Below, piece after piece: positions 1-64,000 of a DNA stretch of 64,000 bases. Made by a program: the position numbers and the translations under genes. The DNA is taken from assembly GCA_025617745.1 (NCBI GenBank), contig CM046853.1, positions 14,317,323 to 14,381,322 of the forward strand, written 5' to 3'. Under the pieces are notes generated by a model. It was not told the DNA's origin, searched no databases, and was given only the letters and a program-made list of their open reading frames with translations. The stretch is from Heliocidaris erythrogramma. Taxonomy: Eukaryota > Echinodermata > Echinoidea > Camarodonta > Echinometridae. The stretch's first letter is position 1; every line of letters starts with the position of its first letter.

Positions 1-2
1 GG

Positions 3-2219
3 GGCCTTTTATGTCCAGAGAGTGAAGTAGAACGACTTGAACATCCCAGAGAGAATGTAGATGTGGAAGATTGCGATGAAGATCTTGCTATTCCTGATTT
101 AAAGGACAAGCCAAAAAGTGATGATTACACCATAGAATTTAGATCTGTGAAAATTTCTAAACAGGATAGACATTCTATGATGAGGTCTTTGAACGAGAAG
201 CAAAGGATTGTCTTTTACAAAATACGACAGTGGTGTTTAGATAGAGTAAATGGAAAACTGGTTGAACCCTTTCATATTTTTATTACTGGTGGTGCTGGCA
301 CTGGAAAGAGTCATTTAGTGAAATGTATTTACTATGAAACAACACGCATACTAGCCCGAATGTTGCATAATCCTGATGATGTGTCAGTGTTGAAAATGGC
401 TCCTACTGGAGTAGCTGCATACAATATCAATGGTCATACTATACACAGTGTTCTTTCAATTCCAATTAGAGCTCAAATGCCTTATAAGCCACTCAGTGAA
501 GAGAAAATAAGTGTCCTCCGCAATAAGCTAGCTCAATTGCAAATTCTAATCATAGATGAAGTATCAATGGTAGATCAGAAGTTAATGTGTTACATCCACA
601 GTCGGCTACGACAAATAAAACAATCACGTGATCAGACTGCTTTTGCTGGTGTATCAGTTATTGCTGTAGGAGATATGTATCAGTTACCTCCTGTTTTTGG
701 AATTCCTTTATATAAAGACACAGTTCAAGGTGCATTGTGGAATGATAATTTCAAGAAAGTGGAACTTGATGACATAATGAGACAGAAAGATGATACTGAA
801 TTTGCCCTCCTCCTGAATAGATTACGTGTAAAAGAACGTGATGACATTCTCTGCGATGATGACCTAGCAATGCTAAAGGCTCGTGAAACTGGTGAAGTCT
901 TTGAAGATGATCTCCACATTTATTCATGTAACAAAGAAGTAGATGAATGGAACAAGAAATTATTGCATAAAAAATGTGCTAATGTAATATGTATAAAAGC
1001 AGAAGACACTGAGAAAGATGCCAAGAAAGAGAATAAAATTCGTGAAAAACCTTACACAGGGTGTAGAAGCCAGTTGCCTAGTTATCTGTGGATTGCAGTT
1101 AATGCGAGAGTCATGTTGCTGAAGAACATTGATGTTGGCAAAGGCCTGACAAATGGATGTTTTGGAAATGTAACTGAAATAGTAATGGATCAGACAAAGT
1201 CTAAACCAGTTTGCATCAAAGTTGATTTTGACAAAGGTAATGTTGGTATTCATTCAGTTGAAAAATCTGAAGAATTACTCGGTAAGAAATATTTAAGGCG
1301 ACAATTTCCACTTAAACTTGCTTATGCATGCACAATTCATAAAGTACAAGGTTTGACATTAAACAAAGCTGTGGTATCATTAAAAGGTATATTTGAATCT
1401 GGACAGGCATATGTTGGACTTAGTCGTGTTTGTTCATTATCTGGACTTGTTATAGAAAATTTTGATCCAAAACGTATACACTGTAATCCTGAAATCAAGC
1501 CAAGCATGGATATTATGAATGCATTTATTGAGAATATTACTGCTGAAGACATTGATGGATATACATGTAGCTCCTCTTTGATTTTACAAAATGTGCAAGG
1601 ATTAAGACAGCATTTTATGGATCTTCAATCCCAATGTCAATTTTTGAATGCAGATTTTATTTGCTTGACAGAAACATGGATTAATGATGATAATATCTCT
1701 GATGTTGTTATAGATAACTTTAGATTTTATCATCAGCCAAGAAATCTTTCATATTGTAAATATGGTGCTGCAAGCGAGTTTAAAGAACGATCACATGGAG
1801 GTGTTGGAATGTACATCAAGAACAGACATTCAAGTAGATTAAACATATCTGTTGACAACTTGGAGTTTATTGCAGTTCTTGTAACCAATCCTGTTTCTAT
1901 TGTTCTCTCAGTTGTATATCGACCTCCATCATATAATATGAAATCATTTTGTGAATGTCTGGACAATTTACTGAATGAATTAAATAAAAGAAGCATGAGA
2001 TGCATTGTGATGGGTGATTTCAATGAGGATTTATTTAAAGGTTCTTCACAAATATACCAGTTAATGTGTACAAAAGGTTACAAACAGCATGTTGTGAATG
2101 CTACTACTGAGAATGGAACATTGATAGATCATGTTTACAGCAAGGGATTAGAGTCATTCGAAACAGAAGTTGTCCCTACATACTACAGTTATCATGAAGC
2201 TGTTAAAATTATGTTTTAA
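3..2219 (+). CDS. Helentron (Helitron-type) PIF1-like helicase fused to an endonuclease domain; 5' end beyond window
   Basis: The frame is open from base 3, so the protein continues past the left edge; the upstream Rep/nuclease part is not visible. Counting from codon 63: a P-loop (GGAGTGKSH, about residue 77), Walker B (IIDEVSMVD, about 165), a GDMYQLPPV motif, a TIHKVQGLTL motif and AYVGLSR are all present, which is the PIF1/RecD-like SF1B helicase order. From about residue 500 an exonuclease-endonuclease-phosphatase domain follows (QNVQGLRQ, LTETW, VVYRPP, MGDFNEDL, IDHVYS). Helicase followed by this endonuclease is the layout known for helentrons, a rolling-circle DNA transposon group. 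The last motif reads SYH where SDH is usual in the wider endonuclease superfamily, so the catalytic Asp may be absent or this may be family-typical. No internal stop or frameshift is seen, so the copy may be young. It is a transposon gene, not a host helicase. Confidence 0.88.
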   Translation, partial: GLLCPESEVERLEHPRENVDVEDCDEDLAIPDLKDKPKSDDYTIEFRSVKISKQDRHSMMRSLNEKQRIVFYKIRQWCLDRVNGKLVEPFHIFITGGAGTGKSHLVKCIYYETTRILARMLHNPDDVSVLKMAPTGVAAYNINGHTIHSVLSIPIRAQMPYKPLSEEKISVLRNKLAQLQILIIDEVSMVDQKLMCYIHSRLRQIKQSRDQTAFAGVSVIAVGDMYQLPPVFGIPLYKDTVQGALWNDNFKKVELDDIMRQKDDTEFALLLNRLRVKERDDILCDDDLAMLKARETGEVFEDDLHIYSCNKEVDEWNKKLLHKKCANVICIKAEDTEKDAKKENKIREKPYTGCRSQLPSYLWIAVNARVMLLKNIDVGKGLTNGCFGNVTEIVMDQTKSKPVCIKVDFDKGNVGIHSVEKSEELLGKKYLRRQFPLKLAYACTIHKVQGLTLNKAVVSLKGIFESGQAYVGLSRVCSLSGLVIENFDPKRIHCNPEIKPSMDIMNAFIENITAEDIDGYTCSSSLILQNVQGLRQHFMDLQSQCQFLNADFICLTETWINDDNISDVVIDNFRFYHQPRNLSYCKYGAASEFKERSHGGVGMYIKNRHSSRLNISVDNLEFIAVLVTNPVSIVLSVVYRPPSYNMKSFCECLDNLLNELNKRSMRCIVMGDFNEDLFKGSSQIYQLMCTKGYKQHVVNATTENGTLIDHVYSKGLESFETEVVPTYYSYHEAVKIMF

Positions 2220-2299
2220 TAATTGTAAATTCAGATAAATATAACAGTAGATTTTGTGACATTAATTTAAATTTTGTAAAACTAAGCAAATACCAGTTA

Positions 2300-2560
2300 A
2301 AGAATCTATTTAAAAAAAAAGAATGTCATGAGATATAAAAAGAAAAGGGAAAAAGAATGAAGACAAAGGAAGAAAGAAAAGTATAGAGATAGAAAAAAGA
2401 AAGAATAGTACAGAGATAGAGACAAAAAAAAGAATAGTATATACAGATAGACAAAAACATAAAAGTAAGAAAAAGAAGGAGACAAAAAAAAAAAAAAAAA
2501 AAAAACATAAGAGATAGATAGAGAAAATAGAGTAGAAGAAAGAAAAAATAGCAGTAGCAG
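2300..2560. repeat. Purine-rich low-complexity tract after the helentron gene
   Basis: A run of A, GA and ATAGA motifs includes a long A stretch near 2486-2505. It follows the helentron stop codon by about 80 bases and may belong to the 3' part of the element. The element end is not identified. Apparent open frames on the minus strand here are only Phe/Leu/Ser strings produced by the composition. Confidence 0.6.
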
Positions 2561-3284
2561 TATCAGTACCAGTACCAGTCTTGTCATTGTAAATCATTGA
2601 GCTAATATGAATGTGTATGAATGGTGAAAACGTTCTGCAATAGATATTGTGGCAAATGAGATCACTGATATGATGATTCATGTCATGATGAACAAAAATG
2701 AACATACTATTTTGAACTGTAATACTTGATATGCTATGGAGATTTTACTTCTGAATTTTGCTTATAAAAATATTCAAAATGCATAATTGTAAAACAGGCA
2801 TACAATGCTTTTTAAAACTCTTTTTAACTTCTCAGATGACTTCTTAAGATGATTTTCACGTCACATATCACAACGTAAGTTCAGAAGTTTGTGAAATCCA
2901 AGGCAATGGGGAGAATATGTCCAACAAATCGTCAACTCCTTTTGGCAACATTCAACGAGACATGTTCCTGTCCTGGTGCCGCGAAAAAGGTGGAACGCGG
3001 ATCATCAAAATGTCTGTGTTGATGACGTCGCCATATCAGCGGATGCTACGTGGAAAGAGGCTTCTGGTGATAAGGTACCAGTTTAAAACTCAGAAATACA
3101 CTGCATAAAGTAAAATCACCATGTAACGCAAAAGGGAATGACCTCATGACACATGACCTTATATTCTTACACTTTTAAACTCACTGCCTTTTTTGTATAA
3201 GAAAAAATCCATTATTTTCAATTACTTTCATGTTATTTTGTTTTATGTGAATTATAACTATATGATATTCCTTATATTCATTAT

Positions 3285-3580
3285 TGTGTAATAATACACA
3301 CTGTATTGCTTAGATTTGTATCATGTCACTTGCGTAAATTTTGTTAAAGTAGACAATTGTGCCCTATAACTTTGATTTATGCACAGGGAATCCCATGCTA
3401 TAGAGGAATAGGGATATATGTATAATATGCACTGTGATTGGTTAGATTTGTATCATGTAAATTTCGAAAATTTTGTTATAGTGCATGATTGTGCACTATA
3501 ACTTTCATTTATGCACAAGAAATCCCATATTAAACGAATGGGGATGTATGTATAATACGCACTGTGATTTGTTAGATTAA
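3285..3580. repeat. Tandem repeat, period about 130 bp, two and a half diverged copies
   Basis: The phrases TTAGATTTGTATCATG, ATAACTTT.ATTTATGCACA and GTATAATA.GCACTGTGATT recur at about 3291, 3421 and 3551. The copies differ by scattered substitutions and small indels. No coding content is seen. Confidence 0.75.
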
Positions 3581-4357
3581 GGATCTACTTAGGCCTACTA
3601 TAACAAATAGTGCATGCACCATTACTGGACTATAGGAACTTGAAATACTAAATTATCGATTGTGCAACTCTATTTCATCTTGGTGTTTGGCCTCAGTGAA
3701 ACAAAACTGCACTTAGGATAATGTAGTATTTGTCTTGCACATAATGTATTTTAGTGCAGTATAATACATTATAGACCATGCACTATTCATGTATGATGTA
3801 CTCTTGTTTATGTTGTTGTACATGTCCAAACTGTATTAAAGACAGAACCAAACATATGTCAAGCCAAGAGCACATGTAGTTGTATACATAGGTGTAGAAT
3901 GTGGGGGGGGGGGGGGGGGGGGGGGGTGAGCTCAACAACCTGTAGACAATTTTAAAATTACCAAAATTATTTCATTCTATTTTTTAAAGCTCACTTGATA
4001 TTTGTTATTATTATCTATATAAGGCATTTTAGCCGCACATTAAAAACGCATATTTTAGTCTGCTTGATTTGCGCGTGCAATATGCTTTCATATTGCACGG
4101 AACACTGAATTCCCTATAGGCTACTGTACTAAACTTGCCATGCAATATTATGCCGTATTTTGTCTGGTCTGTTTGCGTGCACGCAAATAATGCAACGCAT
4201 ACACACATACGCACATGACATAATAAAGAGGTTAAGTCAAACTTGTGTGATCACAATGATGTATGAAGAGGGGCTGTATTAACTGAATGTAGTTGTTGAA
4301 ATGATTTTTATCAAGTTCTAAATCATTTTCCTGTGGGGTATAGATAATAAATATATT

Positions 4358-4491
4358 ATATTGGATGGCTCTGAATGGGATACCAGAGAATATTACACTC
4401 GTTAGGGCCAATATATACTCATCTTCGATTCGTGCAATATTGGCCCTAACTCGTGGAATATTCTGGTATCCCATTCAGAGCCATCCAATAT
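4358..4491. mobile_element. Palindromic MITE-like element, ATATTGGATGG ends, copy 1
   Basis: The left arm begins ATATTGGATGGCTCTGAAT and the right arm is its near-perfect inverse, ending CATCCAATAT, with a loop near 4425. Total about 134 bp. A related palindrome with the same outer ends lies at 45264-45419. The flanks are AT-rich, so a target duplication cannot be fixed. The lack of coding sequence and the full fold-back fit a non-autonomous DNA transposon. Confidence 0.7.
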
Positions 4492-6201
4492 AATATTATT
4501 ATCATTATTGTTGTTGTTATCGTTATAACTGTTATCATTGCTTGTACATGTAAATATGTTTTGAAACAGATGCATGAGATATTTCAATTAATTTGCTATT
4601 TATGTAATGAATCTTATGGGGCTAATCTTATTTAGCATATGCTCCCTTTATAAACATGTATGTATCATTGTGATTTTTACCCAAATTTGTGTATCATTGG
4701 GATGATGAGGCACTTCATCTTGACTGTTTAGGAAGGGGGGGGGGGGGAGCTGGTCAAATATATTACTGTACACATGCATGAAAAACAAAAAAACAAAAAG
4801 AGAAAAGGCAGGTATATGAAAAAGAAAGATAACTGTTCATGAACCAAGTCAGCAAAGGTATTTCAATGCAATACAGGATACACTTCCTGCTCCAGCCAAT
4901 CTCAAAATATGGACTATTCATGCACTTGGAAGTTATGCAGTGACCACATACAATAACGGAACAGTAATGTATATATTCAACTCTGCAAGTACACCTTTGC
5001 ATACTAGAAGGTACAATCAGAGACATACAGCACTCGGAAAGTTGGTACAAGGAAGACAACGATTACAAGAAGGAAACTTGTACAGCCATTGCTTTCAAGT
5101 CATTAAATTATAGCACCTGATACTGCAGTAATACTTGGAGGTTGCCAAGCAACAAGATACAATTCCAAACTTCAAGGACAGAAATGTTGTGTAAGATGAA
5201 GACAAACACATAGCGGTCTTCCTGCCAAAAATAATCAGCGCACGATATACTAGTATAGCAGATCTTATATACTCACCTTGAAGGAAAGTAGAAATAGTTA
5301 TTGAAGTTCGTGCAAAGGAGAAAAGGAAATTGAATGTAGAGGTTTCAGGAGTCACATATTGAGAATCTGCCTCAAATTATTTTGCCTGACAAAGATATTA
5401 GTACAGACATGGACTCTGTATGAAAGGCAGCTTTATAAGCTACATACACTCAGGCTAGCAACAAATAGCAAGTCACTACAAAGCTGTGAGCTAATTGCAT
5501 GATACACCATTGCCCTGTAGAAGACAACAAAGCAGAGATTCAAGAAGAACTACTTCAGAGATAGAGGCTAACTTCATACACCCTGTGACAAGTCATGTCT
5601 TGAATGGAGATTGCACTTTCTTCACCATGTTCCAGTGTGCATATCCTATCTTGTAGACCCCAGTCTTGGAGTCTCCAGGGTAAAGTAAAGGCATTGGCTT
5701 GGCACTGCAGTGTACTTACAGTGCACTTATATTCCTAGCCTCACAAATAATGACATAACTCACAGGTAGAGAAATGCATAACATATCCTGGCAGTGTCTG
5801 CAACTGTAGAAGAAGATTCCTAAGAACAAAGTGCTGAACCCACAGCTGCCCGTCCCAAGTTAAGCGGAAGGTCCAGTATATGTCCAAGAACTACAGAATT
5901 TACCTCAACCTGAGCTTCATATACCGTATGCACCATCGAGACTGTACACATTCTCATCAAACATCGATGTAGATCAGGATGTTGCCACACTTGATCATGG
6001 ATTTAATGCCTGCTCGTGCTAGTCAAAGTGCATGACATGTTTAAGGTATCATATAGGCTAAAACTCAGGGAAAATGTTATTTGTTTCTTCAGTTCGTTAA
6101 AAACATATTCTTTGTAGAGAATATGTTTCAGAGGATTAAAGGTTAGAGGGATTTGGAATACCTATAGTTATGTGTGTGTACAGTAGTATATTTCAACTGC
6201 A

Positions 6202-6219
6202 CCCCCCCCCCCCCCCCCC
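6202..6219. repeat. Poly-C run (18 bases)
   Basis: Uninterrupted cytosines, one of several long G/C homopolymers in this AT-rich window. Confidence 0.9.
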
Positions 6220-8211
6220 TCCTAGAAGAAGAATGTGATACTATTTGTACTTTTAGTTAATTGCATACATACTGGGAATTATCTTGGTGAAGACTTATCT
6301 CGCTGCCTTCATTTAAGTATTTTAATGAGAAAATGTATTTTTTTAATTATTTGTCCAACAGAATACTCCCTTTTTCATGGCACTTTCTACGTATTTTCTA
6401 CATATGAATACTACAATAACAAAAGATTTATTTACAATCATTTTATGTTTCTACTGCTAAAGAATTATCAAGATAATTTTCATTCTTTTATGACTTTTCA
6501 GCTTTTCTATTTTTTTTATTTTTTTTACACAGCTATGATATATTTATTTGATTTATGTTATATTTTTTCTTGCATTAATACCCTTGTTACATGCTGGTAG
6601 TAATATGAAAGTTGTTCAACAATTTTAAAACTTTGTTGGTTAATAGTTATAATATTTGTAATATGTGATATTTTGGAGCTTTGTACAAACACAGACATGT
6701 AACAAGCCAATTTTTACTTAGCTAGCTTCATTACTAATATCTAAAGGCTCTTTATTAGTTTATTTTTATCATTACATATGAGGGAGTGTAGCAACTGAGC
6801 AAGAACATTTTGGTTTATTTTTTAATAGTCAAACATTGTATTTTAGAGCATGTAAGCCAAATTCATAAGGCCTGTTGTAGTTTTCACTGTTTCAAATCTC
6901 CAACTGAACAGTCCTCTCAAAAGCCTCCTTACCACTTTTAAGAAGATTTCTATATGAGGAAACTAATAGTGTACATCATGATGCACATTATATCCTTGCT
7001 CTTGAAAGGTGATTGATATTATCAGTAAATAATTTCAAAACTGGTTATAGATTCTTGAGATTTGATGACTTCATTAGTGGAAATAAAAACAGGAGAGTCC
7101 TCCAAAATGTGATAAGTATTGAGTGATGGAACGATTATTCTAGTAAAATAGTAAGAAAAGAAACTTATGGTTCATTCAATTATACAGATTTTGTGCTGAA
7201 AAAAAAAAGGTTTCAGAGTCTGTAGGTGAATAATTTACATGAAAAGTGGCAATCTACCACTTAAATCTGTACACTTGACAAGTATGCAGTTGTCAATCAT
7301 TATAGCAGTGCGATCATGTTTCAGGATTTGTTTCTGACTTATTTGTCGAAAATCTTAATGTTTACATAAAACCTATAACTAAACTACAACTATTGAAGAG
7401 AAAGCGAATGGTGTTTTATGTACAGTGAAATAGTAACACTGTTAAAAGTTTTCAGAAATTTATATTGATATCTAGTGAAGTAAACCTTATGCCTCAGCTA
7501 TGGCTTGGCCTCATGAAATATACAATATACATACATGTATATGAAAGACAATAATTTACTCTCCAGAGCTCCTACTCTGGTTCATCTTTATTACAATTAA
7601 AATTATTATTAGAACATGAAGACCTGTATCATAAGATTATGTCTATTTAAAAAGACATTGAAAGTGGCTGTAAATTAAAAACAGACTAATGTGAGAAAAA
7701 CGGCTATAATTGTTTCAAACATCAAATTTGGCTTGTTCAGTATCATGTTAAAAAAAACCCCTTATATTATTATTGATAATCAGTTAGATTAAAATTGTGT
7801 TTGTGAAACACTTCCTTAACTTATTATTGAAATCAACCTAAATTCTTGTCATTAAAGAAGGTGTGGATTCTAAAATGCTCAATAATTAGTATCCAGTTTC
7901 TAACTTTACCAGATTTGGGGGGTTTTTTATTGAAAAAAACATTGAAAGATAGAGTTTTCTAGATTATTATGTTCTCTTTAAATAATAATGATTTATTTCA
8001 ACCATATACATATGCCATGAACAGTTCTTTACTAAGCAATTCTCGAAACCTATTTACTTCATTTAGTATCACTGATTACAACAATATGTTCCATGTGTCA
8101 TCTATTCTTTCAAGTTTTAACATGAAAATAAAGTTTGCCTTTGATTTGTTTCTCGTATATTAAAACCTTTGGGTATTATTTTAAGTCCCTTAGTATATCA
8201 TAAGATGCTCA

Positions 8212-8960
8212 TAAATGGTCATGGTAATAATCACAGAATCAGAGATGATAATAGTTGAAATGGTGATAATGATGGTGATAATGGTGATGGTGATCATAAT
8301 GATAGTTGGAATGGTGATAATGATTTGATGATGGTTGCGATGGTGGTGATGGTGGTTAGAATGGTGATACTGATGGAGATGACAGCACAGTTAGGATGAT
8401 GTTTGGAATGGTGATAATGATGGTGATGATTATAATGATGGCTGGAATGGTTGCAATGGTAATGAAGATGATGATGATGATGATTATGATGGTTGGAATG
8501 GTGATGATGGTTGAAATAGTGATGAAGATGGTGATGATGGTTGGAATGGTGATAATGATGGAGATAATGCTGATAATAAACGAAGAAGCTTGACTGGGGA
8601 GGAATTTTTAATTTGTAAACAAATCTGGGAGTAATATGCCGAAAGATTTGTTTACAAATACTGATAATGTTTGGCATGGTGATAACGATGGTGATTATGC
8701 TGGTGATAATGATAATGATGGAATAATAATTAATGATGATGATTGGAATGGTGATGATGATGGTTGGAATGATAGGTGATGATATGGAGATGATGGTGAT
8801 AATGATGATGACCATCATGGAATGGTGATAGTGATGGAGATAATGATGGTGATGATGATATTCGGAATGGTGATAATGATTATGATTATGGCAGTGATAA
8901 TGACGATGATGGTTGAAATGGTAATGATAGTGATGCTAATGGTTGAAATGGTGATAATTA
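8212..8960. repeat. Degenerate GAT/ATG microsatellite-like tract (about 750 bp)
   Basis: Dense repeats of GGTGATAATGATGGT, TGGAATGGTGAT and related phrases. Imperfect higher-order units built on TTGGAATGGTGATAATGATGG recur many times. The region yields long but meaningless His/Ile or Met-rich open frames. A perfect 16-bp-stem hairpin interrupts it at 8611-8659. Confidence 0.85.
8611..8659. repeat. Perfect hairpin interrupting the GAT tract
   Basis: ATTTGTAAACAAATCT at 8611-8626 is the exact inverse complement of AGATTTGTTTACAAAT at 8644-8659, leaving a 17-base loop. The surrounding 8578-8662 sequence lacks the GAT pattern, so it looks inserted. Confidence 0.8.
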
Positions 8961-9179
8961 TTTTTTTGATTTCAGCCTTTTCCTAGCATTTTCAATTCGT
9001 AGACTACTACCTATTTCCAGTGCCGTATATAGATAGAGTCTGGCCAACTCGGCTCCAGTTGGGTAACAACATGGCGCATATTCCTTTGTTGCAAGCTTAC
9101 ATACAAAGTGAAATAGCGCCTCTTTGGTCTCAATAGGGCATAAACCGTGTGAAAAATTAATTTTTGACGATTCGTGGAA

Positions 9180-9790
9180 AGATAAGGATGAAACAGACAA
9201 AAGGAGAGGTGAAAGAGGGAGAGAGGAATAAAGGAAAGGGAGAGAAGGGAGAGAAGAGACAGAGAAAAAGAAAAAAGACAGACAGATAAGAGAGTGATAG
9301 AGAAGTAAAGGAAAAAAGAGAGAGAGAGAGAGAGGAGTAAAGAAAAGGGAGAGAAGAGACAGATAGATAATAATAATACATGTGACTTGTATAGCGCACT
9401 TTCCATCCTGATTAGATGCTCAAGGCGCTCCAGAGCAAATTAATACACAAAGAATGAGAGGTAAAAATTATTAACACTGGACGAATAATGAATAGATAGA
9501 AAAAAGAGAGACAGATAGGAGAGTGATAGAGGAGTGAAGGAAAAAGGAGAGAAGAGAGAGGAGTAAAGGAAAGGGAGAGAAGAGACAGAAAAAGACAGAT
9601 AGGGAGTGATAGAAGAGTAAAGGAGAGAAGAGAGAGAGAGAGAGGAGTAAAGGAAAGGGACAAAAGAGAGAGAGAGAGAGAAGGAGACAGAGCTAGATAG
9701 GAGAGTGATAGAGGAGTAAAGGAAAAGGGAGAGCAGAGAGAGAGGAGTAAAGAAAGGGGAGAAAAAAGACAGAGAGAGGACAAAATGGAA
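9180..9790. repeat. GA-rich low-complexity tract with an inserted dispersed repeat
   Basis: The tract consists of GAGAGA, GGAGTAAAGGAAAAGG and GACAGATAG variants repeated irregularly, with the phrase GAGAGTGATAGAGGAGTAAAGG recurring. Between about 9365 and 9475 it is interrupted by TAATAATACATGTGACTTG and TATAGCGCACTTTCC and TGCTCAAGGCGCTCCAGAGC. This resembles the starts of the sequences at 34500 and 46610 (ATAA repeats, then a GCGC or GCTCAAGGC phrase), suggesting a shared dispersed family. Confidence 0.7.
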
Positions 9791-10402
9791 AAGAAACAAC
9801 TCAGATATTGCTCAAAGAGAATTCTAATGTAGATTGACGAGTGAAAAGAAATCACTTTCAATAGACATGACACGCAAATATCGAAAATTCTGACCTTGCT
9901 GATAATGAGGATAATGATGATGATGATAATGATAGGTGATAACCATGACTAAAATGACATTAACCTTAGCCATGCCAAATATGAAAGAGAGATGACATTT
10001 CGTGAAGAACATACGATCATAAGTTGATTTTTACAAAATGGCGCCTGGATGACGTCACAATAATCTGATGACCTTGATAAAGATGCGGGAACTTGACCTT
10101 ATTAGGACTGATGACTGACAAAAATTTGAAAATAATTGACTACGCCAATTTTGAGAAATTGTGATATCAAATAGGACTATTTAATATTGCAGGATACTTG
10201 GGAGATAAACCCCATAGCTCTAATACACGACAGGGAATCATAATTTCCATATAGGGTTGTACACAAACTACTGCACACTACTTTCTAATAGACATAACAC
10301 GGAAAATAAGGCAGTTTATTACATGGTTTGTGATTGTTCATGTTATAATAGAGGATGGTAAAATGACAGGCAAAAAGAAGCAAAAAAAAAAAAAAAATTT
10401 AT

Positions 10403-10467
10403 GGACCCACCGGGGATCGAACCTGGGTCACCGGAATCGGAGGCAAGTGCTTTGACCAATATACCAA
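10403..10467 (-). pseudogene. tRNA-like segment with A and B boxes (variant A, copy 1)
   Basis: On the minus strand an A-box match (TGGTATATTGG) is followed after about 32 bases by a B-box match (GGTTCGATCCC), then a short T-rich stretch. The whole loosely resembles tRNA-Gly. The anticodon and T stems do not pair fully and no acceptor stem is evident, so this is probably a tRNA-derived repeat part and not a working tRNA. Confidence 0.65.
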
Positions 10468-11732
10468 AATATTTCCCATAGAGATAACACGTAAACGAAG
10501 AACGGGATTATCAAATAACATTTTCTACTTAAAAATTGGGCATGATCCCGACGTCTGATCAAAAATTGGAGACCACACTTGTAAAAGCTTATAGTCTCAG
10601 CTACAACATATTAAAATCTGGAAGAAAAAAAGACCAAAAATAACTGAGATACTGCTCAGAGAACGATGTCATGTAGATTCATGATTCAAAAAAAGATCAT
10701 CTTCCATAGAGATAACACGCAAATAGGGAAAATTCTGACATGGCATTTTTAATTGAAAATATCACCGTGATGACGTCATCAAAATGAAAAATGGTGGTTA
10801 CTGGTCTGGTAGAGAATTGTGTCAGCTATAACATATCAAAATTTGAGAGAAAATCGACCACCTACTACTGAATTATTATCAAATGAATACCAAAATGATG
10901 ACGTCATTTTTTCAAAATCATTTTTTTGAGTTCATATGCAAATATGATGACGTCAGACCATGCGATCGGCAAAAATTCTGCATGAATTCAAATCTGCAAC
11001 TCCCAGGCTTTCAGAATATGTAAAGAAATTGGGGGGTTTCCTTGCATTCTGACGAGCTATGGCGGATTTTAGATAGGCATGTTTTTACCACTTTTTACAT
11101 TAGAATACCCATTGACGCGCGCACGAATTTGAAAGTTTGACGCATGCGTGTAGCATTATGGAAGGTCGAGAATGACTGTAAATAGTTGGAATTTGTCAAG
11201 AATAGTGTCAGGAAGACAAACCATGCGAAAAAACGGCGTTTTTACGTTATGTACGCGCTGCGCGCGCGCATAACGCGCACACGGACGCGCACGGACGGAA
11301 AAAATTTAAATGCTTAAAATGTCCTGAATCGTACTCTAATTTGATTAAAAAGTGATTTTGAGCATTTCTAAATTTTGACGCGCGCGTACGTGCGCGTCAT
11401 GATGTGTGCGCGAATTTTGATGACATTTTATGTTGACCCTTGACCTGAAGTTCATGTGTGTCAAATATGGTTCGTTTTTGATGACTCGTTATGAAGATAT
11501 GATTGATAATGTAATTTCACAAAATGGCGCCTGGATGACGTCATGATGACCTGATGACATTGAAAAAGATTTTGCAGCTTGACCTTATATGACCTGATGA
11601 CTGATAGAAATGTGATGAAAATTGACTGGAAAGTTTTAGAGATTTCGTGGAAACAAGAAAGTGGTAGAAAATAAAAATAAATAAATAATAATAAAGAAAT
11701 AAAGAAAGAAAGAAAATTCTGACGAATATAAG

Positions 11733-11825
11733 AGGTGATCTGTCGACTACGACAGATCACCTAATAATAATAAAGAAAATTCTGACGAAATTAAGAGGTG
11801 GTCTGTCGACTACGACAGACCACCT
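11733..11825. repeat. Two perfect hairpins at an array-unit boundary
   Basis: AGGTGATCTGTCG pairs with CGACAGATCACCT at 11733-11762, and AGGTGGTCTGTCG with CGACAGACCACCT at 11796-11825. Both are preceded by TCTGACGAA and AT-rich text. The A-to-G change in the second is matched in both arms, so the hairpins kept pairing while diverging. Confidence 0.85.
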
Positions 11826-12348
11826 AATAATAAACTAGATTTTAATTCGTCATGAGGACGAATTAGGTGGTCTGTCTTTCAATTTGTACGATCATGATTG
11901 TAATCAGGATGATCATAATAATGGGGAAATGCTAAACTGAAGATAGGATGTCAAGAAATGCCATGAATGGAGATGCTTCTTGAGGACAAGAATGTAGCAA
12001 AATGTGTAACTGTCACTGTAAAACGATTATGGTGAAGATGATAATGGTGATTATGATGATTATAATGATATAATGATGATGGCGATGGATATAATAATAG
12101 CGATGATGATCATGACGGTGATGATGATACAGGATACTTGGGAGATTAACCCCATAGCTCTAATACAGGACAGGAAATCACAATTTCCATAAGGTTGTAC
12201 ACAAACTACTGCACATTACTTTCTAATAGACATAACATGGAAAATAAGGCAGTTTATTACATGATTTGTGATTGTTTATGTTATAATAGTCGAAGAGGAT
12301 GGTAAAATGACAGGCAAAAAGAAGCAAAAAAAAAAAAAAAAAAAAAAA

Positions 12349-12412
12349 TCGGCCCCGGGGATCGAACCAGGTACCTTGACCATGGTAGTCATGTGCTTTA
12401 CCGATAGACTAA
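12349..12412 (-). pseudogene. tRNA-like segment (variant B, copy 1)
   Basis: Minus strand: A-box TAGTCTATCGG, B-box GGTTCGATCCC, then CGGGGCCGA and a T run of more than 20 bases that would terminate RNA polymerase III. The middle differs from variant A (ATGACTACCATGGTCAAGG). Confidence 0.65.
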
Positions 12413-14660
12413 AATATTTCCCATAGAGATAACACGTAAACGAAAAACAGGATTCTCGAATCCCATTTGGTAGTTCAAAATAGGGCATGATCCCGACATC
12501 TGATCAAAATTTGGAGACCACCTTACTGAAAGCTTATAGTCTCAGCTACAACATATTAAAATCTGGAAGGAAATAGACCAAAAATAACTGAGATACAGCT
12601 CAGAGAACGATGTCATGTAGATTCATGATTCGAAAAAAAATCATCTTCCATAGACATAACACGCAAATAGGGACAATTCTGACATGTCGTCTTTAATTGA
12701 AAATTTCAGTGTGATGACGTCATCCAAATGAATAATAATGAGCACTCATGTTGTAGAGAATTGTCTCAGCTATAACATATCGAAATCTGGGCGAAAAACT
12801 ACCAATAATAAAGAATCTAGAGCCAAATTTGCATGAATGTGATGACGTCAAAACATGAAAAATGGAAATTTTGAATTCCGGCGCCATTTTGATGACGTCA
12901 TAATGTATATAAGGGTCAAATGATACATGAAATGAAATCTATGATTTATACCCTACCTGATGATGAAAAAAAATTGGGAGGTTTCTGGACTATTTAAAGA
13001 GCTAGAGTTAATTTTGTAGAGGCATGTTTTTCACGTTTTTACGTTATTTTTGCCATAGACGCGCGCACGGATTTTGAAATTTGACGCGCGCGTGTGGCAT
13101 TATGGAAGGTCGATATTGACTGTAAATAGTTGGAAATTGTCAAGAATAGTGTCAGGAAGACGTAACATGCGAAAAAACAGCGTTTTTACGTTCTCTACGC
13201 GCTGCGTGCGCGCATAACACGCGCACGGACGCGCACGGACGGAAAATTTTTAAATGCTTAAAATGTCCTGAACAATACTCTAATTTGATTAAAAAGTGAT
13301 TTTGACCATTTTTAAATTTTGACGCGCGCGTACGTGCGCGTCATGATGTGCGCGCGGATTTTGATGACATTTTATGTCGACCCTTGACCTGAATTTAATG
13401 TATGTCAAATATGGTTCATTTTTGATGACTCGTTATGAAGATATGATTGATAATGTGATTTCACAAAATGGCGCCTGGATGACGTCACGATGACCTGATG
13501 ACCTTGAAATAGATACCCGACCTTGATCTGATATGTCCTGATGACTGTAGAGATTTTGATAAAAATTGACTCAGCCGATATTGAGGAATCATGGTAACAA
13601 GAAAGTGGTGGAAAAATAAAAATAAATAATAAACTAGAAATTTAATTCGTCATGAGGACGAATTAGGTGGTCTGTCTTTCAATTTGTATGATCATGATTG
13701 TAATCAAGATGATCATAATAATGGGGAAATACTAAACTGAAGATAGGATGTCAAGAATGCCATGAATGGAGATGCTTCTTGAGGACATCATAATGATGAT
13801 GGTGATAATGATGATAATGATTGGGATAATGGTGATGACCATGACTGCAATGACAGTGACCTTAACCATGCCAAATATGAAAGAGAAATCACATTTCGTT
13901 ATGAAGATACAACCATAAGTTGATTTGTACAAAATGGCGCCTAGATGATGTCACGATAACCTGATGACCATGAAAAAGATGTGGGAACTTGACCTTATTA
14001 GGACCGATGACTGACGAAAATTTGAAGATAATTGAGTAAGCCAATTTTGAGAAATTGTGATATCAAATAGGATTAATGATATTGCAGGATAACTTTAATA
14101 CACTTCAGGAATTCAGATTTTCCATAAGGTTATACATAAACTACTGCACACTACTTTCTAACAGACATAACATGCAAAATAAGGCATTTGATCAAAAATT
14201 GGAGACCACACTTATAAAAGCTTATAGTCTGAGCTATAACATACTAAAATCTGGAAGAAAATAGATCCAAAACAACTGAGATACAGCTCAGAGAACAATG
14301 TCATGTAGATTCATGATTTAAAAAAAAAAGGTCATCTTCCATAGACATACAACACGCAAATAGGGAAAATTCTGACATGGCATATTTAATTGAAAATTTC
14401 ACTATAATGACGTCATCAAAATGAAAAATGGTGGTGACCGGTTTTGCAGGAAATTGCCTCAGCTACAACATATTAAAATCTGGGCGAAAAACGACCAATA
14501 ATTACGAATCTAGAGCCAAATTTGTATAAATGTGATGACGTCAAAACATGAAAAATGGAAATTTTGAATTCTGGCGCCATTTTGATGACGTCATAATGTT
14601 TATCAGGGTCAAATGATACATGAAATGACATCCATGATTCATACCCTACCTGATGATGAT

Positions 14661-14682
14661 GGGGGGGGGGGGGGGGGGGGGG
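14661..14682. repeat. Poly-G run (about 22 bases) inside array unit 3
   Basis: Follows ACCTGATGATGAT where other units have a short A or G run. It is a local expansion specific to this unit. Confidence 0.85.
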
Positions 14683-15523
14683 AGGAGTTGTCAACGGGCT
14701 ATCTAACGAGCTACAGTGAATTTTGTATAGGCATGTTTTTGCCCATATATGGCCTATAGTGAGGGATGACGCCCGCGCGTGCTGCAAACTTTGACGGACG
14801 ATAATTTCCTTATTAATTGTCGTAGAAAGATAGAAAAGGTATCAAATTGCTCAGAATTTTGTGTTCTATAAGAGTACACAAGAAAAAATGGCGATTTTAG
14901 GCTCTGTCATGGTGGAATACGGGAAAACGCGCACGCACCCGTGTACGCGCGCAAATTTTTGAAATGCTCAAAATGACCTGAAACGTGTGCAGACTTGATC
15001 CTACGTGATTTTGAGCATTTTTAAATTTTGACGCGCGCGTACGCGCACGTCCTGACCTTTAGATGACCTGTGAGGACGTGACTTGATGACCCGTCATGTG
15101 AACTTCATGTGATGCGAATATAGTTGATTTTTGATGATCGATTATGAAGATATAATCGATCTTGTAAATTTACAAAATGGCGTCTTGATGACGTCACGAT
15201 GACATGATGACCTTGTGCTTTTCACAGTCAAGTTTTCGTACAAAATTTTATGGCTGTGCCAAATTTCAAAAAGATTGAAGATTTAGTTTTTAAGTATTGG
15301 GCCTAGCAAAAAATAGTGGTTTTGGTGGTTTTTGGAGAATTAATATGAAATTTCCCATTTTTTCATTTGTCAATGGGAGGAAAATAAGGAAAAATGTGAA
15401 GAATCTTTAAATTGGAAGTAAAATGGTCCATCATTTCCTGCAAAGTTCAAAAAAAAATTTCGTTGTAGATGGCAGGATGGAGGAGGTATTAAGGAAAAGA
15501 TGGACAAGAAAACGACGTCTACA

Positions 15524-15555
<32 letters not shown>

Positions 15556-15998
15556 TAATTGAGCTACGAATCTGCTTTTTTGTGTGCATGATGTTTGGTC
15601 AAGATGTGATGATTGTGGAAGGATTCAGAAAGATCGACCAACTTGTTTAGGAGTTATCGGGGTTGGCATTTTTCATTGTTGTGCGCGCACTGACGCGCGA
15701 ACATAAGCGTACGCGCGCGTCTAATTTTCTGAAATTGACCGGATCAGTATTAGCTTTAATCCTGCCAAATATGAGTGAGAAATGACTTTCCGTTATGAAG
15801 ATATGACCATGAACTAATACACGACAGGGAATCAAAATTTCCATAGGGTTGTACACAAACTACTGGAGACTACTTTCCAATAGACATAACATGCAAAATA
15901 AGGCAGTTTATTGCATGGTTTGTGATTGTGTATGTTATAATAGTCGAACAAGATCGTAAAATGAAAGGCAAAAAGAAGCAAAAAAATTTTTTTTTAAT

Positions 15999-16063
15999 GG
16001 ACGCACCGGGGATCGAACCTGGGTCACCGGAATGGGAGGCAAGTGCTTTGACCAATACACCAA
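15999..16063 (-). pseudogene. tRNA-like segment (variant A, copy 2)
   Basis: Close to the 10403 copy. The A-box region reads TGGTGTATTGG and the B-box GGTTCGATCCC. On the plus strand it is preceded by an A-run then a T-run instead of a pure A-run. Confidence 0.65.
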
Positions 16064-17318
16064 AGTATTTCCCATAGAGGTAACACGTAAACGAAAAACG
16101 GGATTCCCAAATCCCATTTGGTAGTTCAAAATTGGGCATGATCCCGACATCTGATCAAAAATTGGAGACCACACTTGTAAAAGCTTATAGTCTCAGCTAC
16201 AACATATTAAAATCTGGAAGGAAATAGACCAACAATAACTGAGATACTGCTCAGAGAACAATGTCATGTAGATTCATGATTCGAAAAAAGTTCAACTTCC
16301 ATAGACATAACACGCAAATAGGGAACATTCTGACATGGCGTCTTTAATTGAAAATTTCACTATGATGCCGTCATCAAAATGAAAAATGCTGGTTCCTGAT
16401 CTGGTAGAGAATTGTCTCAGCTATAACATATCAAAGTTTGGAAGAAAATCGACTACCTATTACTGAAATATTATCACATGAACACAAAAATGATGACGTC
16501 ATTCTTTCCAAAATGAGAGTTTTGAGTTGATAGGCAGATACGATGCCGTTAGAACATGAGATCGGCAAAAATTCTACATGAATTCAAATCCACAACTCAC
16601 AGGCTTCCAGAATATGTAGAGGAATTTGAGGGTATCCGTGCATTCTGACGAGCTATGGCGAATTCTAGATAGGCATGTTTTTACCACTTTTTACATTAGA
16701 ATGCCCATTGACGCGCCCACGTAATTGAAAATTTGACGCGCGCGTGTGGCCTTATGGAAGGTCGAGAATGGCTGTAAATAGTTGGAAATTGTCAACAATA
16801 GTGTCAGCAAGACAAACCATGCGAAAAAACGGCGTTTTTATTTTCCGTACGCGCTGCGCGCGCGTATAACGCGAGGACAAACGCGCACGGACGGAAAATT
16901 TTGAAATGCTCAAAATGTCCTGAACCATACTCTAATTTGATTAAAAAGTGATTTTGAGCATTTTTAAATTTTGACGCGCGCGTTACGTGCGCGTCATGAT
17001 GCGTGCGCAGATTTTGATGGCATTTTATGTTGACCCTTGACCTGAAGTTCATGTGTGTCAAATATGGTTCATTTTTGATGACTCGTTATGAAGATATGAT
17101 TGATAATGTGATTTCACAAAATGGCGCCTGGATGACGTCACGATGACCTGATGACCTTGAAATAGATACCCGAGCTTGATCTGATAGGTCCTCATGACTG
17201 TAGAGATTTTGATGAAAATTGACTCAGCCGATATTGAGGAATCATGGTAACAAGAAAGTGGTGGAAAAATAAAAATAAAGAATAAAGAATAAAGAAAGAA
17301 AATTCTGACGAAATTAAA

Positions 17319-17345
17319 AGGTGATCTGTCGTTGACAGACCACCT
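17319..17345. repeat. Imperfect boundary hairpin
   Basis: AGGTGATCTGTC, GTT loop, GACAGACCACCT. One arm carries the GATC form and the other the GACC form, so one pair is a G-T type mismatch. It lies directly before unit 5. Confidence 0.75.
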
Positions 17346-19423
17346 AACTAGAGTTTAATTCGTCATGACGAATTAGGTGATCTGTCTTTCACTTTGTACG
17401 ATCATGATTGTAATCAGGATGATCATAATAATGGGGAAATGCTAAACTGAAGATAGGAAGTCAAGAATGCCATGAATGGAGATGCTTCTTGAGGACAGGA
17501 ATGTAGCAAAATGTGTGAAACGGTCATTGTAAAAAGATTACGGTGATGATGATAATGGTGATGATGATGAAGATGATAATATAATGATGATGGTTATAAT
17601 GATTATGATGATATAATGATGGTGATGATAATGATGATTATTGATGATGTGATATTCGTGATGATTATGGTGTTGGTGATTTTGAAGATGATTGATGATA
17701 TAATGATGATAATGATAATGATGATAATGATGGGGATAATGGTAATGATCATGACTGCAATGACAGTGACGTTAACCATGCCAAATATGAACGAGAAATC
17801 ACATTTCGTTATGAAGATACGACCATAAGTTGATTTGTAGAAAATGGCGTCTAGATGACGTCACAATAAGATAATTAAGATAATTGACTAAGCCAATTTT
17901 GAGAAATTGTGATATCTAATAGGACTAATGATATTGTAGGATAGCTTTAATACACGTCAGTGAAACAGATTTTCCATAGGGATATACATAAACCACTGCA
18001 CAGCACTTTGCAATAGACATAACATGCAAAATAAGCATTTTATTACTTGGTTTGTGATTGTTTATGTTATAATAGTCGTAGAGGATGGTAAAATGACAAG
18101 TAAAAAGAAGCAAAAAAAAAAAAAAAAAAAAAAATCGGCCCCGGGGATCGAACCAGGTACCTTGACCATGGTAGTCATGTGCTTTACCGATAGACCAAAA
18201 TATTTCCCATAGAGATAACACGTAAACGAAAAACGTGATTCTCAAATCCCATTTGGTACTGAAAAATTGGGCATGATCCCGACATCTGATCAAAAATTGG
18301 AGGGCTTACTAATAAAAGCTTATAGTCTCAGCTACAACATATTAAAATCTGGAAGGAAATAGACCAAAAATAACTGAGATACTGCTCAGAGAACGATGTC
18401 ATGTAGATTCATGATTCGAAAAAAAATCATCTTCCATAGACATAACACGCAAATAGGGAAAAATTTGACATGTCGTCTTTAATTGAAGATTTCAGTGTGA
18501 TGACGTCATCAAAATGAATAATGGTGGCAAGATGTCTCGTAGAGAATTGTTGCAGCTATAACATATCAAAATTTGGGAGAAAAACGACCAATAATGACGA
18601 ATCTGGAGCCAAATTTGCATACATGTGATGACGTCAAAACATGAAAAATGGAAATTTTGACTTCTGGCGCCATTTTGATGACGTTATAATGTTTATAAGG
18701 ATGAAATGATACATGAAATGAAATCTATGATTCATACCCTACCTGATGATGACAAAAAAATTGGGGGTCAACGGACTATCTAACGAGCTACAATGAATTT
18801 TGTAGAGGCATGTTTTTGCACGTTTTTACGTTATTTTCGCCATAGACGCGCGCACGGATTTCGAACTTTGACGCGCCCGTACGACCTTATTATTGATTGA
18901 AATTGATTCAAATTGATGGAAATGATGAAGAAAAGTGTCAGGATTGCAAATCAATAAAAAAAACAGCGTTCTAACGTTATTTACGATTTGTGCGCGCGTA
19001 AAACGCGCGCGCGGACGCTTACGCACGGACATTTTTGAAATGCTCAAACTGACCTGAAACGTGTGCAGACTTGATCCTACGTGATTTTGAGCATTTTAAA
19101 ATTTTGACGCGCGCGTACGCGTACGTCCTGACCTCTAGATGACCTGTGAGGACATGACGTGATGACCCGTCATGTGAAGTTTATGTGATGTAAATATAGT
19201 TGATTTTTGATGATCGATTATGAAGATATAATCGATCTTGTAAATTTACAAAATGGCGTCTTGATGACGTCATGATAACCTGATGACCTTGAATGAGATG
19301 CCACATCTTGACATTGACCAGTCTGATAAGTGACGAAAATTTGAAGAAAATTGAGAATGAAATTTTTGAGGAATCATGGTAACAAGAAAATGGGCGAAAA
19401 ATAAAAATAAATAATAAATAATA
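17346..19423. repeat. Array unit 5 (near-identical to unit 6)
   Basis: Begins ACTAGAGTTTAATTCGTCAT, then AATTAGGTGATCTGTC. It runs through the GAT tract (17540-17740), tRNA-like block (18135-18199), TGACGTCA sites, CpG-rich part (18840-19110) and an ATAAATAATA end. It differs from unit 6 by isolated substitutions and in A-run length. Confidence 0.85.
18135..18199 (-). pseudogene. tRNA-like segment (variant B, copy 2)
   Basis: A-box TGGTCTATCGG and B-box GGTTCGATCCC on the minus strand, followed by a long T run. Same as the copy in the next array unit. Confidence 0.65.
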
Positions 19424-21500
19424 ACTAGAGTTTAATTCGTCATGACGAATTAGGTGATCTGTCTTTCACTTTGTACGATCATGATTGTAATCAGGATGAT
19501 CATAATAATGGGGAAATGCTAAACTGAAGATAGGAAGTCAAGAATGCCATGAATGGAGATGCTTCTTGAGGACAGGAATGTAGCAAAATGTGTGAAACGG
19601 TCATTGTAAAAAGATTACGGTGATGATGATAATGGTGATGATGATGAAGATGATAATATAATGATGATGGTTATAATGATTATGATGATATAATGATGGT
19701 GATGATAATGATGATTATTGATGATGTGATATTCATGATGATTATGGTGTTGGTGATTTTGAAGATGATTGATGATATAATGATGATAATCATAATGATG
19801 ATAATGATGGGGATAATGGTAATGATCATGACTGCAATGACAGTGACCTTAACCATGCCAAATATGAACGAGAAATCACATTTCGTTATGAAGATACGAC
19901 CATAAGTTGATTTGTAGAAAATGGCGTCTAGATGACGTCACAATAAGATAATTAAGATAATTGACTAAGCCAATTTTGAGAAATTGTGATATCTAATAGG
20001 ACTAATGATATTGTAGGATAGCTTTAATACACGTCAGTGAAACAGATTTTCCAGAGGGATATACATAAACCACTGCACAGCACTTTGCAATAGACATAAC
20101 ATGCAAAATAAGGCATTTTATTACTTGGTTTGTGATTGTTTATGTTATAATAGTCGTAGAGGATGGTAAAATGACAAGTAAAAAGAAGCAAAAAAAAAAA
20201 AAAAAAAAAAATCGGCCCCGGGGATCGAACCAGGTACCTTGACCATGGTAGTCATGTGCTTTACCGATAGACCAAAATATTTCCCATAGAGATAACACGT
20301 AAACGAAAAACGTGATTCTCAAATCCCATTTGGTACTGAAAAATTGGGCATGATCCCGACATCTGATCAAAAATTGGAGGGCTTACTAATAAAAGCTTAT
20401 AGTCTCAGCTACAACATATTAAAATCTGGAAGGAAATAGACCAAAAATAACTGAGATACTGCTCAGAGAACGATGTCATGTAGATTCATGATTCGAAAAA
20501 ATATCGTCTTCCATAGACATAACACGCAAATAGGGAAAAATTTGACATGTCGTCTTTAATTGAAGATTTCAGTGTGATGACGTCATCAAAATGAATAATG
20601 GTGGCAGGATGTCTCGTAGAGAATTGTTGCAGCTATAACATATCAAAATTTGGGAGAAAAACGACCAATAATTACGAATCTAGAGCCAAATTTGCATAAA
20701 TGTGATGACGTCAAAACATGAAAAATGGAAATTTTGACTTCAGGCGCCATTTTGATGACGTCATAATGTATATAAGGATGAAATGATACATGAAATGAAA
20801 TCTATGATTCATACCCTACCTGATGATGACAAAAAATTTGGGGGTCAACGGACTATCTAACGAGCTACAATGAATTTTGTAGAGGCATGTTTTTGCACGT
20901 TTTTACGTTATTTTCGCCATAGACGCGCGCACGGATTTCGAACTTTAACGCGCCCGTACGATCTTATTATTGATTGAAATTGATTCCAAATTGATGGAAA
21001 TGATGAAGAAAGGTGTCAGGATTGCAAATCAATAAAAAAAACAGCGTTCTAACGTTATTTACGATTTGTGCGCGCGTAAAACGCGCGCGCGGACGCTTAC
21101 GCACGGACATTTTTGAAATGCTCAAAATGACCTGAAACGTGTGCAGACTTGATCCTACGTGATTTTGAGCATTTTAAAATTTTGACGCGCGCGTACGCGT
21201 ACGTCCTGACCTCTAGATGACCTGTGAGGACATGACCTGATGACCCGTCATGTGAAGTTTATGTGATGTAAATATAGTTGATTTTTGATGATCGATTATG
21301 AAGATATAATCGATCTTGTAAATTTACAAAATGGCGTCTTGATGACGTCATGATAAACTGATGACCTTGAATGAGATGCCACATCTTAACATTAACATGT
21401 CTGATCAGTGACGAAAATTTGAAGAAAATTGAGAATGAACTTTTTGAGAAATCATGGTAACAAGAAAATGGGCGAAAAATAAAAATAAATAAATAATAAT
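19424..21500. repeat. Array unit 6 (near-identical to unit 5)
   Basis: Same order of blocks as unit 5. The tRNA-like block is at 20212-20276 and the CpG-rich part at about 20920-21200. It is followed by a four-fold cluster of hairpins (21530-21775), after which the repeat pattern stops. Confidence 0.85.
20212..20276 (-). pseudogene. tRNA-like segment (variant B, copy 3)
   Basis: Same A-box, spacer, B-box and T-run as at 18135-18199; only the T-run length differs. Not a credible functional tRNA because no acceptor stem can be drawn. Confidence 0.65.
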
Positions 21501-21529
21501 AATAAATAATAATAATAAATAAAGAAGAA

Positions 21530-21775
21530 AAATCTTGACGAAATTAAGAGGTGATCTGTCGATGTACGACAGATCACCTAATAATAAAGAAGAAAAATCT
21601 TGACGAAATTAAGAGGTGATCTGTCGATGTACGACAGATCACCTAATAAAGAAAATTCTGACGAAATCAAGAGGTGGTCTGTCGACTACGACAGACCACC
21701 TAATAATAAATAAAGAAGAAAAATCTTGACGAAATTAAGAGGTGATCTGTCGATGTACGACAGATCACCTAATTA
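21530..21775. repeat. Cluster of four hairpins ending the array
   Basis: 31-base or 30-base palindromes at 21549-21579, 21614-21644, 21672-21701 and 21740-21770, each preceded by TTGACGAAATTAAG or a variant. Three carry AGGTGATCTGTCGATG and one AGGTGGTCTGTCGAC, with the matching change in the other arm. Unique sequence starts right after. Confidence 0.9.
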
Positions 21776-23103
21776 TGATATCTTACCAAGTGCTATAGGT
21801 TTGACATATTGCAATATAAATCCAAATTCTTTCATTTTTGTGTATAATTTCTTTTTCTTCTTCCTCTTTTTACAGCAATTGTAGTTTCTATATTATCTTA
21901 ATGATAAACTGTAAGAAAATAGGTTGTGCCCTATCCTTAAATCATGAATAAAAATTTGTGAAAAGGTTAGCTATTGCTCATCATCGGATACTGTCCAGCC
22001 AAAGATAAGGATACTCTCACAATACTGTAAGACTACACTGCTTTGGTGTTATTACTATCCGTATTATCTAGCTTCATTTAATGCATTTAAGAAAATGGCA
22101 CACGGCCTCTCTAAAAATAAATCTATGAATTTAAGAAAAATATAGTTCTTGAAATAATCTTAATGTCTACTGAAGGAACAAGAATAATGTTTATCTTCCC
22201 CTCTCATATATATACAAATAGACGACTTTCAAATCTCCTCTCCTCTTCATCATTATAATATGACTATTTTTTTCTCATAATGTCCAGAACAGTCATGTAC
22301 AACATTCAACACAACATCGGGGAGCTCTGGTTAACTTAACAATGTAGTATTTTGAGTATATAGTTCTAATGTTATAAGTCATAGAGATGTCATATGTATA
22401 ATTATATATATATAATCTAGAACGGTAATCATCTAGGCAGATTTAAATAAATTAGTGAAGAAGGTGAAAAATGTTTGAAAATGATCAGTGAATGTATACT
22501 CAATATGTTTTACCTGTGTACTTCTATCAACTTGTTATTCCGAATAGACGTTTCCATGCATCTGTTGTGTGCTTCTAAGGTGGATCAATAATGAAAACAA
22601 CATGCTTCAGTACACCTGCACGTCCACTAAGCTCTCCCTCAAACACCCACTTTCCTTTCATTTTATTATTTATCCCTCGTTGCTAAGGGCACTGAATGAG
22701 TTATTATTATCTGTTGACCAGCGACGTTGGCCGCATGAGATATGTTCTATTTCTGTTTTCACAAACGACAAATTCAGGTCCTACTAAAATTCCTAGCATC
22801 ATAGTTTGAGAGACGCCAATTATTATTATACTCATCAAAAGTTAAATGCCTGTAATCATATCGTATTGTGGGCAACTACACACCGGTACAATTATTTTTA
22901 CCATGGGAATAGCCAAGATCTCCAAAGATCTTTAATCTCAACCCCCACTCATTAAGTCCCTTGTTTTTCCATACAACTGTTTATTCCTAATGTACTTGTT
23001 ATGTTTTCATATTTTATATGTATGACCATTACGTGCAATTATGCACTTTTACATGTATGTTGTTTTTATATTGAGTGAAATAAATGAATCTTGAATCTTG
23101 AAT

Positions 23104-23153
<50 letters not shown>

Positions 23154-23405
23154 GCCCTTAGAAAGATGTAGAAAATGCTCTAAACCAGCTTTTGGTAATT
23201 TCATTGCCCAGATTTGTTCGTGCCTAAATTTGGTGTTTTGTCATATGCTGGTAATTCTTTATCAAACCCATAATCATATATGTAGTACACCAAGTAAAGG
23301 CAATATTTTCTGAAAATTTACCCCTATACTCGCTTGCTACGCTCGCTTTTTTGTTGTTGCTTGTCAGAGAATTATGGAGGGAAACTGGACCTCCATAACT
23401 CCCCT

Positions 23406-23436
<31 letters not shown>

Positions 23437-23640
23437 CTGAGCGAGTTTTGGAGGTATGGCGAGCTGGCAAGACCAAAATTATACGGGTCTACCTTTTCCC
23501 AAATTTGACAAACCTGCATTTGTGTGCCCCCCCCCCCCCCCCATACAAAATCCTGGATCCGCCCCTGCCCCAACTTTGTCTGAAAGACGCTCCGATCCGC
23601 CGCCCCGATTCGCCGCCCCTAGCTGCCTGAAGCGAAAAAA
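21776..23640. other. Intergenic stretch between the array and AP5B1
   Basis: AT-rich unique-looking sequence with no supported gene. Near 23070-23107 it holds AATAAATGAATCTTGAATC and further TTGAATC copies, a short tandem tail like a LINE or SINE 3' end, running into a GA dinucleotide repeat (23107-23150). Then come poly-C runs at 23406-23434 and 23527-23542. The text around the second (ATACAAAATCCTGGATCCGC) looks like a dispersed element end. Confidence 0.55.
23107..23150. repeat. (GA)n microsatellite
   Basis: About 22 uninterrupted GA units directly after a short TTGAATC tandem tail. Confidence 0.9.
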
Positions 23641-23739
23641 GGGGGTCTCCGTTTCGACTTCATGCTGGATACCGGGTGTGGGCGTGTCCTTAAATAACCT
23701 TTCTAGATCCTGTGTAAAACACATAGGTAAAACATAGGT

Positions 23740-23956
23740 GTAAACGGTACGGGTACGATACCGACCGTACAGTACCGTACCGGTGGATGTCATGTCGATG
23801 TCCCGAGCGCTAGCGGGCTGCACTGGGCGACTGGCCGGCGCGTGTGACAGGCGCGGCCAGCTAGCCGGCTATACATGTTGTTACATGTATCTTGTTGCCG
23901 CTCCGAGAGAAGTAGTGGTAGTGCCAGAGCCCGAGTATCAGTAAGAAAATGCAGTT
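23740..23956 (+). promoter_or_regulatory. CpG-rich presumed promoter and 5' UTR of AP5B1
   Basis: This roughly 200-bp patch is much richer in G, C and CpG than its flanks (GAGCGCTAGCGGGC, CTGGCCGGCGCG, GGCGCGGCCAGC) and ends at the AP5B1 start codon. No TATA box is seen near the expected place. The transcription start is not defined by the sequence. Confidence 0.5.
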
Positions 23957-26900
23957 ATGGCTAGCTTTCCAGGAAACGAAAAGTGGATGAAAGACATTGC
24001 TGCCTTGAGGAGAAATCCCAGCACATTTTTCGCGCATAATGACACGAAGGAAGATGACTTTGTATTAGATATTCTGCAGGTAAGATTACCACATCGGTGC
24101 TAACTGTTGTTAGTTGCAAGAAATATAATCCCATAAAATAATGGCATGCTACTATTGGCATATGCTTCTTCCCCATGTTTTCCTATCCATTAATGGGGGA
24201 CCTAAATCTATGCACTTTGTTTTCAGTGGCTAAAAAAAATCAGTTCAGCGGTTTATGTGAATTTCTTTTATGGCTGGATACAGCCACACGCCGGCATTGT
24301 ATATCACCACGTATTGTACATCACCGTCATCACAATCAAAATAACCTCATTTTTTCATTTAATTCTTACAGCCATACGTGATTCGGATACAACCGCACGC
24401 GTGTGGCTAGATGGTAAAGACACGCGTGTGGCTGTATAGACTGCCTTTCTTTTAATCTACCTTGGTTCAACGTATTCTGAATTTGAATCGTTCAAGAAAA
24501 TTCAGGCGACGATTGTCAATCACCAACATTTTCAAGTTGATGGCCGTCGTAAAACTACACACATGTATGATGTAATAAATGAATGCAAATCTTGATTTTG
24601 AAGCTAACTAGTGTGAAGTTCCCCCCGATTTCCAAATAGTGATAATATTACAGAAATATTACAGGGCACTCGACCCAAAAAGTGGTGGGTATGTGCCGCC
24701 CGCAAGACAAAAAGGGGGCTTCGGAACGAGCGTATCGTGAAAAAGGATGGTCTTCGGAACTACTAACATTTTTTAAAACAGGGCTCTTTGGAACTGGATT
24801 ACAATATATAATGATGCTACGGAACTGGGCATCATTTCACCAAACAGTCACAAGCACAAGTTCGCCGACATCAAAAGCATGTTAATTTTAATATGTACGC
24901 GTTTCCATGGGATCTCGGCGAACCCGCACCTAAGACTGTTTGATGAAACGCTACCTTGGTTCCCACACACAAGCTCCCATATGCTAAATACGTTGTGTGT
25001 GTGTGTGTGTGTAATTGGGTTTTTACAGACGTGTATCAATCAGATATGATTATTTACGTCTGGGACCGACCTTTAATGTCACCATCCGAAAGACGTGACT
25101 CAGTCTCGAACCTGGGTCCGCTGAATCAGTTTATAACTTCCACTGGTAGCTGGATTACAGGCGCACGCCACAACGCCCAGTTGTGGCAAGTCTATGGTGT
25201 CTTCGAAGCGGCCGGAATGACGGAATGAAAAAAAGCGGAGCTTTGGAATGGTTTTCTTTCTTCTTTTTCTCAACAAGAAAAAAATGGTATGCTTTGGAAC
25301 GGAAATTTGAGTGTAAATATGGGGGTCTTCTGGGCGGCACATACCCTCCGCACACTATATACTGAGTGCCCCCCCCCCCCCCCCCCCCCCCCCCGGACTA
25401 GCTTATTCCTTCGATGATGTCAATGCAGCACAGTACCAACATGACCAATATACATTACCATATATCTATTATTATTGTCCGGTTGTCAATTTGTCTCATA
25501 ATGATACTCGTGGAACTATCTGTATACTGTACATGTGTGGCAATGTCAATGAGAGTAGCAGTCGACCTCTCAGCTGCAGAGCCAGAGAGGTACCTACGCA
25601 AGAACTACATAGCGTAAGTAGAAGTAAAACAAACATGTCTCGGTCTCTTAATATAAAAATACAGAAAAACGATCCAAAATTGTAGTCCAGTATGATTTCT
25701 TTGAGTGGCATTGTGATCATGTAGCATGTTCAGAATGTTAGCAAGTGATCTTGCTCTTTTAAATCTCTAACTCAGGTTTTGAAAGTGCACTTGCCTATGT
25801 TAGGCAAGGCACCCTAGTATATCTGTCTTTTATTAATCACAGGTAAACTTGTACCTGTGCAAGTGTTGTAATGATTCATTCCATTCATACTTTTCAAGAG
25901 AATTGATGTCAATCTTTTCCAGGCTCTCTTTTCTGAAGACCTCAGTGTGAATGTCAAGGTCATGTTGCTTGGGGTTCTCCAAGAGCAGACATCTACCCTA
26001 CTTTCACATGCTGACAGGTAATTGGATTGCCATTTTCCATTCAAACCATAGTATTGATGAATTTCGCATTATTTAAAAAAAGTGATTTGCTTCATCAACA
26101 GCTGAATGAGAGTAGAAAAAACGGGGAAAAGGTTATATGCTCAAGTGAAGAGTGCTCCTGGCGTTATTTCGTCAAAGATATAGGACTAGAATTAGGGTTG
26201 AAATTGGGTTTGAGTTTACGTTTAGGGTTAGGTATATTGTTGGTTCAGGGTTGCGGTTAGGAATTTGGTTAGTATAGGAATTTACCGCAGAGCAGTGGTC
26301 ACTGGAGCATGTGTCAAAGAACTGGTCCTATCTGCTTATTTTGATGATTTTACAAAATATATTTACTGTTATTGTAATTTAATTGAACTTGAACTTCAAT
26401 GTAAACAAATTGTTGATATTATGGTCAACTAAAACTAGGGAATGTTCCAAGAGAGATTTTTTTTTTTTTTTACCATTACATATTTACTGGCACCAATTTA
26501 TCATATAGCCTGTTTGCATGAAATTAATAACCCTATCTAGATAACATCCCAACTTTTTTTTTTTTTGTGACTCAATAACTTTTGATTCAGAGCTTTAAAA
26601 AATATGTCAAATGCATGAGTAGATGCATGAGTAGATGCATGCCAGGAATTTTAAAAAGGAGAATAAGCTTCAAAATCCTTATACTGGCAACACATTGAGA
26701 GGTTCAAAATCACTGTTTTTTAATCAAAGTTGGCAATATTTAAACACTTTTTGACAAAGTTCCTACTTCCCAACCATGTATATTGTTTTCAAAGACATTA
26801 CACTTTATTAGAACGGTCAAGCACTATAAGAAAAATATTTTTGTTGCCAGTTTGAAAAACAAAATGTGATCAATTTAGCCCTTAAATAATTCCTGTCCTG

Positions 26901-29900
26901 AAAAGGCAATGATATCATGAATATTAATACAATTTTACAGAAGTAAATATAAATCAGTATAAAAATTAAATCAATCATGCCAGTCTACTTGCGTTTCATT
27001 TAGTACATTAATATTTAAGCATATGAACCATAAACCTCAGTGAATGTGTGATAATAAAGACTGGATTATGCCATAGTGAACCTTTTTAACAGAGCGGTTA
27101 ATGGATATAACCTATGTCTTTTTTATTTGAAGTGTGGAGCAAGTGGTTGGCTCACTGACCAACATCTATCAACAACTTCATCTGGACACTTCAGCATTCT
27201 TCAAGGGTCAAATTTTAGTTGCCATAACAACAATCATGCTAGATTGTAATCAACTGGTGAGTTAACTTAGAATATAGGTGCATCTTTTATAGCAAATTCA
27301 TTTTAATGAATGCGCTATGAAAGAGAAAGATTTAGTTTATGAGATGATTATAAACGGTTCAGTACATGTAAGTACTTTGGAAATCACAATCAGCAGTCTT
27401 CACATTGAAAGACAGAAACAGGATGAAAAGTTACACTTTTATCCTCTTGTGCAGAGAAATTTTGTGAAGCTTATACTGTATTAAAGTAGATTTTTATATA
27501 CTTCAACAATAATAGGTTGTTTTTTTTGTTATTTGTTCCATGGTGCATTGTGCCCTAGAGTGGTAATTGTGGAGATATTTAAAGGACCTATGAAATGCAA
27601 GTACATGTTGATCTTTGATGATGATGTGTATTTGATCTGAATATGTGTCATATATTTTTAAATATTTTTTGTAAATATTTTATTTTACCTGCTAAGCCCC
27701 GCCCCTAAAAAATCCTTTGGAGTCTGATTCTTCATATGACATCATCAGTCACTCATCAGTCACCTAAAACAAGCAAAACAATAGACACTGGTATGTACCT
27801 ATCCCTCAGTTTAGCACCTGCTCACAATAGCATCGCATGTTTTAATACAATACCAACTCATAAACTCTCAATCACAATAGCAGATGCTATGTCAGAAATG
27901 CTCCAGCATCACAGGAAAAGAAAGGTACTTAAAATCTGTTGTATGAAAACACACGATGCTATTGTGAGCAAGTACAAAACAGAGAGATACTTTACATACC
28001 AGTGTCTTTTGTTTGGCTTGTTTTAGTTGACTGATGATTGACTGATGTGTCATGTGAAGAATCAGACTCCAAAGGATTTTTTTAGGGGGCGGGGCTTAGC
28101 AGGTAAAATAAAATAATTACAAAAAATATTTAAAAATATATGACACATATTCAGATCAAATGGTTATAAATTTTGTGATGTACAGAACAATACACATCAT
28201 CAAAAATCAACATGTACTTGCATTTCATAGGTCCTTTAATGTGTAATTTCAAGAATTAATGTATAAAACCACTACACTTCTGTGAAGACTTCAATCAGCG
28301 ATTTTCCACAGCGATTGGTGTGATCAGGTATTCTTTCTTTTATGAAAATTCAGTGGAATTTTTTGTGGTATATGTTCTGTATCCTAAGATTATAATAATC
28401 AAGACAAGTTGCCATAAATTTTATAAGCTACTGAAATCCTTGCATCTGATTGGTTGAGAGCAAATTTGTCATAGCAATGTGGCAGTTGTTACTGATAACA
28501 AATTCTATGAAATGGGGGCCCAGATGGTTCCCTCTACGTCTCCATTTACAAAAGAATATATTTTGTTTTCCTTTTATTAGGAGGAGCATCCCAGAAATTT
28601 TCTCCAATTTGTTGATATTCTCCTGGAAGTTGTGTCCAAAGTGAATGGGAGCAAGGATCGGGTTCTCCGTGGCATGGCCTGCGAGTGCCTCAAGGAAATT
28701 GAAACAATTTATCCGGTAACTACATATGTATTTAAGTTACCCTCTAGGGTTGCCGAATGAATTGTCAATATGTGGGATGGATTATTAGAAAAGTAGTCAC
28801 CTTTATTCTTGCATGTTTGATGCCTGTATTCAATCTATCGAGTCTCCTTGATTGATGCATATGTTATCTTTTAAAGGATTATGCTGTTGCCAGAGACAAT
28901 GGATAAATTTTGGTGGGTCAAAATAACTCTTCAGCTTACAGAAAAATGTGGAAAGGTCTTTTCTTTGTATTCTCCTGCGTGAAGCTCTCTAACTTATTCA
29001 GATGCTGGAAATTGACTTTCTGTATCCACCATTCTAAGTACTTGATACTTGTGACACATTTCAAGCTGCCTGCTTGGAAATGTATATTTTACCCACCTGT
29101 TAAAAATGATTCAATAATGAGGTCAAGTTTGTATCTACCTGTGTTATTATCAGCTCTAAGATTGAGAAGAATGACCTGTTCACATTTTCTCTTCCCCCAT
29201 TTTGTGATAGGGTTTGCTCTCCAGGAAAGTGGATCATTTCTATGCTATGTGCCAACTTGAGAATTCCTGCATCTGTCAGAGTTACATGGTGAGAATATTT
29301 TCTTTTTTCAATTAAAGGTTCAAGTCGGCTACTACAAAAGATCTACTATGAATGAAACATGGAAAATGATTTATCAGTGTGGTTTAGGAGATGAAAAAGG
29401 AAACAGTCCTGTCATTCAAGCATGTTTTAACTGCAATAATCGAGGGTTTCTTTTTGGTTCAAGACTGTGATTGTCCACAGCTGTAGACCCCAATGATGAC
29501 CTTAAATGTAAGGGGTGGAAATATATTCTCAAAAATAGCCCTATTTACACTGATGACTTGATAAAGGGGGTTAAACATTAACAAAAATAACAAATAAACC
29601 AATGAAAAAATGAATTATCTATAACCTAAGTGAACACAATTTTCTTAATATCATTTAATCTCTCTTTACTTCAAAAACTTTTTTTTTTTCTTTACAGACA
29701 TTCTTTGCGATGGTACTGAAGAATGGTCTTGAACAGCTGCTTGAAGATCCTAACAGGTAATAAGTGAATTATGATAGCCTTTCAGACTCTTAAGAGCTAT
29801 GATTACATGACTTACTTGACTTAGGTGCACAGGACTGGGTGTCCCTTTGCCCTCCCACGAGTGATCCTCCTCCATTCCCCTCTGTCCCGGGCTTGAGTTT

Positions 29901-32900
29901 CAGCAGTGGCCAGGGGCACACCAGTATCTGCTTTGATCTGATCCTTCCATCTCAGTGGGGGACGACCGCATGGTCTTGCTGCCGTAAAGTCATTGTAGAA
30001 GGCTTGAGAGGGAAGGCGTTCTGTGGGCATTCGGACGATGTGGCCGAACCAAACCATCCTTCGTTTAGAGACTTCTTGACAGATGGTTTTTGAAATGAAT
30101 AGTGATTTTCTAATGTCTTCACTCCTGATTCTGTCCAGCAGGTGAACCCCTGCTATTGATCTCAAACATCTCTTCTCAAATGCCTCTAGTCTGTTCTTGT
30201 CTTCCTTTCTCAGTCTTTCTTAGTCTCCCAAATGCCCATGCCGCAAGGGTTATGCGTCTCTTGACGTCCTCCGCTACCAATGGGACTACACTTCCAAGAA
30301 ATATGAATTTCTCTGCTTTCTCAATTGGAGCTCCATTGATAGTAATTTGGTCATAATTGTCATTTGTCATCATTTTACACTTGGAGACGTTGATTTTCAT
30401 ACCCCATCTACTGCAGGCCTCTTCATGTTTGGTGGTTAACTCTTGGAGTTTATCAAATACAAGGTCCATCAGTGTGGTGTCATCTGCATGTCGGATGTTG
30501 TTGATGCGCATGTTGCCCATTTTTGTACACCACCGTCTAAGTTTTGGACATCTTTCATGACAGTTTCCAAGAAGAGGTTGAATAGACTCGGGGAAAGAAG
30601 GCAGCCCTGCCGTACACCAGTGATGACTGTAAACCATTCCATTATCCTACCATTCACCATTACTGCACATAAAGTCTGGTTGTATATAATCTCGACGAGG
30701 TCAACCAGAGTCTTATCCACACCGATCGAGCGGAGGCATTTCCACAGAGCATCTCTCGAAATAGTGTCGAATTCCGCCTTAAAATCAACAAAGTTCCAGT
30801 GGATAGATATGTGTCTTTCTCTTGCTTTTTCTATTATTTGTCTCACAGTAAAATATGGCATCCGTCGTTTCTCTACCACTGTGAAAAATGATTACATGAT
30901 TCAGTCAATATTGGAGGTACCCATGTGTCACTCTGGATTTGTGATGTATCTAAGGTTTTCACCGCCCTCAGGAGAAGCTGAAAATATTTGTCCTGTTAAC
31001 ATACTTTAGGTTTCTAGGTCAGAATAATGAATTATGATCAATCATGATTGAGGAATATTTTGTCTTTCCTGTTTACAGCTTGAATGCAAATGACCTCAGT
31101 GATTTATTAAGCAGAAGGAAGGAGCCTTTGAAGGTAGGAAAATAAGAGATGCAAATATTATGTGATTATATTTAATCTTAGGTTTTTCTTTACATCATGA
31201 ATGATATGTGTCTATATGAGAAATTTGTGTACCACTTTTGACATACCAAAATTACTGCAGTCAAAGCTGCTTTAGTGACCACCTGTATAGAAAGACCACA
31301 ATTTCCCTTGAAAGTTGTTTCTCATTTAAATGTGTATTAAAGGAACCTGTGCTTAGAGACCACCTGCTCATAAAGACTGATTTCTTGAGTGGTCTTTATT
31401 TACAGGTTTCACTGTACTAAAGTCTTTCAAGGTCTCACCAATTTTTGCGGTAATTAAAATATATCACATTTGTGGAGATATGGGAGTTGGGTTTGGATGA
31501 AATATATTGTGGAAAAATTTGAACAAATACTACATTGAACTGATTGTTATTATAGTATTGTTAGAAATAATAATTCATTCATGAGTTTAGGCACTGCATG
31601 CCTCATTTTATTATGGGACATTGTAATAGATTGTATTTTATGTGTAAAATGACAATATGCTCTTAGATAGGATAAAACATAACGGCCCGAATTCACAAAG
31701 GTGGTAATAGATTTGTACCATGGTTTATGCAGATTTTGTGGTATAAGTGCGCTTGATTTCGCATGTACACTCAGAAAGATCCAATAATGAACACGCGTGA
31801 TTAGCAAAGTGCGCAAATTTCACGCTAGTTGCCATGGTTTAGACCATGGTTTATGTAAATTAATTGAAATAAACTGTGCATAAATTTACATAAACCATGG
31901 TCTAAACCATGGCAACTAGCGTAAAAAAATTTGCGCACTTTGCTAATCATGCGCGTTCAGTATTGGATCTTTCTAAGTGTACATGTGAAATCAAGCGCAC
32001 CTATACCACAAAATCTGCATAAACCATGGTACAAATCTATTACCACCTTTGTGAATTCAAGCCAACAGGTTTCTGTTTTAAGTTCCGTGAAAGCTTACCT
32101 TGATTTTTTAATATTTATTATCTTTTACTTATTAGCCATTGAACTTGCCCGACAATTTCAACATGAAGATGTTTCAACTCAAAGAGGTAAATACTGTTAT
32201 TATCTTGCTTCCAATCTTAAAGATAACTAAACCTTTTGGTGAGATACAAATCTGGGTGCTAAAATTTTGATATGGAGAGGACTCATTGTTTCTTTGCTGA
32301 GATCAAACAATAGAGAAAGACAGCATGAATATTGTAAAAGACAATCGCATTGTTCAAACTGCAAACAGTTATTGCTTCATTAATCCTTTCTGGATAATTT
32401 TTCATATTCATAAATTGTGTGTTTAGCTATAAAGTACAAATATTAACAAGTAATTTTTCTTTTACTAGTGCAGCCTTGTGACTGTTGATTTCGTGATTTT
32501 TATATCTTTCTCGATTTTCCTGTTACAAGTGAAAGAAAATTGCAACCTGTTTTTTTTTAAACCCTGAAGAAAATCTCAACCACACCAGGGCAGCTTCCAA
32601 TGCACTTGGACACACGTGAACTGAAGAGGGCGCTTACCTATCTAGTGGATCACCTTCCCATCATGACCCAGTCATCTGCTATGCAGGCATCTCTTCTTGT
32701 AGGCCAGTGTTTGACTCATAGTCCAAGTGTTAATCCATTGGTTAGCATCTTTATTTATGGTTTTCTTTTTCAAAGAATGGAAAGTTTGTTGACTTTTTTT
32801 TTTGACAATTGCTTTGAAACAATGTAATGTGGATAGAAATTGTCATTCAAAATACATATAAAATAATTGCTTATGAATTGTTTGCATCATATTTAGATCT

Positions 32901-35900
32901 GATACTAAATTAGTATAACAATATAAGTAGATATTCTAAGGATTCTAAGGATACGACTTTGTTCCCTTCCTTTAAAAAGTACAAATTTGCCTCAATTGTT
33001 GTGCTCTTGAAAACAGGTCTGATAAAATAATATTCAAGGATTATACAGACTGAATGTTAATGAGTTTTGAATTATGAAGAAACTGTAATATATAAGCCAT
33101 CTTGCTAGCCTTTTACTCCTATTCATTCTGTCAGCTATATTTGAAATGTGAAGTGAATTAAACATTGTTGTATGCACACGCTATGTGTTTTCATGACTTA
33201 ACTTTTCATTTTGCTCCTTATCCCCCCCCCCACAGATTTTCAAGGGTCACGTATCCAACTGGGCATCATCGGCTGACATTGTTCTCTTTCATCTTGTACT
33301 CCTTCTCAAGGTGTGGTTGTCTTACATTCATTGACTCTTGTCTAGAAGTGGGGGAGTCCATTATGCTATTTCAAACTAGTCCTAGATACCTTTCATAAGT
33401 TAATAGTGGTGCTTTATAAGTGCTTGCTTAAATTGTAATTGATTACACAAAAGAAGTGCCTGGATACACAGTATTTTACCAGTAGTTGTAACATGTAGGT
33501 TAATATTCCTTGTGTAGAATAGAATGTACAACATGTATATTTCAAATATTGGGGTTTCACTTTTAGTTTTGTTCATCGAACACTTTGCAGTATGCCCGCC
33601 ATTCATGCATCCTACTTGCAATCTCTCTTGCTTTCATTACATAGGCTCAGTTTCCTACTGAGTTGTTGAATGGTGATGAGGAATGTGTAGTATTAAGCAA
33701 ACTGCTGACATGTGCCAACCATCCTGCTCTCACTCCTGGACATCGTCTTCTTGCTTTCCAATGGTTGCAACACTTCCCTGAAAGAGAGGTAAAGAAACAT
33801 AGAAGGATTGGGGAGGGGGTAGACTACTAGTCAAGTATAGGATTCCTGTGCTTCGGCTATTCATTTATGTCTGTATCATCTTCAGTTCATCTCTCCTGTG
33901 TAACCACAGCAAAGGACAGCATTCTGGTCTTTTGGAATCATACCTAAGCTCTTGCAAAATATTCCTCCTCTGTTTTATAATCATTATGATTTAGAAGTAT
34001 ACGATTGGTCATAAAAAGATATATGGTGGGCATGTCTTCTTTTCATATTTCAAATTCTTCAAAGTCTCAGTATTTTTACACTAAATTATTCAGCATTTGA
34101 GCAATCCTGGAGCTGCAATTTTAATTAAAGTGTAGAAATATTTTTTCTGTGAACATCATTTAGTCTCTGGTCCGCCTTCTTCTGCATTCCCTAAGTTTTA
34201 AATTATTTTCTCTTCCCCAGCCGATCTTTCCACACTGGAAGCCCCATCTGCCAGGATGTCTTTTCACTGAGCACTACACAAACTTCTTTCCTACAATGTT
34301 TGATGGTTTAGATACCTCCCTTGTAAAACTCAACCTACTCAGCCAGTGCTATGTGCCATCATCTATACATGGTAAACCATCTAAAGCTTGTTTATTACTG
34401 TTTTATTAGAATTCATGATAACATTTTGAAAATGCATAATAGTGCACACATGTTTTGTAGATTGTAGCCTTAGTGTATATCTAATTGCTGCTAGTTGATA
34501 TAATGATAATAATAATAATATAGAGAATTGTAATGCGGCAACTCCACAGGACTAATGTGCTCAAGGCACAATGGAGAGGAAAAACTTGCAAGTACACAAA
34601 AATACACAAAAATAATACAACAGTGTGAAAGTAAATCTACCAGTACTGAAAGGCCTTTTTGAACAAATGAGTTTTGAGGGCATTTTTAAAGCAATCTACA
34701 CCTGACATATACACACAGATGTCTCTTAAATTGAAAGATACTTGCCTTGCCCCATGCTTTGAGAATTTGTGCTGTATTCTCAATAGAATTTTGTAATGGA
34801 GGACATATTTCTCACTACAGAATGTCATAACTAAGTATTGTAATTCATATTTATGATAAGGTCCTAAGACATATTGTTTCTGTGAATTTTCATGGACATC
34901 ACCACCTTTCATTTGTTACTGACTGAAATGTTACATTTGAGGATATTCTTAATTATATGTCTGCTGTACTTGTTTATCTTTCTTCATCAATAGATACGTC
35001 ATCTGCAACTCTGATGGGTTGTGTAGATCTTTTGGGGAAGTCCCTGGAGTATGGCATAGTGGGTAGACCAGCTACTTCCTGGTATCGCTTATTGTTCAGC
35101 ATGCTACAGAGGCACTACGGTACTGTCCTGAGGGAAGAAATCATGAAGTAGGTGAACCAAGCATATGAAGTCAGTTATGATTAATCAGTGGTACTTATGA
35201 GCATTAGGATATGCTAAGCAAGGAACTTTAACATACATGTACGGCTTGAAGAATTCTGGCCCATTTTAAGATATTATAGGTATAAAGACCCTAGTTCATA
35301 ATAGTAACTGATGCTGATATAAAGTTTGATGGAGACAAACTATACATTGACAAGGACATTTATGACATTTATTTTTTTTTCTTAATGTCCTGCATAATTA
35401 TAGAAATCCAAACATTCATTCAGTTACGAGTAATTTCATAATTGTAAATTTGAACGTCTTGACTGTTATGTAAGGTGTATTTTGTACAATTCAAATGATA
35501 TCTTAATTATTTTGTTTTCGGTTCACTGTTTAATGAAGTAAAAAATATATCAATTTTATCTCTTACAGTGCTGTGGTGAAGGTTACTGTGAAGAACCCCA
35601 AGTATACACCACACACAGTGAACTTCATTGAAAGTATGCAGCAAGTCACATCTGATAGGTAGGAATGTAGGATTATATGGAGAATAGTAGATGTTTATCC
35701 GTTGGCATGGATATTGCACATTTTCAGGGATAGAGAGAGTACCGGTAATTAAGAGAAAAAGACGGAAGAAATAGAAGGACAATATGAAAATTTAACAGGG
35801 GATGAGAGATCCATATCAAATGAAATATACATGGAACGCTGTACAGGAAGGACAAAATGAGAAGAATAAGACAAGAAACAGATATTAAAAGTGAGATGGG

Positions 35901-38900
35901 GTTGGGGAGAGAAGACAAAGGATGGAATAGAGAGAGAGAAAGATTGATGGAATGAAACAGTAGAATTTTTCTTATAGTGATGAGTTAAGGCATGCATGAA
36001 ATATTGATTGTCATATTAAAGTCCAAGTTGTGTGTCTAGCATTAGGCTTTGCTTTTTTAAACAGGATGTTTCTTTGAATAGACTGTTGCATCATTATAAT
36101 TCCTGAATCTTTGTTATTGCACCTAAAGGAGTTTCACTGTGCTGCTACTAGAGACACTCCTCCAGCACGTGGTGACTTCTGACATCCACAACAAACAGGC
36201 TGATCTTGAAGACTATCTTCTCATTCTCCAAAGGGCAGCACAGGAAACAGAGATATCACCAAAGGTATGTATGTTGTTAACACACCCAAATTATACTGCT
36301 TCGTCTTATGGTTTTCTCATTCTCTGATTATGTACAGTTAATTCCACCTGATTAAACCGTTCAGAACCCAGGCATCTATATGTATGTCAGAGAATAGTGT
36401 CAGCTGCTCTTTCTTATTACTATGGTGAAATGTAGATTAGTGACCATCTTTCTTTAGGGACTGCTGTTTTGTTTCCCTTGAAACCTTTACTAAGTAACGC
36501 ATGCCTGGGGGGTGTTTCACAAAGAGTTAAGTTTGACTTAAATTCGCACTTAAATTCCTAGTAGCGTGCGGTATATGACACATCACCGCATTGGTCAGAT
36601 CATGCTCAGGGGATGCGCGCTATTGGGTAATCTACCAATGAGATAACGCGTTTAATACAGTATGCGCATTGGTACTTACGCATGACTTTAAGTCAAACTT
36701 AACTCTTCGTGAAACACCCCCCTGGACATAAATATCTACTTGTGCTTGTGAAGACCTTATTTTTTTGTCTCCCTTGAGCAGTCTTCATACACAGGAATCT
36801 GTAATTTATTTATTTGAAATTCATTCCTTCATTTATTCATTATAATTTTTATTTATGTGTTTTTTTTTTTTTTGTCTAGCCTATCTTGGACTACCTACAA
36901 ATGTTACTGAATAGAACCTCCTTGCTTCAAGACGGTTCTTGGTTTCTGGGAAACAAGATTCTCTCTGTGTGTCATCAGTTGTTACAAGTTCATAGCAAGG
37001 AAGGCATTTACTCTGGTAAAGATAATCAAATCTTAACTCATCATGATTCTCTCTATTTCCAGAAAATTCCTCTTATGTGATTCAATACATTCTATTCATG
37101 TAAATTATGATTAGTTTATTTTTGTTGATACTTTCATAGCCAATTTTCTGCGGAGGCACTTAATCTTTGGTTATTTCAATCTATTATTATATGAAATACT
37201 TTGTGGTAATTGAGTAATAATTGAAGAGTTGTTACTTGTCAGCTAGTTTATTAATTTAAGTTCATTTGGAATGGTCTGAGGGGCATTAAACCAGTGGTAC
37301 TTAATGGTACTTCAACTGTATTGTGGTGTACATGTAAGTGGATTTAGAGAGTATTTAATAATGTGTAATTGAAGATGTATGTCTGTATATTTCAGATATG
37401 GGAGATACTCTGTATACTCTATTCACTGGACATCAGGATATAGAGATCAGGGATAGGGCTTGTCTCTACTATGCCATTCTCACCAATCTCTCAAGTGAAA
37501 AGGTAAAATTGCCTTTAAATATTCTCCATTTCCATTGATTCACTTGTACCTGTAGTGCAGAGTCTTTCATTTCATTTGTCAGAAAGCTCAAACTATAACT
37601 CCCCTTGTGGGAGCATAGAGGAGATATGAATATTAATCCAATGTACTGTGCACTGAGAGGTTCTATTTGAAATGATGGATTCTATAAGGTGACTGGCATA
37701 GTACTATGAAAATGGTAAGTATGGCAGTCACCATAATTTTACCGGTGCCTCGAAGAGTGCATAGTATATTTGATTTTATTATATTCCTCATCAAAAAATT
37801 AAAGACTATAACTGTGTACAATAATGAAATATATCTGATATTAAATATCAACTCCCCATCTTCATATTTGTCCACAGCCACGTGATACATGCAGTAACGC
37901 TTGCGGAGATAGAGCGTTGCCACAGAGATTCCAGTGGCGATATGGAGATGATCTCAGATTGGCCTATCGATATCGGGGTATATCCAAAAATATACCATTT
38001 GATGTCACGTGATATCCATCTTTCTATCATGATATTTTATGTCATGTGAGATATCCCTTGCCAATCCTTGCACAGGGATTTTTTTCAATGTAGGATATAA
38101 ATAATGATACACTGGTTAGGTCTTGCAGTAAAATGATCAAAGATCAAATATGTTCTGAATAGTAATTTTCTTGTATTCACTTGAGAGCTAATAGATGTAT
38201 GGCACTCTAACTGGGTTGTATGAGTTAGTCCAGATGGAGCATGTCAGGATGATAATATTTGGAGTCAAATGTTTAAGGTCAAAGTCACCATGCCTGTGCT
38301 CAGTTTTGTAGTTTGTTATTTCAACCAACAGATCAGTCAGATTTTGTCATCAGTGGATTCAGCTGAAGATTGTCAGGATCTAACAAGACTTGTGACAGGC
38401 AGTGCTAGCGTCAAATCAGCAGGAGCAGTGGAGACATTAGATCAGCCAGTCCTCAAACTGACTCGGTAAGAACTGTTATTCAGGACTGATGAAATCAATG
38501 AATAAATTGTGAAAATCTATGGTTGATAAATGGGTGAAACTATTGAAGAAATAATTTGATTGAATAAGAACAGGGTTCGTACGGGTCATGGAAAACCTGG
38601 AAAGTCATGGAATTTTACTTTATTGCTTTTAAGGCCTTGAAAGTCATGGAAAATTGTTTTTTTCATTGAAAAGTCATGGGAAGTCATGGAATATCAAAAT
38701 TATGGACATTCAACTACAGTATTTTGTCACTACAGGGAGCGAGAGTCGAGTAATCGATTTTACTCGACTCCCGTTCCGAGAACCGAGGAATCGACTCCGT
38801 GATGTCCAGAGTCGAGTACTCGTGCCCGGCGGTTCCGCAGTTCCGAGAGTCGATTCTGTTGTGTGATAATATATACGAGCCTTGGAATCGGCCCCAGAAT

Positions 38901-41900
38901 GAGTGAAAGTTTGAACTTATCAGCGACGCTACTTGGCTCCGCAAAAACTATCACTACAGTGTGTGTATACATGTGGGGGTATGTGCATCATGTCAGACTG
39001 CCTGTGTGTGTGTGTCGGTGTGTGTACAACGCCGTTAATAGCGCACACCTCATTGTGATGTATTAGCAAGACAGGGAAACTATCAGCATGCAGGAGAGCT
39101 TGGAAGAGAGAGAGAGAGAGAGAGCGCGTGAGCGAGCAAGATGAATATTTAGGGGGCAGGGACAGAACATATATATATTTGCATATCTAAATCCGGTGAA
39201 ATGATATAAAAATTAATGAAACAAATCAACGAAATTTACTCCGGAATGGAAACTCTGCGTTCGAAGAACCACAAAAAATGCAACAAAAAAAAATCACAGA
39301 AAAAGAAAAGTCTGAGAAGAAAATATAAAATGAAAAGAAAGCTTTCAGGTCTTAAAAAAAAAACAAATATATTGTTAGAGTACTTCAGAATTAAGAAATA
39401 TTAAGAGAAGGAATAATAATTTTTTTTTAAAGTAGGCCTACCGTAAGAGAGTAGGACGAAGAAAAAAATGTAGGTCAAATATCAAAAGCAATGGTCGACA
39501 AGCCCTTCACTTAAAAAATATAAGACATGGAAGAACTATGAAGGAAAACCCCCTCCAAAATTTGAGGAAATAAATATTATTCATGCCACCGTGACGCCAC
39601 ACCATAATAATTCAAACTAAGCTAAGAATAATTATCGTTCGTTAGAATCACAGAAAAAATGGCGCCTGTAGGTCACATGTAAAATAGAAAAAGGAACATG
39701 CCAGAGCGCGTTGATAGAGAGAGTTGTGACACGCGCATAATAAGCCTACGCGTACACGGTCTGTGTTTAAAACATGGCGGATCAGTGTTACGACTCTCTG
39801 TATGTACAGTATAGCTCTGGAACATGCCGTATAGCGCCACCTCTTGGTCATACCACGCATAGTCATCTACAGCCACCTTGCGAACAAATGAAAAAGACGA
39901 TCTATTTTCATCATTATAGCCGCGAATTCAATCTGGTTTTCGTCATTACAGTTATGAAAGTGAAGCTTAGACTAGGATTATACTGGTCATGTATGTAGAA
40001 TTTCGATAATTGTTTTATAAAGCGGAGCTTTTTATATGAAAATCGGACAATTGTCGTTAAACTGCACACTACCCCTATGCAGTGACATAGTGAAGCCACC
40101 GGTGCTGCGGTGCAATGTACAGTGTATCGGGCCCGGGGCCGGGCCTGGTCGGAGTCGATTCTGAATGGAATCCAAATCGAGCATCTAGTTGGCATGCACT
40201 AGTGTAGGCAACGTATGGCTTTGCGTCCTGCGGCCTCTAAATAACTAGATAACAAAAGCTGCTTTTCTATTGGGAGACTTGAAACAGGCCCTTTGCTTCG
40301 CTTTGATTTGAGATCAAATTTTCAGTCTACCGACCGTATAAAAAAAATGTATAAAAGTCATGGAAAGGTCATGGAATTCTGGCTAGAAAGGTCATGGAAA
40401 GTCATGGAATTTAATTCATGAGAAAGAGTACGAACCCTGAAGAAAATGACGGTATAGAGAGACATACTGAAGCTTTTCGTCTTGTGCTCATCAGAGTATA
40501 CTGCAAGAATGAGCAAAAAGCCGAAATCAAACAATAAAGGTAAGCGGAAACCAAAGGAACAAAGCATGCGAAATGTATAACAGATTTTGATTGGCTGCCT
40601 GAAAATAACGGGAAATTTGGTTTTGCCAGCCAGTTTTTGTAATAACGGCAGCTAAAATAATATGAGCGTCCTTACAAAATCTTTCTGTTGGCACAGAATA
40701 GGGTCAGTAAGCTGAATGTATGTGGCTTCATGCATGTGCAGATGTGTAAAGTTTCTCGCTCGGCCGAGAATTTTGATCCAAGATGGACAGTATTGTTCAG
40801 CGCACTCTTGATTGTTAAGTAAGTGGTGAGCGATTGTTGAATAAGGAAAAATTTAACATTTTTCTTTTTTCCTTGATAAAAAAGACATGGATAAATTTGA
40901 ATAGTAACAGGAAAGCAACTAGAAGAAAGGATATCAGATCATGTAGATATTCTGTAAGTAGAAATATTGCTTTCATGAAACTAGCTTGCTTAATCTATGC
41001 TTTATTAATCTATTAAGTCGCAACAATATCATTTTTAAGCATTCACCTGCAATTTTTGTTACACATTCTTTAAAAGGAGCATACCATTTGTTTATTGTCT
41101 TTGATTCCTCAGGATCAGAAAGCGAACATCAGGTCACATCAGTACAGACAGTTCTTCCTCTTTCTCCAAGTACTACCAAGATCTACAATCATTGGCATCA
41201 GAGAGCACAATATACATTGATTATTACCTTCATTTTGATGTAAGAGGATTTTATCTTTTATTCATTGTAGTGAGATGCTAATACTAGTACGTTAAATCCC
41301 TTTGGGTATTGTTTCATTTACTTGCAGAATGTATTAGTACCGACTTTACATCTATTTATTGAACTACTGTAAAAGTGGATATTTTTGCGTGATTAATTTT
41401 TCGCGCTCGGCTGAGTAAAGTGAATTTTGCGTGTTTTTAATTTTGCCGACGCGCTAGGCTCATGGGCAAAAGAATACATAAACACAAATATTCGCGTGTT
41501 TTTATTTTCGCGCACGTTTCATGCTGCGCGAAATGCGCGAAAATTTCCACACCGCGAAATATTCCACGTTTACAGTACCACAAGCTTAGCACTACGTACA
41601 TGTACAAAAGTTATTAATGATATGAAAGTAAATATGTGTTAAATGGAAGGATTGGAATAAGAACATGTTAAGTAAACATTGATTTAGTTGGGAACAAACC
41701 TGACATTGAAAAGAAATTGTAGAAGGCGAAACTGTTGATGTTACCACAAATTTTTGTGAAGATATATATAAGCAGTACGGTATATACATTGTTTGTATTG
41801 TATTCATTTCAGAAATCTTTCTTGGAGCATATTCCCGATCCTATGAGGCACTTGTATGCAGTCATCCTTCATATTGACACACCCTGCGCATATCAATCAA

Positions 41901-44819
41901 TATCAGGTAATCAAATTTGAATTCCATTTCTCTTAATAACCTATAGAATATGAGTGATTCTAGCCTCTGGCTCTTGGTGCTAGAGTTTTAACATGAGCAG
42001 GTTTTGTATGAACAGTAGGGATTAATTTCAGATACCTTTAATTCGATGCTCCGACATATGCTACTCCGACAATAGCTCCGGGCTTCATTCAATCCAAGAT
42101 ACACGGCTAGGATTTGGGAGAGTTAGGGTTGCAATGGGTTAGGCTTAGGTATCATGTTTATTCAAAGATTAGTATAGGACATTGACTGCTGAGAAATTAT
42201 CATTGGAGGATATGCTTGTACAGCCCTTTTGATTTCTTTATATTTCATCTTAGCCGATTGGCTTTCTTGCCATGATAGGACTAGATAATAATGAAATATC
42301 CATAATGATATCAGAAATAATTTTTTATCTTGGAAACGATCAAATGAAGTATCATACTTTATGTGATTTTTCACAACAGGAAGACTGCATTTTCTGTATT
42401 CTTATTCGATCCTTATTATTTCCTTATTTATCTATTTTCTCATATTCATGCCTTATCTTTTAAGATATTACAGTGGCATCTATATCAGTAGAGAACTCAT
42501 CTGGACCCATGGATGGCTGCCAGATGATCACAATAGCTCTGAAACCCAAAGAACCTCTACCAACATCTCTCACTGTAAGGTAAGTATCCATCTTTCTTTC
42601 CGTTTCAAATAAAGTCAGCATGTTTTCCAGTTGAATAACCATGATGATGTCTTTCATGTCATTACAATGTTTATTTCGTATTCTGTACAGCCTTTTTGTA
42701 ATTGTCCTTTTCTCACTAGCTAAAGTTGAATGAAGTATACTCATATTGGACTAAATGCCTGAAGTGATGAACGGTAATTCAAAATGAAAGTATCTCAGGC
42801 TTCGATATACTTGAAGCTAACCCTTCACTACTACCTATCTGTATCGCTTACACATGGTTTTATTCATAACTCTACAATTCTCATCATTGGCTGTCCTACA
42901 TTGCTATGCTTATGAGCAATGTTGAGTAGCAGCACTGGGTAGACCATGTATTGTAATCTTCCAGTGCAATGTTTACTAGCTGTCAGGGTTCCCACCAAAA
43001 AACACCCTTGGTCTTAAGCATAGAGGACTTCTGAAAACAAATACCCTGGGGAAATTCTCCCTGACAGTGGTCTGGACACAAAATCAATGCATACTTTGCT
43101 TTTGTCCTCCCGAACCACCCCTTGAGATGCTGCTTGACCATGGGAGAGAAGTCTGTATACGTGTACTACATTCAAATTCTCATTGGTTTCCCTGTATTGT
43201 TATGTTCTAGTGCAATGTTTAGTAGCAGTGACGGGCACACTTGTGTGTGCCAGCTGGAACCGGTTGAGGTGACCTTTGATGACCTCTTCATCCCTATTCC
43301 CATCATGTCATCTCGAAATCCAGTTCTATTTGAAGAGTTGTGGGACAGCATCAAGCGGGATGAGCAGACAAGGTTATTATGTTAATTTGATTAAGTCTTT
43401 TCTTGCTGTACATGTAACAGAGTACTTTAGTTGCCTTTAATACCATTTACAGTGTCTATGATCATACTACACCAAACAAAATGGCAGTCAAAAAGGATTC
43501 GGTTCCCAACAAATAAAGAGTTGACTAATGCAGTCATTTACCAAATTATGCATGTGATTTGTACACAGTGCCAATGAGAGATACATGTAACTGACTGCAT
43601 AGATATATTAGTATAAATGAGACAAATATATAGATGCATGGTTTTGACTGTTATTGTGCAATACTCACATTGATTAATGTCTATTATCATGTCATGCATT
43701 ATTCAGTTTGTGTAGTATATTCATCATTACTGTTTTGATATTGCTATCGTGTAAAATTTCCCTGTCAAATTTCCTTAGTAATATATTTGGACGAAAAAAA
43801 ATGAATTGAATTGAATTGAGTTACCTTTTTTGTATTCTCCTCAGGGGGCCACTAACTGTGATTTCTTTTTAAAACTGTACATGTGTTCCAAAACAAATTT
43901 TATGGTGATTGGATTAATTCCTTATACTCAGATGCTATTAGCCCCTCCATATATTTCAACATTTAAAAATGATAATTAAAAGAAAACAATTTTGATTAGA
44001 AAAGTAATGTGTATGTTTCATGTTTGTTTTAATAGACAAGACTCTATGAGTGCTGAATCTATCTGTACTGTTGCTGTAGGATCACAGTCTATGCACAGGA
44101 TAGTAGAGGCTGAATTAGCTGATTATGTTGTGGTGTCTGATGTAGTACAAGGTAAGATATTGGAATGAGATGGTTAAGAAATAGGAGATACATGTACTTT
44201 TAAAGGAGGAAAGTTAAGAAGGCAATCATCAGACAATAAGAATGATGACAGTCCAAGAGGAATAAATGTTTGATATATTAGTTGTTTTGATTTAATGTTA
44301 TGATAGTGTATTTTGTGAATGCAGTACATGTATTTAGTGACCATAGTGTGATTGTGCAGGCAAGTAACTGTACAATATGTATTATGGCATAACAGTATTA
44401 ACCCATTGCCCACTGGAACCGGGTGGGCCATGTATTAAGCCTATGGGAATTAGAAAATTCGGTAGTCAATGGGTTAAAGTCACAGCACTGTGATATCATT
44501 TCTCATACCAAGTAGCATTATTCATGTATATGCCCATGTAATGATAGTCAATCTTTACATTACTTGACTTTTTTCTTTCATACTATCGATGACTTTGCTA
44601 ACTTTCCTTCCTTTTTATCTTTCTTGTAATATTTGCTTTCCCATACTTGCTTTTACAGATGAAGCAAGTATAAATCTTGCCATGCTGCTACCTCCGAAGT
44701 GGCACCTGTTACTACGACTGCAGCCCAAGGACAACATCACTGTGGTATCCATGGTGACAGATAACTGGAAGATGCTACCTCTAGTCAATCAGTACTTACT
44801 CAGTTTAGAAGAGCACTGA
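23957..44819 (+). CDS. AP5B1: AP-5 complex subunit beta-1, 24 coding exons
   Basis: AP-5 is an adaptor complex of late endosomes/lysosomes that works with SPG11 and SPG15; this is its large beta subunit. Exons: 23957-24079, 25923-26017, 27133-27256, 28581-28715, 29211-29288, 29698-29756, 31079-31133, 32136-32186, 32594-32740, 33236-33310, 33645-33788, 34221-34371, 34994-35147, 35569-35658, 36129-36264, 36880-37015, 37396-37502, 38332-38465, 41113-41239, 41813-41906, 42465-42579, 43211-43372, 44036-44151, 44659-44819. All junctions are GT-AG with matching phases, giving 922 residues against about 878 in human. Family signatures: start MASFPGNEKWMKDIAALRRN, CECLKEIE (exon 4), RDRACLYYAIL (exon 17), FDDLFIPIP then FEELWDS (exon 22), WHLLLRLQPKDN and DNWKMLPLVNQYL (exon 24). 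For exon 9 the second possible acceptor is chosen because the first causes a stop. No break is seen, so the gene looks functional. Confidence 0.93.
24258..24445. repeat. Short element with inverted CAGCCACACG ends
   Basis: GGATACAGCCACACG near 24275 is mirrored by CGTGTGGCTGTATAG near 24425-24440. ACGCGTGTGGCT is also repeated directly at about 24397 and 24422. In AP5B1 intron 1; a possible degenerate MITE. Confidence 0.4.
25369..25394. repeat. Poly-C run (26 bases) in AP5B1 intron 1
   Basis: Uninterrupted cytosines. A (GT)n stretch lies at about 25000-25014 in the same intron. Confidence 0.9.
26180..26300. repeat. Degenerate TTAGGG-like dispersed repeat, copy 1
   Basis: ATTAGGGTTGAAATTGGG, TTTAGGGTTAGG and GGTTGCGGTTAGG followed by TTAGTATAGGAATTTACC. 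A related block lies at 42105-42215 (AGTTAGGGTTGC, GGGTTAGGCTTAGG, ATTAGTATAGGACATTG). The shared text outside the TTAGGG part shows a dispersed element, not telomere sequence. Intron 2 of AP5B1. Confidence 0.5.
27579..28239. mobile_element. 653-bp fully palindromic MITE flanked by TTAA
   Basis: Between TTAA at 27579-27582 and TTAA at 28236-28239, the arms begin AGGACCTATGAAATGCAAGT and its inverse. Pairing continues through CTAAGCCCCGCCCCTAAAAA and AGTCTGATTCTTCA almost to the centre near 27909. The TTAA target suggests a piggyBac- or Kolobok-type source (inference). No coding content. AP5B1 intron 3. Confidence 0.85.
28400..28520. mobile_element. Dispersed MITE family, copy 1
   Basis: Shares GCTACTGAAATCCTTGCATC, TGATTGG, GAGAGCAAATTTGTCATAG and TGTGGCAGTTGTTACTGATA with 51153-51310. 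The ends are weak inverted repeats. Ends about 60 bp before AP5B1 exon 4. Confidence 0.65.
29799..30899 (-). mobile_element. 5'-truncated RTE-like LINE with 12-bp target duplication
   Basis: ATGATTACATGA occurs at 29799-29810 and 30888-30899, exactly bordering the insert. On the minus strand, frames encode reverse transcriptase pieces: VDFKAEFDTISRDALWK and GVRQGCLLSPSLFNLFLE (30469-30879), then RHADDTTLM and KINVSKCKMM (30176-30637, another frame), then the C-terminal WFGHIVRM and GRPPLRWKDQ block (29821-30165). The order and motifs fit the RTE clade. The copy is dead: truncated 5', frameshifted, with a deletion between the thumb and C-terminal blocks, and HADD where FADD is expected. AP5B1 intron 6. 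Confidence 0.85.
31684..32063. mobile_element. 380-bp fully palindromic MITE
   Basis: The left arm GGCCCGAATTCACAAAGGTG is mirrored by the right arm ending CACCTTTGTGAATTCAAGCC. Pairing continues to the centre near 31880, including TAAACCATGGT motifs and CTAGTTGCCATGG. AAC borders both ends, a possible 3-bp target duplication. AP5B1 intron 7, ending 72 bp before exon 8. Confidence 0.8.
34500..34950. repeat. Dispersed repeat beginning with an ATAATA tract
   Basis: An ATGATAATAATAATAATA tract followed by GTGCTCAAGGCACAATGG, with a weak frame on the minus strand. The layout recalls 9365 and 46600-47150. Class unknown. AP5B1 intron 12. Confidence 0.4.
36507..36722. mobile_element. MITE with GGGGGGTGTTTC ends
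   Basis: Left GGGGGGTGTTTCACAAAGAG then TTAAGTTTGACTTAAA; right TTTAAGTCAAACTTAACTCT then GAAACACCCCCC. Inner parts pair imperfectly. No coding content. AP5B1 intron 15. Confidence 0.8.
38571..40439. mobile_element. 1.87-kb non-autonomous DNA transposon, CAGGGTTCGTAC ends
   Basis: Exact 12-bp terminal inverted repeats CAGGGTTCGTAC and GTACGAACCCTG. AAGAA borders both sides (a possible 5-bp target duplication). Many direct GTCATGGAA motifs cluster inside each end, as transposase-binding subterminal repeats often do. CAGGG ends suggest a hAT-like source. The interior encodes nothing recognisable. It holds a GAGTCGAGTA hairpin near 38742-38770, GA repeats near 39105 and CpG-rich parts, possibly nested older inserts. 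AP5B1 intron 18. Confidence 0.75.
41365..41577. mobile_element. TA-flanked MITE with CTGTAAA.GTGG ends, copy 1
   Basis: Starts TACTGTAAAAGTGG and ends CCACGTTTACAGTA, rich in CGCG and TTTTCGCGC. The same family lies inverted at 62739-62952 with nearly equal length and shared core GGCTCATGGGCAAAAGAATA. TA duplications fit a Tc1/mariner-type source. AP5B1 intron 19. Confidence 0.8.
42105..42215. repeat. Degenerate TTAGGG-like dispersed repeat, copy 2
   Basis: See 26180-26300. It includes AGTTAGGGTTGCAATGGG and TTAGGCTTAGG followed by TTAGTATAGGACATTG. Confidence 0.45.
43620..43820 (+). mobile_element. LINE 3' end fragment with ATTGA tail
   Basis: Ends GAAAAAAAATGAATTGAATT with further TTGAATTGAG, the same pentamer tail seen on the LINE ending at about 47450 (opposite strand). 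The left border is not defined. AP5B1 intron 22. Confidence 0.4.
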
Positions 44820-45263
44820 CATTGAGGAGGGGTAGGACAAAGGAAGAGAAGACAGTGGGAAGGAAAGGATTAAAGTTGTCAGTAAACAAGAATATGCCCT
44901 TGGAGACGCAATGGAATGTAATGTACATGGAACTGTAAAATAGTAATTCAATTACCACAAAATCCCAATTACTATGAGGTCGTTAAAGGTGTGACTTATT
45001 GAATGTTTTTTAAATGTTAAGACTGAACCTGATGAATCATAATGAATTCATCCAGGTATTAGATTTATGTTCAAAGAACCAAATTATGCAGATTTGGGGT
45101 TTAGTTTATATTATATTAGGGTACTTTACAAAGAAAAACTATGGGTGTTCTTGCAATTGACTACATTCCTAAACACATAATATGTTAGATGATGAGCTTT
45201 TCAAGAAGTACATACATATGACAGGAGAGGATTTATTTGCATTAATAATAAGAATAATTAGAT

Positions 45264-45419
45264 AATATTGGATGGCCTTGAGTGGAATACGGGAAAATAT
45301 TGGATGAGCTGTGGAATAATACTGGACGAGTCGTAGACGAGTCCAATATTATTCCACAGCGAGTACCAATATTTTCCCGTATTCCACGAACAACGTATTC
45401 CACGAACATCCAATATTAT
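45264..45419. mobile_element. Palindromic MITE-like element, ATATTGGATGG ends, copy 2
   Basis: AATATTGGATGGCC at the left, CATCCAATATT at the right. Internal pairing through GTGGAATACGGGAAAATATT and GAATAATACTGGACGAGTC. It shares its ends with 4358-4491. The right arm carries an extra ATTCCACGAACA duplication. Confidence 0.7.
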
Positions 45420-45658
45420 AATTATTATTTAGATAGAATAGAGTCTAGATCTATATCTAGATTAGATCCAGACCTACTCCACAAGAAACTGTAACCTGAG
45501 ATTTAATCTAGCCTGGGTTCTACTCCCCATTTTGTAGAAATCTTGTCTTGGCAATCGAAGCTTGTATTAATAAGTGCAAACTGGAAGTTTGTCTCCATGA
45601 CAACAAGAAAAGTTAATGTTTAAATTCCAAGAACACAGAACCAGTAACATATTTACAT

Positions 45659-46247
45659 GTAGGTCTACATGTAGCCTTTTGACAAGGCCCTCGTGACTTG
45701 GCTATTTTTCTCGGCAAGTAAGCAAGTAGTGGCTGCATAACAAGACTAGCCGCCCAGCCCGGTGAATGCGCGATCGAGCGACGTGAGTCCGAGGGCCTTT
45801 TGGAATCTGGCCTGTATTTCTTATGTTATCCTTTGTTCCTAGCGAGGATCTGCTACCTTATAGGTAGGAGCCAATCAGCAAACGTATCTTCGCATGACGT
45901 CAGCATACGTTTGGTATGCAAATTTGCCTTCATCTCGAGCTAGCACGGCCCGTGCAAGCTACTAGTACATCAATCATGGAAAGCAAGCCCCGCAGATACC
46001 GTTGTGATTGGTCGATAATCCTCGGTAGGCGTGTTAGCATACGAATGTCAACTCGTGAATAATTCATATCGGACGATGGAAACCCAGGTTCCAAAAGGCC
46101 TCGCGACTAAAGTCGCTCGATCGCGCTTTCACCCGGGCCGTGTTGATTCTTTTCGTCGCCGGCTAGTCTCATCTCAGGCACAACATGACGAGGAAAATAG
46201 CTAAGTCACGAGGCCTTGTCAAAAGGCTAGTCTACATGTAGATCTAC
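45659..46247. mobile_element. 589-bp imperfect foldback element, CpG-rich arms
   Basis: GTAGGTCTACATGTAGCC and TTTTGACAAGGCC at the left pair with GGCCTTGTCAAAA and GGCTAGTCTACATGTAGATC at the right. A second pair is GCGCGATCGAGCGACGTGAG with ACTAAAGTCGCTCGATCGCG, and AGGGCCTTTTGGAA with TTCCAAAAGGCC. The spacer is about 270 bp. No coding sequence. Confidence 0.75.
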
Positions 46248-46253
46248 AGTCTA

Positions 46254-46415
46254 GTGCAATTTCATTGTGACGTCACGCTAACTGCATGCGCACAATCATT
46301 TATATCCACGTCATGTAGGTGTGGCTTACAGGGGCAACCTAACCATATATGGTCACAAACGCGGTGCAATTTCATTCTGACGTCACGCTAGCTGCATGCG
46401 CACAATCATTTATTG
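46254..46415. repeat. Direct repeat of about 50 bp, 108 bp apart, with TGACGTCA
   Basis: GTGCAATTTCATTGTGACGT then CACGCTAACTGCATGCGCAC occurs at about 46255 and, with two changes, at about 46363. Each copy holds TGACGTCA followed by a GCATGC palindrome. Confidence 0.7.
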
Positions 46416-46599
46416 ACCAATGATAATTTTCTGGGTGGGGCAAAATATTTATATCGTCCAATATTTTTTGTAAAACCGTCCAATATTTTTTTGATGACGT
46501 AATCTCCATACACTTACACGTAAAAATTCAGATTCAATATCCGTGCTTTCTTAGACGATTGCGATGGACCTGCAAAAATAATGTTGCCTCTAAAACCCT

Positions 46600-47180
46600 G
46601 CATCTAATTAATAATACATAACATTTATAAGGCGCTTAATACTGTTGTTTCTAAGCACACCATATTCTGCCTAAGAGTTATTTACCAGAACATAAAATAA
46701 ATTTGAAACAAATTTAATTAAATTAATGGAACTAAGCTATCTCACTAAAGCATACATGAATAATGAAAAATATCAAACAATCATACACAGAGCATTAATG
46801 GTGTACACCTCTTTTGACCGACTCACAGCTGCGTCCTCGCACTTGTGATACAACATTACATATTAAAAAGATGGGTTTTAAGTAAGGGAGTCGTGCTCTG
46901 AATGTGCGTTGGTAATTTATTCCAAAGGATAGGGGCAATTACAGAGAAAGCTCGGTCACCATATCTAGTGGAAGTACGGGGGCCAGGAATTAACTGCAAA
47001 GTTGCTGATGATCAAAGGGGTCTTAAAGAACTTGAGGAACGTAAGGAGATAAGATCTGAGAGATATTTAGGAGCAAAACCATGGAGGAAAAACTAATTGT
47101 TGATAAGCTATCACTATCAACTATGTGAACAATATGCAGACTGAAAAGTGCTGTACAGTATGTATGAAGAAAGAAAAATC
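46600..47180. repeat. Dispersed repeat with weak coding resemblance
   Basis: Starts AATAATACATAACATTTATA then AGGCGCTTAA. A short plus frame at 46902-47096 reads GNLFQRIGAITEKARSPYLV, which looks like a translated repeat and not a gene. Similar in layout to 9365 and 34500. Class unknown. Confidence 0.4.
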
Positions 47181-47450
47181 ATCAGAACTTTGGCATGCAT
47201 TATTCTAGGAATGTACATTCATTGTCCACACCATCTATAAACGTCCTTCTTCCGGGCACATGGTGTACACGTAAGCTCTCTGCATATCTTCAGTTCTTGC
47301 CACAAGGCACACTGTCACACATGTTAAAAGTACAGTACCAGTATATAGTATCATTGGAATACTAAAATATTGAGATATTGGATGTAGTATTCACAGAGCT
47401 TTTGTCTGCATCCAGTTTTGTTGCAATCTTGCCACATTGGGCTGTTTTCA

Positions 47451-49735
47451 ATTCAATTCATTTTTATTTCATTCTTCAACATAATACAAATGAATACAAA
47501 CTTTGAAAAGGCAAAACAAATAAATATGACATCGTAACACATAAATATAAAGCAATATATTATACATGTCAAATCTAAACAATAACAATTATATCACGTG
47601 AAGAATGGAGGGATCCACTAAAAAGCAGTAGCTTGTAGAATGTGGATCCCTCATTGCAAAATAAATATATCATAATCAGATCTTTGGGAAAACTAAAAGA
47701 TAATCGGAGCCATTAAAAAAACATTACACACAAGACAACACAACACATGAGCGTAGACAAAACTACACGACGAACTGCCTTCACGAATCGATAGAAATAG
47801 GGGAGAGGGATGCGAGACTAAGCTGCATGTTGAGTACATAGTTTGCAGAAAATATAAATAAATATATACATATACGATTATATAGAAGGTCCAATCTGTG
47901 CTGGACAAAATTACGACATCTCATTCTGTATAAGTATGAACTATAAAAGCTAACAAGAAAATAAATATACGAATTTTAGTTTGAACTAATAACTAGTGTT
48001 TATCTATTACGATTTTTGTAGCATAGATTTCAGCTTGCTTTTAAAGGACGGTAATGAACGGGCATCTTTAATCTCATTTACAAGGGAATTCCAAAATCTT
48101 GGACCTGTATATAAAAATGTATTTTGAGCTAAGAGTGTTCTTAATAAGGGCAAGTGAAATTCATTAGATTGCCTCGTCGGGTAGTTATGGAAAGATTGAT
48201 TTTTTGGAAACATGGAGTCAAAAATGCGAGGCAATGAATTGTTGTTATACTTATACATGAATTGACCTAATTGAAACAAATATAAATCTTTTATTTTCAG
48301 AATCTTATGTTCAAGAAACAGTGGATCAGTATGACAACGAGCTGGTGCATTACAAATAATGCGGAGCGTTTTCTTTTGCAATATCAAAATTTTGTCTAAT
48401 AAAGAATTATGGGTATTGCCCCATGCTAATATTCCATAATCAAGGTAAGGCAAGATCAAAGAGGAGTATAACATGAATAATGTGTTAGAAGGGAAGTAAT
48501 GCTTTAGCTTATTTATTATACCAATATTACGAGATAATGTTTTACACACATTAAAAACGTGGGGTTTCCATGAAAGTTTGTTATCTACCGTGACTCCTAA
48601 AAATTTAATTTGAGAAACGCATTCTAATGGTGAGTCATCAAAGATAATGTCAGACGGTAAAGTTTCAATGGTATTACTAAAAATCATGTATTTGGTTTTT
48701 TGTAAATTAAGAGATAATTTATTGGCTCTTATCCATTGTGTTAATTTTTGCAATTCTATATTGATAATCTGTACTAGGGTGTGAGGGTTATTATGAGCAA
48801 AGAATACATTAGAATCATCTGCAAAGAGAATGAACGAAAGGATGTCAGATGATCTGTAAAAGTCGTTAATGTAAACAATAAATAAAAGAGGCCCTAATAT
48901 ACTACCTTGTGGGACCCCACAATTAATGTCTTTCAAATTAGAAATGTGATTGTTCAAATAAACGTACTGCTTTCTATTTTGTAAGTAATTCCTGAACCAC
49001 TCACTCCAAGGCAATCCCACGTATACCATAGTGAGAAAGTTTGTAAAGTAAAATGTCATGATTGATAGTGTCGAAAGCCTTGGAGAAGTCCAGGAAAATA
49101 CCAATTAAATGAGAATGATCATCTATAGAATGAGCTACTTTATCCAAAAAGTTTAAGAGAGCGTGAATGGTGCTATGTTTTTGCCTAAATCCAAATTGGG
49201 AGTTTGTAAATATATCATGGGCTTTAAGAAAGTTAGTTGTTCTAATAAAAATTAATCTTTCTAGAATCTTAGATAGAGAAGAGAGTAATGAAATGGGACG
49301 GTAATTACCAGCATCAAGATCATCTCCTTTTTTGAACAAAGGAATAACTTTTGCAATTTTCATCTGCTTTGGGAAAATACCACTTAAAATAGATCTATTA
49401 AATATGTGAGTAAGGGGGTCAATAATAGAGGATATAATGCCTTTTAAAATGAAATTACTAATATCATCATGACCTGCACTTTGTTTATTATTCAAAGAAG
49501 AAACAATATCTGTTACTTCATATTTAGTAGTGGGGGAGAAAAATATGGAATTTACATTGGGTTGCCCCAAATACCTTGAAAAATGCTTATTGGATTGGGG
49601 TATTTTTTTAGCCAAATTTTCCCCTAGAGTTTTAGAGTAAAAGGCATTACAGATACTTGTACAGTTCCAAATTAAATACTCCAAATCAGTGCATCCATGA
49701 AGAAAAAGGTTTTGGTGAGAGGGACAAGCTATGAA
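47451..49735 (-). mobile_element. CR1/Jockey-group LINE, 5' truncated and frameshifted
   Basis: Minus strand. 49684 to 49001 encodes the reverse transcriptase start: KVIPLFKKGD, NYRPISLLSSLSKILERL, NSQFGFRQKHST, IFLDFSKAFDTINHDIL. A frame change at about 49000-49100 leads to 49104-48007: GVPQGSILGPLLFIVYIND, then FADDSNVFF with the catalytic DD intact, then WIRANKLSLNLQKT and GPRFWNSLVNEI near the end. The 3' part runs to about 47451, ending in ATTGA repeats, and includes a GAGGGATCCAC/GTGGATCCCTC hairpin (47608-47654). The endonuclease half is missing. One frameshift suggests a fairly recent insertion. Clade within the CR1/L2/Rex/Jockey group not resolved. Confidence 0.85.
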
Positions 49736-51152
49736 CGATTATGATGTGCAATGTGGAAAATAACTTAGATGTACTGTGATTATGTCTTAATACACATTAC
49801 CAGTCTCCCTTTCCAGTGTATGCCTGTTCATTCATCCAACTCTTGTTAGTCTAGTTTTCTGCATGTATTTTCTGTGTATATCATTACTATAATTATATTA
49901 AATGCCAATCACACATTGTAATTTATATTATGTTTGTTCTCCAAAGAAAATACTGAGGAATTTTGTACGATATATTTTATATTAAAATGAAATACAAGTC
50001 AAAATGAATGAAAATTGGTGTCTTAATCTAATTTTTAATAGTGTAAGAAAGATACATTACAATTTTGACAAAAAGTTTATTTAATCCAGGAATGTGCAAA
50101 CAGAACAAAATATGGAAAAGATGAGACAGAAGAGAGCAAAGGGGTTAAATATGAAAAGAGATAGAGAGTAAAACAGGGAGGGGGTAAGAAAAAGGAAAGG
50201 GGAGGGAGAGAGAGAGAGAGAGAAAGAAAGAGAAGACTGACCGAGAGATGAGAAAAAGAGAAATATACCGAGGGACAGAGAATGTAGGATAGGGTTATGG
50301 TTTGATCAATGAAGAAAAGAGAGCATATCGTTGCAAAAGGTGTATCAAAAGATAAATTTCCTTGTTTTTCTGTATTTAGTTGTTTCCTGCGAGTATTTTA
50401 GCAGAGGTAGTATCGTTACCCACAATTTTTCTTTCAAAGATAGATGTTTCACCGGATGTTTGTTTTACTTGTTTATCTGTATGTCCAGACATTTTAATGG
50501 GTTTTTAATTGTAACCCCCCAAATGCCATACATGCAGTATCTTGAATAGAATGTCATTTTTCGTACATTCACAAATACTGTATCCCAAGCTCATGACAAC
50601 CCTCAATCCATGCCAAACATGAAACACAAGATCTGAACCACTACAAATTCTTGTAAAGATTTCTTTTTATTTGAGTGTAGACCACCATACACTGATGACA
50701 CCTCTCTAAAAAGGGGAGCAAAAACCTCTTACATCACAAGACTAAATTGATTATAATACAAATACAGACAAAACGATGACACAGACCATCTCAGAATCAC
50801 CTATTTGGTAAAGTAAATTTCAGAATTGGAATTCGGACACGAGAACAAAAATACCTATCCTTCCCCAAATACTTCTTCAATTTTGGGAAGGTAACATTAA
50901 ACATGCAGGTATGAAAATTCTTCAGTACAATCCTTGCATCTTCTAGTATACAAATATTTTCAAATGAAGTTTGTAATTTTGTCACATTAACTTTTATTTC
51001 CTTACTTTAACTTATCATCTTTATCAACTATAATTATAATATTCTGGCAGAATTTTTTTGATATGTAATACACTTAATTTTCTTCAATATTGTTGGTAGC
51101 AAAGTAATGTGTGATTTCTATAACTGAACAATAAATTCCAGAATAACCTGCG

Positions 51153-51310
51153 CCCCCGTTTCATAAAACTTGATATCTATGACAAGTTGCAATAACTGTT
51201 AAAAGCTACTGAAAAAGCTACTGAAATCCTTGCATCTGATTGGCTGAGAGCAAATTTGTCATAGAAATGTGGCAGTTGTTACTGATAACAAGTTTCATGA
51301 AACAGGACCC
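51153..51310. mobile_element. Dispersed MITE family, copy 2
   Basis: GCCCCCGTTTCATAAAACTT at the left and AAGTTTCATGAAACAGGACC at the right form imperfect inverted ends. The interior is nearly the same as 28400-28520, including CTTGCATCTGATTGGCTGAG. Confidence 0.7.
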
Positions 51311-53408
51311 TGATCTTCTCCAGCAAAGAGAATGAAACATAGTGATTGACCAGCTGTTGCAGCCAACTGCGGAGATTACGTTTAGATAACGCTCTTCTCC
51401 AGTTTTGTCGCAGAGATTTAATATCCTTATCACTAGAATGCAGATCTCACTCCTATCTTTTTTCGCATTTATCACAAATGACAAAAGTAATTTGAAAGGA
51501 AGTGCATGCATATTTAATTTTGGCATACTTCTTGAAAAATGTAATAAACTGCATATTCTTTAACCCTTGCTTGCATTGGTCGAAAAATACATGTACACAG
51601 TACACCTGCATGTAAGTGTGTACAAGTCGTACATAACTTTGACTGAAAATAGGTATTTTTCCTTTCCCGCACAAAAGTTAATATCTTATCAAGATTCGAT
51701 TTTTTTAACGATGAAAGAAATATGAAGTATTATTGTTATTATCAAACTAAAACTTAAATTTGATAAAGTTCATTTCATGTAAACCATATGACACAGAACA
51801 GGTTTTTTAAAAGCCCAGGTACCCTCTTGCATTACCTGATATACTTCATAGAAATATATCAAGATTGCGATTCGCAAGTAAAAACCTATACAATATGACT
51901 GTTATGTAGATTAATTAGGTCACAACTACACGTTTTGATTCTCTGCCAAAAAAACATCAACCACCTCATGGTCATCCATGAAGAGCCTCAAAAGAATCTA
52001 CAATAGGAATTTATACATACGGTAGGATATATTCAAACAAAAACATATCCTTCCTTTCTCTTGCCAAAATATGGCAGTATTTATTTACATTTGGTAACTC
52101 AAATAAATCACAGTATTGACAAATATATTTCTTAATTTGATCTTAAGTGGGTAATGTATCATTTTTTTTTAATTGGATCATTACGACTTTCACAGAATAA
52201 AAATCAATTAACCATCCACCACAAAGCTAAGAACTGACAAGAATTAACAATATCTTAATGTTATTAATCCTTTTCCCTATTCCAATTTGAATTAAATAAG
52301 ATTCTAATACTGTAACAAAAATTATGATAAATAAAAAAAATAAAAGAATCAAGACTTAAGACATCCTTAATGCTTTGGACAACAGGAAAATAACAACTAT
52401 TCATTTGAAATATACAAATTTTTTATTGTTCATTCTAAGAAGTACACGAAAAAGGGAAAGCTACAAGACAAACATGCACACGAAATAATAAGAGTGGTAT
52501 TTACAATGTACATTAATCTGCATTACTGAAACAATTTCTTTGTACAGGACAAAAAATGCAGCTTTACAACATTTAACATCAAACAAAAGAAAAGAAAAAT
52601 TGAAACTTTAGTTTTGAATGACAACCAGACATTTCTTTCTGTATACATCCTGTCATTGTTAGCTGTACAAGCACCCATAGGAAGTTGGACTTGATCATTT
52701 CAAACCGATGAAAAATGGACATATATCTTATTCTTGGGTGTTCCTTAAATCATTTCTGATTTTATCAGCATCTCTCTCTTTCCTATCACTTGTATGAATT
52801 TGGAAGCACTACATTACATAAACGTGTTTTCATATCAGAAAGAGGTAGGGAAGCTATTTTACTTCTCTATTCAAATATCATTCAAATGTTTCTGTCAGGC
52901 AACTCAACTGTGCAACAAAAAATTGGCATCACATCAGATACACTCATCCAAAAATAGGATATACACGTATGTGATTCTCTGTAAATATCGATTTATGAGA
53001 GCCAACATTCTTTGGATTATAAGTCTCAATTCTCGATGGTTTAAGAAAAGTACAGTTTACAATCAATCAAATTATGGGGGCATATATTCATATATTCATA
53101 GCTCTGAATTGTAAGTTTTTCTTCTGATTGGGACACCCAACATGTACCTGAGAGGAACAAAATAATTTTGAGAAAAAAATCCACAACTGAGTGCTACCAA
53201 TCATAGGTCTAGATAACCCTTCCAATAATCTCTCCTTCTTCAGATATGTTCAGACTTGATAAGTTGGAATGTTTGTGCTGGTCTACTGGGTACAAACGAT
53301 CCACAATTTGAATACAACTGGGCATTTCCTTAAAGCCATTCAATCCACCATTTGCATTAACGTTACACAACTGTGTATCTTTAAACTGTTACAAGTATTC
53401 ACAGTATG

Positions 53409-53550
53409 CAGGGATGCCACTTAGAATTGATAAAAGGTAGGAAAAATCATCTAGAATGGGCCCTTGTGTACATAAAAAGTGGTTTTCTATGGCTAAAAAT
53501 ATGTTGAAAAAGTAGGAATTCCTACTTTTGTCTGAAAAGTGGCATCCCTG
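53409..53550. mobile_element. CAGGGATGCCACTT MITE, copy 1, 6-bp target duplication
   Basis: Ends CAGGGATGCCACTT and AAGTGGCATCCCTG, 142 bp, bordered by AGTATG at 53403-53408 and 53551-53556. Same family as 60357-60500. Confidence 0.85.
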
Positions 53551-54115
53551 AGTATGCCCACATCGTTTCATCTTTAGAACAATCGTCTTAGCATGTGATA
53601 TTGAATTCTAGTGTGGAATAATTCATACAGGAGATAATAGAACACTGACAATCTTTAAAAGAAGAGATATAGGGCTGAAAGAAATCAACTAAATGGAGAT
53701 AAAAATACATCTCTGTGGAATGTAACTTCTAATTTCCTTCCCCTGAACTGCATCCTTTATCAGAACTTCAAAAAAATAACATGCTCCATCTGAAAACATC
53801 CAGCCCAATCAAAACTTACCCGATTCTCAAACTTTGGTTGGAAATATAAACTGCCCTATCAATATGACATTTCTAGAATGCTTTTTAAATGATGGGTGCG
53901 GTGAGAGGTTCTAACATGGATACATTCTTTACAAGAAAACTTCTCCTTGGACTCAGATTTTTTTCCCAAAGAGAGTGGGCTACTTGAAACACAGAAATCC
54001 CTGAAAATTAAAAGTCAACTCCCCTACAATATCAACAGTCTGGTGAATTACAGTCACTTCGAAACTAAGGCCATTTCTCAAATCTATTTGCGTATTTACA
54101 AAGCACTAAGAAAAC

Positions 54116-54175
54116 ATATATATATATATATCAAGACCCCCTCTCTCTCTCTCTCTCTCTCCCACACACTCTCTC
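54116..54175. repeat. (AT)n and (CT)n microsatellites
   Basis: ATATATATATATATAT followed by a run of CT units and an imperfect CA/CT continuation. Confidence 0.85.
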
Positions 54176-56570
54176 CCTCATACACACACATATTCTCTGT
54201 CTGTTTTTTCTAAATCTCTTCATCCTAACAATCAACATATTTCATTTTTTTCTTCTTTCATTCTGAATAAAATCAGAAAGTATGTCATCTCAGTTTTCCC
54301 TAAATTTCTCTAGTAGATTTCTATATTTCATATACTTGTAAATTCACAATCCATAAAAATCAATATTGGAAAAAAAAGCCATAATGTACAGCCCTTCGAC
54401 AATAATCACAGACAAAGCTTTAAAATTTCAATCTTGGCAAAATGGTAAAGCAGCCAAGAAATGAAATTCAAGTGCAAGTAATATTTCTCCAAGATATAAT
54501 TACAATTTGATGATACAAATTACATATTTTTGACTACCATCCATATTGTTGAGACATGCTTCCCAATTCATGCAAATTATAAACATAAGGAGATTACATA
54601 ATCATACACCTAAGATAAATCATCGACATGAAATGAAATATACACAATATGTTACAAGACACTCTCAGAGCAATCTTACAGTTGCTGCTTCAGTTGTCAA
54701 ATACTGAACCAGTGATATCTTTTCTCATTTAACGTCCCATGAAAATGATTTCTCAAGCACTCCAGTAAGCTGTGTGTTCAATATAGCAGAACTATAATGA
54801 TCATTCAATTACTAATCACACTCAAATGTATTGATCTGTCAATACCAAAGAGGGGGAGAGGGCAAAGATTTGTGTGGAAATGAGAGAAGTTGAAGGGACA
54901 TGCTCCTAAACCGCTAAATTTATTATCACTATAACTGCATTTACACAACATAATGAGGTTTATTTGAAAGCAGCGGAGTGTAAGAAATGGATGGGAGTCT
55001 TGTACAATAACAGGATAACATCTTGGAAACCAAATCTACCTAAACCATAGCAGTGCAATCAAGAAGTTCTCTTGACCACTGCTGAAGGCTAATTCCCTCA
55101 AATAGAACACTCATGATCTTCGCTAGCCCAAGCATTTCAGCCTATTAATATTTGTTCTGCAAGTGTTCTGCACCACCAGTTTTCTTCAAGGATCTATAAA
55201 TACTTACATACTTTGCTTATTTGGTCAGTATTTTCTTGTGCCCTGCACTGCATGCAAAATACCTTACATACCACCTTTTATGTACTGGCCAAAGCTTACA
55301 GAAAAACCTGTTTTCATGGTTTATAATGCATTATTGACAATCATTTTCAAATTCATGTAATTCGCTCGAATTATTAACATATTGCTTGCCTCACCTTGCA
55401 TAAGATTTTTTGCTTACCCATCTCAATTCTTAGCCTGCATTTCCAAAGATATTTGCTTTTATATGTTCTTCTTTTGTAATGTACTATTTGCTTGTCATAT
55501 GCTAGGCTTGTATAGTCCCAGAAGATATGGAATAAAAGGAAACACAAGAGCATCATACTGAAAGAGCTTTCTATTTATACTTTATCAAAACACAAAATTG
55601 AGGTATTTGGCCAAAAGATCCCAAAGGTAATCTTCATGCTCACTTATATTTAGTTTTCTCTTTTTGTGTGTGCTAAATCTCTTTTACCTACGACTCTGCA
55701 CTCTATCATATTTCTTACCATTCTTAATATATTTCACTTAATAAAAGAATGAATCAAGAACTCAACTTCGTACAATACATAGTTCTCCTCACTCAAAAAT
55801 GATTCATTAATTTGATTTTTTTTTGTTTACAACAAATTTAAAACATCTCAACCTATGCTCACTCCCTTCTCTTCCTCCTTACAACCATTTTTATACAAAA
55901 TAAATATATCTTACATAATGTCACCTAAACATGTACATTATGACTTAACTGAAAACAGAAAGGAAACAAATGCACCAAATGTACTATAAAATCATGAACT
56001 AGATAATTTTGTATGAACAATTTAAAAAAAAAACATCTAAAGCTTGTTAACTTCATACACTTTTGTCATAAGGTGACAAAATGTTTTTAAAAAAAAAGAT
56101 AAGCAAAATACATGTGAAATTTTCATTCAGCATAATTCGATGTGTCCAGTTTCTATTGACAACTATGGCTTTGTTTTTATAATTAAACACTAAAGAAAGC
56201 TTAGAGCAAGTTTTCCATTCAAGAATAAAACTGCATATTGACAGCTACATGTATGATCAATATGAGTGGACATCAGTCCTGCATATTAACTAAAGATGTA
56301 AAAGGGGAGCAATTATGCAGAACACAGCTTGAGGTATTGACGGGGCCAAACTAAAATCAAACTGTCGTGTTATTATATATTAAATGATAGACAAAATTTC
56401 ATCTTACACGCAGCCAATAGGACATTCCTCCAATGATATACTGAACTTTGACCTTTGAACTAAACATAAGGCATTTCTTTCTCATATGTCCCTATTCATC
56501 ATTCCCCTTCTTGAATCTTCATAAAGCCAATGCTACAGAGTAAACAAGATGAATGCGACTGCGTCTCCTA

Positions 56571-58185
56571 TATGCCTCCGCCTAAATTCAGTTGATGGCT
56601 CAAACTGCTCTTGAAATATTGTGATAACCAGAATAAAAGCCTCTAATTACATGTTAACTGACCTCTTTGACATTTGACCTTACACCTTATAACCCAACTT
56701 ATCTCCTCCTAGTCATGAATACAAATTAGTTGAGATATGGTCATAACAATGTAAAACTACCCCAAAATCTAATCAGTTCCTCTTTCTATGGGGATACATA
56801 CTGGTACCAAGTTTGAAGTTCTTACCTCAAACAGTTCTTCAGAAATCGCGGTAACGGTGCTAAAAACCAAGAATTTCATGTAATTTCATGTAAATTGACC
56901 TCTGTGACCTCCTTATCCCAAAATCTAATCAGTTCATCTTCGTATGGGGATACATACTAGTACCAAGTTTGAAGTTCTTACCTCAAACGGTTCTTGAGAT
57001 ATCGCAGTAACGAGGCTAAAAACCAGTAATTTCATGTAATTTCATGTAAATTGACCTCTGACCTTTGACCTACTTACCCCAAAATCTAATCAGTTCATCT
57101 TTCTATGGGGATACATACTGGTACCAAGTTTGAAGTTCTCACCTCTGATAGTTCTTGAGATATCGCGGTAACGGTGCTAAAAACCAAGAAATTGACCTCT
57201 GTGACCTCTGACCTTTGACCTCCTTACCCCAAAATCTAATCAGTTCATCTTCGTATAGGGATACATACTAGTACCAAGTTTGAAGTTCTCACCTCAGATA
57301 GTTCTTGAGATATCGCGGTAACGGTGCTAAAAACCAGTAATTCCATGTAATTTCATGTAAATTGACCTCTGTGACCTCTGAACTTTGACCTACCTACCCC
57401 ATTCTATGGGGATACATACTGGTACCAAGTTTGAAGTTCTTACCTCAAATAGTTCTTCAAAAATCGCGGTAACGGTGCTAAAAACCAAGAATTTCATGTA
57501 ATTTCATGTAAATTGACCTCTGTGACCTCTGACCTTTGACCTCCTTACCCCAAAATCTAATCAATTCATCTTCGTATAGGGATACATACTAGTACCAAGT
57601 TTGAAGTTCTTACCTCAAACAGTTCTTGAGATATCAAGGTAACGGTGCTAAAAACCAGTAATTTCATATAATTTCATGTAAATTGACCTCTGTGACCTCT
57701 GACCTTTGACCTACTTACCCCAAAATCTAATCAGTTCATCTTCGTATGGGGATACATACTAGTAGGGTAATTCCGCAAATAAGGGAGCCAATTTGTGACA
57801 TTTTTGGTGTCCCTTTTACATATGAAACCCACATGTTTTTATGGCTCATAATGAAAACACCAATAGTGGAGTGAGATTGTAAAGTGATCTCCAAGCATAA
57901 TGTTGCATTGTCATGCTTAGAATCACCTTACAATCGTACTGCACTATTTGAGTCTTTACTCAGAGCCACACAAACATGTGGGTTTCATATGTAAAAGGGA
58001 CACCAAAAATGTCACAAATTGGCTCCCTTATTTATGGAATTACCCAGTACCAAGTTTGAGGTTCCTACCTCAAATGATTCTTCAGAAATTGCGGTAACGA
58101 GAAGTGGGACGCACGCACGCACGGACGGACGGACAACCCAAAAACATAATGCCTCCGGCACCCACCTTCGGTGGGCGGAGGCATA
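56571..58185. mobile_element. TA-flanked element filled with tandem repeats (nested composite)
   Basis: TATGCCTCCGCC at 56571 and GGCGGAGGCATA at 58174-58185 are exact inverted repeats whose outer TA may be the target duplication (a Tc1/mariner-type or similar source, inferred). Inside are about seven copies of a roughly 150-170-bp unit: CCCAAAATCTAATCAGTTCA, GGGGATACATACTAGTACC, AAGTTTGAAGTTCTTACCTC, GATATCGCGGTAACGGTGCT, ATTTCATGTAAATTGACCTC. Starts near 56761, 56926, 57077, 57227, 57398 (partial), 57548, 57719. The last copy is split by the MITE at 57765-58045. The right end has GCACGCACGG then GACGGACGGACAACCC and a CACCCACCTTCGGTGGG hairpin. Confidence 0.8.
57761..58049. mobile_element. 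281-bp palindromic MITE with AGTA target duplication, nested in the tandem repeat
   Basis: The element at 57765-58045 has ends GGGTAATTCC and GGAATTACCC. Arms pair through GGGAGCCAATTTGTGACATT and TTTACATATGAAACCCACAT. AGTA precedes and follows it. Other copies of the host repeat read CATACTAGTACCAAG with a single AGTA, which proves the insertion and its duplicated target. Confidence 0.92.
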
Positions 58186-58647
58186 ATAAAGCACTTGATT
58201 CCTATGATAAATATTTGGAATGTATGGGTTAAATGTGCAACCTTTATTATGCTGTTCCTAGCAGAAGTCCAAACGTGAATAAAAATAAGGTCTGCCTGGT
58301 CTTTAGAATCAAAATAGAATTCCATAAAGTCATAAAACATCTCTCTGTTGTATCAAATCATGCTGAATGAAAAACTCACCATATATTTGCTAGCTTAGGT
58401 TGCATGTATTTCACGTTCTCTAAACAAAAATAATATCAGAGCATGTTGTTGGGGAAAAAATGTTCTCTTAGGCAAGGGTAGGTAATGTAACCCTCATAAC
58501 TCGTATTTGTTCAATAGAGGGTCAGAGGTCAACTTGTGTTCATAGGAATTCTTCTTTCTGTACAATGAATAATGTGCTTCCGAACCAAGTTCCAATCCGA
58601 GATTTCAGCTGTCTGTCACGGTGATATGAGGAATTCTTTTCATTCCT

Positions 58648-61600
58648 TTATGCTGTCTTGGAATCGCCTTCAGTCTCTGCTTTTACCTTCTTCACCATAG
58701 GACTGTTGGAGAATGAAAAATACTCCATGAAGATAGACCTGCTATGATGTACCTCAGGATATATGTGATATTTGTTTCTCTAGTGAATGACATATGGAAA
58801 CCCTCTATTAAATTTTCATGAGATTTTGTTTCCTTTAATAAGTGATGACTTATCCACGGAGACTATCTTTACAGAATATTTTAAACTAGTAAATCTGTAT
58901 ATGTTTTTAACTGGTACAAGATCAGATCCCTAAATGTATTATAAACAACATGCCAATGCAATATCAGAGAGATTACATTCCTGAGCATAAATAAAATCTA
59001 GAGCACCCTCCAAAACTTTCATTAAAAACAAAACAAACTAATACTAGTGCATAAAGTCCAACATCAAGCTTGCTAAAGAAGAGTATAGCTCTTACCTTTC
59101 TATAGAAGAGGCTGGTCTCTTGGCAGCAACAGTAGTTGTTGGTTTAGCAGCAGCTGTCTGGTTATCCTGGAGCCATCTAACCTGTGTGGCCGGTCCATAT
59201 CTATAAGGTCAAACAAAACAGAGTTACCAGAAATGCTCATACCGCTCAATGCTCACTAAATTCTTATGTCATTTTCCTTTCAGAAATTGTATCGGCTGAA
59301 CAATAAGTCAAAACAAGTTCTACTTGCTTTTTATTTTTCACACAACCCAAACTAGAACTGATGATAGTTTTGTTTTTATTGCATAAAATCAAACCTCTAT
59401 TCTCATATACATATATTGGATTAATCATATACTTGTACAAAAAATGGCATCAATAAAGCAACTCACCCCTTGACATTGCGTGCAGCGATTCTGAAAATGA
59501 TAGCTGGTTTGCTGGTGCAGTCAATGTGAGCTGCTGCCAAGTTAGCAGAGCTCACAACACAAGATGGGTTGGGTCCACAGTATACCCTGACAAAGGCTAG
59601 CTGGGCAGGAGTAGCAGGCTTAGCATCTCCTGAGGCCCCACCCATGGTGCTACGTACGGCAAGGTAGACAGAATACTCCTGGATCTCACCGTTGGTGTTT
59701 GCTGGAGGCTCCCAAGATAGGTGAGCTCCATCTGGGCTCTGAAATCACAACATACAAAGCAGAAATAGTCAATCTTTTCATTGTTGACAGTTTGGCAATA
59801 CATAATTATCTGTACTTTGAGTGATAAGCTTGAAAACTACTATGCAACTGCAAATATAAAAATATGGTACATTGACATTACCTGTCTCTTACACAAATAC
59901 CTTTGTGTGTGTCATTCATCACATAAATTTAACAAATAGTTAATACCCTTTTTTAGATTGAGATACATGACTTTTCAATCTTATTCACTCATCACTGAAA
60001 TATGCAAAGTACTTTGAGCCATTACCTATGATAAAACATGAAAAGTAATTAATTCAAATATTGCTAAATGAAAGCACATCGAAAAACAGAAGAAAGAAGC
60101 TCTGGTAACTTCAGCATTGATTACAATGACAGTATATTACCTTGCTAATTCTAATAGCTGATGGTGCTCCAGGGAATCCAGGCAGACATGTTTTGAATGC
60201 AGAGATCTCACTCCACGGACCCCGCCCACAAGCATTGATACCAGCGACCCTGAACTTGTAGGCTGTACCTGGGTGTAGCTCCTGCTTCTTGAGGAAGCTG
60301 TGATCCGGCACACTTACAACATCAATGTCCTAGGAAGAAAAGAGAAATACTTTAATCAGGGATGCCACTTAGAGTTGATATAAAATCCTGAAAATCATCT
60401 AGAATGAGCCATTTTGTACAAAAAAAATGTGTTTTCTATGGCCTGAAAATAAGTTGTTTGGGCCTGAATTCAGGCTTTTGCCTGAAAAGTGGCATCCCTG
60501 TTTGATAAAGAGGAAATGGTATAATGATTAGGATGAATGATATATATATATATATATATATATATTTGACCTGAAACAAGAAAAATTATTACTAGAAATC
60601 CTAGGATGAAATCAAATATGATCATAAACATTTAACCCTTTTTATCACCTCCATCTTTCTTTAACACCATCATCATAGCTAACTCAAGCACCATCAGCCT
60701 CATTCATCATCATTTTCACTACCAATAAGCCACCACCACCAACATCATCTTCACCATCCTTGTCCTCCCCACCATCAGCACAAGCTTCAAAATCATTAAA
60801 CGCCATCACCACCACCATCTTCATAATGATGATCATTAAACACCACCATCATCCCTATCCTCATAATAGTTATTGCCCCCATCATTACAATCATTATTCA
60901 CTGCCATTATCCTAAATAATAGCATCGGTGTATTATTATAAGAAATTAAAGAGACTGTCTACTTACATCTTCATTCCTACTAATGATCTCTGACGGCAAG
61001 TGATAATGTGCTACTGTGGTGGTCGTGGTCTTGATGATGCCAACATCGTACCACTGGTTGCCGTCTTTCTTGGCAAGCTGAATGGCTTGACCTATTGGGG
61101 ACTTGCCATCCTCCTGTATATACAAGAGCGAACAATATTATTCAAAAGTAGATGGAAGAAAACTTTATATTACATTTTATATATATATATAGATATGTAT
61201 AACTTAAAAGACAATAATATTCTAATATCACACAAAATAATAAACAAGGACCAGACTGATGACATACATGATTTTCCTCAATAAATCAAGTCTATTTAAG
61301 TCTAAGCCGAAGTATACTTTGTAAGAAACTATGATATCTTTAAACAACGTTAGAAAGATAAATGGTATTGTCATAAAAGGTTTGATGCAAAGAACAATTT
61401 ACATTATATGGAGAATAGTACTACTTCCATACTTTTTTATCATTCATTATGTAGACATGCTTAATTGTAAATTTCAAAAGATATATATACAAATATATCT
61501 ACCAACAAGAAATGAACAAACATAATCCCCTAAAAATCTAAAATCTATTAATCAATAACATCTTTTGACATTTGCATGAAACAGGTTCAAATAATGGTAT

Positions 61601-63621
61601 GAATTATATGTATTTTAAAAGAATAATTAGACTTTAAATCTTGCTTCTCTCTGTACCGTTTTTGAGTCCAGTCCATTGGTGACAGGTTTGGCCATCATCG
61701 CAGCAGGAACAGCTGAGTTGGCAAGTGATGCAATCGTCATGGCAATAGACTTTGGATCAGAATCTGAAGGGATACAAAAATAAAGAGGCCTTGGAATCAA
61801 TAGAGGAAATATATCTCATCTCAGTGATAGACGTAATCCTATATAAGCAGAAATGAAAAGAATAACCCAGACAATTAAGAAATTGTAATGGTTCGAAAAG
61901 ATTAAAGGATATTTAAGAAAAGACAAATTACAGGACAAATTTCTGCACCAGATGTTACACAATAAAGTTGTTATTGACAATCATACATTACATAGATACT
62001 TATACTGCACATTAAGCAATGCTGATCATTGTTACAACAGGGGAGCGTTTCAAGTGTCTTGTCAGTGATTTTCACCGACTAATTTGCTCTCAGCCAGTAG
62101 CTTATAACAGTTGTCAGTAAAAATCACTGACAAAATGCTTGATGAAACGCTCCCCAGATGATAATAAATTAACTCCTATATACTGTGTTAGAGCAGGAGA
62201 AAATATATCAGCAACTAGGTAGCAGAATAATGTTTGCAAGAAGAAATTTAGCCCCTCAATGTTTACAATCTTTGATCAAATCCGTAGACTTTAGACTAAA
62301 GGTAGACCCTCCTGTCACACTGCAAAAAGGATATCTCCCTTTCCCAGCATGTGCATATATTCAATAGCAAATCTTTTTGTTTCCACGAAGCACTGACCTG
62401 CATCTTGCTTGCTCTCCTTTGTATCCATAGGCTCCTCTCCCACTGCTCCATTATCTAATGCCTTTTCTTTTGTCTCCTCAGGAGCAGCAGGGGAGCCATT
62501 GGTCGTGGTGGTATTTGTGGGTTCAGCTGGTATACCTGTACCAGGTGCTGGGGAGGGGTCTGTTTCCATGGGTGTTGCTTCTGGAGCAGCTGGTTCAACC
62601 TTGGCTTCTTGCGACTTTTCTGGTTCTGTAAACATCAAAACAATTATTATTTTAGTTATAAAAGTCCATCTCTCTAGCATTGACTCACTTGATGGTCAAA
62701 TGATATTCACACAAAACCAATGCATATGACCTTGGAGTTACTGTAAAGGTGGAATATTTTGCAGTGTGGAAATTTTCGCGCATTTCGTGCACCATGAAAT
62801 TTGCGCGAAAATTAAAAACACACAAATATTTTTGTTTATGTATTCTTTTGCCCATGAGCCTAGCATGTCCGCAAAATTAAAAACATGTGAAAGTCACCTT
62901 ACTTGGCCAAGTGCGATAAATATATCACGTGAAAATTTCCACTTGTACAGTAATGAATTATTTATCAAATGTATAAATGAATTAAGTTTATTGAAACCCA
63001 TTCCATCAGTAGTCAATCAACTACAGGCAAAAACATCTTCAACTTAAATGACCTAGAGCCTTTTTTCGGCTTGACTTTAACCTCTTCCATGCCACCAGAT
63101 TTTTGAGGAATTGTCAAAAAACGAACTTTCAAGTGTTAAATATTAACTTTCAATGCAATTTTCTTGAGCAAACTGGGCAAAGATATATTGCATAGGAATA
63201 AACGTTATATTGACGGCACAGGTTTCTGTATGAGGAAGGATTTTCAAGTCATTCTGAGCCTAAACAAAATGTTCAACATTCAAATGTTTGGGCGGGATTT
63301 GCCGCCCACGGCATGGTAGGGGTTAAAACTAATGTTTCGAGGCTTTCATGCTTTTCAAGTTTTCTATGCATTCACAAATATTTGTGATATGAAAATGAAT
63401 TTGAAATCCCTATTGCAATTTTGTAATATTGTAGCAACTGCACCCTTTTCCCATGTGACATATGTAGTTTAATACATAACTGCAGCATACATAGAACAAC
63501 CTACCGGTACCTGTTTTCTCTTCTTTCTTTATCGTTACATCACCCTCGGATGCCTCTGTGGTGGCAGGGGTGGCAGCCTCTGATGAAGTAGTTGGATCAG
63601 CAGCAGCTTTTGCTGTTGTTT
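58648..63621 (-). CDS. HCFC1: Host cell factor (HCF-1 type), last eight coding exons; 5' part beyond window
   Basis: Host cell factor is a nuclear co-regulator bridging transcription factors and chromatin enzymes. Exons in transcript order: 63511-63621, 62398-62625, 61657-61763, 60967-61113, 60141-60329, 59467-59738, 59096-59200, 58648-58702 (stop TAA). All junctions are GT-AG and phases fit. The first two encode an Ala/Thr/Pro/Glu-rich linker. Exons four to seven encode the C-terminal fibronectin type III region: [75 protein letters not shown] then QVRWLQ, all close to human HCF-1. The tail [13 protein letters not shown] then MVKKVKAE is a bipartite nuclear localisation signal split by the last intron. 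HCFC2 is the alternative, but the tail favours HCFC1; invertebrates usually have one gene. Upstream exons (kelch part) are not in view. Confidence 0.92.
60357..60500. mobile_element. CAGGGATGCCACTT MITE, copy 2
   Basis: 144 bp, same ends as 53409-53550, bordered by TTTAAT and TTTGAT (a 6-bp duplication with one change). It lies in an HCFC1 intron, 27 bp upstream (in transcript direction) of the exon start at 60329, so very near the acceptor. Confidence 0.85.
60540..60565. repeat. (AT)n microsatellite
   Basis: About 13 AT units in an HCFC1 intron. Confidence 0.9.
60640..60925. repeat. CAT/CCA-rich low-complexity tract
   Basis: CACCATCATCAT, CACCACCACC and TCATCATCATTTTCAC phrases within an HCFC1 intron. 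Not a CRISPR or coding region. Confidence 0.7.
62040..62155. mobile_element. MITE with GGGGAGCGTTTCA ends
   Basis: GGGGAGCGTTTCAAG at the left and ATGAAACGCTCCCC at the right, with GTCAGTGATTTT mirrored by AAAATCACTGAC. The middle AATTTGCTCTCAGCC is the inverse of the GAGAGCAAATT core in the 28400/51153 family, so probably a distant relative. HCFC1 intron. Confidence 0.75.
62739..62952. mobile_element. TA-flanked MITE with CTGTAAA.GTGG ends, copy 2 (inverted)
   Basis: TACTGTAAAGGTGG to CCACTTGTACAGTA, 214 bp, in the opposite orientation to 41365-41577. Shared core TATTCTTTTGCCCATGAGCC. HCFC1 intron. Confidence 0.8.
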
Positions 63622-64000
63622 CTATGAGAGGACATGCAACAAATGAAATAAAACTTATTCACTCAATTCAATCAACTCCATTCCAATACATATCATAGCT
63701 TTCTTGCTGCCTTGTATGACAACTGTACACTAACAGCTTGTATTTTCCACAAACAATCTGAGGAAGACATAGTTATACATCATAACCCAGTCATACCACC
63801 AAAAGGAATCCAAACCAACTGATAATCAACAAAACTGTGGCCATTTAGGTTACTGTAATTTTTGGTGTGGTCTGTTATCAGCGTGATGTCTGTCTGGGGT
63901 AGCGAGACTGATTACATGTCTCCACCACAAAGCTTCAAAATAACTATATGTGATGACAGTAGGTTGGTACTCTAGCCACTGTCTTGATGAAGTAGGTTTA
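63622..64000. other. HCFC1 intron sequence to the right edge
   Basis: No exon recognised. The next upstream HCFC1 exon should lie beyond the window. Confidence 0.6.

What the first reader, a model, noticed from the sequence alone, without database searches (positions are those of the whole stretch)
9880..21775. 12-kb array of 2-kb units loaded with TGACGTCA palindromes
About two dozen exact TGACGTCA sites were counted by eye (for example near 10051, 10780, 10886, 10935, 11534, 12713, 12841, 12892, 14534, 15187, 18499, 19934, 20704, 21344). Fewer than one is expected by chance in 12 kb. They sit at fixed places in each unit, several kept across diverged units. TGACGTCA is the full CRE recognised by CREB/ATF bZIP factors. 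The array could act as a factor sink or enhancer cluster, or the sites may be internal transposon signals.
Basis: partly seen in the sequence, partly recalled or inferred. Interest (0 to 1): 0.7.

Follow-up and report, generated by a model that had tools for sequence, protein, structure and literature searches.

The report
Jumping gene's repeated tail with CREs
The TGACGTCA sites sit in the repeated non-coding tail of a large, recently active rolling-circle jumping gene; they multiplied with that tail, and some are better kept than their surroundings, which hints that the jumping gene uses a host gene-switch signal for itself.

Summary
In detail: 24 exact TGACGTCA lie in 9880-21775 (0.23 expected), in six ~2-kb units at recurring spacings. 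The units are the 3' end of a Helentron (endonuclease-bearing Helitron) followed by tandem copies of its non-autonomous (HINE-type) form. Its genes run from upstream into the window: OTU protease, Rep, Pif1 helicase, C-terminal endonuclease. Units show HINE anatomy: 5' hairpin with subterminal repeat, microsatellite, body, 3' palindrome. Listed matches lie on 16 of 26 contigs. TGACGTCA is multiplied because each unit carries up to five slots. Between 11 subfamily consensuses, the four testable slots are better kept than nearby bases (p=0.00014), but not significantly among recent copies (p=0.12), and a tree-based count is weaker (p=0.08 overall, 0.02 against flanks). That suggests, but does not prove, use by the source elements, for example as CREB/ATF-driven promoter sites. 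Closest precedents: Caenorhabditis Helitrons with heat-shock elements, Drosophila ISX. A host enhancer cluster or factor sink is not supported. No binding or expression data; species unnamed; the 5' end was not reached. New member of a known kind.

The parts
63..2219 (+). 3' part of the Rep/helicase/endonuclease ORF of the Helentron; the same frame is open back through the window's start into L037:4806-7931 (Rep part)
   Evidence: Pfam PIF1 1.1e-27, Exo_endo_phos 7.6e-12; upstream Helitron_like_N 6.4e-32 and DUF6570; frame continuity; 98.8-99.3% identical, no new stops, in the 7 other copies fetched
2220..9899 (+). non-coding middle of the element, with GA-rich and ATG/ATA microsatellites near its right end; no TGACGTCA
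   Evidence: 1-4000 recurs at 92-98% and 4001-8200 mostly at 91-95%; TRF; site list
9900..11833 (+). unit 1: 3' end of the gene-bearing element, five CRE slots, ends in two palindromes
11834..13632 (+). unit 2: starts with the 5' end ACTAGA..TTAATTCGTC..GACGAATTAGGTG; 3' palindrome missing (inner truncated copy)
13633..15813 (+). unit 3: 5' end at ~13633, internal deletion, irregular right part
15814..17346 (+). unit 4: body without its own 5' end, ends in a palindrome at 17319
17347..19423 (+). unit 5: 5' end, microsatellite, body; 3' palindrome missing
19424..21772 (+). unit 6: 5' end to the 3' end of the whole array, with four palindromes at 21549-21770
21720..21775 (+). terminal 3' palindrome AGGTGATCTGTCG..CGACAGATCACCTAA
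   Evidence: DNA fold -15.7 kcal/mol, z -8.2; 20 of 21 outer 3' ends are followed by 150 bp that match neither the element nor each other
11834..11882 (+). 5' terminal hairpin: subterminal inverted repeat and its complement
   Evidence: z -4.0; 9 of 48 such starts are preceded by sequence that does not match the element
10050..10057 (.). CRE slot 1 of unit 1 (others at 17856, 19933; one mismatch at 13946)
10771..10955 (.). CRE slots 2, 3, 4 of unit 1 at 10771, 10899, 10948 (same slots in other units)
11521..11543 (.). CRE slot 5 of unit 1 with the adjoining AAAATGGCG; the best conserved slot
   Evidence: exact in 64 of 64 copies; zero changes on the tree

Best explanation
The array is the 3' end of a large autonomous Helentron (unit 1) followed head to tail by five shorter copies of its non-autonomous form, most likely made by rolling-circle replication that ran past, or lost, the 3' palindrome. 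TGACGTCA is abundant because each ~2-kb unit holds up to five copies and the units were multiplied and spread, often several at a time. Shown: Helentron gene set, HINE-type ends of the units, tandem structure, dispersal, recent copying, and better conservation of the sites between subfamilies. Inferred: the sites are kept because the transposon uses them, most likely as CREB/ATF (bZIP) sites in a promoter or enhancer that drives transcription of the element, often beside an AAAATGGCG motif; once a copy has inserted, its sites decay much like the rest.
For: Pfam domains of a Helentron on one strand and in order, Rep and helicase in one open frame; subterminal inverted repeat, 5' hairpin, microsatellite and 3' palindrome as described for Helentron/HINE. 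The same layout (OTU ORF, helicase ORF, middle, CRE array) at a second place, C10:28070-53900. OTU region: 20 other full-length matches at 97-100%, 40 of 86 candidates scored. [quoted passage not shown] Site conservation: column identity 0.96 vs 0.85 in 20-bp flanks; p=0.00014 versus local flanks between 11 cluster consensuses; slot 5 exact in 64 of 64; two haplotypes around slots 3-4 are 52.5% identical over 120 columns yet 20 of 20 inside the two GATGACGTCA. AAAATGGCG or its complement: 15 in the region against 0.17 expected, 14 of 15 beginning 11 or 15 bp before a CRE slot.
Against: No expression, binding or chromatin data. Conservation is uneven: on a tree of 64 copies slots 3 and 4 change at about the average rate (48th and 55th percentile), overall p=0.08; within the recent 38-copy cluster p=0.12. 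Other blocks are equally conserved (for example a 24-bp and a 20-bp block without CRE). The two GATGACGTCA may have helped anchor the alignment. Units recombine, so clusters are not fully independent. Slot 1 was not in the tested alignment. The array is at the 3' end, kilobases downstream of the genes, an odd place for a promoter. The 5' end of the gene-bearing element was not reached (a 5'-end search, scored 40 of 1518 candidates and listed none just upstream of the window's copy), and no empty site was shown.
Confidence: 0.5

Rival explanations
1. Passive passengers: the units belong to a Helentron, but TGACGTCA is only ancestral sequence multiplied by duplication and gene conversion, with no use to the element.
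For: Slot 1 and slot 5 lie in copies of one ~170-bp piece (10000-10170 vs 11486-11656), so part of the count is plain duplication; recent copies show no significant constraint; tree-based test p=0.08; non-CRE blocks are as well conserved.
Against: Subfamily-level excess conservation relative to flanks, p=0.00014; 20 of 20 identical inside versus 52.5% outside at slots 3-4; slot 5 exact in 64 of 64.
Confidence: 0.33
2. Host silencing target: ATF-2-type bZIP proteins that bind TGACGTCA recruit heterochromatin to the array, so the sites mark the transposon for repression (ATF-2/Atf1 silencing is recalled, not tested).
For: Site type and array form only; indirect.
Against: A transposon would be expected to lose, not keep, sites that silence it; no chromatin data here.
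Confidence: 0.07
3. Transposase or replication signals: the palindromes are bound by the element's own Rep or endonuclease rather than by a host factor.
For: The sites are palindromic, at recurring spacing, inside the mobile unit; slot 5 with AAAATGGCG is the best kept.
Against: Published cis-signals of Helitrons/Helentrons are the terminal repeats and hairpin (passages), which are separately present here; the 8-bp palindromes are internal and mutate individually.
Confidence: 0.08
4. Host enhancer cluster or factor sink selected by the host at this locus.
For: Density of sites only.
Against: The same units lie on 16 of 26 contigs in the listed matches and have transposon ends; recent copies show no significant constraint.
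Confidence: 0.02

Closest known systems
Helentrons and HINEs (Thomas, Vadnagara, Pritham 2014, PMC4067079; passages seen)
   Same: Rep/helicase with C-terminal endonuclease, OTU protease, subterminal inverted repeats, 3' palindrome, non-autonomous partners with microsatellites or tandem repeats; Helentron proteins or DINE-1-like elements reported in sea urchin and molluscs among others
   Different: The tandem units here are ~2 kb and carry up to five CREs each; from the OTU ORF to the array's end it spans about 29.5 kb (about 19.6 kb to the end of unit 1), 5' end not reached
Cg_HINE elements with satellite-like central repeats, Pacific oyster (PMC7492417; passages seen)
   Same: 5' subTIR, complementary inverted repeat, microsatellite, repeats, 3' subTIR and palindrome; dispersed short arrays
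   Different: The main oyster repeats are 140-180 bp; here ~2-kb units, most with their own 5' end, are repeated
Caenorhabditis Helitrons carrying heat-shock elements (PMC6927752; passages seen)
   Same: Helitron carrying many copies of a host stress-factor site; there the transposase mRNA rises on heat shock, HSF-1-dependently in C. elegans
   Different: Different factor (HSF-1), with measured binding; here the site is CRE and function is untested
ISX/ISXR helitrons with MSL recognition motifs, Drosophila miranda (PMC4384637; passages seen)
   Same: Helitron-type element spreading a protein-binding motif, with gene conversion among copies
   Different: Motif adopted by the host for dosage compensation; no such sign here
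Helraiser, bat Helitron (PMC4778049; passages seen)
   Same: 3' hairpin as termination signal, head-to-tail circles, read-through
   Different: Canonical Helitron ends (5' TC, 3' CTAG), not Helentron ends

Membership tests
Helentron (autonomous) | HUH Rep domain (Helitron_like_N) | tested here: met
   L037:4806-7931, PF14214 6.4e-32
Helentron (autonomous) | Pif1-type helicase in the same ORF | tested here: met
   PF05970 1.1e-27; frame open from L037 into the window
Helentron (autonomous) | C-terminal AP-type endonuclease | tested here: met
   PF03372 7.6e-12 at residues 510-699 of 718
Helentron (autonomous) | OTU cysteine protease (frequent, not required) | tested here: met
   PF02338 3.6e-11; region recurs upstream of other helicase copies, for example C5, C8, C10, C16, C18
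Helentron (autonomous) | 5' subterminal inverted repeat at the gene-bearing element's own 5' end | tested here: inconclusive
Helentron/HINE | 3' palindrome near the end | tested here: met
   z -8.2 and -9.6; 20 of 21 outer ends in 18 fetched loci plus window pass into unrelated sequence; L017 and L020 show no outer end, L011 passes into a unit piece
HINE | 5' subTIR plus complementary inverted repeat, then microsatellite | tested here: met
Helentron/HINE | insertion in T-rich sequence without target site duplication | tested here: inconclusive
   flanks look A/T-rich by eye but no empty site was compared
Canonical Helitron | 5' TC and 3' CTRR ends | tested here: not met
   5' ends mostly read ACTAGA, 3' ends CACCTAA
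CREB/ATF-bound regulatory array | exact CRE in numbers above chance | tested here: met
   24 vs 0.23
CREB/ATF-bound regulatory array | factor binding or regulated transcription | not testable with these tools
   no ChIP, ATAC or RNA data available

The most novel reading that the evidence does not exclude
The CRE-bearing units are an enhancer that works across the head-to-tail junction: in the transposon's circular or concatemeric form the 3' array lies directly before the 5' end of the genes, so joining the ends would switch on Rep/helicase transcription under CREB/ATF (cAMP or stress) control, and tandem amplification would strengthen it.
Probability: 0.1. Interest if true: 0.75.

Novelty: new member of a known kind. 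Interest (0 to 1): 0.42.

Why it matters
It explains a striking motif cluster as transposon anatomy, and it may be a further case, beside heat-shock elements and MSL sites, of Helitron-type elements multiplying a host factor site. With many dispersed sites (296 in the 253 kb examined), such elements could wire CREB/ATF responsiveness across this genome, and whether they do can be tested directly.

Tried and rejected
Rfam scan of the window: no family at gathering score. ARAGORN: no tRNA in the window, although units hold a tRNA-B-box-like block on the minus strand (B box recalled). A host enhancer cluster was rejected because the units are dispersed and have transposon ends. Canonical Helitron was rejected on the ends. 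AP-1 (2 vs 1.67 expected), E-box (0 vs 1.89) and octamer (4 vs 1.88, maximum 6 in shuffles) are not enriched, and TATAAA-like motifs are depleted (3 vs 10.7). Literature: Helitron + 'transcription factor binding' + CREB gave 2 papers, listing only, neither on CREs in Helitrons by its listing; TGACGTCA + transposable element + tandem repeat gave 3 papers, listing only, none on this by listing. Absence from print is claimed only for these searches. A notebook line says all 24 sites read GATGACGTCA; one search shows 23 of 24.

Dropped rows: the conservation alignment used 64 unit copies that met a length cut among 185 profile hits, and columns with at least 70% occupancy; the tests then used columns with at least 85% occupancy or at least 9 of 11 clusters. 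Slot 1 lies outside that alignment, so only four of five slots were tested. The 20 loci were chosen from the better matches. The 7 copies are the best-scoring others (37 candidates scored there).

Full report
Observation. The window holds 27 exact TGACGTCA, 24 of them in 9880-21775, against 0.23 expected from dinucleotide shuffles. Six units of about 2 kb, 71-88% identical in long alignments, make up the array. Spacings between sites recur (128, 588, 50/49 bp).

What it is. A search of the window's own genome (1.06 Gb, 26 contigs, unnamed) with one unit gave 161 matching pieces, a lower bound because only 38 of 4656 candidates were scored; listed pieces lie on 16 of 26 contigs. The 20 loci fetched with flanks, chosen from these matches, each hold two or more unit copies. 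Arrays end at the same place, a palindrome AGGTGATCTGTCG...CGACAGATCACCTAA: of 21 outer ends in 18 loci plus the window, 20 are followed by 150 bp that match neither the element nor each other; the one in L011 passes into a piece of a unit; L017 and L020 show no outer end in the stretch held. Units begin with (A)CTAGA...TTAATTCGTC, a hairpin formed with GACGAATTA. Of 48 such starts, 39 follow another unit and 9 (in L009, L012, L013, L019, L023, L024, L025, L027, L028) follow sequence that does not match the element. Both ends fold as hairpins. These are transposon ends.

Which transposon. Window 63-2219 encodes a Pif1 helicase with a C-terminal endonuclease. Upstream DNA (L037) continues the same open frame with DUF6570 and the Helitron Rep domain, and has a separate ORF with an OTU protease and a second, Herpes_teg_N-type domain. 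This is a Helentron gene set. The helicase/endonuclease ORF is 98.8-99.3% identical in the 7 other copies fetched, without new stop codons; other listed copies of the first 2.3 kb are at 92-98% and were not checked for stops. The OTU region has 20 other full-length matches at 97-100%, with 40 of 86 candidates scored. So the family was active recently. Window 1-4000 recurs at 92-98% and 4001-8200 mostly at 91-95%, with more distant relatives down to about 70%. At C10:28070-53900 the OTU region, the helicase ORF, the middle and a CRE array follow each other as in the window. At C18:15535411 the middle runs into an array that ends in palindromes (L010), though one search lists no helicase match there. 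So genes, middle and first unit are one element: about 19.6 kb from the OTU ORF to the end of unit 1, about 29.5 kb to the end of the array. Its 5' end was not reached. Such length is not new: Helitrons up to 39 kb are reported in maize (PMC6431247, passage).

Tandem structure. In 27 loci plus the first 24 kb of the window, 17 unit junctions show a palindrome before the next 5' end and 33 do not. [quoted passage not shown] Rolling-circle concatenation is therefore the likely origin; it is inferred. The 40 listed copies of one 5'-end variant are all about 100% identical over 216 bp (40 of 1518 candidates scored), another sign of recent copying.

The sites. 23 of 24 window sites, and 290 of 296 in 27 loci plus the first 24 kb of the window, are preceded by GA. 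Slots 1 and 5 lie in copies of one ~170-bp piece. AAAATGGCG or its complement, resembling a YY1 site (recalled), occurs 15 times against 0.17 expected, 14 of 15 beginning 11 or 15 bp before a CRE slot, two of those slots having one mismatch. Of 64 unit copies, slot 5 is exact in 64, slot 2 in 55, slot 3 in 53, slot 4 in 46.

Are the sites conserved beyond their surroundings? For: as 8-mers weighted over 11 clusters, p=0.002; between cluster consensuses p=0.014 overall and 0.00014 relative to local flanks; two haplotypes around slots 3-4 agree at 52.5% of 120 columns outside and at 20 of 20 columns inside the two GATGACGTCA. Against: on a 64-copy tree the four slots together give p=0.08, or 0.02 relative to flanks, with slots 3 and 4 near average; recent copies p=0.12; other blocks are equally conserved. 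The simplest reading is constraint in the source elements and decay after insertion. That fits use by the transposon rather than by the host at this locus, but few independent lineages, recombination and possible alignment anchoring limit the force of it.

Mechanism proposed. Helitrons of Caenorhabditis carry heat-shock elements, and the C. elegans Helitron transposase mRNA rises on heat shock in an HSF-1-dependent manner (PMC6927752, passages). By analogy, CREB/ATF sites may drive transcription of this Helentron. The position at the 3' end is unexpected for a promoter; in a circle or concatemer it would lie before the 5' end of the genes, which is the bold reading given separately. Neither was tested.

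Verdict. The array is ordinary in kind (Helentron with HINE tandem units) and, as far as the few searches made here show, not described with multiplied CREs. The genome-wide pattern count (not completed), the 5' end and an empty site remain open.

Noticed in passing
window 45895, 46268, 46378: Three more TGACGTCA outside the array; the last two sit in similar sequence 110 bp apart next to GCATGCGC; no alignment to the units was listed there.
   Followed up: partly
window ~10405-10480 and the same place in other units that hold it: A block GGGATCGAACC, the complement of a tRNA B box (recalled), beside an A run: looks like a tRNA-derived piece on the minus strand; ARAGORN finds no tRNA; block invariant in cluster consensuses.
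   Followed up: partly
L037:200-4219: One ORF carries both an OTU protease domain and a Herpes_teg_N domain.
   Followed up: no
L038:1453-1849: Cysteine-rich, PHD-finger-like open frames just before the OTU ORF, judged by eye only.
   Followed up: no
L008:126-640, L010:7731-8190, window 21549-21770: The 3' palindrome is itself repeated in tandem (eight copies in L008) with a period of about 63 bp in the window.
   Followed up: partly
G000:C9:7135865-7136751 and C14:121861-122741: Stretches of ~880 bp reported as 100% identical to the start of the window's unit 2, a sign of very recent copying or gene conversion.
   Followed up: no
G000:C4:56393711-56425615, C21:9722118-9741539, C1:72623903-72642678 and similar: A second Helentron lineage, ~93% identical in the genes but only 70-84% in the non-coding parts; whether its tail carries CREs was not examined and would be a good test.
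   Followed up: no
window 48007-49684 (-): Two ORFs with reverse transcriptase domain (RVT_1); a further RT-like ORF at 30176-30879 (-) by eye.
   Followed up: no
window 56784-57764: Separate tandem array with ~151-170 bp units.
   Followed up: no
window, inside the units near 11376, 13320, 15029, 16972, 19105, 21183: AATTTTGACGCGCGCGTACG block, one of the longest invariant blocks in the unit, meaning unknown.
   Followed up: no
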